From the NCBI GenBank assembly GCA_020832655.1, contig JAFIEF010000009.1:1-64000 (forward strand): a stretch of 64,000 nucleotides of DNA, given 5' to 3'. The stretch comes from Paracoccaceae bacterium. GTDB taxonomy: Bacteria > Pseudomonadota > Alphaproteobacteria > Rhodobacterales > Rhodobacteraceae. Shown here piece after piece: positions 1-64,000 of this stretch (within the stretch, counting starts at the first letter, position 1; every line of letters begins with the position of its first letter). The position numbers and the translations under genes were made by a program. The notes below the pieces were generated by a model. That model did not search any database and was not told the origin of the DNA. It worked only from the letters and a program-made list of their open reading frames with translations.

Positions 1-236
1 ATCGCCCTGACGCTAGCGAAATTGCGCGCTGCGCCCCCCAGCATACGAAGTGCACGGAAAGGAACCATAAAAACAATTACTTAGCGGAAGGCGGAGACAG
101 TTTTTCCGGTCAAGCGGTGGGCGTTTGCCCGCTTCAACTCTCGCTCGATCATCCGCGCGCACTTCTCGACTTACCTCTCACATACCGACGCAATCGAAAA
201 AGTGTCTGGCAGAAATTTATTCTTGGGTCATTTTTT
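1..236. other. Left edge, no gene recognised
   Basis: No convincing coding region or RNA is visible. This is the downstream side of the leftward gene block. Open frames here overlap the real minus-strand gene that follows and lack plausible start signals. No copy of the tRNA-Ser 3' end, which would mark the other end of an integrated element, is visible, so the element's left boundary probably lies outside the window. Confidence 0.5.
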
Positions 237-677
237 TCAAAGCGCCGGATCGTCGGCTCGTGCAAGGTCGATGACTTGTTGCATGGACAGCTTCTGGTTG
301 ACACGTCTGCGGTTCAGCTTGTGCGAAATCAGGCACAGCCCATAGACCCAGTGATGATGCGCAGAGGACCTTTGCAGGCCGACGGCCCGGCAGACCTCGC
401 GCCATCGATAACCGTAGGCACGTAGCCAAACGATCTGGCCGTCGATGGGGTCAAGGCCCGCAGTCCAGGTCAGCGTCTCCTCCATACGGGTGATCGCAGC
501 GGGCGACGGAATCACGCGCATGGGCTTAGGTTCTTGGCCCACCTTGTCGGCAAAACTCTGAACGATCTCCGGCCATGTGCTGAAATAGCCCATCAACTTG
601 GGCTCCGGCAGGCGCTTGAGCACGAACGCTGCCTCCGAAAGGCGAACCTCAACCAATCTCGGTGTCCAATTGGTCAT
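237..677 (-). CDS. DUF6362 family phage-type protein
   Basis: 146 aa. The sequence has the pattern I recall for DUF6362: an N-terminal WTPRLVEVRL segment, then LPEPKLMGYFSTWPEI, then PSPAAITRMEETLTW, and a C-terminal helix-turn-helix-like part (WREVCRAVGLQRSSAHHHW, roughly residues 92-110). The HTH suggests DNA binding, perhaps as a small terminase-like or regulatory protein, but the function is not known. It is the last gene of the leftward block and overlaps the preceding 66-aa gene by 4 bp (ATGA), so the two are probably translationally coupled. Family naming is from memory; the presence of a real gene is well supported by coupling and codon use. Confidence 0.75.
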   Translation of the reverse strand: MTNWTPRLVEVRLSEAAFVLKRLPEPKLMGYFSTWPEIVQSFADKVGQEPKPMRVIPSPAAITRMEETLTWTAGLDPIDGQIVWLRAYGYRWREVCRAVGLQRSSAHHHWVYGLCLISHKLNRRRVNQKLSMQQVIDLARADDPAL

Positions 678-874
678 CGCGGTTTGCCCTTGCTTGTCTT
701 GCCGTAAAGTTTTTCACCGAGTTGGCGCACCAGTTCGCGTTCGGGCCATGTCAGGCGTTCATCGTCGATCCTGACCGCCAGCAGCCCTGTCTGTCGCCAT
801 CCGTCGCGTTTGACCTGATCGGCATCACGGCGTTCGCCACCACAGCCGGGGGGATGCCAACGCATGCTCTTCAT
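674..874 (-). CDS. Small conserved phage-type hypothetical protein
   Basis: 66 aa. It begins MKSMRWHPPGCGGERR and contains DERLTWPERELVRQLGEKLYGK, a basic amphipathic segment. It overlaps the genes on both sides by 4 bp, the usual spacing in this block. No catalytic motif is visible. Its conserved look and its place between the DUF6362 and DUF6378 genes suggest an accessory protein of the same replication or regulation module. The function is unknown. Confidence 0.6.
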   Translation of the reverse strand: MKSMRWHPPGCGGERRDADQVKRDGWRQTGLLAVRIDDERLTWPERELVRQLGEKLYGKTSKGKPR

Positions 875-1128
875 CGCAGCACCTCCGGCATGAGCGCGGC
901 ATACCCGATGACATCGATAAGGCTATCGCGGTGGTCGGGGTCGTGCGTGAGGCGAACCATCTTGAGGTCAATCATGCACAGCACAACCTGCGCAGGCGTC
1001 ACCTCGCACTCCAGGACCTGCGACCAACGGGCTGCGATCTTCTCCAACGACGCGGACGCCGGCCCATAGGCTGCCGCACGGCTTTCGAGCACCTGCTCCG
1101 CCGCTGTCAGGATCATCGAGCGCGTCAT
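871..1128 (-). CDS. DUF6378 family phage-type protein
   Basis: 85 aa, all-helical in appearance. The motif set RAAAYGPASASLEKIAARW, followed by VVLCMIDLKMVRLTHDPDHRDS and IGYAAL, matches the small phage family DUF6378 as I remember it. The H-D/N-P-DHRDS segment with acidic residues resembles MazG-like or dUTPase-like all-alpha metal-binding proteins, so a nucleotide-related role is conceivable but unproven. It overlaps the RuvC-like gene upstream and the 66-aa gene downstream by 4 bp each. Confidence 0.7.
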   Translation of the reverse strand: MTRSMILTAAEQVLESRAAAYGPASASLEKIAARWSQVLECEVTPAQVVLCMIDLKMVRLTHDPDHRDSLIDVIGYAALMPEVLR

Positions 1129-1745
1129 GCCTGACCTCCGTTGGTCTCGATGGCCCAGAGCAGCAGTGCGATGGCATCGGCCTCGTTGTCGTCTGCGGGG
1201 CTGAACCCGCGGGCATGGGCGGCTGCGACCATCGCATCCTTGTTCGCATTGCCCTTGCCAGTGGCGTGGCGCTTGATGGTGCCGACCGGAACGCCTTCAT
1301 ATGGGATTCCCCGCAGTTCCGCCCAAGCCGTCAACGTGGCCATCAGACCGCCGTAAACGTGTGAGGCGTCCACACCCTTGTGATTTCTGACTTCCTCAAA
1401 CCAGATCGCCTCGATCGGTCCGGACAGCCGGTCCATCTCGGTCAGCCAGTTGGTGAACCGGAGATACCGCATGCCGCCGCCGTCGAAGCGGCCTGGCTTG
1501 AAGAATGCTGTGCCACTGGTGATCAAACCGTCGTAGCCACGTAGAGCCCAACCAGTGGTGGTGCCGAGGTCGAGGGCGAGGATTGCCCGGCGTCCACGAT
1601 GATCATGTGACAAACCCCTGTTGACGGGTTTGACGGGTTTGACAGGTGTTGGCTTATCAGCCGTAGACACGCGCGTATGCGCGCGCGTGACGGCTTTATA
1701 GGTATGACCTGTCAAACCCGTCAATTGCTCTGTATTTGTTGGCAT
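1125..1745 (-). CDS. RuvC-like Holliday junction resolvase (phage type)
   Basis: 206 aa. The RNase H-like fold signature is clear: ALDLGTTTGWA (Asp59) near the N-terminus, an acidic strand WFEEVRNHKG in the middle, and a C-terminal PADDNEADAIALLLWA (Asp near 190). These are the positions of the RuvC metal-binding acids. The likely job is cutting branched DNA during element replication or recombination. I place the start at MPTNTEQ because AAGGA precedes it and the upstream primase stop is only 4 nt away; a longer open frame reaches back into the primase gene. The N-terminal 50 residues are low-complexity, with KPVKPV encoded by 9-bp tandem repeats. Confidence 0.8.
   Translation of the reverse strand: MPTNTEQLTGLTGHTYKAVTRAHTRVSTADKPTPVKPVKPVNRGLSHDHRGRRAILALDLGTTTGWALRGYDGLITSGTAFFKPGRFDGGGMRYLRFTNWLTEMDRLSGPIEAIWFEEVRNHKGVDASHVYGGLMATLTAWAELRGIPYEGVPVGTIKRHATGKGNANKDAMVAAAHARGFSPADDNEADAIALLLWAIETNGGQA
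1621..1647. repeat. Three 9-bp tandem repeats, iteron-like
   Basis: TTGACGGGT occurs twice and is followed by TTGACAGGT, head to tail at 1621-1629, 1630-1638 and 1639-1647. The last two units also form one arm of an 18-bp inverted repeat with 1707-1724. The repeats lie inside the N-terminal coding part of the RuvC-like gene, where they encode a KPVKPV stretch. Confidence 0.7.
1630..1724. repeat. 18-bp perfect inverted repeat with inner GC-rich dyad
   Basis: 1630-1647 is the exact reverse complement of 1707-1724 (core TGACGGGTTTGACAGGT). The 59-bp spacer contains a second dyad of alternating CG (CACGCGCG ... CGCGCGTG, about 1669-1690). Together they could fold as a cruciform or long hairpin, as at some replication origins or protein-binding sites. 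It lies within coding sequence next to the primase-helicase gene. Confidence 0.65.
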
Positions 1746-1749
1746 TTCC

Positions 1750-4119
1750 TTACTCCTGCTCAAATAGGTCAACGCTGCTGTCCTGAAGGCGAATTCCGCG
1801 AAATCCACGCGCTTTCCCGTTGCTGTTTTTCTCGAAGCCTCGCGTGCTCAGCGTCTCGGACAGGCGTTTCATCGAACCTGCGTATTCGCCATTGGCCTCT
1901 GCCCATGTCTTCCAGCTGTTGAAGAGTTCTGTGGACCCGGCCCAGTAGGCTGGTCCTGTTTCGCAGCACTCCTCGAGCCAGCGCCCGAGGGCGTCCTCAG
2001 CCTCGAAATAATCCTCGGTGGCGGCCATCACTGCAGGTGGCGGGCGCAGACCGGTTCTCTGCCATTCAAGGCAGCCTTGCAGCGCCCAGGCGAGGATGCC
2101 ATCGCGCTCAGCCAACAGCCGGTCCGGCAAGCGCTTGTCGCGCTTGACGGCTGGGATGGTGACGGTGAATGGCACCATGTGCAGGCGCCGCTTCATGGCC
2201 TCGTCCACGTTGCGGATCGAAGGCTTGTGGTTGCCGACGATCAGCAGCTTGAACTGCGGAATGAACTCGAAGAAGTCCTGCCGCATGAAGCGCGCGGTGA
2301 TCTTGTCGCCGCCAGTCAGCGCCTTGAGCTTGCTCTCTGCCCAACGGCTGCCCTGTTCGGTCTCAATGGAGGTGACGACCCGAGCGCCCCGCAGACCGGC
2401 CATGTCGGTTGGGTGGCGATCGCCATGGCTCGCCATGAACATGTCCATCGGCGCTACGGTGGCGTAATCGCCAAGGATTTCCGTCAGCGTGTTGGCGAAA
2501 ACTGATTTGCCGTTCGCCCCTGTGCCATAGAGGAAAAAGAGTGCGTGCTCACTCGTAACGCCGGTCAGGCAGTAACCCGCCATGCGTTGAAGATAGGCCT
2601 GCAGTTCTGCATCCCCGCCTGTCACAGTGTCGAGAAAGCCAAGCCATACAGGGCATTCACCCTTTGGCGCGGCAGCCGCAATCTTCGTCATGTGAAGCGC
2701 AGGGTCATGGGACTGTGACTGACCGCTGCGAAGGTCCAGAACGCCCTCGGATGTGTTCAGCAGCCAAGGGTCGCGATCCCAGACCTCTGTTGTGGTGGCA
2801 TGGCGCCGATCGCTGCGGGCGAGCCGCTCGACTGCGGCCACGGTCGAAGCAGACGACAGCTTTGTTCTGACCCGAGCCGAAGGTGCCCGCGCAGCGGCTG
2901 TTCGACACACCTGCCGGGCCAGATCGAATGCCTGCAGCGTGTCCTCGCGTTTCCATATCCGTGACGTCCAGGTCAGCCATTGCCCCCATGCGGCGACAAA
3001 GCGCCAGCCATCGGAATGCTGATCTGCGAAGATGGCAGCCAGAGCGTCCTCGGAGAACCGCACTGGGCTGGGGCCGCCGCCATTTACGCCGCCGTCGTCA
3101 CCGCCGGTGCTGTCCCTATCTCCGTCGTCATCGTTCTCACCATTACGGGCCTGGTCGCGACGCCAGAGGCGTTCGGCCTCCTGCCGAAGTCGCGACTCTG
3201 GCCAGGGTGGATCAATACGGGCATCGTTATAGTCGACAATTTCGCCCCATGCCTCTGCAGGCGTGACATGGCCTTCCCGGCACCGGCGGATCCAGTACCC
3301 GATGACGCGGGACAGGGCATCGAAGCGCGTTGTCCCGTCAACGCCCCCCTCACGGATCGGCTTTGCAAAAAGCTCCGGGACCGTTCCGCCATCCACCTGT
3401 GCCGTGTTGAAATCGAGACCGTCGGGCGCCGCGCCATCTATGGGCGGCATTGCGAAGATGGCCTCTGTCAGATCGGCAAGCTCATAGTCGATGAGTTTAT
3501 GGTCAAGTATCGCGACCAGACGCTTGACGCCCGTCTTGGCGTGGACTGACCCGGCCACGCGTATGGGCTGGTGGGCTGATTTGAAGGCCGGGTCTCCGCC
3601 GACCTTGGTCGCAATCATCTGGCGTGCGCGGCATACCCGAGCGATGTCCTCACCCTCGGCAGGTTCAGTCAGTCGCCAATAGAGATGAAGCTTGTTTTGC
3701 CCCTCGTGTGTGATGCCCCCAGAGGCCACTTCAAGAGTTGGTGTGCCAAGATGGTGGATCAGGTGGTCGCGCTTCGCAGCAATGTCGCCATGATCGAGAT
3801 CGACCAGGACCACCTGAGTCTGAACCACATTCTCGGCGCGCGCTGTTCCTGCGTCCTCTACAGTGCCAGGCACCACGAAAAGCGCCATACCACTCTGCGC
3901 GGCCCAATCCGCCTGTTGCGCTAGCTTGAACGCCAGATCATTGTCGACAGCGACAAACGGCGTGTGCGGCGGAGCGTCATCGCCGCCTTTTTCTGCAAGT
4001 GCACGCACGGGGGCCAGATGTTCGCAATAGCCGAAAACAACATCGGCATAGATGGCGATCATGGCCCCATCGGGGGTGACGGCGGAGGCTGTATCGGTCG
4101 ATGAGACATGCTCGCTCAT
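1750..4119 (-). CDS. Phage/plasmid primase-helicase (D5-like, SF3)
   Basis: 789 aa. The N-terminal half has a primase-like domain: VVLVDLDHGD near residue 105, then KLHLYWRLTEP near 145-155, the HxYW signature of RepB/AEP-type primases. The C-terminal half is a D5/P4-type helicase with Walker A GTGANGKSVFANTL near residue 530. The protein would unwind and prime DNA for the element's own replication. The start MSEHVSS is chosen because its ATGA overlaps the stop of the upstream nuclease gene; a longer frame to 4155 is open but would overlap more. The RuvC-like gene follows after 4 nt. Confidence 0.88.
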   Translation of the reverse strand: MSEHVSSTDTASAVTPDGAMIAIYADVVFGYCEHLAPVRALAEKGGDDAPPHTPFVAVDNDLAFKLAQQADWAAQSGMALFVVPGTVEDAGTARAENVVQTQVVLVDLDHGDIAAKRDHLIHHLGTPTLEVASGGITHEGQNKLHLYWRLTEPAEGEDIARVCRARQMIATKVGGDPAFKSAHQPIRVAGSVHAKTGVKRLVAILDHKLIDYELADLTEAIFAMPPIDGAAPDGLDFNTAQVDGGTVPELFAKPIREGGVDGTTRFDALSRVIGYWIRRCREGHVTPAEAWGEIVDYNDARIDPPWPESRLRQEAERLWRRDQARNGENDDDGDRDSTGGDDGGVNGGGPSPVRFSEDALAAIFADQHSDGWRFVAAWGQWLTWTSRIWKREDTLQAFDLARQVCRTAAARAPSARVRTKLSSASTVAAVERLARSDRRHATTTEVWDRDPWLLNTSEGVLDLRSGQSQSHDPALHMTKIAAAAPKGECPVWLGFLDTVTGGDAELQAYLQRMAGYCLTGVTSEHALFFLYGTGANGKSVFANTLTEILGDYATVAPMDMFMASHGDRHPTDMAGLRGARVVTSIETEQGSRWAESKLKALTGGDKITARFMRQDFFEFIPQFKLLIVGNHKPSIRNVDEAMKRRLHMVPFTVTIPAVKRDKRLPDRLLAERDGILAWALQGCLEWQRTGLRPPPAVMAATEDYFEAEDALGRWLEECCETGPAYWAGSTELFNSWKTWAEANGEYAGSMKRLSETLSTRGFEKNSNGKARGFRGIRLQDSSVDLFEQE

Positions 4120-4865
4120 CCCCAGCACCTCGCGGAATATGCGCAAAACCGACACTCGAAGTGCTCGGGGTCTGTCGTGTGTCGGGGCAGCTGTTCACCG
4201 GCATCGCAAGCGCGCAGGATTCGGACCGCCTTGTCGCTGGCCGCCTGCGCAAGCGCAGCATTGAAGGGCACAAGCTCGTGCCAGACCTCGCTGGTGTCCT
4301 TGTTCACGGCGGTGAACAGTGCTGGTGCTTCGGTCAGGCCCAGATATGCCTGATAGAGCGCAATCTGGGCTGCATAGATGGGCTTTGCCTTTTCGACACC
4401 GTTCCTGGACATGGCCCGCCAGTTCTTTGCGTTGGCCGATTTGCATTCCCAAAGCGCGGGCACTGCCATGCCGTTTGGCGCGGCCACGACCACACCGTCT
4501 GCATGTCCGCGGACGCGCCCGCCCGCGACCGAAAAGCCGAACTGATCACCATGGCGGTTGCGTGTACGTAGATCGAAGCCCGCCTTGCGCAGCCAGTCGA
4601 TCACGAGGTCTTCGAGGACATGGCCAAGCGCAAAGATGCGCAAGGATTGCCCAGTGAAGTCCCCGCCTTCGTCCTTTGGCGTCTTGAGGTATTCGTATTG
4701 CAGGCGGCGCGCGCAGGCATCGCCGAGCCGACTGCCACCCAGATAATCGCGCTGCGGGCGTTTCGCGTTCTCTTCGACGAGGGCAAGATCAACCAACATG
4801 TTGATGCGGTCCGCGAAGCTTGGGGGTTTTTCGCGGTGATTGAAGTCCAAAAGCGCGTCGGTCAA
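4116..4865 (-). CDS. PD-(D/E)XK nuclease with probable Fe-S cluster
   Basis: 249 aa from a TTG start that overlaps the stop of the upstream gene (TTGA), with GAGGTG nearby. The nuclease core is visible: GHADG (Asp123) and WECKSAN (Glu140, Lys142). Four cysteines, C51 (GDACARRLQYEY) plus a C-terminal FECRFCAYSARCW (C238, C241, C247), have the spacing of the Fe-S cluster of Cas4/AddB-type exonucleases. The role is probably 5'-3' or end-directed DNA processing for recombination and replication of the element. No cas genes or CRISPR are nearby, so it is a phage recombination exonuclease rather than Cas4 proper. A longer in-frame extension to 4973 lacks any ribosome-binding site. Confidence 0.82.
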   Translation of the reverse strand: MTDALLDFNHREKPPSFADRINMLVDLALVEENAKRPQRDYLGGSRLGDACARRLQYEYLKTPKDEGGDFTGQSLRIFALGHVLEDLVIDWLRKAGFDLRTRNRHGDQFGFSVAGGRVRGHADGVVVAAPNGMAVPALWECKSANAKNWRAMSRNGVEKAKPIYAAQIALYQAYLGLTEAPALFTAVNKDTSEVWHELVPFNAALAQAASDKAVRILRACDAGEQLPRHTTDPEHFECRFCAYSARCWG

Positions 4866-5068
4866 AACGGCACCTCGCTCTCGTCGCGCGGGGCCGTGGC
4901 CAGCATACTTTCCTGGAAGCCGTCGACAGCTGCTTCCACCAGTTTGGCGGCCTGCTCGGCCGAAAGCTCGCAAAAGCGGGTGGACCAGCCGATTTCGCCC
5001 ATCAGCTCACCCATGAATTTCATGGCGTGCGACAAGGCTTCGCGCTCGCGATCATCGGGATCGATCAT
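4862..5068 (-). CDS. Small phage-type hypothetical protein
   Basis: 68 aa, acidic and helical (MIDPDDREREALSHAMKFMGELMG). No catalytic motif is visible. It sits at the head of the leftward block, coupled by overlap to the TTG start of the nuclease gene. I do not recognise the family. Its tight packing supports expression, and it may be a regulator or partner of the nuclease. Confidence 0.6.
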   Translation of the reverse strand: MIDPDDREREALSHAMKFMGELMGEIGWSTRFCELSAEQAAKLVEAAVDGFQESMLATAPRDESEVPF

Positions 5069-5148
5069 GACGCACCGCTATCGAACGCGGCGGTGATATG
5101 CTTAAGGCAGGCGGTGTCGCGCCGGGCGCGATCGGACATGTCGATCAT
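5065..5148 (-). CDS. Possible 27-aa leader ORF of the leftward block
   Basis: A short frame, MIDMSDRARRDTACLKHITA and seven more residues, ends in a TGA that overlaps the ATG of the next gene (ATGA), like every other junction in this block. A second ATG at 5139 would give 24 aa. A GGAG lies about 12 nt upstream of the first ATG. It may be a real tiny gene, a leader peptide, or a remnant of a longer one. It is too short to judge by composition. Confidence 0.35.
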   Translation of the reverse strand: MIDMSDRARRDTACLKHITAAFDSGAS

Positions 5149-5214
5149 GGGGAAATGCTCCAGCCGTTTTTCTCACATACCGGCGGGCTGGCTGGTGTGT
5201 CGGGGATGCTGGCA

Positions 5215-5229
5215 GAACATAGCGCGAAC
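5215..5229. promoter_or_regulatory. Candidate LexA (SOS) box
   Basis: GAACATAGCGCGAAC, that is GAAC-N7-GAAC (GTTC-N7-GTTC on the other strand), is the direct-repeat LexA site known in alphaproteobacteria. It lies between the two divergent blocks, 6 bp upstream of the -35 proposed for the rightward block, and overlaps a weak TATGTT that could be the -10 of the leftward block. Eight fixed bases alone would occur by chance about twice in a window this size, so position is the main support. Confidence 0.5.
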
Positions 5230-5235
5230 ACCTTC

Positions 5236-5271
5236 TTGTTATGACTCGACTTTCTGCTTATTCTAGTCGGG
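5236..5271 (+). promoter_or_regulatory. Promoter of the rightward block with dyad operator
   Basis: TTGTTA (5236-5241) and TATTCT (5259-5264) are separated by 17 bp, a good sigma-70 type promoter ending about 30 bp before the ATG at 5299. An imperfect dyad, CTCGACT (5245-5251) and AGTCGGG (5265-5271), brackets the -10 and could be an operator. No repressor gene is visible next to it. Confidence 0.5.
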
Positions 5272-5298
5272 TATCACCTGCCCGGAGCACAGAAGCCT

Positions 5299-6501
5299 AT
5301 GTCAGCATTCAACCCGAGGATTTTCACCAACCCCGACCGTCTGAAGCATATTGCGCCGAAGCGGCTCAAAACGTTTCTCGGGCCCTGGCAGAGTTATTTC
5401 GCAGCACGTGGGCTGGATTTGGCTGCCGCCTCCACAGACGATATGCCACTCGACCAGATAGCTGACATTTTGCTGAACCCCGACGCCTCTGTACCCGAGG
5501 AAATGGTCAATGCGCTCTATTACGTCCACGAGACGGCGACCAACGACGACATGGAAGAACTGCTGGAGAGGGCCGAAGCGGCGGGCATCCAGATTGATAC
5601 GGATCAGGAGGTTACCACATCTGATGTGTCCGTTCAGATCTGGCTTGCCCAGCCAATGCTCTTGCAGCGCCATCACGCCGAGACCGTCGCGTTCAAGCGC
5701 TCCAACTTCATGTATTTCGCTGGAACCCGACCCAAGAAGGCATCAGCGGAACTCCCGGTCATTTCCGACGCAGCTGCCAAGACCATGCAGGACCGCATGG
5801 ACAACTGGTTCGAAGGAAAGCGCCGAGGCCGCAAATGCAAGATTTTCGCCTTTCCCAGAGGCGACAAGATCTGGCTTCTGATTCGGCATGGCATGCCCAT
5901 GCGGCGAGAAGGCAAACATCAGGAGGATGGTGAGGCTGGAATCGCCTTCTATCGTCCGCAGCAGCACGATGTTCTGATCTATGACAGGATCAATGACGAG
6001 ATGGGCGTGAACGCTGGCACCAAAGGCGAACGCCAGCTATATCTCAAGGTCTTCGGCGATGTCCTGTTTGGAAACGACGAGTATTTTAATCTTTCCGAGC
6101 GGTATACGCTGAACCCCTTGCGCGAATTGGGTCCGGAGGCGTTGGCCCATGAGGACATCGAAGGTTTGGCTGGCGTTCGTCTGGTGGAATTCGGACGCAG
6201 GTGGCAAGGCAAGGTCTCGGAACTCGAAATCCGTAAGTCGGAGAACCTGTTCAAGGGGCTCGGCGAGAACTGGAAGAAGCGTCTTGAAGACGGCCTTCTC
6301 ACCCACGCCACGTTCAAGTTCGCCTTCGACGGGTCGAAGCGCGAGAGGTCTGTAACGATCCGCCCGGCAAACATCGCGAGGTACGAGCGAGACGAGGACG
6401 AACAGATCATCGAGGCCTGGCTTCAGGCGCGCGGTTTCTGGCCGATCAGCGACGAGGACGACGAGGATGAAGACTACGAAGTTCTGGAAGACGCTGGATG
6501 A
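5299..6501 (+). CDS. Conserved hypothetical protein of the mobile element
   Basis: 400 aa, soluble, with no signal peptide or membrane segment. The N-terminal third is helical (NPDRLKHIAPKRLKTFLGPW) and the C-terminus is a strongly acidic tail (SDEDDEDEDYE). No nucleotide-binding or nuclease motif is seen. It is the first gene of the rightward block and overlaps the next by 35 bp, so the two products may act together. I do not recognise a function; it could be a regulator or a partner of the replication proteins. Confidence 0.6.
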   Translation: MSAFNPRIFTNPDRLKHIAPKRLKTFLGPWQSYFAARGLDLAAASTDDMPLDQIADILLNPDASVPEEMVNALYYVHETATNDDMEELLERAEAAGIQIDTDQEVTTSDVSVQIWLAQPMLLQRHHAETVAFKRSNFMYFAGTRPKKASAELPVISDAAAKTMQDRMDNWFEGKRRGRKCKIFAFPRGDKIWLLIRHGMPMRREGKHQEDGEAGIAFYRPQQHDVLIYDRINDEMGVNAGTKGERQLYLKVFGDVLFGNDEYFNLSERYTLNPLRELGPEALAHEDIEGLAGVRLVEFGRRWQGKVSELEIRKSENLFKGLGENWKKRLEDGLLTHATFKFAFDGSKRERSVTIRPANIARYERDEDEQIIEAWLQARGFWPISDEDDEDEDYEVLEDAG

Positions 6502-7546
6502 GCTCACCGACGCAGCAACGGATCGCCGAGAATGGCGGGCGCAGCTTGGGGACCAATGGGATCGGCTCTCCTCGCTGCTGACGTCGACCGGCTCGCTTGC
6601 CATGAGCGTCTCGTGTCCGTCGCCCGGCGGAGACGGCTGCCCACGCAGAATCGTTCGACATGACGATGACAGCATTCGCGCTGTCTGTGGTGACCGGCCC
6701 AAGGCATGCCGCGATCTGGATCTGGCGAAAGACGACATCGTCGTTCTTCGCCTTGATCGCGCAAAGTTGGCATCCGAGGTTTCCCGAGCTTTCGGGCTCG
6801 CGAGCACCCTGAAGCGCCTCGAACAGTCTAACGTCGCGCAAATCGGCACGCACGATGTGTTCGCTGGACGTGGCTTTCCAGTTTTTCTCTGCGTTCCGGG
6901 CCCGCAGCCCAGCGAGGATCTCCAGCCATATCAACGGATCATGACGATCCCGGGCCCGAAGCTGCTGCTTGTTCCGACAGCGAGATCGTTGCCTGCGTCC
7001 ATTGCAGACCATCTGGACCGAGCTCGCGTCATGACCCTTGCGCTGGAGGATTGCCTGACAGTGTCCCACCGCGGTTTCGGACTCCTGCAGCCGATTGAAA
7101 CGCTCTGCGCGGGTCTCTTTGGAGAACTGGACACACAGGCTGACACAGAGGCCTCGAACCTTGCCTGGCCACTCCCTAAGGATGCCTGCTGGCCAGAACT
7201 CACGTTCCGTTTTGTCGCTGACGAAGTTCTCAACGTTAGTTTTCGAGGCGACACCAGACGTTTCGAACCAGATGCCCTACGCATGAAGAACGCAAAGAAC
7301 GGGCGCCCAAAGGCTGTGTGGACATATCTCAAGGCGTTTGCGCTGAAAGGCGGGCGGCTTGCCATACACCGTGACGATCCGAAAGAAACGTCAAAGCACC
7401 AGAAACAGAAGCAAGAGTTGTCGAGTTCGCTGCGCAGAGCCTTTGGGATTGCCGACGATCCCATTCCTGCCGAGGGCCGCGAATACGTCACACGCTTCGT
7501 CGTGAGCGCAGACGATCTTCGGCAGGGCCAAAAGGACCAGCGATAA
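6467..7546 (+). CDS. Conserved hypothetical protein with Cys cluster
   Basis: 359 aa. Four cysteines in residues 50-82 (MSVSCPSPGGDGCPRR, then AVCGDRPKAC) could bind zinc. The C-terminal part is basic (RDDPKETSKHQKQKQ) and may contact nucleic acid. It begins inside the acidic tail codons of the preceding gene (35-bp overlap), which implies coupled translation and a linked function. The stop codon region forms a palindrome, and a terminator follows at 7599. No family is recognised. Confidence 0.6.
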   Translation: MKTTKFWKTLDELTDAATDRREWRAQLGDQWDRLSSLLTSTGSLAMSVSCPSPGGDGCPRRIVRHDDDSIRAVCGDRPKACRDLDLAKDDIVVLRLDRAKLASEVSRAFGLASTLKRLEQSNVAQIGTHDVFAGRGFPVFLCVPGPQPSEDLQPYQRIMTIPGPKLLLVPTARSLPASIADHLDRARVMTLALEDCLTVSHRGFGLLQPIETLCAGLFGELDTQADTEASNLAWPLPKDACWPELTFRFVADEVLNVSFRGDTRRFEPDALRMKNAKNGRPKAVWTYLKAFALKGGRLAIHRDDPKETSKHQKQKQELSSSLRRAFGIADDPIPAEGREYVTRFVVSADDLRQGQKDQR

Positions 7547-7558
7547 CGAAATTTCGTT
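7545..7558. repeat. 14-bp perfect palindrome AACGAAATTTCGTT
   Basis: The palindrome overlaps the stop codon of the gene before it. A related sequence in inverted orientation, TCCAACGAATTTTCG, lies at about 7660-7675, just upstream of the sigma-like gene. Such paired palindromes around a promoter gap suggest an operator for a dimeric repressor, or a control site for the sigma-like factor. Confidence 0.4.
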
Positions 7559-7598
7559 GGGCCTGACTGAAAAAAGTTCAAAAAAATCGCCTGCTCAT

Positions 7599-7633
7599 AA
7601 CCGCTGAAATCTGCTGGATTCAGCGGTTTTTCT
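7599..7633 (+). terminator. Rho-independent terminator
   Basis: AACCGCTGAA (7599-7608) and TTCAGCGGTT (7619-7628) form a perfect 10-bp stem with a 10-nt loop, followed by TTTC TTTG. It ends the transcription unit that begins at 5299, before the sigma-like gene. Confidence 0.75.
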
Positions 7634-7729
7634 TTGTCGTGAAGCCGTCCGAGCCGCCAATCCAACGAATTTTCGCCGGTGCCAGATACTCGGGCCGCGT
7701 GCCCGTCCATCTGGACCAAGGCGAAACTC

Positions 7730-8341
7730 ATGGAGCAACTTCACAAGCTAACCGATCCCACATCCCGTATTTCCCGCAATATCCGTATCCGTGCCGGACG
7801 GCTTGCGCGTTCTGGCGCCGTGCCCGGGCTTGATGTCGATGATATCGAGCAGGAACTGCGCCTCGATCTGATCAGGCGGGCCCATAATTTCAATCCGGAG
7901 AAGTCGTCCTTCGACACCTTCGCCGATCGGGTGATTAAGAACCAGATCGCAACGTTGGCGAGCGCCACAAGGGCGATGCGCGCAGAAAGGGTGATGCAAT
8001 CCCTGCATTCTCACGTCGGCGAGAACGAAGCCGACGATGGTCTGACGCTGTCAGATATTCTGCCCGAAACCGCCGCGATTCATCCTGTTGACGAATTTGC
8101 TTTGGCGCATGCGCCTGGCCTTCGGGGTGATGTCGCAAAGCTACTGAATGCCCTCTGCCCATCATCGCGCCGGGTCGCAATTGCACTTAGCCATCTCAAT
8201 ATCGCCGAAGCCGCCCGTGTGCTCGGGCTTCATCGCAGCACGGTCTATGATCGGCTCGCGGTCATTCGCCAGACCGCGCAAAGCCTCGGTTTGGATGGGT
8301 ATTTCGAGGCTATCCCGACAGTTTCGCCTGCCCGCCGGTAA
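7730..8341 (+). CDS. Sigma-70-like factor of the mobile element
   Basis: 203 aa from ATG 7730. Region-2-like sequence is seen near residues 30-70 (LDVDDIEQELRLDLI, then FDTFADRVIKNQIATL), and a C-terminal region-4-like HTH near 160-185 (NIAEAARVLGLHRSTVYDRL). This is a small two-domain sigma factor as found in prophages and integrated elements of alphaproteobacteria. It follows a terminator and precedes the recombination-replication genes, so it may switch on the downstream half of the block. In-frame codons upstream to 7679 lack a good ribosome site. Confidence 0.72.
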   Translation: MEQLHKLTDPTSRISRNIRIRAGRLARSGAVPGLDVDDIEQELRLDLIRRAHNFNPEKSSFDTFADRVIKNQIATLASATRAMRAERVMQSLHSHVGENEADDGLTLSDILPETAAIHPVDEFALAHAPGLRGDVAKLLNALCPSSRRVAIALSHLNIAEAARVLGLHRSTVYDRLAVIRQTAQSLGLDGYFEAIPTVSPARR

Positions 8342-8367
8342 GTGAAAGCACGAAGATAACCAAATTC

Positions 8368-8478
8368 ATGCCGGGCCTTCGGGGGAATGCAAAACCCTCT
8401 GGGAAACACCCCGACCGCAAGCTCCAGGGCGGCGTCGGGCCCGGCAGTTGTCACCTCAATGACGATCCCTGGGCATGA
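8368..8478 (+). CDS. Possible 36-aa small protein
   Basis: The frame starts MPGLRGNAKPSGKHPDRKLQ and ends in HLNDDPWA. It fills most of the 155-bp gap between the sigma-like gene and the next gene, and its composition is unbiased enough to be coding. The ribosome-binding site is weak. It could be a real small phage protein; no motif is recognised. Confidence 0.35.
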   Translation: MPGLRGNAKPSGKHPDRKLQGGVGPGSCHLNDDPWA

Positions 8479-8496
8479 CGAAACAGGAGCAGAACA

Positions 8497-8805
8497 ATGT
8501 TCACATCATCTGCAAAGAACACATCGCCTTTGAAGAAACTACGCCAGTCGAGTTGGCTGAAAGAGATTCCTGACTGCATTGATACTCCCGCAATTGGAGG
8601 AAGGCTCGCTCGCAGCGTGCCGATCGAAAGCGCGACCTTGGACCAGATCGCCTTCGCGCTTTTGCCCCTAGAGCAGCACCGCCGAGACATTGGCAAGAGG
8701 ATCATGGCACTTCAGGAAGTCATTTCGATGGCCCGCAGGCAGGGGGCACTAGGCGCGGAGATCGCGATCATTGCTGCCTCGAAGGATATGGAGGCACACA
8801 AATGA
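8497..8805 (+). CDS. Small hypothetical protein upstream of the RecA-like ATPase
   Basis: 102 aa with a clear ribosome site (CAGGAGCAGAACA before ATG). The central part is helical (LDQIAFALLPLEQHRRDIGKR). It overlaps the following ATPase gene by 4 bp. No catalytic motif is seen. Likely an accessory of the element's recombination module. Confidence 0.55.
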   Translation: MFTSSAKNTSPLKKLRQSSWLKEIPDCIDTPAIGGRLARSVPIESATLDQIAFALLPLEQHRRDIGKRIMALQEVISMARRQGALGAEIAIIAASKDMEAHK

Positions 8806-9698
8806 GTGCGCCTTTCACAATCGCCCCGCTGAAAATCATCACCGCTGACGAGCGCCTCAAGGAAAACCGCGGCATCAAGGGTGTCCTGACCGGTATTTCG
8901 GGCATCGGCAAGACAAGCCAGCTCTGGACGCTGGATCCTGAGCGCACCCTGTTCATGAACCTTGAGGCCGGGGAACTGGCAGTACAGGGCTGGCCAGGTG
9001 ACGAAATACGCATCCGCGATTGGGAGCGAGCCCGTGATCTTGCCTGCTGGATCGGTGGACCGAATCCCGCGATGCGTGATGATCAACCTTACAGCCAGAG
9101 CGACTACGACCGCGTCTGTGCCGCCTTCGGCGATCCGACCATCCTCGACAAATACGAGACCATATTCGTCGACAGCATCTCGGTCGCTTCTCGCATCTGC
9201 ATGCAATGGTGCAAGGGGCAACCGCAGGCGCAATCCGACCGCAGCGGCAAGGCCGATATGCGTGGCGCCTATGGCCTTCTCGGCCAGGAAATGATCGCCT
9301 GGCTGACACACCTTCAACATACACCACGCAAAAACATCTGGCTTGTCGGCCTGTTGGACAAGAAGGTCGACGATTTCGGCAAGCCTTATTTCGCGCTGCA
9401 GATCGAAGGGTCCAAAACCGGCCTCGAACTGCCCGGCATCGTCGATGAGGTCATCACGCTTGCTGAAATCCGACCCCAAGAGGGCGATCCATTTCGGGCT
9501 TTCGTTTGCACCACAATCAACGATTTCGGGTTTCCCGCGAAAGACCGCAGTGGCCGTTTGTCGATGATCGAACAGGCCCATCTCGGTCGGCTGATGGCCA
9601 AGATCCGTGCCGGTCAGGGACCGACCACAAGATCGGGCCTCGATTTCGACCTGCCCGAGGCAGCACGCCAATCCGACCCCATGACGAAAGGAGCCTGA
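8802..9698 (+). CDS. RecA-like ATP-binding protein (Sak4/AAA_24-like)
   Basis: 298 aa. Walker A GISGIGKTS lies at residues 31-39 and a Walker B-like strand TIFVDSIS near 120. The fold and size fit the phage RecA-like single-strand annealing or recombination ATPases (Sak4 type). It sits directly before a probable ssDNA-binding protein gene, a pairing common in phages, where the two promote strand annealing together. The start is coupled by ATGA to the preceding gene. Confidence 0.78.
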   Translation: MSAPFTIAPLKIITADERLKENRGIKGVLTGISGIGKTSQLWTLDPERTLFMNLEAGELAVQGWPGDEIRIRDWERARDLACWIGGPNPAMRDDQPYSQSDYDRVCAAFGDPTILDKYETIFVDSISVASRICMQWCKGQPQAQSDRSGKADMRGAYGLLGQEMIAWLTHLQHTPRKNIWLVGLLDKKVDDFGKPYFALQIEGSKTGLELPGIVDEVITLAEIRPQEGDPFRAFVCTTINDFGFPAKDRSGRLSMIEQAHLGRLMAKIRAGQGPTTRSGLDFDLPEAARQSDPMTKGA

Positions 9699-9702
9699 CC
9701 CC

Positions 9703-10335
9703 ATGGCTGACAAAATGGATTTCAACGGCGCGGACAGCCAGGACGCCGCCTTCGATCTCATCCCCGCGAACACGCTGGCCAAAGTGACGCTCACCATTCG
9801 CCCCGGCGGCGCTGGCCCGGAGGGCTGGCTGACCCAGAGCCGCACAAGTTCCGCAATGTACCTGAACGTCGAGGCGATAGTGCTTGATGGTCCCTACGCG
9901 CGGCGCCGGGTTTACACGCGCATTGGCTTCAAGGGGAAAAATGTCAACGAGCGTGGAGAGGATACCTATGCAAACCGGGGCCGCGCCCTGATCAGGGGCA
10001 TTCTGGAATCCGCGCGCAACATCAAGGCCAACGATCAGTCGGAGACAGCACGTGCGGCGCGTTTGATCCGGAGCCTTGGTGATCTCAGTGGGCTGGATTT
10101 CGTGGCCAAGATCGGCGTCGAAAAGGACCGTGACAATCCCGACGATGCCGGACGCAACGTGATCAAGGCTGCGATCGGCCCCGATCATGGCCAGTATGTC
10201 GTGGTGATGGGGGCCGCGCCCACGCCGTCCGCGCGCCCCAACACCGCGCCAGCCTCGCCGCAGAGCGGCAACTATGCAGCGCCGCCAACCGCAGAAACCG
10301 CCAGTTCGGGTAATGCGCCGTTCTGGGCGCGCTGA
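9703..10335 (+). CDS. Probable ssDNA-binding protein (DUF669-like)
   Basis: 210 aa. The N-terminal two thirds look like a beta-rich OB-type or DUF669 domain (LIPANTLAKVTLTIRPGG, SAMYLNVEAIVLDGPYARRR). The last 50 residues are a proline/alanine-rich disordered tail ending NAPFWAR, like the flexible tails of SSB proteins. It follows the RecA-like ATPase by 4 nt and precedes an SF2 helicase, consistent with a replication or annealing module. The assignment is by pattern and context. Confidence 0.65.
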   Translation: MADKMDFNGADSQDAAFDLIPANTLAKVTLTIRPGGAGPEGWLTQSRTSSAMYLNVEAIVLDGPYARRRVYTRIGFKGKNVNERGEDTYANRGRALIRGILESARNIKANDQSETARAARLIRSLGDLSGLDFVAKIGVEKDRDNPDDAGRNVIKAAIGPDHGQYVVVMGAAPTPSARPNTAPASPQSGNYAAPPTAETASSGNAPFWAR

Positions 10336-10346
10336 GGGAGGCTGTC

Positions 10347-12029
10347 ATGATTCCTCGTGATTATCAGCGGGCAGCTGTCGATGCCGCGCACGACCGGACG
10401 GCCGAACATGGCAATACCATGCTCGTGCTACCAACCGGCGCGGGTAAAACCGCCATCGCAGGCTTTTATGTCGGTGAACAGGCTGATCGGGACCGCAATG
10501 CCAGGATGCTGGTGCTTCAGCACACCGACGAGCTCATCGAGCAGAACCGTTCGGCAATAGGCCATGTCTCGGACCTCGACACCTCGGTGGTCAAGGCCGA
10601 ACAGGATTGCTGGGACGGACGTGTGGTCTTTGGCAGCGTGCAGACGCTGGCGCGCGGCGATCGACGTGGCAACATGCCGGTAATTTCCCACTTGATCATC
10701 GATGAATGCCACCGCGCAGCTGCCACCAGTTATCAGTCCGTGATCGAGCATGTGCGCGGCCTGAACCCGAATGCCAAACTGCTAGGGCTGTCCGCCACAC
10801 CCGGGCGCGGCGATGGCCAGTCCTTGCGCAAGACCTTCAGCAACGTGGGTTACCATCTTCGGATCGGCACGCTGATCGCACGAGGCCTGTTGGTGCCGCC
10901 CAGGACCTTCACCATCGACCTTGGCGTCGATGACGAGCTGTCCGGGATCAACAGCACCGCCGGTGATTTCGACATGCGCCAGGCCGACAAGGTGCTGAAC
11001 CGCTCGGTGCTCAATGAGGCCGTCGTCGAACACTGGAAAGAAAAGGCGGCAGATCGGCGCACCATATTTTTCTGCTCCACGGTCGCCCATGCCGAGGCGG
11101 TGGCTGATGCATTCCGCGCTGCAGGCGTCACAGCGGGCATCATCACTGGCGAGATGAGCGCCCGGGCGCGTGCAGACCTCATCGCGCGGTTTGATCGCGG
11201 GGAGGTCCAGGTCCTGACCAATTGCATGGTGCTGACCGAGGGTTTCGACAGCCAGCCCGTGGGTTGTATCGGCATTCTGCGACCCATGCTGCACAAGGGA
11301 ACCTTCATCCAGGCCGTCGGGCGCGGGCTTCGGCGCGTTGATCCCGAGCGCTATCCCGGCATAATCAAGACGGATTGCGTGGTGCTGGACTTTGCCGGTG
11401 CCGCATTGCGTCATGGATCGCTGGAACAGGATATTGGTCTCGACGAAGAGGATACACCCAACGGTGCTCAGCCTTGGAAAACCTGCCCATCCTGCGAGGC
11501 AGAGTTGCCGCTCAGTGCATTAAACTGCGATTTCTGCGGTCACGTATTCACGCGTGAGATTGGCGAGAAAAGGCTGCTGACTGATTTCGGCATGACCGAG
11601 ATTGACCTGCTGGATCGCTCACCGTTCTCATGGGTCGCGCTGCACGAAGACCAACAGGCGCTCATGGCCAGTGGGTTTCAGGGCTGGGCCGGGGTGTTTC
11701 ATGATGGCGCGCTTTGGCACGCGCTCGGACGCCCAAAGGGCAAAGCCATCCGCACATTGGCGGTAGGAACGCGCGTGCAGGCATTGGCGGCGGCTGACGA
11801 TTTCTTACGTGAAACAGAAACCAGCAGCGCTGCTGCCAAGAGCAAGCGGTGGATCAATGATCCCGCAAGCCTGCGCCAGATCGAATTGCTCCACAAGGTC
11901 GGCTTCGGAAGCACCGGGCTTGATTTCGGCCTTTCCAAATATGCTGCGAATTGCCACCTGAATTTCCGCTGGAATAGCGCGGCGATCAAGGCAGCTATTC
12001 TGAAGGATCTGGGGCAGCGCGCGGCATGA
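10347..12029 (+). CDS. DEAD/DEAH-box SF2 helicase with zinc ribbon
   Basis: 560 aa. Motif I LPTGAGKTAI is at about 28-37, motif II IIDECH near 117-122, motif VI QAVGRGLRR near 322. A C-terminal zinc ribbon follows near 379 (CPSCEAELPL ... CDFCG). This is the type III restriction / UvsW-like helicase fold often carried by phages, where it remodels replication and recombination intermediates. No nuclease domain is visible, so it is not itself a restriction enzyme. It overlaps the next gene by 4 bp. Confidence 0.85.
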   Translation: MIPRDYQRAAVDAAHDRTAEHGNTMLVLPTGAGKTAIAGFYVGEQADRDRNARMLVLQHTDELIEQNRSAIGHVSDLDTSVVKAEQDCWDGRVVFGSVQTLARGDRRGNMPVISHLIIDECHRAAATSYQSVIEHVRGLNPNAKLLGLSATPGRGDGQSLRKTFSNVGYHLRIGTLIARGLLVPPRTFTIDLGVDDELSGINSTAGDFDMRQADKVLNRSVLNEAVVEHWKEKAADRRTIFFCSTVAHAEAVADAFRAAGVTAGIITGEMSARARADLIARFDRGEVQVLTNCMVLTEGFDSQPVGCIGILRPMLHKGTFIQAVGRGLRRVDPERYPGIIKTDCVVLDFAGAALRHGSLEQDIGLDEEDTPNGAQPWKTCPSCEAELPLSALNCDFCGHVFTREIGEKRLLTDFGMTEIDLLDRSPFSWVALHEDQQALMASGFQGWAGVFHDGALWHALGRPKGKAIRTLAVGTRVQALAAADDFLRETETSSAAAKSKRWINDPASLRQIELLHKVGFGSTGLDFGLSKYAANCHLNFRWNSAAIKAAILKDLGQRAA

Positions 12030-12225
12030 AACGCCCCAACCCTCTGCACCCTGACCAGATGTCACCCGCAGAACGCCGCGCCGAGCTTTGCGGCTTGCTG
12101 GCGCTTGGGTTGATCCGGCTGCAGCAGCGGGAACGGGGGCAACAATCTGCAGATACCAGAGAAGGTTGCCTACACTATCCGGCCGACCAATGGCGTCATG
12201 AAACTCCAACTCACCGGAGAAACCC

Positions 12226-12229
<4 letters not shown>
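12026..12229 (+). CDS. Small conserved protein of the recombinase module
   Basis: 67 aa. It starts MKRPNPLHPDQMSPAERRAE and is followed by a hydrophobic helix (LCGLLALGLIRLQQRE). This type of short protein commonly precedes DUF2924 and recombinase genes in alphaproteobacterial mobile regions, as far as I recall. It overlaps the genes on both sides by 4 bp. The function is unknown. Confidence 0.55.
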
Positions 12230-12677
<448 letters not shown>

Positions 12678-12681
<4 letters not shown>

Positions 12682-13985
12682 CAAAACCTGTCGTCAGAAA
12701 ACTCCGCTGCGCGGTCTATACCCGCAAATCCTCTGAGGAAGGGCTGGAGCAGGAATTCAACTCGCTCCACGCCCAGCGCGAAGCCTGCGAGGCTTACATC
12801 GCCAGCCAGCGCTCAGAGGGCTGGGTACTTGTCCGCGATCAGTATGACGATGGTGGCATCTCGGGCGGCACGCTGGAACGGCCCGGATTGAAGCAGCTCA
12901 TGGAGGATATTGAGGACGGGTTGGTTGATGTCGTGGTGGTCTATAAGATCGACCGTCTCAGCCGTTCGCTGGCCGACTTCGCCAAGCTGGTCGAGGTGTT
13001 CGACCGCAATGGCGTCACCTTCGTGTCCGTCACTCAGCAGTTCAACACCACCACATCGATGGGTCGGCTGACGCTGAATATCCTGCTGTCATTTGCGCAG
13101 TTTGAAAGGGAAGTCACCGCCGAACGCATCCGCGACAAGGTCGCTGCCAGCCGTAAGAAGGGTATGTGGATGGGCGGGGTGCCACCCTTCGGCTACCGCG
13201 TCGAGAACCGCAAGTTGCTGGTGGATGACGAATCCGCCACGCATGTGCGCTGGATATTCGCCCGCTTTATCGAAATCGGGTCCTGCACAGTGCTGGCGCG
13301 CGAAGTGGCCAAACGCGGCATAAGGACGCCGCGCGGCAACCAAATCGACAAGAAATACCTGTACCGGCTGCTGAATAATCGCGCCTATATCGGCGAGGCG
13401 GTGCACAAGGGCGAAAGCTATCCCGGCGAGCAGGACGCGATCATTGACCGCGAATCATGGGACAAGGTCCACGCCATCCTGACGGAAAGCCCCCGGAAGC
13501 GCGCCGCGCGCACGCGTGCGGATACGCCCGCGCTGCTGAAAGGGCTGCTGTTCGGTCCTGATGGCGCGGCGTTTTCGCCGACCCACACGCGCAAGGGCGG
13601 GCGCTTGTACCGCTACTATGTGAGCCAGACGGTGCTGAAGCATGGCGCTGGATCCTGCCCAGTGGGTCGCGTGCCAGCAGGTGAAATTGAAGCCACCGTC
13701 ATCGATCAGCTACGCGCCGTGTTCCGCCAGCCCGAGATCGTTGCGGGGACATGGAAGGCGGCGCGCGCGCAGGATGGTGAGATAGCCGAGGCTGACGGGT
13801 GCAATGCCCTGCAGCAGCTCGACCCGCTGTGGGAGGAACTCTTCCCCGCCGAGCAGGCCCGCATCGTCGCGTTGCTGGTCGAGCGCGTCGACATCGACAT
13901 CGATGGCTTGAATGTCCGGCTCCGGATGAACGGTCTGACCGAGCTCGCGCGCGAAATGATGACTGATTTCGGAGCAGCGGCATGA
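12678..13985 (+). CDS. Serine recombinase (resolvase/invertase family)
   Basis: 435 aa. The N-terminal catalytic domain has YTRKSS (Ser18 the likely nucleophile) and VVYKIDRLSRSLADF. It is followed by SFAQFEREVTAERIRDK, a Recombinase domain (PPFGYRVENRKL ... GIRTPRGN) and a degenerate zinc-ribbon-like part. The size lies between small resolvases and large integrases. It could move the DNA that carries the cargo to its right. A longer in-frame start at 12522 is within DUF2924 and is less likely than the ATGA-coupled ATG. Confidence 0.88.
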
Positions 13986-14386
13986 CCCACGCGAAGCCAG
14001 CACCGGATACGGTGACAGTGCATGTCCCGTTCCGCCTCGTGAAACGAGGCGGCCGCAAGGAAATGCACCTGCCGGATGGGGCATCAAGCCAACGCAAGAT
14101 GGACAACACTTTGGTCAAGGCGCTGGCCCGCGCGTTCCGATGGAAGCGGATGATGGAAACAGGCGCGTTCGCGACAATCGCCGAGTTGGCTGCGCACGAG
14201 GGGATTGCACCGTCCTACATGACCCGACTACTACGGGTCACGCTGCTCGCGCCGGAAATAGTTCAGACTATCCTCGACGGGCGGCAAGGGGCCGAAATGA
14301 CACTGGCGCGACTTCTGGAACCATTTCCAATTGAGTGGGAAGACCAGGCGCTTGACGCTGCCGTTGCGTGGAACTCTAGGTTTTGA
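13982..14386 (+). CDS. HTH protein accompanying the recombinase
   Basis: 134 aa. It starts MTHAKPAPDTVTVHVPFRLV and carries an HTH-like segment (TIAELAAHEGIAPSYMTRLLR, about residues 60-80). It is tied to the recombinase by a 4-bp overlap, and a protein of this type usually closes the DUF2924-recombinase set. It probably binds DNA as a regulator or recombination accessory. The high-GC element DNA ends here; the next gene has markedly lower GC. Confidence 0.65.
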   Translation: MTHAKPAPDTVTVHVPFRLVKRGGRKEMHLPDGASSQRKMDNTLVKALARAFRWKRMMETGAFATIAELAAHEGIAPSYMTRLLRVTLLAPEIVQTILDGRQGAEMTLARLLEPFPIEWEDQALDAAVAWNSRF

Positions 14387-14412
14387 GGTGGCTGGCGCAT
14401 GAATTCGATAAT
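14383..14412 (+). promoter_or_regulatory. Candidate promoter of the methyltransferase
   Basis: TTGAGG (14383-14388) and GATAAT (14407-14412) with 18 bp between them lie just after the HTH gene and 33 bp before the proposed start at 14446. It would give the methyltransferase its own expression, as needed for a self-protecting modification gene. Confidence 0.4.
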
Positions 14413-14445
14413 ATGGTAGGCGGAACACTCGAAAGGAAGCTTGGA

Positions 14446-15555
14446 ATGTCGAATTGGTTTGAAACACACACAGCGAGTATCGTGGCTGACCGACCAGTTG
14501 CGCATGATGCCTCCTTGCCCGTCTATTCCACCAAACTTGGTGAAATGTATCAGGGGCAGTCCGAGGACGTTCTTCGTGCCAAACCTGTAAAAAAATATGC
14601 GGGCCAGGTTCAACTTGTGATGACCTCACCACCTTTCCCGTTGAACACCAAAAAAGCCTACGGGAATCGAACGCAGGATGAATACGTTGAATGGTTTGCC
14701 GATTTTGCGCCGATTTTGCGCGATATGGTGACCGAAGATGGGTCGATTGTAATTGAAATCGGTAACGCGTGGATGCCTGGACGTCCCGTAATGTCAGTCC
14801 ACGTTATGAAGGCTTTTCTGCAATTTTTGGAAAAGGGTGATTTACATCTTTGTCAGGAATTTATTTGGTATAACCCTGCACGACTTCCGTCACCTGTAGA
14901 ATGGGTCAATAAAGAACGATCTAGAGTCAAAGATGCGTTCACCCGCATTTGGTGGATGTCGCCGAACGAGCGGCCGAAAGCCGACAATCGAAAAGTTTTG
15001 CGTGAATACAGTCCTAGCATGAAGCGCTTGATCAAGTCTGGAAAGTACAACGCCGGCCCACGGCCCTCAGCTCACAATATCGGGGCAGAGAGTTTTAAGA
15101 CCGACAACAAGGGGGCGATCCCGCCAAATGTTGGTGATGTTGACGGCATTCCTTCGATCGACGGAATGATTTCGCAAGAGCAGTTCGAACAAACGTTGCA
15201 ACTTGTCTCTGAGTTCGAGGGAGCCACGAACCTAATCAAGGCTGCCAACACAGTATCAAGCGATGGCTATCGCAAATTTTGTCTCGATCAAGGAACTCAG
15301 GTTCACCCGGCGAGAATGCCAAGGAGTCTGGTAGATTTTTTTGTACGGTTTCTTACCGACGAGGGTGACACGGTTCTCGACCCATTTGCAGGTAGCAACA
15401 CGACCGGCGCGGTTGCCGAAGATCTCGGACGCAAATGGCTCGCGGTTGAAGCGGATTGGAAATACGCAGCGCACTCGATAGGCCGTTTTTCTCCAACTAG
15501 CCTCTTATCCACGTGTCAAGGCATCACGTTCGAACCTCGCCGGAGTGGGCGATAA
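14446..15555 (+). CDS. DNA methyltransferase, beta class, M.PvuII-like (probably m4C)
   Basis: 369 aa. Catalytic motif IV is TSPPFPL near residues 61-67; SPPF rather than DPPY is typical of N4-cytosine enzymes such as M.PvuII. The SAM-binding motif I, LDPFAGSNTTG, is near 311, after the target-recognition region, so the order is that of the beta class. Strong ribosome site AAGGAAG lies before ATG 14446; a frame back to 14383 overlaps the previous gene. GC content is clearly lower than in the genes to the left. It faces the five-gene operon at 15648-22893 and has no adjacent cognate type II endonuclease, so it may supply self-protection for that system. Confidence 0.85.
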   Translation: MSNWFETHTASIVADRPVAHDASLPVYSTKLGEMYQGQSEDVLRAKPVKKYAGQVQLVMTSPPFPLNTKKAYGNRTQDEYVEWFADFAPILRDMVTEDGSIVIEIGNAWMPGRPVMSVHVMKAFLQFLEKGDLHLCQEFIWYNPARLPSPVEWVNKERSRVKDAFTRIWWMSPNERPKADNRKVLREYSPSMKRLIKSGKYNAGPRPSAHNIGAESFKTDNKGAIPPNVGDVDGIPSIDGMISQEQFEQTLQLVSEFEGATNLIKAANTVSSDGYRKFCLDQGTQVHPARMPRSLVDFFVRFLTDEGDTVLDPFAGSNTTGAVAEDLGRKWLAVEADWKYAAHSIGRFSPTSLLSTCQGITFEPRRSGR

Positions 15556-15647
15556 ATAACTTCAACTGCATAGGTAAGAGCCAGCCATGCGCAGGTGCGT
15601 CAATTCCGCCGAAAATCCGACCTTCCCCAAAGCTTACCGAAAGTTAT

Positions 15648-18233
15648 TTACTCATCAGCTTCATCAGCTTCATCAGCTTCATCAGCCAAATCTCGCTCCT
15701 TTATCTCCCAGATACCATCTCCAAGGTACCGCGTACCCGACGACGAAAGCGCATGCGACACAATACTCTTGTCAATCTGCCGTTCAGTGATGAATTCTAG
15801 CCAGTCCTTAATGTCCGAAATTTTCATTGGACCCGGAACCTGTTCCATCAGCCTATCGAGCGCTGTTTTAAGTGTAACCCGCCTCGAGTCGCCCCATTCC
15901 TTCAAGTAAGCGAAGCGGCCAACGCCGATTGCTATCCGATCATCTAGTGCAGCAATGCTAAAGATGGCCTCCGCGTCCATCGAAGGCGAGCAATCGATGT
16001 ACTGTTTCACTTCGTCTAAGTGTATTCCGGACCCCTTTTTCCGAAGCGCGCTGAAAACGTTGTCGACGAGCGCTGGTTGTTGGTCTCGCTTCACTACAAG
16101 ATCTCGGTCATTTAGCCCCCAAAGACCTCGTCCCACCCGCAGTACTGGGTCACGGTTCCAGATCTGAAAGGTGCTGTTGACTCCTCTGAATTCAGAAAGA
16201 CGCTTGTTGATTTCACCCGTTGAAAGTGGCCCACCAGCAGCATCCAAAATCCCAATGACGGCATCTCTAAGGTCAACGCGATGCTGTTCATCCGCTTCGG
16301 GAAGCACCCAGACTAGTCGACCAAGGTACTTCAATGGCGATTTCATTTGTAGCGCAACACTAAGCCCGTATTTATCCAGTCTTTCTCTTAGAGCGCCATC
16401 TATTTCTTGTAACTCCGAAACTAATTCGGATGCGTGCCATTGTCGGCCATCGGCCTGGTCCGCCACTATATCGGACGCCATTTCCGCCACTTTCTCAATC
16501 TCGGCATCGGATAAGGGGACGTGTTTCCTGAGACCGTAGGTTCCTCGACCAAGTAGAACGCCTACGTTAGCAACAGCGTTGCGAATCTGAGACTCACTGA
16601 TTTGCCTGCCCGAGATCTCACTAACCATCTGGGCAACCTCGCTCGTATGGAGCGGGTTTGGGCTATCTTCTAGGACAACCTGAACCAGTTGCTCTATGCC
16701 ACGCCCGTAGGCAGTGAGGGTCCGCGAGTCCGCAGGTCCGGAAAAATGACAAAGGCGTGATGCCTCAGTCCAGAGAAGTGGCGCCAATTCTTTCCCCTGA
16801 TCAGGAAAGAAGCTTTCAATTGTCTGGCGGCATTCGTTCTCCGACCAATTTAGGTCGACCGCGCTCTCGAGAAATTGCCGTGCTTCCCTTAGTTTTTCGT
16901 TCCAATTTTCCTGATCGACACGGGATACATAACTAACATTACCGACTTTCAAAACATGGAAACGCTTTTCGCAAATCGTGTCTATCAGATACGCAAGCAC
17001 GTTTTGTTTGCCGGAAGTGCCTCTAAACCAATCATCCACGACCTCCAATCCGAAGAGAGGCAATGGTTTTTCTCGAGACTCCAAGATAACGCTTAGCCGG
17101 TGTCGCATCACATCATCCCAGATCTCTTTTGTGATGATACGTTCAAGTGATCGCTTCTCGATTTGACGAATGCGTTCGCGTGTTATGCCGTAATCAACTC
17201 CGAGATCCTCGAGTGTTCGTGGCGGTTCATTGAAGCCCATTCGACCAAGGAGAACCTTGCGATCCCGTTCTTCGATTTCATTTAGTGTTTTGAGAAGGTT
17301 TCCAATCAATCCGAGCGAAATAGCCGCGGATGGTTCGCCAGTCTCGCCACGTACGACATCCTTTTCTCTGTTATTTCCCAATCCCTGGTCAAATAAGTTC
17401 GTCGAGACGTGTGTATCGACCACTCCACGACCGAGGCCCTCAAGTAGAGCTTCGGCTAAGTGCTTTTTTGAATGTCTTCCAAAATTTTTCAGGCGAAAAA
17501 GCTCCGCCTCTGAATAGTGGTCTAGATCAGAGATGATCTCTATCCGGTTGTTGCTAAAAACGTTCCTTAGACGAACCGTCAGAGACAATCTTCCGACTTC
17601 AAGAGACCGAAGCCACGGCGGCGCACAGCGCACAATGTCCAACGGATCGGTTGGGTCATGAATCAAAAAGTCATAACGAAACTGCCCAAGCGAAGTTCGA
17701 ATTGAATCCTGCAGATCTCCCTCTCTTTCAAGGTAGCTTTCTTCATCATAGATACCCAACTGAATCAAGTTTCCCTCAAACTCGGGAGCCACTGTCAAGA
17801 ATTGAGACACCCATCCACGCGCAACGGGTACTTGATTAGCACCGTTCGCCGTGTCGCCGCTGCTCGAAAATCCGGTTTGAGAAATCGAACGAACAGTTGG
17901 ATCCTCAATACTGTATCCCCAGCCTTCAAGAGCGAGAAATATAGGCAAGTCACCCGCTTCGGCGACCTTTGCTACTGAGCATTTGAAAGGCAGTGGTAGC
18001 ACAAATCTGGCACCCTGAGTTACGAGCAGCCGCCCTTCGTTGTTGCTAGCAACTTCATTGAAAACGCGTGCCGGCGGCCGCCCGAAACCTACATGTATGA
18101 CACCTGCAAGTGCTCCATCAGCCAGTAGCCTGGTCCATTCCTCGTGAACCTCTTCCAATTTCTGGGAAACAAAGATTTTCCATTCAGAACCTGGTTTTTG
18201 GGTCATCAAAAAGATTCTGAGCGGAGAGTTCAT
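15648..18233 (-). CDS. Alpha-CTD / sigma region-4-like fusion with winged-helix repeats
   Basis: 861 aa. Residues about 232-270 (ISDLDHYSEAELFRLKNFGR) resemble the helix-hairpin-helix of the RNA polymerase alpha C-terminal domain. Residues about 337-365 (RTLEDLGVDYGITRERIRQI) match sigma-70 region 4. The rest has several short segments like HARE-HTH or winged-helix modules (HTSEVAQMVSEISGRQIS; LSTGEINKRLSEFRG). The architecture implies DNA or polymerase binding, with no visible catalytic site. It is the last gene of the operon, coupled by 4 bp. Its C-terminus ends in a DEA repeat encoded by a 9-bp tandem repeat. A role in target recognition or in sensing transcription is possible but is inference. 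Confidence 0.7.
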   Translation of the reverse strand: MNSPLRIFLMTQKPGSEWKIFVSQKLEEVHEEWTRLLADGALAGVIHVGFGRPPARVFNEVASNNEGRLLVTQGARFVLPLPFKCSVAKVAEAGDLPIFLALEGWGYSIEDPTVRSISQTGFSSSGDTANGANQVPVARGWVSQFLTVAPEFEGNLIQLGIYDEESYLEREGDLQDSIRTSLGQFRYDFLIHDPTDPLDIVRCAPPWLRSLEVGRLSLTVRLRNVFSNNRIEIISDLDHYSEAELFRLKNFGRHSKKHLAEALLEGLGRGVVDTHVSTNLFDQGLGNNREKDVVRGETGEPSAAISLGLIGNLLKTLNEIEERDRKVLLGRMGFNEPPRTLEDLGVDYGITRERIRQIEKRSLERIITKEIWDDVMRHRLSVILESREKPLPLFGLEVVDDWFRGTSGKQNVLAYLIDTICEKRFHVLKVGNVSYVSRVDQENWNEKLREARQFLESAVDLNWSENECRQTIESFFPDQGKELAPLLWTEASRLCHFSGPADSRTLTAYGRGIEQLVQVVLEDSPNPLHTSEVAQMVSEISGRQISESQIRNAVANVGVLLGRGTYGLRKHVPLSDAEIEKVAEMASDIVADQADGRQWHASELVSELQEIDGALRERLDKYGLSVALQMKSPLKYLGRLVWVLPEADEQHRVDLRDAVIGILDAAGGPLSTGEINKRLSEFRGVNSTFQIWNRDPVLRVGRGLWGLNDRDLVVKRDQQPALVDNVFSALRKKGSGIHLDEVKQYIDCSPSMDAEAIFSIAALDDRIAIGVGRFAYLKEWGDSRRVTLKTALDRLMEQVPGPMKISDIKDWLEFITERQIDKSIVSHALSSSGTRYLGDGIWEIKERDLADEADEADEADE
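15652..15687. repeat. Four 9-bp tandem repeats at the gene 3' end
   Basis: TCATCAGCT is repeated head to tail (three exact copies and one ending in C), encoding ADEADEADE on the minus strand at the C-terminus of the alpha-CTD/sigma-like protein. Copy-number changes would keep the frame and only change the acidic tail length. Confidence 0.85.
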
Positions 18234-18610
18234 TGGGCTGATGCGTCGTCCACACTCTTCAGAAGGGCTGTAAAATCCAGCTGCCCTTGCGAGGCCTGTT
18301 CATACAGTTCTCGAACGCCCCAATCCGCCAGGCGCTCGGCGATTCGATACACTGAGATCGTCGTTAGTTCGTCTTCGTACAAAGCTTCAATAGCGCTCCT
18401 TATCAACTGCCCGGGGTCAAGCGATCCCACGTTAAACAATGTCTTACGCTTTCCGATCTCTGAGGGAACAATACCGGAAGCAACAGCGAAACTGATCGCA
18501 AATCGATAGCCGTCCAGTTTTTCGGCAAAAATTTCTTGCTCTTTCATCTGATCAAGGAGATCGTCGGCGTGCTCGGAAAGACCGACCGTTGTGACTTCAG
18601 ATTCAATCAT
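18230..18610 (-). CDS. Small helical protein of the DndD-like operon
   Basis: 126 aa, all-helical. The pattern LDQMKEQEIFAEKLDGYRFA, ISFAVASGIVPSEIGKR and later SVYRIAERLADWGVREL reminds me of the roughly 130-aa family called dnd system-associated protein 4, but this is from memory and must be checked. It overlaps the genes on both sides by 4 bp. It lies between the SMC-like ATPase and the sigma-like protein and is probably a structural partner of one of them. Confidence 0.65.
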   Translation of the reverse strand: MIESEVTTVGLSEHADDLLDQMKEQEIFAEKLDGYRFAISFAVASGIVPSEIGKRKTLFNVGSLDPGQLIRSAIEALYEDELTTISVYRIAERLADWGVRELYEQASQGQLDFTALLKSVDDASAQ

Positions 18611-20592
18611 AGTTTGGACCTTTCGATTTTCGTCTGTGTCTCTGAGACCTCGATTAGATCGTAAACCGCGCCGACACGGTCCTTAATGGACTCGAGATCT
18701 GTCTCTCGACGAATCTCGCCACCATGAACGAACAAAACGAACTGAGTGGTCACCGACGGTAGGTAGCCCAAGATGTTGTTCCGGTGCTTCGGGTCGAGGC
18801 GGCCGAATGGAGTGTCCATCACCACTGGTCCTGCCGATCGGCCCGTCCTGTTGAGGCCATCTATTAACGATAGTGCGACGATCTGTTCAGCACCGGCACT
18901 TCGCATAGAAACGGTGCGTCCATGGCTGTCGATAATACTCAGACCATAATTTTCGTTTATCTGGAGACCTTGATAGGCGTCTTGCGTCGTCATTTCGCGG
19001 AAAGCGTCGCTTGCCAGTTGCTCGACTTTGCCGCGAAGCCGGTCACGGAGCTTTTCAATACTGGCAGAGAAAGCTCTTTCCAAATTAGAGGTTAGCGCAA
19101 CCTTCTTTGTGGTCTTGTCAGCCCGAGCAGATGCCACGCCTTCAATTGCCTTTCTTGCGATCGCGAGATCTTCTTTAACCTTCCGGATATTGGTTCTCAC
19201 GCTGTCAGTATCGCTGTTGAGCTTACCTTCTTCCTTCAGAAGATCGGCAATCCGCGACCGTTTTCGAGAAATCTCGGTTGCGTCCTGCTCATCGATTTTA
19301 TCCTCTATGTCTTCAATCTCGTTCTCCGCTTTCTGAAGCTTGATCTGCGCGAGATTCACGTCCTTTTGGATCTGAAACAACCGCTGAGCCGCCCCAGATC
19401 CACGAATTTTTTCCAGATTGCCAAGTTGAGCTGATAATTCATTAAGTCGGGCGCTGACATCCTTCTGAGCCATAAGCCCAGCTTGCATTTCACCGAGTGT
19501 TGTCTTTAGAGTTTCGCGAATTTGACCCGTGACCGGCTGCAGACACGTTGGACAGGAGTCAGTGTCAATCAACTCCCTGAGACGATCAATGTCCGCCTCA
19601 AATCGGGAGGTTGTCTTTATTTCTCCAGTGACGCGAAGCTGCTCCTCCCGCAGTTTTCTCTTCTTTTCGCCTAGTCGTGCGTCGAGCATGTCCTTCCAAG
19701 CAGAGGCAAGTACTTCATGGCGCTCAGTGTACTTCCGAGCAATGGTGGATTGGCTTTCGTCGCGGTCTGCTCGAGCGGCATCAAGTTTGGCCTTTAACGC
19801 AAGAACCGTCGCGGCAGCCTCAATTTCGTCTTCAAGGTTTTCGCGTTCCTCGCGAATTCCAGAGATCGAGGCTTCAAGATACTTTTGATCAGCTTCAAAG
19901 GCCTCTAGCTTTTCGTTCAAAGCGTCAGTGCGCAATGCTTGTGCTTTCAGGCCCTGGATGTGAGCCAGTGCCTTGGTTTGGGCTCGCGAAGCGTTCTTTA
20001 GAATGGTGCCGAGTTCATCGCGTCCTCTGACGAGAGTCGGAACACCTAAAGCTTGCTCAATCGCGTCTTTGATCTGGCGCCCTTGTTCGCTGCCTTCGAA
20101 CAGGAGCTCCTCATACTCCTGAAGCAGCTCGCCGTCAAAAAGGAAGAATCGCGACGTCTGCTCGGGGGCAACTTGATCGAGTTCATAGGCCACTTGGTTG
20201 CCCGCGACGACAGAACCATTTTTCTTCAGTAACACTGAAGTCTGCAGGTCTTCCGAACGGGAAGGACGCACGACTGGGGAGCGGCGGTCCGCCGTGCGGC
20301 GAAGCTCGAAGACATCACCGTTAGCTTCGAATTCAACAAACACTTCAACGCGCCAGTTGTCCTCGAGCAATGCGTCCTTATTGACGATATCTATCAGAGG
20401 GATCAGGCGGGAATGTCTCCCCAACGCCTTTTCATAGAAGCCCCAACGCAGCGCGTTGAGAAGCGAAGTCTTCCCCCTCATGTTGTCGCCAAAGACGAGC
20501 ATCACATTTCGGGACTCATCTTTAGGAAAATCAATAACAGCCTGGTCTTTATAAGGCATGAAGTTTTTCATTGTCAGACGGATGAGCTTCAT
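18607..20592 (-). CDS. DndD-like SMC/Rad50-type ATPase with zinc hook
   Basis: 661 aa, the usual DndD length. Walker A GDNMRGKTSLLNAL is near residues 35-48. A long coiled coil is broken near residue 347 by a zinc hook CPTC (DSCPTCLQPV). The second half has the signature region MRSAGAEQIVALSL and Walker B VVMDTPFGRLDP. The MDTPFGRLD string is characteristic of DndD-like proteins. Such ATPases clamp or translocate on DNA and couple ATP use to a nuclease or modification enzyme. The sulfur-transfer genes dndA and dndC are absent here, so a phosphorothioation role is unlikely; a restriction motor is more plausible. Confidence 0.82.
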   Translation of the reverse strand: MKLIRLTMKNFMPYKDQAVIDFPKDESRNVMLVFGDNMRGKTSLLNALRWGFYEKALGRHSRLIPLIDIVNKDALLEDNWRVEVFVEFEANGDVFELRRTADRRSPVVRPSRSEDLQTSVLLKKNGSVVAGNQVAYELDQVAPEQTSRFFLFDGELLQEYEELLFEGSEQGRQIKDAIEQALGVPTLVRGRDELGTILKNASRAQTKALAHIQGLKAQALRTDALNEKLEAFEADQKYLEASISGIREERENLEDEIEAAATVLALKAKLDAARADRDESQSTIARKYTERHEVLASAWKDMLDARLGEKKRKLREEQLRVTGEIKTTSRFEADIDRLRELIDTDSCPTCLQPVTGQIRETLKTTLGEMQAGLMAQKDVSARLNELSAQLGNLEKIRGSGAAQRLFQIQKDVNLAQIKLQKAENEIEDIEDKIDEQDATEISRKRSRIADLLKEEGKLNSDTDSVRTNIRKVKEDLAIARKAIEGVASARADKTTKKVALTSNLERAFSASIEKLRDRLRGKVEQLASDAFREMTTQDAYQGLQINENYGLSIIDSHGRTVSMRSAGAEQIVALSLIDGLNRTGRSAGPVVMDTPFGRLDPKHRNNILGYLPSVTTQFVLFVHGGEIRRETDLESIKDRVGAVYDLIEVSETQTKIERSKL

Positions 20593-20810
20593 TTCAGCCC
20601 CTCCGGTTCGGCTGACAGTTTCTCAACTTCGGAATCAATCAGTCTTTCCATCTCAGCCATCGGCACTGAGCGGTCAGAAGTAAACTGATTGTTCTTTTGA
20701 ACAAAGTAGCACGCTCGAATAAGGTCTTCCGGCAAGTCTGGAGCAACCTCCAAGCGTAGGCCCAAAAGTATTTCGAGTGCAATGTCTGGTCCTGACCGTT
20801 CAGTCATCAA
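20589..20810 (-). CDS. 73-aa protein of the DndD-like operon
   Basis: Acidic and helical (GPDIALEILLGLRLEVAPDL; FVQKNNQFTSDRSVPMAEME). Its stop overlaps the ATPase start by 4 bp, and its start overlaps the helicase gene end by 11 bp, so it is clearly part of the operon. I recall database entries for small proteins of this size next to DndD-like ATPases called DNA modification system-associated small protein, which fits. No catalytic motif is visible. Confidence 0.65.
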   Translation of the reverse strand: MMTERSGPDIALEILLGLRLEVAPDLPEDLIRACYFVQKNNQFTSDRSVPMAEMERLIDSEVEKLSAEPEGLK

Positions 20811-22893
20811 CTTCTACTCCGTCTCGAGCTGCGAGGTCGTCTATGTCGATGCCCATTTCCATGGCAATTGCCCTCAATTCTGCTCCGGCTGACTTATTGA
20901 TAGCACCGTTGGCGAACTCAATTGCACGTATCATCTCCCCACGGAGGAGGCCAAGTTGCTCGGGTTCCGACTCCGAGTTCAATGGTCGCACGATGGCGTC
21001 ATGAATCTGTGCCATGTTCTTACCAGGAGAAATCCGCAATACTCTTCCTCGTCGCTGAATGAATTGCCTTGGGTTTTGCGATGACGCCAAAATCAGAGCG
21101 TGGGAAACCTTGGGTATGTCTACTCCCTCGTCGAGGCACTTTATTGAAACCAGAATGCCGCCAAACTTGTGGAACCATTCCATCGTGGCCACTCGATCGC
21201 CAAGCATGTTTGAGTGGTACTCGATAGTTTCGATTCCCGCCACCCGAAGCGCGTTTACTACATCGCCAAGTTGCTCACTGTCCTCGCAGTAGATCAGCCA
21301 ACTCTGACCGTCGCGGAACTCTCGTTTGATCGTCCGAACCGCAAGATCCACCTTCGATGTCGCCTTCTTGGCAATCCTTGAACGTTGAATGAGCAGCATT
21401 TTTGCCCGTTCGCTTAACAGTTTTTTTCCATTGGCATCAGTGCTGCTTCTTGCGATTTCCTTTGTTATTCTATTTGTGAAATCGCGCCATTGGTCCGCTT
21501 CATCTGCGTTAAGGCTGATTGCGTGCGGGAAATACTGATAAGGCACCAGTCGACCGGCTTTCATGGCATCGCCAAGCGTGATTGGTGGAGGCACAACACC
21601 GCCGAAGTAGTCCATGAGCCTTTTTGTTCCCTCAGTATCGCCGTGGCGCCGTGGTGTCGCGCTCAGTCCAAGTCTTAGGCCCGCCGCTATCTTGAGCGCA
21701 CGCGAATTAATGGGACTGCCTATCTGATGAACTTCGTCAACAACCAGCAGCAATTCGTCGCTCTCGGCGACCCCTGCCAAAAAGAGATCAGTTGCAGCGG
21801 TGGGCATCATCGCCAATGTCACCCGTGGTCCTAATTCCAGATCCGCAGTTGTCATGCTCTTGAGCCTACCGTGCAACTTCCAACGGTTTTGACCATCACC
21901 AGCCATCATCAAGGCCGCGTCTGGTATCTCATCGCTGATCTCTTCAGCCCACTGATGCAGCAGCAGCCTGCTGGGCACGAGAACAAGGGCAGGTTTGCCG
22001 GTCTTGACGTGATCCCTAATTGCTACGATCGCTGTGAAGGTTTTGCCAGTTCCAGTAGCGTGCTCAAAGATGCCACGGCAACCTTGCCTTCGCCAAGCAT
22101 CAAGTGCCTCGGTTTGGTGTGGCAGGGGTTGTCGGCGTGACGTCGGGGTGACTGGGACGCTTTCCATGATTTCTTCGATGCTCTTAGCCGCGAATTTTCG
22201 TAGATAGATTTCGGCCGTCTCGGGGAACGCCGAGACCGTGACGCCAGGTTCCTTTCCCGACCAGAGTGTCGCGAAATGGTTTCGATGTTTCTCGGTCCGA
22301 ATCCTATCGGAAGGCCCATCCCAATCGCAAAAAACCTCAATTGCTTCGAAATTTCCTTCTGCGTGCCAGCCGCTCCATGTTTCATTTGTTGATCCACGGA
22401 AACTTACGGTGTGACCAACGCCATCCGTAAAAAGCCCAATCTTTTCGTGATACATTCCATTTCCAGAATTCAATTCGGCCAGCCTAACCTCTAGTGCTCC
22501 ACAAGAAATAAGAGTTGCTAGGGCTTTGGCAGGAAAGGCTGTCGAGGGCTCAGCCAGCAATCGATCAAACTCTTCAATGACCGCTGAGGCCAAGACTTCG
22601 TCGCGACGCGCGTAACCGCCTGAAATACTTCTGACATCCTCGTCACTGAGGCTTGGCGAGCAGATCAGTTGAATTCGACCTCCGCGACGCGCGAACTCGA
22701 GAAGTGTCCGTCCAATGATCAGTAAAACAGAAGAACGAAAATAGCCAACGGCTCTTTGATATAGATCTGCATTTCGAAGGCATTTTTTGTAAAATGTCTC
22801 GACCGGATCATTCTTTGTAGATCGGTATTCAGTATCAAGGTGGAGTTTTGATAAATCCCCCCTAAAAGCAATCTCCGCCGCGTTACTAATCAT
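20800..22893 (-). CDS. PLD-nuclease / SF2-helicase fusion (restriction-type)
   Basis: 697 aa from MISNAAE; upstream in-frame ATGs at 22908 and 22926 are possible. The N-terminal domain has a single phospholipase-D (HKD) motif: HEKIGLFTD (His149, Lys151) followed by RGSTNE (Ser168, Asn170), as in NgoFVII- or BfiI-type nucleases. It is followed by a complete SF2 helicase: ATGTGKTFTAIVA, VVDEVHQIG, LGLSATPR and QRRGRVLRIS. The fusion resembles DNA-phosphorothioation-linked restriction enzymes and type III-like restriction subunits. It is the first gene of the operon and probably the effector that translocates on and cuts DNA. Confidence 0.82.
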   Translation of the reverse strand: MISNAAEIAFRGDLSKLHLDTEYRSTKNDPVETFYKKCLRNADLYQRAVGYFRSSVLLIIGRTLLEFARRGGRIQLICSPSLSDEDVRSISGGYARRDEVLASAVIEEFDRLLAEPSTAFPAKALATLISCGALEVRLAELNSGNGMYHEKIGLFTDGVGHTVSFRGSTNETWSGWHAEGNFEAIEVFCDWDGPSDRIRTEKHRNHFATLWSGKEPGVTVSAFPETAEIYLRKFAAKSIEEIMESVPVTPTSRRQPLPHQTEALDAWRRQGCRGIFEHATGTGKTFTAIVAIRDHVKTGKPALVLVPSRLLLHQWAEEISDEIPDAALMMAGDGQNRWKLHGRLKSMTTADLELGPRVTLAMMPTAATDLFLAGVAESDELLLVVDEVHQIGSPINSRALKIAAGLRLGLSATPRRHGDTEGTKRLMDYFGGVVPPPITLGDAMKAGRLVPYQYFPHAISLNADEADQWRDFTNRITKEIARSSTDANGKKLLSERAKMLLIQRSRIAKKATSKVDLAVRTIKREFRDGQSWLIYCEDSEQLGDVVNALRVAGIETIEYHSNMLGDRVATMEWFHKFGGILVSIKCLDEGVDIPKVSHALILASSQNPRQFIQRRGRVLRISPGKNMAQIHDAIVRPLNSESEPEQLGLLRGEMIRAIEFANGAINKSAGAELRAIAMEMGIDIDDLAARDGVEVDD

Positions 22894-23407
22894 TGTTGCT
22901 CTTTGCATTTCTCGGCTTTGATACAAGCCTTCATTGTTGGACCAACGTTCTGTCTTCTATCCTCGGACCATTGCCAGCTTCGGTCAACCCCGGTTCTACT
23001 CATCGGCCGCGGTTTGAAGGACTCGATTGGTGCTATGGTATGGCTTTCGGTTCGTTAGGATGCACCTCGGGAGCCGGCGGGGCAAGCAGTGAAACGGTTG
23101 CACGTTTTCAAGAGCCATTCGGGGATTTCTGATGCTCTGGCCAGTGGTTCGATTTGTGTTCCACAAGCCGAAACGACTGACGTCGAAGTGCTCAGATCGG
23201 CAGGCCAAAAAACTACGAAAGTTCAGCTGCTTGCAAGCTATTCACCAAAATCCCGCAGTCATGAGGTCCAGAGAATGTCGGCCCGTAGAGAACGCTTTGG
23301 TCCATCCTCACATCGAGGCCAGTGCTCAGCCCCTCCCGTATAACCCTCGAAAACAACGGAAAAATCCGGCCGCGGCCGGATCGGGAGAACGCTTTCGCAA
23401 GGGCAAG
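22894..23407. other. Gene-free gap between the defence operon and tRNA-Ser
   Basis: About 510 bp with no convincing gene. Open frames are short, antisense to each other and lack ribosome sites. The promoter of the minus-strand operon should lie near 22900-23000. The only clear element is the tRNA terminator at 23359-23381. No integrase gene or tRNA fragment copy is visible. Confidence 0.55.
23359..23381 (-). terminator. Terminator downstream of tRNA-Ser
   Basis: The 18-bp palindrome ATCCGGCCGCGGCCGGAT (23364-23381) is followed on the minus strand by TTTT. It lies 27 bp beyond the encoded CCA end of the tRNA. Confidence 0.7.
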
Positions 23408-23497
<90 letters not shown>

Positions 23498-23651
23498 ATA
23501 TCGTGGTTCGTAGTCGGCACCAGCCCCGAATTCAAGAGCCGTTGCGGGATATTCAAGACATCCGGACGCGGGGCGGGTCTGCGGTCATGCGTGGCTTTGT
23601 CGGCTGCGGTAAAGGGGTATCGACAACATCCAATTACAATCATTCCAATTA

Positions 23652-23665
23652 TTGATCTGCATCAA
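23652..23665 (+). promoter_or_regulatory. FNR/Dnr-type box upstream of cytochrome c peroxidase
   Basis: TTGATCTGCATCAA is an exact TTGAT-N4-ATCAA site, 79 bp before the ATG. In Rhodobacter the FnrL protein activates a cytochrome c peroxidase gene under low oxygen, so activation by an FNR-family regulator is expected here. Confidence 0.8.
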
Positions 23666-23744
23666 TGCGAAGACCGTCCATTGCTGCCACAGTCACTGTG
23701 ACGCGCGAGACTGTTTGCCGCCAACCCCAAGACGGAGGGACGAA

Positions 23745-24731
23745 ATGACTTCATCATCACTCATGCGCGCATCTGCGACAGCGATTGCGCTGGCGCTTGC
23801 TGCCGGGGGTGTCCATGCCGATGATGTTCAGGAATATATGGACTTCTTCGAGCCACTTCCCTATCTGCCACCGATCCCGGCAGACAACACCATGACGCCC
23901 GAGAAGATCGAACTGGGCAAGATGCTGTTCTTTGAACCGCGCATCTCTGCTTCCGGCGTGATCTCTTGCGCGACGTGCCACAACCCCGCGCTGGGCTGGG
24001 CTGACCGTATTCCGCGCGCCGTGGGGCATGGTGGGCAGGTGGGCGACCGCAACACGCCGACAGTGCTGAATTCCGGTTTCCTTGAGGCGCAGTTCTGGGA
24101 TGGGCGCGAGCCTGACCTGGAAGGTCAGGCGCTGGGTCCGATCCAGGCCGATATCGAAATGAACCTGACACTTGCCGAAGCGATCGAGCGGCTGAAGGAA
24201 TTCGAGATCTATCACGAGCATTTCGGGGCTGCTTTCCCCGATGATCCAGATCCGATCAATGAAGGCAATGTCGCGCTGGCGATTGCGACTTTCGAGCGCA
24301 CGCTGAACACGCCCAACTCGCCGCTGGACCGTTTCCTGCGCGGGGATGTGCAGGCGATGACCGAGCAGCAGGTTGACGGCATGAAGCTGTTTGTTGATGC
24401 GGGCTGCGTGGCCTGCCATAACGGCCCTGCGCTGACCGACAGCAATTTCCACCGCTTCGAATTGCCGGGCTCCACCGATGAAGGGCGCTTTGTCGTCACC
24501 GGGGATGAGGCCGACATGTTCGCCTTCCGCACGCCCACGCTGCGCAATGTCGCTGTGACCTACCCGTATTTCAACAACGGCTCGGTCGACAATCTGCATG
24601 ACGCGGTGCAGTTGATGGGCCAGCAGATGCTGGGGCAGGACTTTGCCGAGGATGAACTCAACAGCCTCGTGGCCTTCATGCACGCGCTGACCGGCGAGAT
24701 GCCGCGGGTTGAAATTCCGGCCCTGCCATAA
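23745..24731 (+). CDS. ccpA: Di-heme cytochrome c peroxidase, periplasmic
   Basis: 328 aa. A Sec signal peptide ends at about VHA (residue 25). There are two c-type heme sites, CATCH (75-79) and CVACH (221-225), and the sequence follows the CcpA/MauG family throughout (GDRNTPTVLNSGFLEAQFWD; FRTPTLRNVAVTYPYFNNG). It reduces hydrogen peroxide to water with electrons from cytochrome c in the periplasm. The start follows GGAGGG; frames reaching back to 23652 run through the FNR box and are not translated. A terminator hairpin follows. Confidence 0.92.
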   Translation: MTSSSLMRASATAIALALAAGGVHADDVQEYMDFFEPLPYLPPIPADNTMTPEKIELGKMLFFEPRISASGVISCATCHNPALGWADRIPRAVGHGGQVGDRNTPTVLNSGFLEAQFWDGREPDLEGQALGPIQADIEMNLTLAEAIERLKEFEIYHEHFGAAFPDDPDPINEGNVALAIATFERTLNTPNSPLDRFLRGDVQAMTEQQVDGMKLFVDAGCVACHNGPALTDSNFHRFELPGSTDEGRFVVTGDEADMFAFRTPTLRNVAVTYPYFNNGSVDNLHDAVQLMGQQMLGQDFAEDELNSLVAFMHALTGEMPRVEIPALP

Positions 24732-24762
24732 GCTGCCGCGCGACGGCGCAGCTATCATCATG

Positions 24763-24794
24763 AACCGCCCGCGACATGTGTTGCGGGCGGTTTG
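24763..24794 (+). terminator. Terminator after ccpA
   Basis: AACCGCCCGC (24763-24772) and GCGGGCGGTT (24783-24792) form a perfect 10-bp stem with a 10-nt loop, ending in TTTG. It lies between the convergent ccpA and histidine kinase genes. Confidence 0.65.
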
Positions 24795-24869
24795 CATGTT
24801 GCGGGTGGGTTGAGGGCTTGGCTGTTGCCGTCCTTGCTGCGATGTTGGACGGCGCGCGCGGGCGGCGCC

Positions 24870-26972
24870 TCAGCCAAAGACGCGCAGCAAGGCGGCTTCG
24901 AGATCGGCGCGCTTGAGAGGTTTGGTCAGGCAGTCATCGAATCCCGCCGCCAGATAGCTTTCGACCTGATGGGTCATGGCATTTGCGGTAAAGGCGAAGG
25001 CGGGCGTGCGCGCGCGGCCCAGCGCGCCTTCTTCGCTGCGAATGGCGTTGAGCAGTGTGACGCCATCCATTTCCGGCATCGAGATATCCAGCACCAGAAG
25101 ATCGAAGCTGTCCTTGCGGAAAATCTCCAATGCGGTTCGCCCGTTATCGGCGGTGGTGACTGTCGCGCCAAGCTTGCCCAGCATCACGCCAAGGATCATC
25201 TGATTGGTGCGGTTGTCATCGGCCACCAGGATGGACAGCCGGGGCAGGCGTTGTGCGTCTGGCTTGTCGGGCGGGCTTTCCGGGCGTGCCGGCATATCGG
25301 AACGGGAAACAGCAGGCAGGGGCAGGTCAATGGTGACGCATGTGCCTTTGCCGATCGTGCTGTCGACCACGATGTCGCCCTGCATCAACTCGACCAGGCG
25401 CTTGACAATGGACATCCCCAATCCGGTGCCCCCGAAGCGGCGCGAGATAGAGCTGTCCGCCTGGGTGAACGGCTCGAAGATGCGCTCCACTTGTTCGGGC
25501 GTCATGCCGATGCCGGTATCTTCGACACGCAACCGGACCATGCGATCATCTTTCGCTGAAATCCAGACATTCACATGGCCTTCGGATGTGAATTTCAGCG
25601 CATTGCTGATCAGGTTGTGCAGGATTTGCGTCAGGCGGTGCGGGTCACCCCGGCGGGGCCGGTCGATGGAATCGTCGATTCTGACGCTCAGCGACAAGCC
25701 CTTGTCGGCGGCACGCAGCGTGTGCGCTTCCTCTATGCGCCGCCCAAGTTCGGTCAGTTCGAACGGCACAAGTTCCAGCTCCAGCGCGTCGGCCTCGATC
25801 TTGGTCATGTCCAGCAGATCGTTGATGATGCCCATCAGCATGGTGCCCGAATTGCGCAGCACGTCGATCATCCGGAGCGTCGACTTGTCGCTGGCGGTTT
25901 CCGACAGGATGTCGGAGATGCCCAGAATACCGTTCAGCGGGGTGCGGATTTCATGGCTCATCTTGGCCAGGAAATTCGACTTCGCGATATTGGCACGGCG
26001 GGCATCGTCAAGCGCCGCTTCGCGCGCCTGCTCTGCCTTGACCATCGCCGTGACATCGGTGACGGCATAGACAACGCTTGCTTCCACCCCCTGCGCCGCC
26101 GCGATCGGGGCGGCATTGATCGAGGCGTAGCGCAACCCGTTATCACAATGCAGCGCGACACGGTGGTTCTGCACCATGCGCCCGGTTTTCTGCACGACGA
26201 CGAAAGGTTCGTCCTCGTTGCGAATGTGCGTGCCGTCCAGATCGGTCAGGCGCCATTTCGGGCTGTTATACATCTCGCCCATCATGAAATCGCGGGTGAC
26301 GCCAAGCACGGTTTCGGCCGCGTCATTGGCATAGATGATCCGCCCTTCATTGTTCAGCACCACGAAGCCGGCCGCATTGGTGCTGACAATGCCTTGCAGG
26401 AAGGCGCGTTCGCGCGCCAGTTCTTCTTCGGCCCTGCGCCGCAACAACACCGACATCACCACATCGGCAAAAGAGCGCAGCAGATAGATCTCGCCGGGCA
26501 GAAACGCGCCGGGCCGGTCGACGCTGTCAAAGCCAACGAGGCCGAACAACTCGCCCTTGTCCAGCATCGGCACCATCAGGACCGAACGAATGCCTTGCGA
26601 TTGCAGCAACTCGTATTCGGCGCTTCCGGGTTCGAAATCCGCGATATCGGGGGCGTGAATGACTTGGCCCGCACTCAGCGGAACGCGCAGCCCTTCCAGC
26701 TCTGCCACTGGCAGGGCTTGCAGCATCTCTATCATGGGGTCGATGCCCTCGGCGCACCATTCATGCGAGTTGCGTGCGAATGCGCCTTCGATCAGGAACA
26801 CATAGGCGCGGTCGCGGCCGGTATAGCTGCCGATACGCCCCAGCGCGTCGTCGATGGCATGGTCGACATCGTCACCGGTCGCAGTCAGCAGCCGGTTGAT
26901 CAGCTCTACCACCAGCGCCTGAATCTCTGTCAGACGGGCTTCGTTGCCGGGATGTACTGCCTCGCCTTCCAT
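24870..26972 (-). CDS. Hybrid sensor histidine kinase (GAF-PAS-HisKA-HATPase-REC)
   Basis: 700 aa from MEGEAVH (AGGAG just upstream; longer starts at 27038 and 27047 are open). In order: a GAF domain about residues 20-185 (RDRAYVFLIEG; AQVIHAPDIADF here as GQVIHAPDIADF), a PAS domain (GFVVLNNEGRIIYANDAAET), the phosphoacceptor MSHEIRTPLNG, an ATP-binding domain (NLISNALKFTSEG, FGGTGLGMSIVKRLVELMQG) and a C-terminal receiver (SILVADDNRTNQ, LVLDISMPEMDG). No membrane segment is seen, so it is cytosolic. No partner regulator is adjacent; the signal is unknown. Confidence 0.88.
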   Translation of the reverse strand: MEGEAVHPGNEARLTEIQALVVELINRLLTATGDDVDHAIDDALGRIGSYTGRDRAYVFLIEGAFARNSHEWCAEGIDPMIEMLQALPVAELEGLRVPLSAGQVIHAPDIADFEPGSAEYELLQSQGIRSVLMVPMLDKGELFGLVGFDSVDRPGAFLPGEIYLLRSFADVVMSVLLRRRAEEELARERAFLQGIVSTNAAGFVVLNNEGRIIYANDAAETVLGVTRDFMMGEMYNSPKWRLTDLDGTHIRNEDEPFVVVQKTGRMVQNHRVALHCDNGLRYASINAAPIAAAQGVEASVVYAVTDVTAMVKAEQAREAALDDARRANIAKSNFLAKMSHEIRTPLNGILGISDILSETASDKSTLRMIDVLRNSGTMLMGIINDLLDMTKIEADALELELVPFELTELGRRIEEAHTLRAADKGLSLSVRIDDSIDRPRRGDPHRLTQILHNLISNALKFTSEGHVNVWISAKDDRMVRLRVEDTGIGMTPEQVERIFEPFTQADSSISRRFGGTGLGMSIVKRLVELMQGDIVVDSTIGKGTCVTIDLPLPAVSRSDMPARPESPPDKPDAQRLPRLSILVADDNRTNQMILGVMLGKLGATVTTADNGRTALEIFRKDSFDLLVLDISMPEMDGVTLLNAIRSEEGALGRARTPAFAFTANAMTHQVESYLAAGFDDCLTKPLKRADLEAALLRVFG

Positions 26973-27152
26973 TCGCTCCTGTGTTCCGTGCAGCCCAGAC
27001 CATGCGCTATTCCGGGTATTCAGTAGTAATCCATCCATCAAATTCACGCTCGAACCGTTGAAATCACAATATCTTAAGATCGCTCGACACCGTTACATAA
27101 CACAGCTTCTTCGGCAAGGTCACAGGTTTTGTGAAAGCTTACTTGACGGGGG

Positions 27153-27180
27153 TTGCACAGGCGCAACCCTTAGCTATAAC
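27153..27180 (+). promoter_or_regulatory. Candidate carB promoter
   Basis: TTGCAC (27153-27158) and TATAAC (27175-27180) are separated by 16 bp, 70 bp before the carB ATG. The -35 overlaps a short dyad (GGGTTGC ... GCAACCC). Confidence 0.4.
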
Positions 27181-27250
27181 CCGCAGCAATTTGCGCGGTG
27201 CCCAGAACTGGCCCGCCCCGATTCATGCGCAGGTCATCCGGGGGTCCGAA

Positions 27251-30200
27251 ATGCCGAAAAGAACCGATATCCAGTCGATCATGATCATCGGTGCAGGACC
27301 GATTGTCATCGGTCAGGCCTGTGAATTCGACTACTCCGGCGCGCAGGCGTGCAAGGCGCTGAAGGAAGAGGGCTACCGGGTCATTCTGGTCAACTCGAAC
27401 CCGGCCACCATCATGACCGATCCCGGTCTGGCCGATGCCACCTATATCGAACCCATCACCCCCGAGATCGTGGCCAAGATCATCGAGAAAGAGCGCCCCG
27501 ATGCGCTGCTTCCCACGATGGGCGGGCAGACCGGGCTGAACACCAGCCTGGCGCTGGAAGAAATGGGCGTGCTGGCGAAATACGGGGTCGAGATGATCGG
27601 CGCACGGCGCGAGGCCATCGAAATGGCCGAAGACCGCAAGCTGTTTCGCGAGGCGATGGACCGGATCGGGCTGGAAAACCCGCGCGCCACGATTGTCGCT
27701 GCGCCCAAGGTCAACGGCAAATTTGATATCAATGCGGGTGTGGCGCAGGCAATGGCGGCGATTGAATATGTGGGCCTGCCGGCCATCATCCGCCCGGCCT
27801 ATACGCTGGGCGGCACTGGTGGCGGGGTGGCCTATAACCGCGATGATTATGAGCGTATCTGCCGCTCTGGCCTTGATGCCTCGCCGGTGGCGCAAATCCT
27901 GATCGATGAAAGCCTTCTGGGCTGGAAGGAATACGAGATGGAGGTGGTGCGAGACCGCGCCGACAATGCCATCATCATCTGTTCCATCGAAAATGTCGAC
28001 CCGATGGGGGTGCATACGGGCGACTCGGTCACGGTCGCGCCTGCGCTGACCCTGACCGACAAGGAATACCAGATCATGCGCAATGGCTCCATCGCCGTGC
28101 TGCGCGAGATCGGCGTTGAAACCGGCGGCTCGAATGTGCAATGGGCGATCAACCCTGCCGATGGGCGCATGGTGGTGATCGAGATGAACCCGCGCGTGTC
28201 GCGTTCCTCGGCGCTGGCGTCAAAAGCCACGGGCTTTCCGATTGCCAAGATCGCGGCCAAGCTGGCGGTCGGCTACACGCTGGATGAGCTGGACAATGAT
28301 ATCACCAAGGTCACGCCCGCCAGCTTCGAGCCGACCATCGACTATGTCGTCACCAAGATCCCGCGCTTCGCGTTCGAAAAATTCCCCGGTTCCAAACCGG
28401 AACTGACCACGGCCATGAAATCAGTGGGCGAGGCGATGGCCATCGGCCGCAGCTTCCACGAATCCGTGCAGAAGGCGCTGGCCTCGATGGAAACCGGCCT
28501 GAGCGGCTTTGACGAGATCGCGATCCCCGGCGCACCCGACAAGGCCGCAGTGATTGCAGCCATCAGCAGGCAGACACCGGACCGTTTGCGCCTGATCGCC
28601 CAGGCCATGCGCGAGGGGCTGTCCGATGACGAGATCCAGACCGCCACATCGTTTGACCCGTGGTTTCTGGCCCGCATCCGCGAGATCATTGACGCCGAGG
28701 CCCGCATCCGCAGCGAAGGCCTGCCCTTGGACGCGGACGGGTTGCGCGAGGTCAAGATGATGGGCTTCACCGATGCGCGTCTGGCCAGCCTGACCGACAG
28801 GACCGAGGCCGAGATCCGCCGCGCGCGGCATGATGCCGGGGTGACGGCCGTGTTCAAGCGCATCGACACCTGCGCTGCCGAATTCGAGGCCCAGACGCCT
28901 TATATGTATTCCACCTACGAGGCGCCCGTGATGGGGGATGTGGAATGCGAGGCGCGGCCTTCTGATGCCAGGAAGGTGGTGATCCTTGGCGGTGGCCCGA
29001 ACCGGATCGGGCAGGGGATCGAGTTCGATTATTGCTGCTGTCATGCCTGTTTCGCGCTGACCGATGTCGGCTATGAAACCATCATGATCAACTGCAACCC
29101 CGAAACCGTCAGCACCGATTACGACACCTCTGACCGGCTGTATTTTGAGCCACTGACACTGGAACATGTGCTGGAGATTCTGCGCGTCGAGCAGGAAAAC
29201 GGCACGCTGCATGGCGTGATCGTGCAGTTCGGCGGCCAGACGCCGTTGAAGCTGGCCAATGATCTGGAAGCCGCGGGCATTCCCATTCTGGGAACCGCGC
29301 CCGATGCGATTGACCTGGCCGAGGACCGCGAACGCTTTCAGGCGCTCTTGAACAGGCTGGGGTTGAAGCAGCCAGTCAATGGCATTGCGTCGAGCCGTGA
29401 TCAGGCCTTCGAGATTGCCGCGCGTGTGGGCTACCCGCTGGTGATCCGCCCGTCCTATGTGCTGGGTGGCCGCGCGATGGAGATCGTGCGCGATGACGCC
29501 CATCTGGACCGCTATATCCGCGAGGCCGTGGTGGTGTCGGGCAAGAACCCGGTGTTGCTGGACAGCTATCTGGCGGGCGCGGTAGAGATCGATGTCGATG
29601 CGCTGAGCGATGGCCAGAATGTCCATGTCGCGGGCATCATGCAGCATATCGAGGAAGCAGGCGTACATTCGGGCGACAGCGCCTGTTCGCTGCCGCCCTA
29701 TTCGCTGTCCGATGACATCATTGCCGAATTGCGCATCCAGACCGAGGCCTTGGCGCGTGGCCTGAATGTGGTGGGGCTGATGAATGTGCAATTCGCGATC
29801 AAGGATGGCGAAATCTATGTGCTGGAAGTCAACCCGCGCGCATCGCGCACCGTGCCCTTCGTCGCCAAATCCACCGATAGCGCAATAGCATCGATCGCGG
29901 CGCGGCTGATGGCGGGCGAACCCTTGTCGAATTTCCCGCTACGCGCGCCGATCAATGGCGATGTCAAGCCCACCGAACCCATGCCGCTGGGCGACCCGCT
30001 GACGCTGGCCGACCCGCAAACGCCGTGGTTTTCCGTCAAGGAAGCGGTGCTGCCCTTTGCCCGCTTCCCCGGTGTCGATACCCTGCTGGGGCCGGAAATG
30101 CGTTCCACCGGCGAGGTGATGGGCTGGGCGCGCAATTTCGCACGCGCCTTCTACAAGGCCCAGCTTGGGGCCGGGGTGGCGCTGCCCGATTCCGGGCGGG

Positions 30201-30583
30201 TCTTCATCTCGATCAAGGATGCCGACAAGGGCGCGCTGATGCTGGAAACCGCGCAGACGCTGATTGATCTAGGCTTTACGCTGGTGGCCACGCGCGGCAC
30301 CGCGAAATGGCTGCAACAGGCCGGTGTCGCCTGCGATCAGGTCAACAAGGTCTATGAAGGCCGCCCGCATGTCGTTGATCTGCTTAAGAGCGGGGAAATC
30401 GTGATGGTGCTGAATACCACCGAAGGCGCCCAGACCATCGAGGACAGCCGCGAAATCCGCGCCGTCGCGCTTTATGACAAGATCCCCTATTACACCACGG
30501 CGGCGGGCAGCCATGCCGCCGCCCTTGCGCTGAAGGCGCGCGAAGAAGGGGAAATCGGGGTGCGCGCGCTGCAAGGCGCCTGA
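27251..30583 (+). CDS. carB: Carbamoyl-phosphate synthase large subunit
   Basis: 1110 aa, the normal length. It makes carbamoyl phosphate from ammonia, bicarbonate and two ATP for arginine and pyrimidine synthesis. Both ATP-grasp halves are visible: [20 protein letters not shown] at the start, then [10 protein letters not shown], and the second half with [20 protein letters not shown] and [12 protein letters not shown]. The C-terminal allosteric MGS-like domain is present ([15 protein letters not shown]). The start at 27251 matches the family; 40 upstream codons are in frame but include the promoter. carA is not adjacent, as is common in alphaproteobacteria. Confidence 0.97.
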
Positions 30584-30616
30584 CGCAACAGGCGGCTTGC
30601 GCCACGGCCTTGCGAC

Positions 30617-30642
30617 AAGCCCCCGGCACAGCCCGGGGGCTT
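30617..30642 (+). terminator. Hairpin after carB
   Basis: AAGCCCCCGG (30617-30626) and CCGGGGGCTT (30633-30642) form a perfect 10-bp stem. No strong T-run follows, so termination may be partial. Confidence 0.45.
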
Positions 30643-30740
30643 ATGCATATGCCATATTGCAGTCAGAATTATGCGCCATAGCATTAACCGAGTTGGGGGT
30701 GCCCGGTGATGGTGACAATGGCGCGATATGGTGTAGCAAT

Positions 30741-31577
30741 ATGGGCATGCAGGCTGATGAACTGGACCCGGTTGTGACAGATGCGGCAGGGCGGATGACC
30801 CCCACGCCGCCCATGCGGCTGGATGTTGCGGGCGCGCGGGTGACGATTTCCTGCCCCACCCGCGCGATGCTGTTCGAACAGATGGAGCAGCGTTTGCGCC
30901 TTGGGCAGGGCTTTGCGCTGGCGACGATCAATCTGGATCATCTGGTGAAGCTGCGCGAGTCGGGCGATTTCCGCGAAGCTTACAGCCGCCATGAACTTGT
31001 CGTTGCCGATGGCAACCCGGTTGTCTGGCTGTCGCGTCTGGCCCGCCGCCCGGTCGCGCTGCTGCCGGGGTCGGAACTGATCGAGCCGATCTGCGCATGG
31101 GCCGCGCGGCAGGGCATTGCGGTTGCCTTTTGCGGCAGCACTGCCGCGACGCTGGACAAGGCCGCCACAGAGTTGCGCCACAAGATACCCGGCCTGCGCA
31201 TCGCCGCCCAGATCGCCCCGCCAATGGGGTTTGATCCGGTCGGGCCTGACGCCCGCGCCATGCTGGAAGAGTTGCGCGCCGCTGGTGCCGGTATCTGCTT
31301 TCTGGCGCTAAGCGCGCCGAAGCAGGAAATTCTGGCCATTCACGGGCGCGATGTAGCCCCCGAGCTGGGCTTTGTGTCTATCGGGGCAGGACTGGATTTC
31401 ATCTCGGGTCGCCAGACCCGCGCGCCGCGCCTCGTGCGCCGCTTGGCGCTGGAATGGCTGTGGCGGATGCTGTCGGACCCGAAGCGGCTGGTGCTGCGCT
31501 ACATCAAATCTGCGCTGATCCTGCCGGGGCAGGCAAGGGCCGCTTTGCGATTGCGGGCCGAGCATGCGCGGGAGTAG
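30741..31577 (+). CDS. WecG/TagA/CpsF-type glycosyltransferase (GT26)
   Basis: 278 aa from MGMQADE; the frame is open further upstream, and an ATG 6 nt downstream is also possible. Family marks are ATINLDHLVKLR, VVADGNPVVWLSR and the C-terminal LALSAPKQE (usually GAPKQE) followed by GFVSIGAGLDFISG. Such enzymes add a sugar such as N-acetylmannosamine (or its uronate), or a similar residue, to an undecaprenyl-linked intermediate. It begins the polysaccharide-like cluster that continues to 35139. Confidence 0.8.
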   Translation: MGMQADELDPVVTDAAGRMTPTPPMRLDVAGARVTISCPTRAMLFEQMEQRLRLGQGFALATINLDHLVKLRESGDFREAYSRHELVVADGNPVVWLSRLARRPVALLPGSELIEPICAWAARQGIAVAFCGSTAATLDKAATELRHKIPGLRIAAQIAPPMGFDPVGPDARAMLEELRAAGAGICFLALSAPKQEILAIHGRDVAPELGFVSIGAGLDFISGRQTRAPRLVRRLALEWLWRMLSDPKRLVLRYIKSALILPGQARAALRLRAEHARE

Positions 31578-31583
31578 CGGCTG

Positions 31584-32573
31584 ATGGTGCGCATGACGCA
31601 GACCACACGCCGTGTGGCCATGCTGGGGGCCGCCGCCGCGCTGGGCGTGGGGGGGTGGCGTTTCTTCACCAGGCCGCGCGCCCTGACGCCAGAGCAGTTG
31701 CAGGCGCGCCACGCCACCCCCCTGCCGCGCCCCGAAAGCGCGATGCGGGTCTATCATCTGGGTCACAGCCTTGTCGGGCGGGACATGCCCGCCTTTCTGG
31801 CGCAGATCGCGGAACATGCCGGGTTGGGCGGGCATGGCTACAACAGCCAGCTTGGCTGGGGCACCAGCCTGCGCGCGCATTGGGAAGCCAGCCAGCCGAT
31901 CACCGGCTTTGACGACATGAATCACCCCCCCGCCTGGCGCGACCCGTTCGAGGCGCTGGATTCGGGCAGCTATGACAGCCTGATCCTGACAGAGATGGTC
32001 GAGCTGCGCGACGCCATACGCTGGCATGACTCGGGGCGATACCTTGCCCGATGGGCGGCGCGCGCACGTCGGGGCCGGTCAGATATCCGCCTCTATCTGT
32101 TCGAAAGCTGGCACGGGCTTGACGTGGAAGATGGCTGGTTGCAGCGGCTGGACCGTGACCCGCCCAAGCTGTGGGAAGGCACGCTTCTGGCGCAGGCAAT
32201 GGCGCAGCCTGATACCGGCGCGATCCATATCATCCCCACTGGCCGCGTGATGGCCGCGCTTGTGCGCGCGGTAGAAGGGCAGGGCGGTTTGCCCGGAATG
32301 ACCGACCGCAGCGATCTGTTCCTGCGCGACGCAGATGGCGCGCTGGACCCCATTCATGTCGGCGATCTGGGGAACTACCTGAATGCGCTGGTTCATTTTT
32401 CCGTGCTCTATCATCGCCCAGCGCCCCTGCCGCCGCAGTCGCTGTTGCGCGCCGATGGCTCGGATGCGACACTTCCGCCCGATGCGCTGGACGCGCTGAT
32501 GCGCGATATCTGCTGGCGCGTCGTGACCCGCCTGCCCGCAACCGGGCTGCCGATGGAAGGAACATCGCCATGA
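31584..32573 (+). CDS. SGNH-hydrolase-like exported protein
   Basis: 329 aa. The N-terminus MVRMTQTTRRVAMLGAAAAL carries a twin-arginine-like pair and a hydrophobic stretch, so export is likely. After it, VYHLGHSLVGRDMPAFL resembles block I of SGNH/GDSL hydrolases (G-H-S-L), and DPIHVGDLGNYL resembles the C-terminal D-x-H block. This suggests an esterase that removes or moves acyl groups on a surface or extracellular polysaccharide. It follows the glycosyltransferase by 6 nt and overlaps the next gene by 4 bp. Confidence 0.6.
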   Translation: MVRMTQTTRRVAMLGAAAALGVGGWRFFTRPRALTPEQLQARHATPLPRPESAMRVYHLGHSLVGRDMPAFLAQIAEHAGLGGHGYNSQLGWGTSLRAHWEASQPITGFDDMNHPPAWRDPFEALDSGSYDSLILTEMVELRDAIRWHDSGRYLARWAARARRGRSDIRLYLFESWHGLDVEDGWLQRLDRDPPKLWEGTLLAQAMAQPDTGAIHIIPTGRVMAALVRAVEGQGGLPGMTDRSDLFLRDADGALDPIHVGDLGNYLNALVHFSVLYHRPAPLPPQSLLRADGSDATLPPDALDALMRDICWRVVTRLPATGLPMEGTSP

Positions 32574-34291
32574 TCCGCCCGCTTTTTGCCAGCCTTCTCG
32601 GCCTGATGCTGATGCTGTCAGCGGCAGCGGCGCAGCAGGATCTGCAATCCCCGCGCGCGGCAGGCACGGAACCGTGGCTGGGCATCAACCTGACCGAGCT
32701 GCGCGACTACCAGCCGCAGATGCCCTTCATCAACATCATGAAAACCGCGCGCGAATGGACCGGGCATCTGCCGGGGCAATGGGGCGGCTGGGACGAGGAT
32801 GATCTGCGCGCCGCAGATGCGCTGGACGCTGATGGCTGGCTGCGCACCGTCCCCCCGCAGTTGGAGCGCGTCTCGGCCATTCTGATGGCCGATCTGGAAG
32901 AAGATACAGGTGCCGTGGCCGGAAATTACCGCCTGACCCATGACGGGCAGGGCCGGATCGAAATACGCGGCCGCGTGGGCGGCACCCGCAGGCAGGGCGC
33001 CAATACGCTGTGGTTCAGCTATTCCCCCGGCCCCGGCATTGTCGAGATCTCTGTCAGCCAGACCAACCGCGATGACCCGATCCGCAATATCGAAATCGTG
33101 CATGAACGCCATATTGCCGCGCATGAGGCGGGCGAGATCTTCAACCCTGACTGGCTGGCGCGGATGGACGGGATGGCGCTGTTTCGCTTCATGTCCTGGG
33201 CCAACACCAACTACACCACCCTGTCGCAGTGGCAGGACCGCCCGCTTGTGTCGAACTATACCTGGACCCGCGACGGGGTGCCGCTGGAAATCATGATCCG
33301 GCTGGCCAATGAAACCGGGGCAGAGCCGTGGTTCAGCCTGCCACACCGCGCTGATGACGAATTCTTCGCAAAAGCCGCCGCGCTGATCCGTGAACAGCTT
33401 GACCCCGATTTGCGCGCCTGGATCGAATTGTCGAATGAAACCTGGAACTGGGGGTTCAATCAGGCGCAGGACGCCATCCGCTTCGCCGAGGACCGCTGGG
33501 GCGACCGCAATCAGTGGCAGCAATGGTATGCGATGCGCGCCGCCCAGATGGTGCAGATCTTCGATCAGGTCTTTGATGGGCAGCAAGATCGGCTGGTGCG
33601 GGTGCTGGCCACGCATACCGGCTGGCTGGGGCTGGAAGAGCAGCTTCTGGCGCCGCTATGGCAGGCCGAAAGCCCCGACAACCCGCCCCCGCCGGAACTG
33701 TTTGACGCCTATGCCATCACGGGCTATTTCAGCGCGCTTCTGGGCTATGATGAAAAGATCGACATCACCCGCGGCTGGCTGCAAGACGCGCGCGAGACCG
33801 CCCGCGCCGATGGTGTCGCGCTGGGTCTTGGCGGGCAGGCGCTGGAAGATCACATCCGCCAGATGAGCCATGACATATTGCGCGCCCGCCTGATCGAGGA
33901 GTTGCGCGATGGCCGCCATAGCGGCGATACGCGCGACACGATCCATACCTATCTGAACGAAACCCTGCCCTATCATCTGGGGGTGGCGCAGGAATGGGGG
34001 CTGGAACTGGTCGCCTATGAAGGCGGCACCCATCTGGTGGGGGTGGGCGCGCATATGCACGATCAGACCCTGGCCGATCTGTTCATCGACGTGAATTATT
34101 CCGACGGCATGGGCGCGCTTTACACCGAATTGCTGGAAGGCTGGTTTGCGGCGGGTGCGGGACAATTCGTGCATTACAGCGATGTGCGCCGCCCCTCGAT
34201 CTGGGGCAGTTTCGGCGCGCTGCGGCACTTGGCCGACAACAATCCGCGCTGGGACGCGCTGGTGGGCTTTGACCCGGCGTCGGTGCAATGA
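32570..34291 (+). CDS. Exported glycoside-hydrolase-like protein
   Basis: 573 aa. A signal peptide (MIRPLFASLLGLMLMLSAAA) is cleaved near AAA-QQ. The mature protein starts WLGINLTELRDYQPQ and has a TIM-barrel-like IELSNETWNWGFNQA, the Asn-Glu pair of clan-A glycosidases being the likely acid/base, and a late ELVAYEGGTHLV with Glu as candidate nucleophile. It probably trims a secreted polysaccharide in the periplasm or outside. It overlaps the SGNH gene and the next glycosyltransferase gene by 4 bp each. Confidence 0.65.
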   Translation: MIRPLFASLLGLMLMLSAAAAQQDLQSPRAAGTEPWLGINLTELRDYQPQMPFINIMKTAREWTGHLPGQWGGWDEDDLRAADALDADGWLRTVPPQLERVSAILMADLEEDTGAVAGNYRLTHDGQGRIEIRGRVGGTRRQGANTLWFSYSPGPGIVEISVSQTNRDDPIRNIEIVHERHIAAHEAGEIFNPDWLARMDGMALFRFMSWANTNYTTLSQWQDRPLVSNYTWTRDGVPLEIMIRLANETGAEPWFSLPHRADDEFFAKAAALIREQLDPDLRAWIELSNETWNWGFNQAQDAIRFAEDRWGDRNQWQQWYAMRAAQMVQIFDQVFDGQQDRLVRVLATHTGWLGLEEQLLAPLWQAESPDNPPPPELFDAYAITGYFSALLGYDEKIDITRGWLQDARETARADGVALGLGGQALEDHIRQMSHDILRARLIEELRDGRHSGDTRDTIHTYLNETLPYHLGVAQEWGLELVAYEGGTHLVGVGAHMHDQTLADLFIDVNYSDGMGALYTELLEGWFAAGAGQFVHYSDVRRPSIWGSFGALRHLADNNPRWDALVGFDPASVQ

Positions 34292-35139
34292 GCGCGACAG
34301 CGGCGCTGTCGGTCATCATACCCGCCAGCAACGAGGCGGGCTATATCGGCGCGTGCCTTCAGGCGGTGCTGGGGTCAGAGCCAGCGCAAGAGGGGCCGCG
34401 CGAAGTTCTGGTGATCGCCAATGGCTGCCGCGATGATACTGCCGCGCGCGCAAGCACTTTTGCCGATGCGGCCAGCGCGGCAGGCTGGCAGCTTCGGGTG
34501 ATCACGCTGGAACAGGGCAGCAAGCCCGCCGCGCTGAATACAGGCGATACTGCGGCCAGCGGCGCTGTTCGCGTCTATCTGGACGCCGATGTGGTGCTCA
34601 GCCGCCCGCTTCTGGCGCAGATTGCCCGCGCGCTTGCCACCGATGCGCCGCGCTATGCCACCGGCACGGCGCGCATCGCCCCGCCGCGCAGCGCAGTGAC
34701 GCGGGCTTACGCGCGCTTCTGGCAGCGCCTGCCCTTCATCCATAGCGGCGCGCCGGGTTTCGGGTTGTATGCGGTCAATGCCGCCGGGCGCGCGCGCTGG
34801 GGGGCGTTTCCCGATATCATCTCGGATGATACATTCGTGCGGCTGAGTTTTTCCCCGGCAGAAAGGGTGCAACTGCCCGCAACCTATGACTGGCCAATGG
34901 CCGAGGGGCTGTTGGCACTGATCCGGGTGCGGCGCAGGCAGGATCAGGGTGTGGCCGAACTGGCGCTGCGTTATCCTGATCTGATGGGCAATGAAGCCAA
35001 GCCCGCGCCCGATTATGCCGCCTTGATGCGCGCCGACCCGCTGGGCTTTGCCGTCTACGGGTTTGTTGCGCTGGTTGTACGCCTGACGCGCGGGCGCAAT
35101 GCCGGGCGCTTCATGCGCGGGCGCCAGCAGACGGGCTGA
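34288..35139 (+). CDS. Family 2 glycosyltransferase
   Basis: 283 aa. GT2 features: LSVIIPASNEAGYIGACLQA at the N-terminus, VRVYLDADVVLSRPLL with the metal-binding DAD, and WGAFPDIISDDTFVRLSF in the acceptor region. No transmembrane helices are obvious, so it is a soluble or peripheral enzyme using a nucleotide sugar. It closes the four-gene cluster with coupled start (ATGA). Confidence 0.85.
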   Translation: MSATAALSVIIPASNEAGYIGACLQAVLGSEPAQEGPREVLVIANGCRDDTAARASTFADAASAAGWQLRVITLEQGSKPAALNTGDTAASGAVRVYLDADVVLSRPLLAQIARALATDAPRYATGTARIAPPRSAVTRAYARFWQRLPFIHSGAPGFGLYAVNAAGRARWGAFPDIISDDTFVRLSFSPAERVQLPATYDWPMAEGLLALIRVRRRQDQGVAELALRYPDLMGNEAKPAPDYAALMRADPLGFAVYGFVALVVRLTRGRNAGRFMRGRQQTG

Positions 35140-35202
35140 TCGAGGCACCCGCCCCGCAGCAATTCTTCCGTGGCGCGGCTGAACCGGCAGCATGATCAAT
35201 AG

Positions 35203-35232
35203 AAAACAGGGCCGCGGAAAACCGCGGCCCTG
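35203..35232 (-). terminator. Terminator of groESL
   Basis: CAGGGCCGCGG and CCGCGGCCCTG (35207-35217 and 35222-35232) pair with a 4-nt loop, followed on the minus strand by TTTT. It ends the groES-groEL transcript. Confidence 0.8.
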
Positions 35233-35259
35233 CCAGTATAGTGCCTGAAGCGGGGTGGC

Positions 35260-37246
<1,987 letters not shown>

Positions 37247-37282
37247 CTGAGAACGCTCCTCTGGTTCCAGGTTGAAATCCTG

Positions 37283-37309
37283 TTAGCACTCGCTTTATCC
37301 GAGTGCTAA
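37283..37309. promoter_or_regulatory. CIRCE operator (HrcA binding site)
   Basis: TTAGCACTC-N9-GAGTGCTAA is an exact match to the CIRCE consensus. HrcA bound here represses groESL at normal temperature and releases it after heat shock. hrcA itself is not in the window. Confidence 0.97.
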
Positions 37310-37467
37310 CGGCGCAGAGATAGGCAAGCGCCTGCGGCCTGTCAACATCGCGATCAAAAAAAATCGTCCCCGCGCGGCGTGGATCCTTGGCATGGGTGAC
37401 AAGGCGTATTGCCCAAGCTATAAGCGCGGCGGAATTCAAGCCTGACGCAAGCAATGGAAAGCTGATC

Positions 37468-38385
37468 ATGATCAAAGTCTTCGGCCATTACTCTCCCGAT
37501 ACCGATTCGACCGGATCGCCGCTGATCTGGGCGTGGTATCTGTCGGAAATCGAAGGCACGCCCGCCAAGGCTGTGTTGCTGGGCGAACCGAATACAGAAG
37601 CGAAATTCGTGCTTGATCAGTGGCAGGTTGCCCAGCCAGAGATCATCAGGGAGCTGGCAGAGGGCGAGCCGGTGGTCATTGTCGACACCAACAACCCCGA
37701 TGAATTGCCCGCCAATATCAACAAGGCCGATATCCGCGCCATCATTGACCATCACAAGCTGGTGGGGGGGCTGGAAACCAAGGGACCGATCAACATCACC
37801 ATCCGCCCGCTGGCCTGCACCGCCACGATCATGTTCAACCTGATCGGCAAGCACATGGCGCAGGCACCCAAAGCCATCAAGGGGCTGATGCTGTCCTGCA
37901 TCCTGTCGGACACGCTGGAATTCCGCTCGCCCACCACCACCGACGAGGACCGCGCGGTGGCCCATGCGCTGGCTGACGAGCTGGGCATTGACCTGTCGGA
38001 ATATGCCGCGCAGATGTTTGCCGCGAAATCCGATGTCTCGGATTTTTCCGAGGCCGAATTGCTGAAGATGGACGCCAAGAAATACGCGGTCGGTGGCAAG
38101 ACTTTCCGCATTTCGGTGCTGGAAACCACCTCGCCCGACCAGATTCTGGCGCGCAAGGATGCGCTGGTTGCGGCCATGCCCGGCGTCGCCGCAGAGGATG
38201 GCGCGGATGAGGTGATGCTGTTTGTCATCGACATCCTGAAAGAGGAAGCCACGCTGCTGGTGCCTTCCGACACCATCCGCCAGGTGGCCGAGAAATCCTT
38301 TGGTGTCACGGTCGAGGGCGATGAGGTCGTGCTTCCCGGCGTGATGAGCCGCAAGAAGCAGATCATCCCGGCGCTGACGCTGTGA
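37468..38385 (+). CDS. ppaC: Manganese-dependent inorganic pyrophosphatase (family II)
   Basis: 305 aa from MIKVFGHYSPDTDSTGSPLI, which matches the family start; 27 in-frame upstream codons are not expected to be translated. The DHH-family motifs are present: HYSPDTDS, VVIVDTNN, IIDHHKLVGG, and the C-terminal DHHA2 domain with PGVMSRKKQ. It hydrolyses pyrophosphate in the cytosol. Family II enzymes are less common in alphaproteobacteria than family I but are found in Rhodobacteraceae. It overlaps the next gene by 4 bp (GTGA). Confidence 0.93.
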   Translation: MIKVFGHYSPDTDSTGSPLIWAWYLSEIEGTPAKAVLLGEPNTEAKFVLDQWQVAQPEIIRELAEGEPVVIVDTNNPDELPANINKADIRAIIDHHKLVGGLETKGPINITIRPLACTATIMFNLIGKHMAQAPKAIKGLMLSCILSDTLEFRSPTTTDEDRAVAHALADELGIDLSEYAAQMFAAKSDVSDFSEAELLKMDAKKYAVGGKTFRISVLETTSPDQILARKDALVAAMPGVAAEDGADEVMLFVIDILKEEATLLVPSDTIRQVAEKSFGVTVEGDEVVLPGVMSRKKQIIPALTL

Positions 38386-39263
38386 CGCGCGCCATTTCCA
38401 GCTTTGCCGAGGTGTCGGCGAATTATGATCTGGCCCTGGTCGATCTGTGGGGCTGCGTGCATAACGGGCGCGCGATCTTTCCTGCGGCCGAGGCCGCGCT
38501 GTGCGCGTTCCGTGCCAGCGGCGGCCGGGTGGTATTGCTGACCAATGCGCCGCGCCCGCGTGCCGCTGTGCAGGACCGGCTTGACGAGATGGGCCTGTCG
38601 CGTAATGCCTATGACGCGATTGCGACTTCCGGCGATGCAGCGCAGGACGCGATGGCAATGGGCGCGGTGGGGCGCAAGGTCTGGCATCTGGGGCCGGACA
38701 AGGATGACGGCTTCTTCACCGACCTGCCCCCGCATCTGGCCGGTTATCCGCCGATTGAACGCGTGAGCTTTGATCAGGCAGAGGGCATCGTCTGCACTGG
38801 CCCGTTTGACGAGCTGACCGAAACCCCCGATGATTATCGGGGCCGCTTCCTGTCGGCCAAGGCGCGCGGGCTGAAGCTTCTATGCGCCAATCCCGATATC
38901 GTGGTCGATTACGGTGATACCCGCATCTATTGCGCCGGCGCGTTGGCGCAGCTTTATGATCAGATGGGTGGCGAGAGTTTGTATTTCGGCAAACCACACC
39001 CGCCGATCTATGATCTGGCGCGCAGGCAGGCCACGGATTTCGGGCTGCGTTTCGCCGATGACCGCGTCATCGCCATTGGTGACGGGATTGCGACCGATAT
39101 CATGGGCGGGCTGGGCGAAGGGTTTGATACGCTGTTCATCACCGGCGGGCTGGCGGCAGGGGAGTTCGGCCCGGATGCCGAAAACCCCGATATGGGCTTG
39201 CTGAAGGCATGGACGGCGGGGCAGCAGATCCACCCCACCTTTGCGATGGGGCGCTTGCGTTAG
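38382..39263 (+). CDS. HAD-superfamily hydrolase, TIGR01459-like
   Basis: 293 aa from a GTG start overlapping the ppaC stop. HAD motifs are visible: LALVDLWGCVHNG (motif I D-x-W variant), VVLLTNAPRP (motif II), and the C-terminal ADDRVIAIGDGIATDIMGGL (motif IV) with GKPHPPIYDL (motif III Lys). This is the NagD-like, cap-type IIA subfamily, which dephosphorylates small sugar phosphates or nucleotides. The substrate is unknown. Confidence 0.85.
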   Translation: MTRAISSFAEVSANYDLALVDLWGCVHNGRAIFPAAEAALCAFRASGGRVVLLTNAPRPRAAVQDRLDEMGLSRNAYDAIATSGDAAQDAMAMGAVGRKVWHLGPDKDDGFFTDLPPHLAGYPPIERVSFDQAEGIVCTGPFDELTETPDDYRGRFLSAKARGLKLLCANPDIVVDYGDTRIYCAGALAQLYDQMGGESLYFGKPHPPIYDLARRQATDFGLRFADDRVIAIGDGIATDIMGGLGEGFDTLFITGGLAAGEFGPDAENPDMGLLKAWTAGQQIHPTFAMGRLR

Positions 39264-39284
39264 CGGGCCTTGCGGCCGCTGGCC

Positions 39285-39413
39285 TTAAAGCATTTCGGCT
39301 TTTCGTTGAATCGCCTTCAATGCTTTAACCTTTTGTTCTGTCGCAATTTCGAACCGAACCGAAGGTCCGCGCAAGCGAAAAAGTCTGTCAACTTTTTCTG
39401 AAATTGCTTTAGC
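39285..39413. repeat. Nested inverted repeats, probable dispersed REP-like element
   Basis: There are two hairpin units. TTAAAGCATT (39285-39294) pairs with AATGCTTTAA (39319-39328). GCAATTTC (39343-39350) pairs with GAAATTGC (39400-39407), and this second unit encloses GAAAAAGT / ACTTTTTC (39377-39384 and 39391-39398). The AT-rich composition contrasts with the flanking genes. I recall similar sequences dispersed in Rhodobacteraceae genomes. It may also terminate the HAD and smpB transcripts, which converge here. Confidence 0.6.
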
Positions 39414-39501
39414 GAGAGTATTTGGGGCAAGATGAAGGCAGGGTGTCAGGCGGGTGTGCCTGGTGCAAGCTGACCCCGAGCAAGTTCAGGGGTGCTGCGT
39501 C

Positions 39502-39975
39502 TTACCCATACTGCTTCATCAGGCGGCGCTTTTGCTTGTCCCAGTCGCGCTTGGCCTCGGTCGCGCGCTTGTCGGCCAGTTTCTTGCCCTTGGCGATGGC
39601 GATCTTGATCTTGGCCAGACCCTTGTGGTTGAAATACAGCACCAGCGGCACCAGCGTCATGCCGTCCTTGGCGCTGGCGGCCCATAGCCTGGCCAGTTCG
39701 CGCTTGCTGACCAGAAGCTTGCGGCGGCGGCGTTCTTCGTGCCCCCAGACCCCGGCCTGCTTGTAGGGCGCGATATAGGCATTGACCAGCCACAGCTCGC
39801 CGTTTTCCACCGCCGCATAGCTGTCGGCGATATTGGCCTTGCCGGTGCGCAGAGCCTTCACCTCTGACCCGTGCAGGATGATCCCGCATTCGATGTCATC
39901 TTCAATCGCGTAATCATGCCGCGCGCGGCGGTTTTCGGCGATGACGCGGTAATTGCTGTCGGTATGCTTGGCCAT
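39502..39975 (-). CDS. smpB: SsrA-binding protein SmpB
   Basis: 157 aa. It binds tmRNA and brings it to stalled ribosomes for trans-translation. Family marks: [34 protein letters not shown], and [20 protein letters not shown] with the basic C-terminal tail. No tmRNA gene (ssrA) is visible nearby. Confidence 0.95.
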
Positions 39976-40102
39976 GTGCTTGCAGATAAGGGGGCAGGGC
40001 GGCGCTGTCCAGAGGGGGGCATTCCACAGGACGCCGGTTCATATGGCAGACAGCCCGCGATGGGCCAGATTTCAGGCGTTTCTGTCGAGGATGGCTGCGC
40101 GC

Positions 40103-40807
40103 CTATGGCTTGACGCGAACCTGCATCATGTTGCCCGCCGATTTGCGCAACTCGAAGGCACCGGCCCTGGAAATCAGCTCGCTCAGCTTCGCGCAGCCAT
40201 AATTGCGGCTGTCGAAATCGGGGTTTGCGGCGACAAGGAACTGGCCGACCTGCCCCAGCGAAAACCATTCCTCATCCTTGTCGATGGCCTGCATCGCGGC
40301 CTTGATCAGCGGCACCGCCTTGGCGGGCGTGGCTTTCTTGTTATGCGCGGGGTCCGGGTCGGCCTCTGGCAGGATATTCTCGACAAAGATGAAGCGCTTG
40401 CACGCCTTGCGAAACGCCTCGGGCGTCTTTTGCTGGCCGATGCCATAGACATCCAGCCCCTGTTCGCGGATGCGGCTGGCCAGGCGGGTGAAATCGCTGT
40501 CGGAACTGATCAGCACGAAGCCGTCAAACCGGCCCGAATGCAGCAGATCCATCGCATCGATCACCAGCGCGATATCGCTGGAATTCTTGCCCACCGTATT
40601 GGCGGGCTGATGATGGGGCACCAGCGCCAGCGTGGGCAGCTTGTCCTGCCAGCCTGACATCTGCTGGCGCGAGAAATCGCCATAGATGCGCCGCACGCTG
40701 GCCTCGCCCAATGCGGCGATTTCTTCAAAGATCGCATCGGCCCATTTCGGCGAGGAATTATCGGCGTCAATCAGGACGGCCAGCAGCGGAATGCCTGCGC
40801 GCGCCAT
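40103..40807 (-). CDS. NYN-domain (PIN-like) protein with LOTUS/OST-HTH domain
   Basis: 234 aa from MARAGIPL, with a clear GGAG ribosome site; a frame back to 40936 is open but covers the divergent dnaE2 control region. The N-terminal NYN domain has AVLIDADNSSP, then SDIALVIDAMDLLHSG and FVLISSDSDFTRLA, the acidic metal-binding set of PIN-like RNases. The C-terminal part (EWFSLGQVGQFLVAANPDFD, then YGCAKLSELI) is an OST-HTH/LOTUS domain for RNA binding. It is probably an RNA-processing or RNA-degrading enzyme; its substrate is unknown. Confidence 0.82.
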   Translation of the reverse strand: MARAGIPLLAVLIDADNSSPKWADAIFEEIAALGEASVRRIYGDFSRQQMSGWQDKLPTLALVPHHQPANTVGKNSSDIALVIDAMDLLHSGRFDGFVLISSDSDFTRLASRIREQGLDVYGIGQQKTPEAFRKACKRFIFVENILPEADPDPAHNKKATPAKAVPLIKAAMQAIDKDEEWFSLGQVGQFLVAANPDFDSRNYGCAKLSELISRAGAFELRKSAGNMMQVRVKP

Positions 40808-40919
40808 TGGCGGCTCCTTCTTCTGGTTGTTGTATCCCTTCCATATCGGGTTTTGTGCGGCTTGCAGAGGGGGCCGGGCAAGATTTTTTCGTCCCCCGCC
40901 GCTTGCTCGAATCGGAAAG

Positions 40920-40934
40920 GAACATATATAGAAC
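40920..40934. promoter_or_regulatory. LexA (SOS) box of dnaE2
   Basis: GAACATATATAGAAC (GAAC-N7-GAAC) sits 4 bp before the proposed dnaE2 ATG. dnaE2 is a classic SOS gene in alphaproteobacteria, so control by LexA is expected. The closeness to the start suggests a very short or leaderless mRNA. Confidence 0.75.
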
Positions 40935-40938
40935 ATTC

Positions 40939-43900
40939 ATGCCGGAACGCTGCCAGACCCACCCTGATATCACCCCTTATGCCGAGCTTTGCGTGACCTC
41001 GAATTTCACCTTTCTGACGGGTGCCTCGCACCCGGAAGAACTGGTCACGCGCGCCGCAGAGCTGGGGTTGGACGCGATTGCGATCACGGATCGCAATTCG
41101 CTGGCCGGTGTGGTGCGTGCGCATGTCGCCTTGCGCGAACTGGCGCGCAGCCGGGCCGAAGGCTGCGGGGTGCATGTGCGCTCCACGCGGCAAAGTGATG
41201 CCTCCTCGCGCCAGATACGGGCCGGGCCGGCCTTGTCTGTGCACGCGCGCGCGCTGCCGCGGCTGATCGTGGGGGCAAGGCTGGTGCTGGCCGACAGCGC
41301 GCTGGACTGGCTTGCCCTGCCAACCAGCCGCGCAGGCTATGCCCGGCTTTCGCGGTTGATCAGCCTGGGCAAGAGGCGGGCTGACAAGGGCGAATGTCAT
41401 CTGACCCAGGCTGATCTGCTCACACTGGCCGGGGGGCAGATGATCCTGATCGCCCTGCCGTCTGATACCCGCGCCCCTGGCAAGCAGGGGGGGGGCCGGG
41501 GCCCCCCCCCCCCCCCCCCCCGGCCCGGGGGGGGGGCCCCCGGCCCCCCCCCCCCCCCCCCCCCCTGAGGTGGGTCATCTGGGGCAGATGCGTCAGCATC
41601 TGCTGCAGATGGCGCGCAACCATTCCGGCGCGTGTTTTCTTGGTGCTGCACCGCGCTATGACGGGCATGACCCGGCGCGGCTGGCCGCGCGCGCGGCGCT
41701 GGCGCAGGCAGTGGGGCTGCCGATGGTTGCGCTGGGCGATGTGCTGATGCACAGCGCGCAGCGTCGCAAGCTGGCCGATCTGCTTTGTTGTCTGCGCCTT
41801 GGCCGCCGCATCACCAAACTTGGTGCCCATGCTTTGCCCAATGCCGAACGCCGTCTGAAATCGGGGGCAGAGATGGCGCGGCTTTTTGCCCGCTGGCCCG
41901 CCGCGCTGCGCCGCACGGTCGAGATTGCCGCGCGGTGCAGCTTCAGCCTTGATGAGCTGTCCTATGAATACCCCGATGAAATCACCAATGGCGAGGCCGC
42001 GCAGGGTCGGCTGGAACGGCTGGTGCAGGCCGGGTTGTGGCGGCGCTATCCGCAGGGGCCATCGCCCGATATCGCCGCGCGTGTGGCGCGCGAATTGCGC
42101 ATCATCGCCAATCTGGGCTTTGCTGCCTATTTCCTGACAGTGCATGACATTGTGGAATTTGCCCGCGCGCGCGGTATCCTGTGTCAGGGGCGCGGATCGG
42201 CGGCGAATTCGGTGATCTGCTATGTTCTGGGCATTACCGAAGTACCGCCCGACACCATCTCTATGGTGTTTGAACGCTTCATGTCCGAAGCCCGCGGCGA
42301 GCCGCCCGATATCGATGTCGATTTCGAACATGAACGCCGCGAAGAGGTGATCCAGCACATCTATGACCGCTATGGCCGCCACCGCGCCGGGCTGACCGCC
42401 ACGGTGACCCATTTCCGTTCGCGCGCCGCATTGCGCGAGGTGGGCAAGGTGATGGGGTTGTCGTCAGATGTGATTGCCGCGCTGGGCGGGTCGGATTGGG
42501 GCCGCAGGCGCGGCGCACCGGCACCGGAACGGCTGCGCGAACTGGGGCTGGACCCCGACAACGCGCATCTGCGCCAGACCATGCAATTGATCGATACGCT
42601 GGTCGGTTTTCCGCGCCATCTGTCGCAGCATGTAGGCGGGTTCGTCATCACGCGCGGGCGGCTGGATGAGTTATGCCCCATCGAAAACGCCGCGATGGCG
42701 GGGCGCACGGTCATCGAATGGGACAAGGATGACATCAACGCGCTGGGCATCCTGAAGGTTGATGTGCTGAGCCTTGGCATGCTGACCTGCATCCGCAAAT
42801 GCTTTGAGCTGATCACCCTGCATGGCGGGTCGCGCCACACATTGGAAACCCTGCCGCGTGAGTGCCCTGCCACTTATGACATGCTCTGCCGCGCCGATGC
42901 TGTGGGCGTGTTTCAGGTCGAGAGCCGCGCGCAGATGAATTTCCTGCCCCGGATGCGCCCGCGGCTTTTCTATGATCTGGTGATCGAGGTTGCGATTGTC
43001 CGCCCCGGCCCGATTCAGGGCGGCATGGTGCATCCCTATATCCGGCGGCGGCAGGGGAAAGAACCCGTGCATCTGCCCAGCCCCGAATTGCGCGGTGTGC
43101 TGGAACGCACGCTGGGCGTGCCGCTGTTTCAGGAACAGGCGATGCAGATCGCGGTGGTCGCGGCGGGTTTTACCCCCGAAGAAGCCGACAAGCTGCGCCG
43201 GTCGCTTGCGACCTTCAGGCGCATGGGCACTATCGGCAGCTTTCGTGACCGCTTCATCGGGGGGATGCTGGAACGCGGCTATGAGCCGGAATTTGCCGCC
43301 GCCTGTTTCGCCCAGATCGAAGGGTTCGGCGAATATGGCTTTCCCGAATCCCATGCCGCCAGTTTTGCCTTGCTGGTCTATGCCTCGGCCTGGTTGAAAT
43401 GCCATCATCCGGCGGCGTTTGCCTGTGCCTTGCTTAATTCCCAGCCGATGGGGTTCTATGCCCCGGCCCAGATCGTGCGCGATGCGCGCGAGCATGGCGT
43501 CGAGATCCGGCCGGTTTCGGTCAATCGCTCGGCATGGGATTGCACGCTGGAAGCGCGGCCTGACGGCAAGCTGGCGCTGCGGCTTGGCTTTCGCCAGATC
43601 AAGGGGCTGCGCGCCGAAGATGCCGACTGGATCGTGGCGGCGCGTGCCAATGGCTATCCCGATCCTGAAAGCCTGTGGCGCCGCGCGGGCCTGCCAGTGG
43701 CGGCGCTGGAGCGTCTGGCAGAGGCCGATGCGATGGCCTGTATGGGGCTTGCCCGGCGCGAGGCGCTTTGGGCAGTGCGCGCCCTGCGCGCGCCCAGACC
43801 CTTGCCGCTGTTTGATGCGGGGCTGGAAGGCGAGGGGCTGGCAGAACCGAACGTCACCCTGCCGCCCATGACGCTGGGCGAGGCGGTGATCGAGGATTAT

Positions 43901-44401
43901 CTGTCGCTGCGCCTGAGCCTGCGCGCCCATCCGATGGAACTGATCCGCCCTGATATGGACGGGCTTGTGGCCCATGCCGACCTGCCGCGCGTCCAGGCCG
44001 GGGCGCGGGTGTCGGTCTGCGGGCTGGTCATCACCCGCCAGCGCCCCGGCACCGCATCGGGCGTGATATTCCTGACGCTGGAAGATGAAACCGGGGTCAG
44101 CAATATCGTGGTCTGGCCCCGGCTTTATGAACGCTTTCGCCGCGCGGTGATCGGCGGGCGGCTCTTGCGTGTGCGCGGGCGGGTGCAGCGCGAAGGCCCG
44201 GTGATTCATCTTATCGCCGAAGAGATCGCGGACCACTCGGCGCGGCTGTCCGGGCTGGGGCAGGCCGGGATCGGCGCGCGCGCGGGGCGCGGGGATGAAG
44301 CCCGCCGCCCTGTCGCGACCGAAGCGGCCGGGGCGGTATCGGCGGCACGCCATCCGCGTGAACAGGCCAAACGCTTGTTTCCCAGCCGGGATTTCCATTG
44401 A
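40939..44401 (+). pseudogene. dnaE2: Error-prone DNA polymerase DnaE2, frame broken by G/C tract
   Basis: The gene is in two frames. The N-terminal part (40939 to about 41485) has the PHP domain: PYAELCVTSNFTFLTGASHP, AIAITDRNSLAGVV. The C-terminal part (about 41566-44401) carries the polymerase core, with GRGSAANSVICYVLGITEV, PPDIDVDFEHERREE, GEYGFPESHAASFALLVYAS, and an OB domain (GLVITRQRPGTASG). Together they have the normal DnaE2 length of about 1,100 aa. The break is an 80-bp block of nearly pure G and C at 41486-41565 that replaces a coding stretch. It is very probably an assembly or sequencing artefact, in which case the gene is intact. DnaE2 does mutagenic lesion bypass, normally with ImuA and ImuB, which are not adjacent. 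Confidence 0.9.
41486..41565. repeat. 80-bp G/C homopolymer block inside dnaE2
   Basis: Runs of G and C, the longest over 20 C, alternate without any A or T. The block begins after CAAGCAGG and ends at TGAGGTGG. It is unlike anything else in the window, shifts the dnaE2 frame by one, and encodes only Gly, Pro, Arg and Ala. Confidence 0.9.
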
Positions 44402-44410
44402 AACAATTTC

Positions 44411-44434
44411 AGCGAAGGTGGCGACACCTTCGCT
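44411..44434 (+). terminator. Hairpin after dnaE2
   Basis: AGCGAAGGTG and CACCTTCGCT pair perfectly with a GCGA loop, 10 bp after the dnaE2 stop. The T-tract is short (GTT), so it may be a weak terminator or an RNA-stabilising hairpin. Confidence 0.55.
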
Positions 44435-44549
44435 GTTCGGAATTGCGGGAAAACAGAAATATGCAGGTTTGTGGCGCTTCAGGATGAAGTCGCAAAGCTT
44501 TGAAAGCGCGCCATACGGCCTGTTGGGCTGTCAGCGCGCCCTGATTGCG

Positions 44550-44723
44550 TCAGTGACGGAATACCGGTGTGCGCGGCAGGGCGCGGGCCATATCTGCCGC
44601 CAGATGATCCAGGCGGCGCAGCATCACGTCTTCATGTGTTGCGTCTTCCAGACAGGCCAGGCCAGCATGGATCGCATCATTTGCGGCAACACGTTTGGGC
44701 ATCACATCCAGTCTATAGCTCAT
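44550..44723 (-). CDS. Small hypothetical protein
   Basis: 57 aa from MSYRLDVMPKRVAANDAIHA, preceded by AAGGTG at proper spacing; an alternative start at 44768 gives 72 aa without a ribosome site. No motif is recognised. Upstream lies a region rich in TTTGC/GCAAA repeats that may regulate it. Support is moderate: codon use is plausible, but there is no known family. Confidence 0.4.
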   Translation of the reverse strand: MSYRLDVMPKRVAANDAIHAGLACLEDATHEDVMLRRLDHLAADMARALPRTPVFRH

Positions 44724-44842
44724 CTTGGTCACCTTGGTTTCATGTCCCGCAGCATCTTTGCTGCCCATGTTTCGAAACTAGCTTTGGGTTGTGGCAAGAA
44801 TTAGGCAATTTGCGGCAAAAAATGCGTTACGCAAACATAAAT

Positions 44843-44859
44843 CTTTGCAATATGCAAAG
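44843..44859. promoter_or_regulatory. CTTTGCA-N3-TGCAAAG palindrome in a GCAA-rich region
   Basis: A perfect 7-bp dyad sits in a 200-bp stretch with repeated TTTGC and GCAAA (also near 44808, 44831, 44922 and 44943). Motifs of the TTTGCAAA kind are bound by RamB/PccR-type short-chain fatty acid regulators in Rhodobacter; whether such a protein acts here is a guess. The nearest gene reading away from it is the 57-aa ORF. Confidence 0.4.
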
Positions 44860-44991
44860 AAAAGGTAGAATTTGAGATGTTTTTCTGCCCGATCACTGAC
44901 AAGCACAGACAAACTGCAATTTGCGAGTGATTCGATGTTGCGGTTTGCGAATCCGAATCCTGCACTGCCGCGACTGCGCCCCGCAATCGGG

Positions 44992-46023
44992 CTAAATTGC
45001 AAACCCGTCAGGAATACGCTCCTGCCCCTCCAGCACCAGATCGGCCATGATCGCGGCCAGGTCCGGGGCCAGCGCGAAGCCGATCTTGAAGCCGCCATTG
45101 AAGACGAAATGCCCTGCGCGCCCCGGCCAGCACCCCAAAAGCGGCGCGCGGCTTTTCGCGCGCGGGCGCACCCCGGCCCAGCGTTCCAGCACTGGTGCCT
45201 CGGCCAGCGCCGGGCAGGCCGCACGCGCCTGCGCGATCAGCACATCGCATTGCCCATCCACACTGTGGGGGGTGTCGAATTCGCGTTCGCTGGTCGATCC
45301 GATGGCGATTGTGCCATCTGCATGGGGCACGATATGCAGCCCGTCGGCGAAAAGCTGCGGCATGTCCGGGGCCGAATGCGCCAGAAGTGCCGCCTGCCCC
45401 TTGACGCCATTGCCGATCTCTCGGCCCAGATCAGCCGACAGCGCGGCCAGCCCTTCATGGCCCGTGGCCCAGACGACCGGGCTGGCCGCGTCAGGGGGGG
45501 TAGTGGCCCCGAAGCTGATCTGCCCGCCCATCTTCTGCACCGCGCGCGCCAGCGCCTGCCCGGCGCGGCGCGGATGCAGCCTTGCGCTGAGCGTGTCATG
45601 AATCACCCAGCCCGACGGGGCCAGAAGCGGCAAGCCCGGCGCATCCGCAGCAGGCAGGACACGCCATTCGGCCATACCCTGCCACAGGCTGCGCGCCTGC
45701 TCTGCGCGCGCGCGGGCCAGATCCAGCTTGCCCTCTGGCACGGGCTGCACGCGACCGGTGCGCGCATAGCCCGGATCACTGCCCGCTGCTGTCGCGACAC
45801 CCTGCCAGAAGCTTTCAGCGGCCAGCAGCGCCTCTAGCTGAAAGGCTTTCTTGGTGTTCCAGTTTTCCGGCACATGGGGGGCCAGCGCGCCGACCAGCCC
45901 GCCGCTGGATCCTGCGCCCAGATGCCGCGCCTCGATCACATGCACCTTCGCGCCCCTTCGGGCGCAGATATAGGCCAGCGTCAGCCCGAAGGCACCCGCC
46001 CCCATGATGGTGATATCGGCCAT
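44992..46023 (-). CDS. FAD oxidoreductase, MnmC oxidase-type (split MnmC)
   Basis: 343 aa from MADITIMGAGAFGLTLAYIC (AAAGGA 6 nt upstream). GxGxxG with VHVIEARHLGAGSSGG shows FAD binding, and the fold is that of DAO-family oxidoreductases. The neighbour divergent at 46078 is an MnmD-type methyltransferase, and in E. coli the bifunctional MnmC joins exactly these two activities. So this enzyme probably oxidises cmnm5U34 of tRNA to nm5U, with the methyltransferase then giving mnm5U. A general D-amino-acid oxidase remains possible if read without context. Confidence 0.75.
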   Translation of the reverse strand: MADITIMGAGAFGLTLAYICARRGAKVHVIEARHLGAGSSGGLVGALAPHVPENWNTKKAFQLEALLAAESFWQGVATAAGSDPGYARTGRVQPVPEGKLDLARARAEQARSLWQGMAEWRVLPAADAPGLPLLAPSGWVIHDTLSARLHPRRAGQALARAVQKMGGQISFGATTPPDAASPVVWATGHEGLAALSADLGREIGNGVKGQAALLAHSAPDMPQLFADGLHIVPHADGTIAIGSTSEREFDTPHSVDGQCDVLIAQARAACPALAEAPVLERWAGVRPRAKSRAPLLGCWPGRAGHFVFNGGFKIGFALAPDLAAIMADLVLEGQERIPDGFAI

Positions 46024-46077
46024 TGCCATTCCTTTCGCGCGGCTGCATGACTTGTCCATCTTCTAAGGCAGGCCCGG

Positions 46078-46737
46078 ATGAACGACCAGATCGCAGATGT
46101 CACATGGCAGGGCGGGCAGGTACCCGTGGCCACGCGCTTCGATGACCCGTATTTCTCGCTTGCCGACGGGCTGGCGGAAACGCGGCATGTATTTCTTGGC
46201 GGCAACCGGATTGCCGAGCGTGCGCGCCCCGGCTTTCACATTGCCGAGCTGGGCTTTGGCACCGGGCTGAACCTGCTGGCGACCGCGCAGGCGCTGGCCG
46301 CGCATCCCGGCCCGATCCATTACACCAGTTTCGAGGCATTCCCGATCAGCGGTGATGACATGGCCCGCGCGCTGGCGGGTTTTCCCGAACTGGATGCGAC
46401 CGCGTTGCTGGCAGCATGGCGCGCAGGACAGCGCCGGTTTCAGATCGGTCCGGTCGCGGCAGAGATCATCATCGGTGACGCCCGCCAGACCTTGCCCGAA
46501 TGGCGAGGCTGCGCGGATGCCTGGTATCTGGACGGGTTTTCGCCCGCCAAGAACCCCGAATTATGGTCCGCCGATCTGATGGCAGAGGTCGCGCGCCACA
46601 CAGCGCCGGGGGGCAGCTATGCTACCTATACCGCCGCAGGTCATGTCCGCCGCGCGCTGGGGGCTGCGGGGTTTGACGTGACCCGCCCGCCCGGCTTCGG
46701 GCGCAAGCGGCATATGAGTTGCGGCGTTTTGCGATGA
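46078..46737 (+). CDS. mnmD: tRNA U34 methyltransferase MnmD (MnmC2-like)
   Basis: 219 aa. The DUF752/MnmD signature DAWYLDGFSPAKNPELWS is present, with the SAM-binding GFHIAELGFGTGLNLLATA and ARHTAPGGSYATYTAAGHVR here as VARHTAPGGSYATYTAAG. It methylates the aminomethyl group of uridine 34 in certain tRNAs. It lies 54 bp from the divergent FAD oxidoreductase and is coupled to the next gene by ATGA. Confidence 0.88.
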   Translation: MNDQIADVTWQGGQVPVATRFDDPYFSLADGLAETRHVFLGGNRIAERARPGFHIAELGFGTGLNLLATAQALAAHPGPIHYTSFEAFPISGDDMARALAGFPELDATALLAAWRAGQRRFQIGPVAAEIIIGDARQTLPEWRGCADAWYLDGFSPAKNPELWSADLMAEVARHTAPGGSYATYTAAGHVRRALGAAGFDVTRPPGFGRKRHMSCGVLR

Positions 46738-47603
46738 TTGCACAAAACAACAGCCTGGGCATCTGGCTGATGTCGGCCACGGCGCTGATCTTTGCCTTGC
46801 AGGATGCGATCTCGCAGCATCTGGCGGGCGAATACAATGTCTTCATGATCATCATGATCCGCTACTGGTTCTTTGCCAGCTTCGTGATCGTGGTGGCGGC
46901 GCGCAGGGCGGGGGGCTTGCGCAATGCGGCCTATACCCGTCAGCCGGTGCTGCAGATCTTTCGCGGCGTTCTGCTGGCGCTGGAGGTCTGCGTGATGGTC
47001 ACCGCCTTCGTTCTGCTGGGGCTGGTCGAAAGCCATGCGGTGTTTGCGGTCTATCCGCTGCTGATTGCCGCGCTTTCCGGCCCGGTTCTGGGCGAGAAAG
47101 TGGGCTGGCGGCGCTGGGCGGCGATCGGGATCGGCTTTGCGGGTGTGCTGATCATTCTGCAACCGGGCTTTGGCGTATTCCAGCCTGCCGCGCTGGTGCC
47201 GTTGCTCGCGGCCTTCATGTTCGCGCTTTACGGGTTGCTGACGCGCTATGCCGCGCGCCGCGACAGCGCGGCGGTCAGCTTCTTCTGGACCGGCACAGCC
47301 GGGGCCGTGACCATGACCCTGATCGGCATCTGGTTCTGGGAACCGATGGCGCGGGGCGACTGGCTGTGGATGGGGCTTTTGTGCATGACTGCGGCCTTCA
47401 GCCATTTCCTGCTGATCCGCGCCTATGAGGTCGCAGAGGCCAGCGCGGTGCAGCCCTTCGCCTATCTGCAACTGCCCTTTGCTGCGGCGCTGGGCATCCT
47501 GATATTTGACGAATCGCTGCGCAGCAATGTCGCTTTTGGCACGGCGGTGGTGGTGGGGGCAGGGCTGTTCACGCTGTGGCGCGCGCGCCAGCGCGGGGTA
47601 TAA
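46734..47603 (+). CDS. EamA/DMT-family transporter
   Basis: 289 aa with about ten hydrophobic segments in two EamA repeats (LGIWLMSATALIFALQDAIS; VFAVYPLLIAALSGPVLGEK; LVPLLAAFMFALYGLL; QPFAYLQLPFAAALGILIFD). It is an inner-membrane drug/metabolite exporter; the substrate is unknown. The start overlaps the mnmD stop by 4 bp. Confidence 0.87.
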   Translation: MIAQNNSLGIWLMSATALIFALQDAISQHLAGEYNVFMIIMIRYWFFASFVIVVAARRAGGLRNAAYTRQPVLQIFRGVLLALEVCVMVTAFVLLGLVESHAVFAVYPLLIAALSGPVLGEKVGWRRWAAIGIGFAGVLIILQPGFGVFQPAALVPLLAAFMFALYGLLTRYAARRDSAAVSFFWTGTAGAVTMTLIGIWFWEPMARGDWLWMGLLCMTAAFSHFLLIRAYEVAEASAVQPFAYLQLPFAAALGILIFDESLRSNVAFGTAVVVGAGLFTLWRARQRGV

Positions 47604-47674
47604 GGCGCAACGCCCCCTGGCCGCGTTGCCCTGTCAGCGCCGCGCGCGGTTTGATGCACGCGCAATACAGAATG

Positions 47675-47705
47675 AAAACCGCCCCGGACAGAAAATCCGG
47701 GGCGG
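47675..47705 (-). terminator. Terminator of rpmJ
   Basis: CCGCCCCGGA (47679-47688) and TCCGGGGCGG (47696-47705) form a perfect 10-bp stem, followed on the minus strand by TTTT. It ends the rpmJ transcript and may also stop the converging EamA gene. Confidence 0.82.
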
Positions 47706-47731
47706 ATCATGAAATCCCGGTCTGGAAATCC

Positions 47732-47857
47732 TTAGCCCTGACGGGCCTTGAATTTCTTTTGCGTCTTGTTGATCACATAGACACGGCCCTTGCGGCGCAC
47801 GACCTGGCAATCGCGGTGACGCTGCTTGAGCGACCGGAGCGAGTTTCTGACCTTCAT
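47732..47857 (-). CDS. rpmJ: 50S ribosomal protein L36
   Basis: 41 aa: [20 protein letters not shown], then [21 protein letters not shown] strong AGGAG ribosome site precedes it. The zinc-binding cysteines of the classic C+ form are mostly lacking (one Cys), so this is the C- paralogue typical of alphaproteobacteria. It is a stand-alone gene with its own terminator. Confidence 0.95.
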
Positions 47858-47924
47858 CGGCCTATCTCCTGTTCGCGGCGCGCATGCGCCTTTAAGGGTT
47901 GTCCTGCCGAAAAGCAGGGGTGAA

Positions 47925-47999
<75 letters not shown>

Positions 48000-48153
48000 T
48001 GAACTGCGATATGCTGCGCCCCAAACGAAAAGGGACGCGGCCTGCACACCGCGTCATTGGCGCGGATATAGAAAGAATCAGCGGCGGGATCAAGGGCTTT
48101 CGAAAGCTAAAAAATTCGCGCTATACTGAATTTCCGAACAGACAGGCGGGCAA

Positions 48154-49017
48154 ATGAACGCATTCGAGTTACACCCGGCCACCGCGCCCAGAAGTGCAGT
48201 TATTTTTGCCTCGCCCCATAGCGGTCGGGTCTATCCAAGGGCGCTGCTGGACGCCTCTGTGCTGGATGAGATCACGCTGCGTTCTTCTGAAGATGCTTAT
48301 GTCGACATGTTCCTGCGCAAGGCGCCGGATTTCGGGGCACCGGTGCTGCTGGGCGGCGTGCCGCGCGCCTATGTCGATTACAACCGCGCCGCCAGCGAAC
48401 TGGACCCGGAACTGATCGCGGGCCTGCCGAAATCGCCGACCAATGCGCGGGTATTGTCCGGGCTGGGGGTTATCCCGCGCGTGGTGGCCGGGGCGAAGGC
48501 CATCTATCGCGGCAAGATTTCGCGCGCCGAGGCAGAGGCGCGGCTGACCCGCTTCTGGCACCCCTATCACGCCCAGCTTGGTGCATTGATGATCCAGCAC
48601 CGCGAACGATTCGGGCGTGCGATCCTGTTTGACATGCATTCCATGCCGCGCGATGAGCTGAACACGTCCTTTCCGGCGCGATATGCGCGCCCCGATATCG
48701 TTCTGGGGGATCGCTTCGGGGCATCGGCCTCGGCATATATCACGGATCAGGTGGCCGATCTGTTCACCGCCGCCGGGTTCAAGGTGGCGCGCAATGCACC
48801 TTTTGCCGGTGCCTATATCGCGCAGCGTCACGGCAGCCCTTCGAGCGGTCATCATGTCGTGCAGATCGAGATTGATCGCGGGTTGTATCTGTCAGAGCGC
48901 AGCATCCGGCCCAGTCGCGACTTCGACAGTTTCTGCGCGGTGATGGACCGCATTGTCTGTGATCTGGTGCAGATCGGGCGCAGTGCCGGGGGAAGCGTGG
49001 CGCTGGCCGCAGAATGA
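48154..49017 (+). CDS. N-formylglutamate amidohydrolase family protein
   Basis: 287 aa. Family features: VIFASPHSGRVYPRALL, SSEDAYVDMFL, RAYVDYNRAASELDP, ILFDMHSMPRDE and HVVQIEIDRGLYL, with His and Glu/Asp metal ligands. It hydrolyses N-formylglutamate in histidine breakdown, though no hut genes are nearby, so another N-acyl amino acid could be the substrate. Confidence 0.88.
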   Translation: MNAFELHPATAPRSAVIFASPHSGRVYPRALLDASVLDEITLRSSEDAYVDMFLRKAPDFGAPVLLGGVPRAYVDYNRAASELDPELIAGLPKSPTNARVLSGLGVIPRVVAGAKAIYRGKISRAEAEARLTRFWHPYHAQLGALMIQHRERFGRAILFDMHSMPRDELNTSFPARYARPDIVLGDRFGASASAYITDQVADLFTAAGFKVARNAPFAGAYIAQRHGSPSSGHHVVQIEIDRGLYLSERSIRPSRDFDSFCAVMDRIVCDLVQIGRSAGGSVALAAE

Positions 49018-49085
49018 TGGTGTCAGCAATGTGCTGATGGCAGGATGCCCTTTCCCTGACCGCGCGCCTGCCATATATCGCGGCC

Positions 49086-50900
49086 ATGACACAGGCACCG
49101 CTGCTTCAGCTTTCCGACATTTCCCTGACTTATGGCGGCACAGCGCTGTTTTCCGGGCTGGATCTGGTGATCCAGCAAGGCGACCGGCTGGCGCTGGTGG
49201 GGCGCAATGGCTGCGGTAAATCCACGCTGCTGAAAATGATGGCCGGACTGGTCGAGGCCGATAGCGGCACCCGCTCGCTCGCGCCTGGCGTGACCGTCGG
49301 CTATATGGAACAAGACCCCGATTTCGCAGGCTTTGCCACGCTGGGCGATTACGCCACCCAGAGCCTAGACATGGCCGAGCATTACAAGCTCGACATCGCC
49401 GCCGAAGGGCTGGATTTCGACCCCGGCCTTGACCCGGCGCGGGCCTCTGGTGGGGAAAGGCGGCGCGCGGCGCTGGCCAGGCTTCTGGCGGAAGCGCCCG
49501 AACTGATGCTGCTGGATGAGCCGACCAACCATCTGGACATCACGGCAATCGGCTGGCTGGAAGCGCGGCTGCGCGAAACCCGCGCAAGCTATGTGCTGAT
49601 CAGCCATGACCGCGCCTTTCTGCGCGCGCTGGCGCGGGCAACGCTGTGGCTGGACCGGGGGCAGATGCGCAGGCGCGAGGGTGCGTTTGACGGGTTCGAA
49701 GACTGGCGCGAACAGGTCTGGGCCGAAGAAGACCTTGCCCGCCACAAGCTGGACCGCAAGATCAGGTCCGAAGCGCGCTGGGCGGTCGAAGGCATCAGCG
49801 CGCGGCGCAAGCGCAATCAGGGCCGGGTGCGCGCGCTGCAAGCGCTGCGTGCCGAACGTGCGGCGCAAATCCGCAGGCAGGGCACGGCGGGGCTGGCACT
49901 GGAAGAGGCCGCGCCCTCGGGCAAGCTGGTGGCCGAATTGCGTGGCGTGAACAAAAGCTATGGCGACCAACATATCCTGCGTGATTTCAGCCTGCGTGTG
50001 ATGCGCGGCGACCGTGTGGCGATGATCGGCCCGAACGGGGTGGGAAAAACCACGCTGTTGCGGCTGATCACCGGGCAGGAAGCCCCCGATAGCGGCGATA
50101 TCCGGCATGGCACCAATCTGCAAATGGCGGTGTTCGATCAGAGCCGCGCACAGCTGGACCTTGGCGCCACGCTGTGGGAAAACCTGACCGGCGATCCCTT
50201 GATGCGGGTGCCGGGGCAGGCCGATCAGGTCATGGTGCGCGGCACACCCAAACATGTGGTGGGCTATCTGAAGGAATTCCTGTTCGATGAAGCGCAGGCG
50301 CGCGCGCCGGTGCGGTCATTGTCAGGGGGCGAAAAGGCGCGGCTCTTGTTGGCGCGGATCATGGCGCAACCGGCCAATCTGCTGGTTCTGGATGAACCGA
50401 CCAATGATCTGGACATCGAAACGCTGGATCTGTTGCAGGATGTGTTGGGCGGGTTTGACGGCACGGTGCTGCTGGTCAGCCATGACCGCGACTTCATCGA
50501 CCGCGTGGCCACGACCACGCTGGTCTTTGAAGGGCAGGGCAAGGTCACGGCGTATGCGGGGGGCTGGTCGGATTATCTGGCGCAAGGTCCGAAAACTGAC
50601 ACTCCGACCCGTGCCGGTGTGGTTGCCCCCAAACCAGCGCCCGCGGCGAAACCCGCCGCCAAACCGGTCAAGCCGGGGCTGAGTTTCACCGAGGCGCATC
50701 GCCTGAAAGCGCTGCCCGATGAAATCTCCCGGCTGGAGGCAGAGATAGCGAAGCTGACAGAGCTTCTGTCCGACCCGGAACTGTTCAACAGCGCGCCATT
50801 GAAGTTCCGAAAGGCGACCGAGGCACTGACCGAACGCCAGGCCAAGCTTGACGCGGCCGAGGAGGAATGGCTGCTACTGGCCGAGAAGGCCGAAGAATAG
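49086..50900 (+). CDS. ABC-F family ATPase (Uup-like)
   Basis: 604 aa with two ABC domains and no membrane segment. Walker A motifs are VGRNGCGKST and IGPNGVGKTT; signatures are SGGERRRAALARLL and LSGGEKARLLLARI; Walker B are LMLLDEPTNHLDI and LLVLDEPTNDLDI. The C-terminal coiled coil (LEAEIAKLTELLSDPELF) is the Uup type, which binds DNA or ribosomal structures. ABC-F proteins act on the ribosome or on branched DNA; which of these applies is not clear. Confidence 0.9.
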   Translation: MTQAPLLQLSDISLTYGGTALFSGLDLVIQQGDRLALVGRNGCGKSTLLKMMAGLVEADSGTRSLAPGVTVGYMEQDPDFAGFATLGDYATQSLDMAEHYKLDIAAEGLDFDPGLDPARASGGERRRAALARLLAEAPELMLLDEPTNHLDITAIGWLEARLRETRASYVLISHDRAFLRALARATLWLDRGQMRRREGAFDGFEDWREQVWAEEDLARHKLDRKIRSEARWAVEGISARRKRNQGRVRALQALRAERAAQIRRQGTAGLALEEAAPSGKLVAELRGVNKSYGDQHILRDFSLRVMRGDRVAMIGPNGVGKTTLLRLITGQEAPDSGDIRHGTNLQMAVFDQSRAQLDLGATLWENLTGDPLMRVPGQADQVMVRGTPKHVVGYLKEFLFDEAQARAPVRSLSGGEKARLLLARIMAQPANLLVLDEPTNDLDIETLDLLQDVLGGFDGTVLLVSHDRDFIDRVATTTLVFEGQGKVTAYAGGWSDYLAQGPKTDTPTRAGVVAPKPAPAAKPAAKPVKPGLSFTEAHRLKALPDEISRLEAEIAKLTELLSDPELFNSAPLKFRKATEALTERQAKLDAAEEEWLLLAEKAEE

Positions 50901-50930
50901 CGCCCGCGCGCAACAGCGTTGCACTGCGCC

Positions 50931-51602
50931 TCAATCCTGATCTTGTGCCAGCAATTGCACCAGCCGCGCGGCCTCTTGCCGGCAGGGCGTCAGGCTGTTG
51001 CGATCTTCGCCGGGGAAGAACCGCGCGCGCGTGGCGGTGGGCATGGGCGCGCAAGGCTCGACCAAAACGCGCGGTCCGGTCCTGACGCTTTCCGCAGCCC
51101 AGGCGCGCGCCAGCGCCATCTGCGCCGCCTTTGACGCGCCATAAGCCCCCATGAACTTGCCGCTTGCAACGGGGTCATCGACAAACAGTGCCGTGCCCCG
51201 ATCTGCGGCTGCTGCCAGAAGTGGCGCGATCATGGTCAGCAGAAAGCCCGTCGCGCGCATGTTGATGCCCACGCATTTGTCCCAGTCCTTCAGCATGACA
51301 TGATCGGCAGGCGTCATGGGCGGGGCGTGAATGGCGGTATGCGCCCATAGATCCAGATGCCCCCAGCGGTCATGGATATCACGACACAGATGACGCATGG
51401 CGTCATCATTGGTGATATCCAGCGCCGCCAGCGTGGCGCTGCCACCCTTGGCCTGAATGCGGTCATCCAGCTCTTCCAGCGCGCCCAAAGTGCGCCCCAC
51501 GGCAATGACATGCCAGCCCTGTGCGGCCAGTTCTTCGGCCAGGGCCGCGCCCAGGCCACGCGATGCCCCGGTGATCAGGGCCAGTTTCTTGTCCATGCTC
51601 AT
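50931..51602 (-). CDS. SDR-family oxidoreductase
   Basis: 223 aa. The Rossmann TGASRGLGAALAEELAAQG (TGxxxGxG) and NAD(P) features are visible; the active site YGASKAAQMALARA corresponds to YxxxK. The substrate is unknown. The start at 51602 is the first of two close ATGs (51596 the other). It converges with the ABC-F gene with about 30 bp between the stops. Confidence 0.85.
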   Translation of the reverse strand: MSMDKKLALITGASRGLGAALAEELAAQGWHVIAVGRTLGALEELDDRIQAKGGSATLAALDITNDDAMRHLCRDIHDRWGHLDLWAHTAIHAPPMTPADHVMLKDWDKCVGINMRATGFLLTMIAPLLAAAADRGTALFVDDPVASGKFMGAYGASKAAQMALARAWAAESVRTGPRVLVEPCAPMPTATRARFFPGEDRNSLTPCRQEAARLVQLLAQDQD

Positions 51603-51755
51603 GCCCGCCTAGTGCCACCAGATTGCGCCAAGGGCAAGAGGCGCTGCTGCCGCACCCGCGGCGCAACCATGAAGGGCTTGACTCGAATCGCTGCGCGCGG
51701 CGCAATTGCAGATCTGCTGCTGCAACAGATCAATACGTTATTTCCGGGGGATGGT

Positions 51756-52187
51756 ATGATGCGGGTCATATTGGGCGCATTGGCGCTGATGGTTGGGGTA
51801 GGGCTGTGGGCTACATCGGCGCAGGCGGACAGGATCGTGGCGCGTGTCAGCCTTAGCGAACAGGTGATGCATGTCTATCATCACGGCAAGCTGGTGCATG
51901 AATGGCCGGTCTCGACCGCGCGGGCGGGCAAGATCACCCCGATGGGCGATTGGCGACCGCAATGGCTGTCGCGCAATCACCGTTCCTCGCGCTACAATAA
52001 TGCGCCAATGCCCTTTTCGATCTTCTATTCGGGGCATTATGCCATTCACGGCACTGACCAGATCAGCCGCTTGGGGCGCCCGGCCTCTGCCGGTTGCGTG
52101 CGGCTGCACCCGGAGAATGCGCGGGTGTTGTTCGAACTGGTCCGTGCCGAGGGGATGGACCAGACACGGGTGATCGTCACGCAATAG
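51756..52187 (+). CDS. L,D-transpeptidase (YkuD), exported
   Basis: 143 aa from MMRVILGALALMVGVGLWAT, preceded by GGGGGA; the signal peptide ends near AQA. The catalytic motif is HGTDQISRLGRPASAGCVRL with the Cys nucleophile. It cross-links peptidoglycan or attaches proteins to it in the periplasm. The open frame reaches far upstream, but the signal sequence fixes the start here. Confidence 0.88.
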   Translation: MMRVILGALALMVGVGLWATSAQADRIVARVSLSEQVMHVYHHGKLVHEWPVSTARAGKITPMGDWRPQWLSRNHRSSRYNNAPMPFSIFYSGHYAIHGTDQISRLGRPASAGCVRLHPENARVLFELVRAEGMDQTRVIVTQ

Positions 52188-52364
52188 GCCGGTTCTGCCC
52201 GCCGGATTGCGCAGAGTGAAGCCTCCACGCGCGCCGCGCCGCTGAGTCTTGCATGCAACAGCGCGATGCCAGTATCTGGTGGCAGGCGTTTCCGGCTACC
52301 CAACAGATCGCGGTTTGCCTATAGTCTTTGGGTCAGGGACAGAAACAAACCCGAGGGAGAGGTC

Positions 52365-52832
52365 ATGCGCTGCCCGTTCTGCGGCAATACCGATACGCAA
52401 GTCAAAGACTCACGGCCCGCCGAAGATCACGGCGCGATCCGGCGCAGGCGTTTCTGTCCGGCATGCGGGGGGCGGTTCACCACCTATGAGCGCGTGCAGC
52501 TTCGTGACCTGGTGGTGGTGAAATCCAATGGGCGCCGCGAAGCCTTCGACCGCGAGAAGCTGGAACGCTCGATCCGCATTGCGATGCAGAAACGGCCGAT
52601 CGAGCATGAGCGCATCGACCAGATGATTTCGGGCATCGTGCGGCGGCTGGAATCGATGGGGGATACCGACATCCCGTCCAAGGTGATTGGCGAGATCGTT
52701 ATGGAAACGCTGGCCCGCATCGACACGGTTGCCTATGTCCGCTTCGCCAGCGTCTACAAGAATTTCCAGGAGGCCGATGATTTCGACAAATTCGTCTCGG
52801 AATTGCGGCCCGAGCCGAAACCGGCAGATTGA
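52365..52832 (+). CDS. nrdR: Transcriptional repressor NrdR
   Basis: 155 aa. The zinc ribbon [12 protein letters not shown] with [14 protein letters not shown] is followed by an ATP-cone domain ([20 protein letters not shown]). It represses ribonucleotide reductase genes in response to dATP/ATP. GAGGGAGAGG precedes the ATG. It is followed by ribD after 3 nt, the usual order in alphaproteobacteria. Confidence 0.96.
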
Positions 52833-52835
52833 GAT

Positions 52836-53954
52836 TTGGACAGCTGCGGCGATGATCGGTTCATGCGGCTGGCCATCGCGCTGGGTCGTCGCGGGCTGGG
52901 TCAGGTGTGGCCCAACCCAGCAGTGGGCTGCGTCATCGCCCGCGCGGGGCAGGTGCTGGCGCGGGGCTGGACCCAGCCGGGTGGCCGCCCCCATGCAGAG
53001 GTCATGGCCCTGCGCGGCTGCGATGCGCGCGGTGCCACGGCCTATGTCAGTCTGGAACCTTGCGCCCATCACGGCCAGACCCCGCCTTGCTGCGATGCGC
53101 TGATCAGCGCAGGCGTGGCCCGCGTGGTCACGGGCCTGACCGACCCGGACCCGCGCGTGGCCGGGCGCGGCCATGCCGCTTTGCGCGCCGCCGGGGTCAC
53201 GGTGGTCGAAGGGGTGCTGGCCGCCGAAGCACGGCTGGCCAATGCGGGTTTTCTGCTGCGCGTCAGTGAAGCGCGGCCCTGGCTGACACTGAAACTGGCG
53301 CTGACGCTGGACGGGCGCATCGCCACGGCCACCGGCGAAAGCCGCTGGATCACCGGACCAGCGGCGCGCCGCGCAGTCCATTCCTTGCGCGCGCGTCATG
53401 ATGCGGTGCTGGTGGGTGGCGGCACAGCGCGCGCGGATGACCCCGATCTGCGGATCCGGGGCTTGGGCGTGGCGCATCAGCCGGTGCGGGTGGTGGCCTC
53501 TGCCGGGCTGGATCTGCCGCTGCCGTCGCGGCTGGGCGAAAGCGCGGGGCAGGGGCCGGTCTGGCTGCTGCATGGCGCGGGCGCGCCGCAGGATCAGCGC
53601 AATGCGTGGCAACTGCGCGGGGCGCAATTGCTGGCGGTGGATCAGGCGGCAGAGGGTGCGCTGGGTGCGCGCGCCATGATGCGTGTGCTGGCAGGCAAGG
53701 GCATTACGCGGGTCTTTTGCGAAGGTGGCGGCGCGCTGGCGGCCAGCCTGCTGCGCGCAGGGCTGGTGGATGAGCTGGTGGTGTTTTGCGCAGGCAAGCT
53801 GATCGGGGCAGAAGGGCGCGCAGGGGTCGGCCCGCTGGCGCTGGCCGCGCTGGCCGATGCGCCGCAATTCCAACTTGTGCAGACCCAAGCGTTGGGCGGC
53901 GATGCGATGCAGATCTGGCGCGCGGGCAGATGGATACCCCCTGCCGCTGCCTGA
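52836..53954 (+). CDS. ribD: Riboflavin biosynthesis deaminase/reductase RibD
   Basis: 372 aa from a TTG start (MDSCGDDRFM) 3 nt after nrdR; an internal ATG at 52863 would remove 9 residues. The N-terminal deaminase has PHAEVMAL and PCAHHGQTPPC (His, Cys, Cys zinc ligands). The C-terminal reductase has LALTLDGRIATATGESRWIT and VGGGTARADDPDLRIR, with CEGGGALAASLL. It performs two steps of flavin synthesis. The usual downstream gene ribE (riboflavin synthase) is missing here; thrS follows instead. Confidence 0.93.
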   Translation: MDSCGDDRFMRLAIALGRRGLGQVWPNPAVGCVIARAGQVLARGWTQPGGRPHAEVMALRGCDARGATAYVSLEPCAHHGQTPPCCDALISAGVARVVTGLTDPDPRVAGRGHAALRAAGVTVVEGVLAAEARLANAGFLLRVSEARPWLTLKLALTLDGRIATATGESRWITGPAARRAVHSLRARHDAVLVGGGTARADDPDLRIRGLGVAHQPVRVVASAGLDLPLPSRLGESAGQGPVWLLHGAGAPQDQRNAWQLRGAQLLAVDQAAEGALGARAMMRVLAGKGITRVFCEGGGALAASLLRAGLVDELVVFCAGKLIGAEGRAGVGPLALAALADAPQFQLVQTQALGGDAMQIWRAGRWIPPAAA

Positions 53955-54057
53955 CAGGGGATGCGCGCCTTGACATCGCCCGTCGTACCCGGCACATGGC
54001 GCATAAATAACCCGCAACCGGGCGTTCCGTGGGCGCCAAAATGACGAGGACCGGCCA

Positions 54058-56010
54058 ATGGCCCAGATTTCCCTGACCTTTCCCGATGGCAATGCACGCG
54101 ACTATGATGCCGGTGTGACGCCTGCACAAGTGGCCGAAAGCATTTCCAGATCCCTGTCGAAAAAGGCGATTTCGGCCAGCGTCAACGGCGCGCATTGGGA
54201 TCTGCAATGGCCGATCCATGATGATGCCCGCATCGCCATTCATACGATGCAGGATGACGAACCGGCGCTGGAACTGATCCGCCATGATCTGGCCCATATC
54301 ATGGCCCGCGCGGTGCAAGAGATCTGGCCGGATGTGAAAGTCACCATCGGCCCGGTGCGCGACAAGGGGTGGTTTTATGATTTCGACCGCGCAGAGCCTT
54401 TCGTACCCGAAGATCTGGCGCTGATCGAGGCGAAGATGCGCGAGATCATCAATGCGCGCGAGCCGGTGCGCACCGAAATCTGGGACCGCGCCCGCGCGAT
54501 TCAGCATTACAAGGATGCAGGCGAGCCGTTCAAGATAGAGCTGATCGAGCGCATCCCCGAAGGCGAACCGCTGCGCATGTACTGGCATGGGCACTGGCAG
54601 GATCTGTGCCGCGGCCCGCATCTGCAACATACCGGACAGGTGCCGGGCGATGCCTTCAGGCTGATGTCGATTGCCGGTGCCTATTGGCTGGGCGACAACA
54701 CCCGCCCGATGCTGCAGCGCATCTATGGTGTGGCCTTCAAGAACCGCGCCGATCTGAAGGCCCATCTGACCATGCTGGAAGAAGCCGCCAAGCGCGACCA
54801 CCGCAAGCTGGGGCGCGAGATGGATCTGTTCCACATGCAGGAAGAAGCGCCGGGGCAGGTGTTCTGGCACCCAAATGGCTGGTCGATCTATACCAGCCTG
54901 CAGGATTACATGCGCCGCCAGCAGCGCCGCGGCGGTTATGTCGAGGTCAACACCCCGCAAGTGGTGGATCGCAAGCTTTGGGAAGCCTCGGGCCACTGGG
55001 ACAAGTATCAGGAGCATATGTTCATCGTCGAGGTGGACGAGGACCACGCGCGCGAAAAGGCGGTGAACGCGCTCAAGCCGATGAACTGCCCCTGCCATGT
55101 GCAGATCTTCAATGTCGGGCTGAAAAGTTATCGTGACCTGCCCTTGCGCATGGCCGAATTCGGGTCGTGCAACCGCTATGAACCCTCGGGCGCGCTGCAC
55201 GGGATCATGCGCGTGCGCGGCTTCACGCAGGATGACGCGCATATCTTCTGCACCGAGGATCAGATCGAGGCAGAGACCAAACGCTTCATAGAATTCCTGT
55301 CGGGTATTTATCGCGATCTGGGGTTCGAGAAATTTCGCGTGAAATTTTCCGACCGGCCAGAGACGCGCTCGGGCAGTGACGAGGTCTGGGACAAATCCGA
55401 AGGCGCGCTGCGCGCTGCAACCGAAGCGGCAGGCTATGCCTATGAGGAAAACCCCGGCGAGGGCGCGTTTTATGGCCCGAAGCTGGAATTCGTGCTGACC
55501 GATGCCATCGGCCGCGACTGGCAATGCGGCACGCTGCAAGTGGATTTCGTGCTGCCAGAGCGGCTGGATGCCACCTATATCGGGGCCGATGGTGCAAAAC
55601 ACCGCCCCGTCATGCTGCACCGTGCAGTGCTGGGGTCGTTCGAGCGTTTCATCGGTATCCTGATCGAGAATTTCGCAGGCCGTCTGCCGCTGTGGCTGGC
55701 CCCGCGTCAGGTGGTTGTGGCCTCTATCGTGTCAGAGGCTGACGAGTATTGCCGCGAGGTGGTGGCCGCGCTGCAAGCGGCGGGGCTGCGCGCCGAACTC
55801 GATCTGCGCAATGAAAAGATCAACTACAAGGTGCGCGAACATTCAGTGGGCAAGGTGCCGGTGATCCTGGCCATCGGCGCACGCGAAGTGGCAGAGCGCA
55901 CAGTGTCCGTGCGCCGCCTTGGCGAAAACCGCACCGAGACGCAGGCGCTAGACGCGCTGGTGGCCGCGCTGCGCGAGGAGGCGACGCCGCCCGATCTGCG
56001 CCAGCCCTGA
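54058..56010 (+). CDS. thrS: Threonyl-tRNA synthetase
   Basis: 650 aa, full length. In order: an N-terminal TGS domain ([20 protein letters not shown]), the editing domain with [11 protein letters not shown] and [14 protein letters not shown], a class II catalytic core ([44 protein letters not shown]), and the anticodon-binding domain at the end ([20 protein letters not shown]). No T-box or leader is seen in the 103-bp gap before it. Confidence 0.97.
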
Positions 56011-56064
56011 ACCTATTGCCGGTGATCGCGCTTGCGATGGGCCGACGGCGCGATTTGCTGGTCT

Positions 56065-56859
56065 TCACTCTGATCCGGCAAGGATCACGGCTGTTCCCCA
56101 CCCGCTGCACGCAGTGGCAAGCCCTGTGGGCAGGGGCGCGTCCGTATAGAAGCCATCGATCTGCGCCAGCGACCCGATCCGGGCGGGCGCGCGACGGCGG
56201 AATTTGGAATGATCTGCCACCAGAAAGCTGCGTCGGGCCTGTTTCAGGATGCTCTGGCTGACGCCGACTTCCTGAATGTCGAAATCCAGCATGTCGCCAT
56301 CTTCATCCAGCGCTGAACAAGAAATTACCGCCAGATCGAATTTGAACTGCGCGATGGCCTGAGTGGTGACACTGCCCACCAGCCCGCCATCGGTGCGGCG
56401 CAGCAAGCCGCCCACGACGATTATATCGCAATTCGGGTTCTCGACCAGAATATTGGCGACATTCAGATTGTTGGTCAGCACCATGATGTCGCGGTGCCCC
56501 AGCAATGCGCGTGCCACGGCCTCGGTGGTGGTGCCGATATTCAGAAACAGCGCGCAGCCATTGGGGATGTCACGCGCCACAGCCCGCGCAATCGCGGCCT
56601 TGCCGTCTTCGTTCAGGTCGCGCCGGTCCGAATAGCCGATATTGGCCACGGTCGAGGGCAGGATCGCGCCGCCATGCACGCGTTGCAGCTTGCCCTGCTG
56701 GTCCAGCATGGTCAGGTCGCGCCGGATGGTCTGGACCGTGACGCCGAAACGCGCGGCCAGCGGGTCAGTCTCGACACGCCCAAATCGGCGCGCCAGTTGC
56801 ATGATCGCGGCATGACGCGCGGGTTGCGCGGCGGCCGCCGGGTGTGTGTGATTCGGCAT
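56065..56859 (-). CDS. glpR: DeoR/GlpR-family transcriptional repressor
   Basis: 264 aa from MPNHTHPA. The N-terminal HTH is LAARFGVTVQTIRRDLTML, followed by LQRVHGGAILPS and the sugar-phosphate-binding domain with LFLNIGTTTEAVARALLGH and the C-terminal VADHSKFRR. It lies divergent from glpD, so it very probably represses glycerol-3-phosphate metabolism and is relieved by glycerol-3-phosphate. Confidence 0.88.
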   Translation of the reverse strand: MPNHTHPAAAAQPARHAAIMQLARRFGRVETDPLAARFGVTVQTIRRDLTMLDQQGKLQRVHGGAILPSTVANIGYSDRRDLNEDGKAAIARAVARDIPNGCALFLNIGTTTEAVARALLGHRDIMVLTNNLNVANILVENPNCDIIVVGGLLRRTDGGLVGSVTTQAIAQFKFDLAVISCSALDEDGDMLDFDIQEVGVSQSILKQARRSFLVADHSKFRRRAPARIGSLAQIDGFYTDAPLPTGLATACSGWGTAVILAGSE

Positions 56860-56886
56860 GGAACTCTCGCGGTCATGTTCGTTATG

Positions 56887-56985
56887 CGCGAAATCGCGAT
56901 ATCTTGAGTGCCATGTTAACAAAAAACAGGCAATATCAGTTGGATAAAATGTTCGCTTGTTTTCGTTGCGAAATCGGGACGATCA
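56887..56985. promoter_or_regulatory. glpR-glpD intergenic operator region
   Basis: The 172-bp divergent gap holds the repeat GCGAAATCG at 56888-56896 and 56968-56976, each with an upstream TGTTCG part (56876 and 56950), the TTCG/CGAA style of DeoR-family operators. Binding by GlpR to both copies with loop formation is plausible. Confidence 0.5.
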
Positions 56986-57031
56986 CGACTACTCCGATGT
57001 CGAGCGATACCTTCAGTTGCATAGGCTGCCC

Positions 57032-58630
57032 ATGACCCAACCCGACCTCGCCACATCCCCGCTTCATGATCTGCTGATCATTGGCGGGGGCATCAATGGT
57101 TGCGGTATTGCGCGCGATGCGGCGGGGCGTGGGCTGTCGGTGGTGTTGTGCGAAAAGGGCGATCTGGCCAGCGTGACCTCTTCAGCCTCGACCAAGCTGT
57201 TTCACGGCGGGTTGCGCTATCTGGAGTATTTTGAGTTCCGGCTGGTGCGCGAGGCGCTGATCGAGCGCGAAACCCTGCTGCGCGCGATGCCGCATATTTC
57301 CTGGCCAATGCGGTTTGTGCTGCCCTATCACAAGGGCATGCGGTTCGAAAACGACACGCCCAGCTCGAAATTGCTGTCATGGGTCATGCCCTGGATGAAA
57401 GGGCGGCGTCCGGCCTGGCTGATCCGGCTGGGTCTGTTCCTTTACGATAATCTGGGCGGGCGGAAGATCCTTCCGGGTACATCCACACTGGCGCTGCAAG
57501 GCGCGCCAGAGGGCGCGCCGCTTCAGGACCGCTTTGCGAAAGCCTATGAATATTCCGATTGCTGGGTCGAGGATTCGCGGCTGGTAGTGCTGAATGCGCG
57601 CGATGCAGAAGCGCGCGGGGCGCGCATCCATACCCGCAGCGAAGTGGTCGCGGCGGTGGTCAAGGACGGCATTTGGCAGGTTGCGGTCCAGACCGAAGAT
57701 GAAACGAAGACGCTGCGCGCGAAAATGCTGGTCAATGCAGCCGGCCCCTGGGTGGGTGATGTGATCCACGGCAAGCTGCGGCTCAACAGTCGCGAAAGCG
57801 TGCGGCTGGTGCGCGGCAGCCATATTGTCACGCGCAAGCTTTATGATCATGACAAATGCTATTTCTTTCAGGGCACGGATGGGCGGATCATCTTCGCCAT
57901 TCCTTACGAGCAGGATTTCACCCTGCTCGGCACCACCGATGCCGAACATGATGACCCGTCGCGCGCGCCGGTCTGCACGGATGAGGAGCGCGACTATCTG
58001 TGCAGTTTTGCCAGCCAGTATTTCAAGCGCCCTGTCACCGCCGATGATGTCGTATGGAGCTATTCCGGCATGCGCCCGCTTTATGATGACGGGGCCAGTT
58101 CGGCCACCGCGGCGACGCGCGACTATACACTGAAGATCGACCACAGCGCGGGCGCGCCGGTTCTGAACATCTTTGGTGGCAAGATCACCACCTATCGGCG
58201 GCTGGCGGAGGCCGCGCTGGACAAGATCGGCACGGTGATGCCGCTGGCGAAGGGGAAATGGACCGCTTGTGTCGCGCTGCCGGGGGGCAATTTCGGACAT
58301 GATGGCGTGGCGGCGCTGGTGGCGGATCTGCGGCGCGACTACCCGTTTCTAAGCGAGTACTGGGCGCGCCGTCTGGTGCGCGCCTATGGCACCGAGGCGC
58401 GGCTGATCTTGGCGAAGGCAAGAAGTGCCGCCGATCTGGGGAAGGATTTTGGCGCAACCCTGACCGAGGCCGAAATCATCTGGCTGATGACCCGTGAATA
58501 TGCGCGCAACGCGCAGGATGTGCTCTGGCGGCGCAGCAAGCTGGGTTTGCGGCTGAATGCCGGACAGGGCACCCAACTGGATGAATGGATGTCCGCCCAT
58601 AGCGAAGCTGTGCTGCGCGACGCCCGATAG
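57032..58630 (+). CDS. glpD: Glycerol-3-phosphate dehydrogenase, aerobic
   Basis: 532 aa from MTQPDLATSPLHDLLIIGGG; upstream in-frame codons to 56957 cover the operator. FAD-binding LLIIGGGINGCGIARDAAGR, the family pair SSASTKLFHGGLRYLEYFE, and the late GKITTYRRLAEAAL are present. This membrane-associated flavoenzyme oxidises glycerol-3-phosphate to dihydroxyacetone phosphate and passes electrons to quinone. It is controlled by the adjacent GlpR. Confidence 0.95.
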   Translation: MTQPDLATSPLHDLLIIGGGINGCGIARDAAGRGLSVVLCEKGDLASVTSSASTKLFHGGLRYLEYFEFRLVREALIERETLLRAMPHISWPMRFVLPYHKGMRFENDTPSSKLLSWVMPWMKGRRPAWLIRLGLFLYDNLGGRKILPGTSTLALQGAPEGAPLQDRFAKAYEYSDCWVEDSRLVVLNARDAEARGARIHTRSEVVAAVVKDGIWQVAVQTEDETKTLRAKMLVNAAGPWVGDVIHGKLRLNSRESVRLVRGSHIVTRKLYDHDKCYFFQGTDGRIIFAIPYEQDFTLLGTTDAEHDDPSRAPVCTDEERDYLCSFASQYFKRPVTADDVVWSYSGMRPLYDDGASSATAATRDYTLKIDHSAGAPVLNIFGGKITTYRRLAEAALDKIGTVMPLAKGKWTACVALPGGNFGHDGVAALVADLRRDYPFLSEYWARRLVRAYGTEARLILAKARSAADLGKDFGATLTEAEIIWLMTREYARNAQDVLWRRSKLGLRLNAGQGTQLDEWMSAHSEAVLRDAR

Positions 58631-58682
58631 GTCGCGCATCCTGGGTGAAGCGACGCATGCCGCCCCGGCGATGGTGGCCCGG

Positions 58683-59582
58683 TCAGGCTGACAGGTTTCC
58701 GCCATCGTCCAGAAGCTTGCTGCGCAAGGCCCGCGCGGCGAAGGACAGCGTGCGCCCCCGGTTCCACGCAAGAGACCAATGGCGATCCAGCGGGAAGCCT
58801 GTCACCGCCAGTTCGACCAGATAGCCGTGGGCAAGCTCCATCTCGACCGTGCAGCGCGACAACACGGCAAGCCCCAGCCCGGCCATGACGGCCTGTTTCA
58901 CGGCCTCATTGGCCCCGAATTCATGGCGCACCGACAGCGTGACGCCGGCTTCGGCAAAATGCGCCTCGGCTGCGCGGCGGGTGCCCGAGCCGGTTTCGCG
59001 CAGGATCATTGGATGACCGGCCAGATCCTCCAGCGATATTACGCGCGCATTGCTCAGGGGGTGGTCGGGCGCGGCCACCACCACGATCGGGTTCGGCGAC
59101 AAGATGACATGCGCTGCCGCGATCTCTGCGGGGACTGCGCCAAGGATGTAAAGGTCGTCGCGCTGGCTGGCAAAGCGGTCCAGCAATTCGCTGCGATTGC
59201 CCACTGTCAGATGGATGTCGATATCGGGATGGGCCTTGCTGAACGGCCCGATCAGCCGCGGCAGGGTGTATTTCGCGGTCGAGACCACGGCCAGATCAAG
59301 CCTGCCCGCGCTCAGCCCGCGCAGCGCGTCGACACCGGCCTCCAGCCGCGCCACCTCGGCCAGGATGCTGGCCGCGCTCTGCAAGACCAGCCGCCCGGCT
59401 TCGGTGATGACGAGCTGGCGCCCCACCCGTTCGATCAGCGCCTCGCCGATCTGGGTTTCCAACTGCCGCACCTGTGCGAAAACTGCGGGCTGGGTCAGAT
59501 GCAACGCCTCGGCCGCTGCCGTGTAGGACAGATGCTCTGCGACTGACGTGAAGACCTGAAGCTGGCGCAGCGTGTATCTCAT
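58683..59582 (-). CDS. cbbR: LysR-type regulator CbbR
   Basis: 299 aa from MRYTLRQLQVFTSVAEHLSY, the standard LysR HTH start (YTAAAEALHLTQPAVFAQVR). It is transcribed away from cbbL in the classic arrangement, and the length and sequence fit CbbR. It activates the Calvin-cycle operon in response to metabolites such as RuBP or NADPH. The frame back to 59666 crosses the control region and is not expected to be used. Confidence 0.92.
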   Translation of the reverse strand: MRYTLRQLQVFTSVAEHLSYTAAAEALHLTQPAVFAQVRQLETQIGEALIERVGRQLVITEAGRLVLQSAASILAEVARLEAGVDALRGLSAGRLDLAVVSTAKYTLPRLIGPFSKAHPDIDIHLTVGNRSELLDRFASQRDDLYILGAVPAEIAAAHVILSPNPIVVVAAPDHPLSNARVISLEDLAGHPMILRETGSGTRRAAEAHFAEAGVTLSVRHEFGANEAVKQAVMAGLGLAVLSRCTVEMELAHGYLVELAVTGFPLDRHWSLAWNRGRTLSFAARALRSKLLDDGGNLSA

Positions 59583-59602
59583 GAATAGATGATCGTCTAT
59601 TC
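59583..59602. promoter_or_regulatory. Candidate CbbR operator
   Basis: GAATAGA (59583-59589) and TCTATTC (59596-59602) form a perfect 7-bp inverted repeat with a 6-bp spacer, of the T-N11-A LysR type. It lies in the 104-bp gap between cbbR and cbbL, immediately before the cbbR start, and could serve autorepression as well as cbbL activation. Confidence 0.6.
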
Positions 59603-59686
59603 CAAAACTAAAAACAAACGATTTCTGATTATAGCAAGCTCTTGGCATAACAGCCCCGGTAATCACATGCCGGAGGAGGGGCAGAG

Positions 59687-61117
59687 ATGAACGAACAAAT
59701 CCGCAAGACCTATGATGCTGGCGTCAAGGAATATCGCGCTACCTATTGGGAGCCGGACTACGCCATCAAGGAAACCGATATTCTGGCCTGCTTCAAGGTC
59801 ATCCCGCAAGCGGGCGTATCGCGCGAGGAAGCCGCCGCCGCCGTTGCCGCCGAAAGCTCGACCGGCACCTGGACCACGGTCTGGACTGACCTTCTGACCG
59901 ATCTTGACCACTACAAGGGTCGCGCCTACCGGATCGAGGATGTGCCTGGCCATGACGAGGCATTTTATGCCTTCATTGCCTATCCGGCGGATCTGTTCGA
60001 AGAAGGCTCGGTCGTCAATGTCTTCACCTCGCTGGTGGGCAATGTGTTCGGCTTCAAGGCGGTGCGCTCGCTGCGCCTCGAAGATATCCGCTTCCCGATC
60101 TGGTTCGTGAAGACCTGCTTTGGCCCGCCGCATGGCATTCATGTCGAACGCGACAAGCTGGACAAATATGGCCGCCCGCTTCTGGGCTGCACGATCAAGC
60201 CCAAGCTGGGGCTGTCGGCCAAGAATTATGGCCGCGCGGTCTATGAATGCCTGCGTGGCGGTCTTGACTTCACCAAGGATGACGAGAACGTCAATTCGCA
60301 GCCCTTCATGCGCTGGCGCGACCGCTTCCTGTTCTGCCAGGAGGCCATCGAAAAGGCCGAATCCGAAACCGGCGAACGCAAGGGGCATTACCTGAACGTC
60401 ACTGCCGGCACTGTCGAGGACATGTTCCAGCGCGCCGAATTCGCCAAGGAAATCGGCACGCCGATCATCATGTCGGACTATCTGACACTGGGCTGGGCGG
60501 CGCATAACTCGCTGTCAAAATGGTGCCGCGACAACGGCCTGCTGCTGCATGTGCACCGCGCCATGCATGCGGTGCTCGACCGCAACCCGAACCACGGCAT
60601 CAACTTCCGCGTGCTGACGAAACTGCTGCGCCTGATGGGCGGCGATCACCTGCATTCGGGCACTGTTGTCGGCAAGCTCGAAGGCGACCGCGAGGCCACA
60701 CTGGGCTGGATCGACCTGATGCGCGACAAATATGTCAAGGAAGACCGCTCGCGCGGCATCTTCTTCGATCAGGACTGGGGCTCCATGCCCGGTGTCTTCC
60801 CTTGCGCTTCGGGCGGTATCCATGTGTGGCACATGCCCGCGCTGGTGTCGATCTTCGGCAATGACTCGGTGCTGCAGTTCGGGGGCGGCACGCTGGGCCA
60901 CCCCTGGGGCAATGCGGCCGGTGCCGCTGCCAATCGTGTCGCGCTGGAAGCCTGCGTGCAGGCCCGCAACGAGGGCCGCGAGCTGGAGCGCGAAGGCAAG
61001 GACATTCTGCTCAAGGCCGCAGAACACAGCCCCGAGCTGAAAATCGCGATGGAAACCTGGAAAGAGATCAAGTTCGAGTTCGACACCGTCGACAAGCTCG
61101 ATGTGCAGCACCGCTGA
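59687..61117 (+). CDS. cbbL: RuBisCO large subunit, form IA
   Basis: 476 aa. It carboxylates ribulose bisphosphate. All key sites are seen: TIKPKLGLS (catalytic Lys), [16 protein letters not shown] (carbamylated Lys), [10 protein letters not shown] (His), and loop 6 [10 protein letters not shown] (Lys). The start [20 protein letters not shown] and overall sequence are of form IA, not the form IC found in Rhodobacter sphaeroides. GGAGGAGGGG is a very strong ribosome site. No carboxysome genes are visible downstream; cbbQ and cbbO follow instead, the IAq arrangement. Confidence 0.97.
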
Positions 61118-61151
61118 TCTTCATCTTGCCACCAATACTCCGGGGTGAATT

Positions 61152-61183
61152 GGGCCGCAGGCCCAAGAGGGGCAGCGCCCCTC
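61152..61183 (+). other. Intercistronic hairpins between cbbL and cbbS
   Basis: GGGCC-GCA-GGCCC (61152-61164) and GAGGGGC-AGC-GCCCCTC (61167-61183) are two short stable stems before cbbS. They may protect the cbbL 3' end or set the subunit ratio by RNA processing. No T-run follows, so they are not terminators. Confidence 0.6.
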
Positions 61184-61211
61184 ATCCCCGCCAGACACAA
61201 GGACAAAACCC

Positions 61212-61565
61212 ATGAGCGTTCAAGACTACCACTCCCGCCTGTCCGATCCTGCCAGCCGCAAGATGGGCACGTTTTCCTACCTGCCGCCAATGACCAAGGA
61301 ACAGATCCGCGCGCAGGTGGAATGGATCGTCCAGAATGGCTGGAACCCGGCCATCGAACATACCGAGCCGCAATTCGCGATGTCGAATTACTGGTATATG
61401 TGGAAACTGCCCATGTTCGGCGAAACTGATGTCGATGCGATCCTCGCCGAGCTGGAAGCCTGCCACGCGGCCAATCCCGACAATCATGTGCGGCTGCTGG
61501 GCTATAATAATTTCACCCAAAGCCAGGGCGCCAATATGGTCGTCTATCGCGGCACGCCGGTCTGA
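61212..61565 (+). CDS. cbbS: RuBisCO small subunit
   Basis: 117 aa, starting [20 protein letters not shown] and containing [20 protein letters not shown] and [19 protein letters not shown], typical of proteobacterial form IA small subunits. It pairs with CbbL into an L8S8 enzyme. It follows cbbL by 94 bp that hold two hairpins. Confidence 0.97.
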
Positions 61566-61587
61566 CCGGCGGTTTGCGCGCAAGCCT

Positions 61588-61654
61588 GCAAGCGCCCCAG
61601 AGCACACCCACCCACCCGCCCGTGCGCTCTGGGGCGCTTGCCTCTCTTGTTTTC
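61588..61654 (+). terminator. Strong hairpin with T-tract between cbbS and cbbQ (attenuator)
   Basis: A 16-bp perfect stem, GCAAGCGCCCCAGAGC (61588-61603) with GCTCTGGGGCGCTTGC (61626-61641), is followed by CTCTCTTGTTTTC. It looks like a terminator that most transcripts would stop at, leaving low read-through into cbbQO. Confidence 0.8.
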
Positions 61655-61668
61655 AGGATGGTGTCGCC

Positions 61669-62481
61669 ATGACCCAGATGGATAATACGATTTCCGATCA
61701 CCTGATCCCGGCCGAGCCGTGGTATCGCCCTGTCGCTGACGAGGTGGACTTGTTCAACGCCGCATGGGCTGCGCGCATGCCGGTGATGCTGAAAGGGCCG
61801 ACCGGCTGTGGCAAGACCCGCTTTGTCGAACATATGGCCTGGAAGCTGGGCCGCCCGCTGGTTACGGTGGCCTGCAACGAAGACATGACCGCCTCTGATC
61901 TGGTGGGCCGCTTCCTGCTGGATGCCGATGGCACGCGCTGGCAGGACGGCCCGCTGACATACGCTGCCCGCCACGGCGCGATCTGTTATCTGGACGAGGT
62001 GGTCGAGGCGCGTCAGGACACGACCGTTGTCATCCACCCGCTGACCGATGACCGCCGCGTGCTGCCGCTGGAAAAGAAGGGCGAGCTGTTGCGCGCGCAT
62101 CCCGATTTCCTGTTGGTGATCAGCTACAATCCCGGCTACCAGTCGCTGATGAAAGATCTCAAGCAATCGACCAAGCAACGCTTCGGTGCGCTGGATTTCA
62201 CCTGGCCTGATGCCGCGATCGAGACCGAGATCATCGCCCATGAATCCGGCCTTGATACCGATACAGCGGCGAAGCTGGTCGAGATCGGCGTGCGGGCGCG
62301 CAATCTCAAAGGGCATGGTCTGGACGAAGGTTTGTCCACCCGCATGCTGATCCATGCCGCGCGGCTGATGGTGGCCGGGGTCGCGCCCCGCGCCGCCTGT
62401 TCGATGGCGCTGACGCGCCCGATCACGGATGACCCGGATATGCGCGATGCTCTCGATGCCGCTGTCGCAACCTGGTTCTGA
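61669..62481 (+). CDS. cbbQ: RuBisCO activase AAA+ subunit CbbQ
   Basis: 270 aa from MTQMDNTISDHL; an in-frame region back to 61336 overlaps cbbS and is not used. Walker A is LKGPTGCGKTRFVE, Walker B is ICYLDEVVEA, and SYNPGYQSLMKDLKQSTKQR follows, typical of the MoxR/NorQ/CbbQ group. The hexamer works with CbbO to remove inhibitory sugar phosphates from RuBisCO. It overlaps cbbO by 26 bp. Confidence 0.95.
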   Translation: MTQMDNTISDHLIPAEPWYRPVADEVDLFNAAWAARMPVMLKGPTGCGKTRFVEHMAWKLGRPLVTVACNEDMTASDLVGRFLLDADGTRWQDGPLTYAARHGAICYLDEVVEARQDTTVVIHPLTDDRRVLPLEKKGELLRAHPDFLLVISYNPGYQSLMKDLKQSTKQRFGALDFTWPDAAIETEIIAHESGLDTDTAAKLVEIGVRARNLKGHGLDEGLSTRMLIHAARLMVAGVAPRAACSMALTRPITDDPDMRDALDAAVATWF

Positions 62482-64000
62482 TCTGGCCGCGCTCCTGCCG
62501 CCGGATCACGCCGATCTGGCGCAGGAACTGCCGCCCGCCCTGCACCCGGCGCTGGCCGCGACCCTGCCTGATGCGCGGCGCAGGCTGTCACCGCGGGGGC
62601 TGGACACATGGCTGCGCGGCGTGGGCGGGTTGCACCGGCTGGGCCGGGGCGAGGCGCTGGTGCTGGCCTGGATCGAGGCCGCGCCGCAAGTAGCCCGCGA
62701 TCTGGGCGAGGATATTCTGGCCGAATTTGCCACGCTTTGCGCGGGCTTTGCCTCGCGCACTTCGGGTGCAGTGATCGAACGTATCGTCGCCACGGCCCCG
62801 ATTGCCGCGCGCCGCCTGGGCGATGCCGCGCTGTTTCGCAGCTATCTGCGCTTTCTGGAACATCTTTTGGCGCGCGCGCCGCGTGGCATCCGCCCGATGC
62901 TGGAGCATCTGGGCGAATTGCTGGATGTGCTGACGCTGGGGGGCTTGCGCCGCTGGGCCGATTGGGGGGCAGAGGCGCATCGCACCGACTACCCCGAGCT
63001 GGAGCGCTATTTCAGCCTGGGCAGCGAGGAATCGCGCGCCGTGTTGAAGCGCGAACGCAAGGGCACGCTGTTCATTGATGTGCAGCGCCGCCTTGGCATG
63101 TATCTGCGCGCGCTTTGGGGGCGCGATTTCGTGATGGCCCCGACCGCAGGCGATTTCGACACCCGCGCGGGGCTGCAACCCTATCTAGAAGGCTACACCC
63201 TGTTTCTGCCCGATGCCTTGGATGACTGGGCGGGCATTCCTGCGCTGGACCTCTATCGTGCGCAGATCGCCCATCTGGCCGCCCATCTGGCGGCGCTGGA
63301 TCAGGCGCATCAGGGCGAGGGGCTGAACGCGCTGCAAATGACCTGTATCGGGCTGATCGAAGATGCCCGTACCGAAGCGCTGGCCATTGCCCGTTTCCCG
63401 CGCCTGCGCGAGTTGTGGGCGGGGTTTCACACCGAAACCGCTGTCGGCATGGCCGGGCAGTTTGACCGCATTGCGCGGGCGCTGCTATTGGGGCAGGGCG
63501 AAGACGCTTTGTCCGACTGGGCCGTGGCGGGCTTTGCCGCGATCGATCTTGCAGATGCCACTGCCGCGCGCCATCTGGGTCTTGCGCTGGCTGACCGGTT
63601 GCGCGATCAGCCGTTCTCTGTCTGGCGTGACCGGCCGTCCTGCCCCTATCGCTGCGACAACCGCATCCTGTGGGAGTACGAATCGCTGGAGTTTGACAGC
63701 ATCGCCGCCGCACCTGCCCAGACCCGCAAATATGTCTCGGTCATGGAGATGGTGAACGAAGTCGAGGTCGAAACCGCAGGCGATGACGCGCAGGAAATCT
63801 GGGTGCAGGCCAATGAGCTGTTCGATGATGACGGCATCAGCTTCAATGAACGCGAGGGTCGCGAACCCGTCGCCCCGCCGGTGTTCTATGACGAGTTCGA
63901 CCACAGCATCCAGATGATGCGCCCGGCCTGGGTCACAGTGCTGGAAAAGCGCGCGCGGGCGGGCAACCCGGAACTGGCCGATGCGATCCTGCACGCGCAT
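62456..64000 (+). CDS. cbbO: RuBisCO activase adaptor CbbO, partial (runs off the window)
   Basis: 515 codons, open to the last base. The start ATG at 62456 overlaps cbbQ by 26 bp and gives MPLSQPGSDLAALLPP. The sequence (GLDTWLRGVGGLHRLGRGEA; YFSLGSEESRAVLKRERKGT; NALQMTCIGLIEDARTEALA) is the NorD/CbbO family. The C-terminal von Willebrand A domain with the MIDAS site should lie beyond the window. CbbO links CbbQ to RuBisCO through that domain. Confidence 0.93.
   Translation, partial: MPLSQPGSDLAALLPPDHADLAQELPPALHPALAATLPDARRRLSPRGLDTWLRGVGGLHRLGRGEALVLAWIEAAPQVARDLGEDILAEFATLCAGFASRTSGAVIERIVATAPIAARRLGDAALFRSYLRFLEHLLARAPRGIRPMLEHLGELLDVLTLGGLRRWADWGAEAHRTDYPELERYFSLGSEESRAVLKRERKGTLFIDVQRRLGMYLRALWGRDFVMAPTAGDFDTRAGLQPYLEGYTLFLPDALDDWAGIPALDLYRAQIAHLAAHLAALDQAHQGEGLNALQMTCIGLIEDARTEALAIARFPRLRELWAGFHTETAVGMAGQFDRIARALLLGQGEDALSDWAVAGFAAIDLADATAARHLGLALADRLRDQPFSVWRDRPSCPYRCDNRILWEYESLEFDSIAAAPAQTRKYVSVMEMVNEVEVETAGDDAQEIWVQANELFDDDGISFNEREGREPVAPPVFYDEFDHSIQMMRPAWVTVLEKRARAGNPELADAILHAH

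Follow-up and report, generated by a model that had tools for sequence, protein, structure and literature searches.

The six genes analysed here, a DNA methyltransferase gene facing a tight five-gene operon, probably form one restriction-modification-like cassette in which PbeABCD would be the effector and N4-methylcytosine (m4C), not phosphorothioate, the mark of self DNA; we put the probability of this reading at roughly 0.7. By sequence, the operon is identified as a PbeABCD (CxC-ATPase/DndE) system in which an M.PvuII-like, putative N4-cytosine methyltransferase (MTase) replaces phosphorothioation. The six genes would make up a mobile defence cassette: the MTase probably marks self DNA, and unmarked DNA is the probable target that PbeABCD, a known but little-studied kind of system, attacks or blocks. 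A conserved fifth protein adds domains resembling those with which RNA polymerase reads promoters.

Organization of the locus

The window, i.e. the whole 64,000-nucleotide stretch of DNA that was analysed, contains the following features:

12025-23408: mobile element core with a DUF2924 gene, a large serine recombinase, a 134-aa gene and the cargo (MTase and Pbe operon), collinear with Salipiger L002
12522-13985, plus strand: large serine recombinase (ORF; the true start is probably further in), with Resolvase PF00239, Recombinase PF07508 and Zn ribbon PF13408
14446-15555, plus strand: M.PvuII-like DNA MTase, probably N4-cytosine (PF01555, M.PvuII profile match)
15648-18233, minus strand: fifth component, 861 aa, provisionally named PbeE (PF03118 and PF04545)
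18230-18610, minus strand: PbeD-position protein, 126 aa, predicted DndE-like fold (position, profile, Foldseek)
18607-20592, minus strand: PbeC, 661 aa, ABC ATPase with zinc hook (PADLOC PbeC)
20589-20810, minus strand: PbeB-like small protein, 73 aa (weak Sp-DndD PF20306 match; position)
20800-22893 or 20800-22926, minus strand: PbeA, PLD/HKD nuclease-like domain and SF2 helicase (PADLOC PbeA)
23408-23497, minus strand: tRNA-Ser (TGA), end of the element (ARAGORN)

The places of the six genes were confirmed. Within the minus-strand operon, successive genes share 4, 4, 4 and 11 bases, and the GC content per 1-kb bin is 0.49-0.53 at 14001-23000 and 0.56-0.72 in the remaining bins. The coordinates and GC bins confirm the arrangement proposed in the sequence-only reading, an MTase gene opposite five tightly packed genes of one operon, all in a lower-GC stretch between a recombinase module and a tRNA. 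An alternative TTG start of the MTase gene is possible at 14383.

Significant family matches were obtained for four of the six proteins; the match of the 73-aa protein was weak but fitting, and the 126-aa protein had none. Since the six genes also recur in five other loci, the locus is more than a chance assembly.

Identification of the PbeABCD operon

PADLOC models, compared over the best 25 families per protein, matched the PLD-helicase (PbeA, E=1.3e-208) and the 661-aa protein (PbeC, E=8.7e-261; best DndD model, 1.3e-46). These matches name the operon PbeABCD and overturn the earlier suggestion that no named system fits. DISARM, BREX, MADS and Lamassu were rejected: the best PADLOC matches are MTase_II for the MTase and the two Pbe models just named, with no marker protein of these four systems among them. 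Matches of PbeA to DrmD and BrxH were weak, and the 73-aa and 126-aa proteins had no PADLOC match.

PbeA carries a PLD/HKD nuclease-like domain fused to an SF2 helicase. It also matched TIGR04095 (dnd_restrict_1, E=3.2e-94), under the cut-off of that model, and PLDc_2 with 22.8 bits, below the Pfam cut-off of 27. H149-x-K151, GSxNE, DEVH and QRRGR are invariant in five PbeA copies, and G[TS]GKT occurs in all. PbeC is a DndD-related ABC ATPase (TIGR03185 dndD, E=3.2e-39, under its cut-off) with a zinc hook C-P-T-C at residues 347-350, spaced as CxxC and not as a literal CxC. Its P-loop (GDNMRGKTS), signature (RSAGAEQ) and hook cysteines are invariant in five copies.

The 73-aa protein resembles Sp-DndD (PF20306) weakly (E=0.0019, below cut-off). 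Its homologues occupy the corresponding position in loci L002, L009, L019, L020, L021 and L029, so that position and conservation in relatives assign it as the small protein between A and C, PbeB.

The 126-aa protein stands in the PbeD position, and its profile matched the ORF after PbeC in four of eight distant loci (E=1.3e-15 in L022, 1.2e-7 in L030, 1.3e-3 each in L028 and L117). Searches with DndE HMMs gave chance-level matches only, hhalign gave no match to canonical DndE (probability 0.3), and no relative was confirmed among 44 stretches of viral contigs. A weak structural model (pLDDT 60) compared with DndE (4lrv) by Foldseek (probability 0.80, TM 0.44/0.53, E 0.38) suggests a DndE-like fold.

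PbeABCD of Haloterrigena jeotgali, which occurs with DndCDEA and is phosphorothioate-dependent (PMC6459918), resembles the present operon in having PbeA (PLD, Res and helicase), a small PbeB, the PbeC ATPase and a small protein in the PbeD position, in identical order. The present system is bacterial, however, an M.PvuII-like MTase replaces DndCDEA, and an 861-aa gene is added. CxC ABC-ATPase/DndE systems (PMC10853773) likewise have an HKD domain with SF2 helicase, a small protein, a zinc-hook ATPase and a DndE-position protein; they differ in the hook, which here is CPTC (CxxC), and, in the passages available to us, their methylase-bearing versions are described with an MTaX1 gene, whereas ours has the alpha-CTD/sigma4 protein. 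Some of their neighbourhoods carry a 'circularly permuted cytosine-N4 methylase' (PMC10853773). Judged from the parts of these papers available to us, the pairing of Pbe-type systems with cytosine methylases is known, having been proposed from gene neighbourhoods (Xiong 2019, PMC6459918; Rakesh 2024, PMC10853773), and neither the conserved fifth gene nor the signs of cassette exchange described below were found in them.

The methyltransferase and the self mark

The MTase matched M.PvuII (PDB 1boo) with E=1.9e-89 by profile and E=1.8e-74 by single sequence, in two aligned blocks over most of its length. A TSPPF motif, shared with M.PvuII, stands before DPFAGSNTTG, i.e. the SPP[FWY]-before-motif-I order of M.PvuII-family N4-cytosine MTases. 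All five aligned copies contain TSPP unchanged, with F as the next residue in four and Y in L019, and all five contain DPFxGSNTT. Unlike M.PvuII, the present enzyme has about 30 additional residues separating the blocks, and the effector linked to it is multi-subunit. By sequence it belongs to the M.PvuII family, with m4C as the putative product.

The DndC sulfurtransferase of Dnd phosphorothioation (TIGR03183, E<=0.001) had no match in the genome studied here, and Dnd proper was rejected. Nor was DndC matched in the locus DNA of nine other Pbe loci (L022, L023 and L031 were left out). The set proposed in the sequence-only reading, a defence-type, Dnd-like one that lacks dndC and combines a PLD-helicase with a zinc-hook ABC ATPase and a base MTase, is supported at the sequence level.

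The operon could instead depend on phosphorothioate from another source in the cell or be an inactive solitary copy; inactivity is one explanation offered by Xiong et al. for solitary pbeAC (PMC6459918, as far as the text available to us goes). The unmatched DndC, the six open frames with all named motifs intact, and a near-identical set maintained in Salipiger make this very improbable.

Linkage of the six genes

Homologues of all six genes were found in all six close loci: the present one, L002 (Salipiger), L009 (an Aurantiacibacter plasmid), L019, L020 and L021. The MTase gene is convergent and downstream in the present locus and L002, and upstream on the same strand as Pbe in L009, L019, L020 and L021; the linkage is kept throughout. 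Homologous operons usually lacking the MTase, the case named beforehand as contradicting the cassette, were therefore not what the six close loci showed.

In a sample of 244 genomes of the order, close PbeC occurred in three genomes, and G679 held a fourth, distant one. The 861-aa family was found in those same three genomes, a lower bound, since the L117 homologue was missed by that search; the MTase family was found in eight, all three close-PbeC genomes among them. Co-occurrence with close PbeC had hypergeometric p values of 4e-7 (861-aa family) and 2e-5 (MTase family), or 3e-5 and 7e-4 when the present genome and Salipiger were counted once. Five of the eight MTase carriers had no PbeC match, and this MTase profile had no match in three of eight distant PbeC loci.

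In the MTase tree the present enzyme groups with those of L002, L020 and L129, and those of L009 and L019 fall in another group. The Pbe tree did not reject the grouping of the present locus with L002 and L020 (AU p 0.11), nor that of L009 with L019 (p 0.29). A conflict of topology between MTase and Pbe is therefore not established; the two trees show only distances out of proportion, under one model without mixtures. Locus L021, which has frameshifts, was excluded from every alignment.

The mobile element

The element measures 11.4 kb, is apparently intact, and terminates at the 3' end of tRNA-Ser. Positions 12024-23492 of the window are collinear with Salipiger L002 at 90.3% nucleotide identity, and the sharing of the element is read from its sequence as a recent transfer. 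Locus L020 matches the left module (12025-14338) and the right end (23235-23491). L129 matches 12493-14338, where its contig starts, and 23240-23500. A tRNA-Ser is found at the corresponding end in L002, L020 and L129. A search of the window for an att direct repeat of the tRNA end found none, and G561, a genome of the same genus, has the right flank spread across three contigs.

L129 carries the same recombinase/tRNA-Ser element with an MTase 71% identical to the present one and 85% identical to that of L020; it has no Pbe, and an unrelated 747-aa protein takes its place. Compared with the present element, this shows signs of cassette exchange, of which no mention was found in the portions available to us of texts on Pbe or CxC-ATPase-DndE systems.

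The MTase might be an orphan or element-protecting enzyme of the recombinase element, its Pbe neighbourhood being a by-product. With the TTG start at 14383 its frame would overlap the recombinase module's 134-aa gene, and the MTases of the tree group of four accompany the recombinase element in every case, even without Pbe (L129). This explanation is quite improbable: L009, L019 and L021, with no recombinase match in their locus DNA, still have their MTase gene immediately upstream of PbeA and in the same orientation, the enzymes of L009 and L019 belong to the other tree group, and all six close loci carry one. Under the cassette reading, the 11.4-kb element offers a compact test object for methylation-based PbeABCD, and its relatives natural swaps of mark and effector.

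Proposed mechanism

The MTase would mark one motif on the host chromosome with m4C, and PbeC with the putatively DndE-like PbeD would scan DNA. An unmarked motif would engage PbeA, leading to translocation and then to a PLD cut or to jammed replication. The fifth protein may dock the complex on incoming promoter-like DNA or control the operon.

That PbeABCD here blocks replication and does not cut, with a PLD domain that has a structural role or acts as a nickase, is a serious possibility at somewhat under even odds. In the accessible part of the report on archaeal DndCDEA-PbeABCD, replication was blocked and viral DNA left intact (PMC6459918). Against this stand the HxK and GSxNE motifs, invariant across five PbeA copies, and the argument for cleavage made by Rakesh, Aravind and Krishnan 2024 (PMC10853773), likewise available to us in part.

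The fifth gene

The 861-aa protein consists of an N-terminal part (about 1-190) with no assigned domain, an alpha-CTD (211-263), sigma region 4 (317-366) and winged-helix (HARE-HTH-like) repeats at about 508-848. PF03118 and PF04545 were found in all six family members, two of which are partial, and HARE-HTH weakly in three. Repeats R1, R3 and R5 resemble one another by hhalign; searching the PDB with R1 and R3 returned no significant match (best E 0.44). The AlphaFold model reached pLDDT 31, from an alignment of two near-identical rows.

Alpha-CTD residues R221, N224, G252 and S255 are invariant in six rows and agree with their aligned counterparts in RNA-polymerase alpha chains; this conservation profile excludes L002 as a near-duplicate, only the piece before an IS3 insertion was used for L009, and the L018 homologue is shortened. 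In sigma region 4, the helix TRERIRQIE matches the host RpoD residue for residue. Sigma70_r4 was found in the protein and its relatives, Sigma70_r2 in none at E<=1. Sigma region 2 serves core binding and promoter melting. The earlier assignment of alpha-CTD and sigma region 4 stood; the protein as an ordinary sigma factor was ruled out.

The fifth gene is present in all six close loci and in one of eight distant PbeC loci, the phosphorothioate-linked L117, where its homologue (hhalign E=9e-17) adjoins PbeA, PbeC, PbeD and Dnd genes; it is absent from the other seven. In a 394-genome family sample the 861-aa query matched seven genomes. G560, G610 and G759 were set aside as encoding other proteins, having matches to the alpha-CTD/sigma-4 part only and no Pbe or MTase match; in G484 (L018) the gene is shortened, and 16.4 kb of DNA there contain neither Pbe genes nor an MTase. 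The 861-aa protein is taken as a regular fifth part of the cassette, and no mention of such an alpha-CTD/sigma-4/winged-helix gene was found in the passages available to us of texts on Pbe or CxC-ATPase-DndE systems.

Given the homologue beside a phosphorothioate-linked Pbe and the retained -35-reading helix, promoter-type DNA is a likelier target of the protein than the m4C mark. It may be the cassette's transcriptional regulator only, with no role in target attack: DNA-binding modules are the sole ones recognised in it, its gene stands last in the operon, and its TRERIRQIE helix is that of the host RpoD. We consider this plausible but rather against the odds, as 824-1068 aa with several winged-helix repeats is big for a simple regulator. 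A bolder and unlikely version is that it makes this defence class read promoters, landing PbeC/PbeA on unmarked incoming promoters or baiting phage proteins; as bait, it would be hit by phage proteins attacking both polymerase domains, triggering the nuclease. Such promoter reading would not depend on whether the mark is m4C or phosphorothioate. If the fifth protein is part of the machine, restriction would be linked to promoter recognition, a way for a restriction-modification-like system to find foreign DNA.

Promoter-like sites in the region showed no excess (5 found, 5.6 expected from shuffled sequence), a count that carries no information on the regulator reading. Among viral contigs, 80 of 165 relatives of the 861-aa profile were kept, the best covering only the part around sigma region 4. 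MzaA of mzaABCDE is described as a sigma factor (PMC9523054, in the part available to us). The 861-aa protein resembles it in sigma region 4 (NCBIfam MzaA, E=8.5e-11), but the match spans about 65 residues and 41 of 800 bits, far under the family cut-off.

The MTase family also occurs without Pbe in another setting, locus L130, together with HerA-like and NurA-like genes.

Gene content of the locus

The six genes claimed by the sequence-only reading were all present in the window, and their coordinates held: a methyltransferase gene (14446-15555, plus strand) and, convergent to it, minus-strand genes for a PLD-helicase, a 73-aa protein, an ATPase, a 126-aa protein and an 861-aa protein. Each minus-strand gene shares 4-11 bases with its neighbour, and the five look like one operon. 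The lower-GC DNA in which the genes had been placed was confirmed as a 9-kb stretch (GC 0.49-0.53) flanked by a serine recombinase and a tRNA-Ser.

PADLOC identified the PLD-helicase as PbeA (E=1.3e-208) and the ATPase as PbeC (E=8.7e-261), for which the best DndD model gave only 1.3e-46. The 73-aa protein gave a weak match, below the cut-off (E=0.0019), to Sp-DndD, a family described as a small protein of certain Dnd DNA modification systems. The 126-aa protein was matched neither by DndE models nor by PADLOC. A profile of five copies of it matched the ORF following PbeC in 4 of 8 distant PbeC loci (L022, E=1.3e-15; L030, 1.2e-7; L028 and L117, 1.3e-3 each); in L117 this ORF is TIGR04062, "DNA phosphorothioation-associated protein 4". 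Its AlphaFold model (pLDDT 60) resembled DndE structures 4lrv (probability 0.80, TM 0.44/0.53) and 5wtu (probability 0.69); among the 50 matches listed, all others had probabilities of 0.21 or less and the lowest E-value was not below 0.15. On the basis of the PADLOC, Sp-DndD, profile and fold matches, the operon is read as pbeA-pbeB-pbeC-pbeD plus one further gene, pbeD being a tentative and the least certain assignment.

The methyltransferase matched M.PvuII with E=1.9e-89 (profile) and 1.8e-74 (single sequence). Its motif TSPPF precedes DPFAGSNTTG, which we take to be the beta-class order. The product is likely m4C, since M.PvuII is listed in the PDB as an N4-cytosine methyltransferase. DndC was unmatched in the 3.24-Mb assembly of this genome and in the DNA examined at nine other Pbe loci (L002, L009, L019, L020, L021, L027, L028, L029 and L030); L022, L023 and L031 were outside this test.

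Two papers bear on this combination. Of 320 solitary pbeAC, Xiong et al. 2019 (PMC6459918) found 155 with methyltransferase genes no more than 10 kb away, and suggested a pairing with methylation. Rakesh et al. 2024 (PMC10853773) equate PbeABCD with the CxC-ABC-ATPase/DndE system and report cytosine-5 and permuted N4 methylases alongside it. The locus appears ordinary in kind, PbeABCD with a methylase as predicted in the literature; its unusual features are one conserved component that we did not find described and signs of cassette exchange.

The fifth gene is linked to the close Pbe family

Relatives of PbeC were considered close when the best piece was about 49% identical or higher. Six loci qualified: the window, Salipiger bermudensis (L002, listed a second time as L116), an Aurantiacibacter atlanticus plasmid (L009), L019, L020 and L021. 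Homologues of all six genes, including the methyltransferase, occurred in 6/6. For the fifth gene a fairer count is 4/4 besides the window, because L020 was recovered solely with the 861-aa query; L002, L009, L019 and L021 were (also) recovered with PbeC. In L009 an IS3 element interrupts the fifth gene, and L021 (G376) is decayed, with frameshifts in the methyltransferase, PbeC, PbeD-like and fifth genes.

In a 244-genome sample, close PbeC was found in three genomes and the 861-aa family in the same three, a count that overlooked the divergent copy in L117; the methyltransferase family occurred in eight, these three among them. In a 394-genome family sample, the 861-aa query matched seven genomes. 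Three carry Pbe (the genome studied, G408 and G436); in a fourth, G484, the copy is truncated and Pbe is absent. The three other matches, covering the alpha-CTD/sigma-4 part only, were set aside. The G484 copy (L018:10139-12052) is about 51% identical and truncated at both ends; no Pbe gene or methyltransferase match was present in the 16.4 kb examined. The close Pbe family is rare: 1/398 genomes in a phylum sample (the genome studied) and, with the PADLOC model, 4/385 in a class sample, this genome included.

No account of a sigma-like Pbe gene was found in the literature consulted. The available text of PMC10853773 contains "sigma" once (for DndH) and "RNA polymerase" once (references), and does not describe the fifth gene, which may figure in its figures or supplements or in Krishnan et al. 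2020. Nor is the gene described in the available parts of PMC12707154, PMC9252829, PMC12839542 and PMC9523054.

Domains of the fifth protein

All six aligned fifth proteins contain an alpha-CTD and sigma region 4. The 20-residue block with the highest conservation is 341-360 (mean pair identity of 0.64 in five rows), and its TRERIRQIE is identical in RpoD of the same genome. Four alpha-CTD residues, R221, N224, G252 and S255, do not vary and are identical to the aligned residues of RNA-polymerase alpha chains; they correspond to the E. coli alpha DNA-contact residues R265, N268, G296 and S299. Because the domain search detected no sigma region 2 in the six aligned members, the protein is not expected to open promoters.

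The C-terminal half contains repeats. Pairwise hhalign probabilities were 86 for R1-R3, 93 for R1-R5 and 75 for R3-R5, then 36 for R3-R4, 0.3-13 for pairs with R2, 0.5 for R1-R4 and 0.1 for R4-R5; pairings with a non-repeat segment gave 1.2 or less. These values support three repeats and leave a fourth and fifth as guesses. In L020, a weak HARE-HTH match (E=2.3e-4, below the cut-off) overlaps R1; HARE-HTH is reportedly a proposed reader of modified DNA. At the C-terminus, a DEA repeat is encoded by four 9-bp repeats (window 15651-15686; TTCATCAGC on the plus strand, one mismatch in the first). The Salipiger protein, at 858 aa, has three residues fewer, an in-frame length variation.

Distant loci and a second mark chemistry

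The eight distant PbeC loci were L022, L023, L027, L028, L029, L030, L031 and L117. PbeA was matched in all except L022 and L031. The methyltransferase profile matched clearly in L027, L028 and L029 and weakly in L022 and L031; L023, L030 and L117 were unmatched. L027 and L028, IMG/VR contigs classed as viral, each carry PbeA, PbeC, a small ORF after PbeC and, upstream, two adjacent methyltransferase-profile matches, without the fifth protein.

Among the eight, the fifth protein was found in L117 only, as a homologue of 1068 aa (hhalign E=9e-17, 367 columns) directly before PbeA. This locus has DndB, C, D and E and a DndA-like gene just under the cut-off; no PbeB was identified there. Since the homologue stands beside PbeA in a Dnd locus, the fifth protein accompanies Pbe whether the mark is phosphorothioate or the probable m4C; this speaks against a role as an m4C-specific reader. 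A tRNA-Ser (GCT) lies at L117:19298-19387 (G679), at most 1.5 kb from the end of this phosphorothioate-linked Dnd/Pbe locus; the window's recombinase was unmatched in L117.

Mobile element and possible cassette exchange

The window and L002 are collinear, with 90.3% nucleotide identity over 11.5 kb; the tRNA at the element is tRNA-Ser(TGA) in the window and tRNA-Ser(GGA) in L002, where the recombinase is split into two reading frames. Directly left of the shared element, window 1750-12029 holds replication genes resembling those of phages or satellites (D5_N primase, a sigma-region-2 protein, AAA_24, a DEAD helicase), unmatched in the 3 kb of L002 compared past the shared stretch.

L020 has the recombinase module and tRNA-Ser end in common with the window (about 80%), and its methyltransferase lies on the opposite side of the operon. 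In L129 the recombinase and tRNA-Ser end are again the same and the methyltransferase is 71% identical to that of the window and 85% to that of L020, but a 747-aa protein replaces Pbe. The methyltransferase tree contained two supported groups, one of the window, L002, L020 and L129, the other of L009 and L019. Path lengths from the window were 0.54 (methyltransferase) versus 1.0 (Pbe) to L020, and 1.78 versus 0.91 to L019. That the methyltransferase is out of step with Pbe suggests that methyltransferase and effector have been exchanged; for the Pbe tree alone, a common topology was not rejected (p 0.11).

The 747-aa protein (L129:2334-4577, G445:C17), convergent to the methyltransferase inside the tRNA-Ser element, is a candidate alternative partner of the same mark. 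Pfam, PADLOC and NCBIfam gave no match at the limits used; GHKL-ATPase-like motifs were judged by eye. A third neighbour type for the PvuII-like methyltransferase family was seen at L130:6178-10526 (G647:C19), where genes for a HerA-like protein (675 aa) and a NurA-like one (447 aa) come after the methyltransferase, the latter protein just under the Pfam cut-off.
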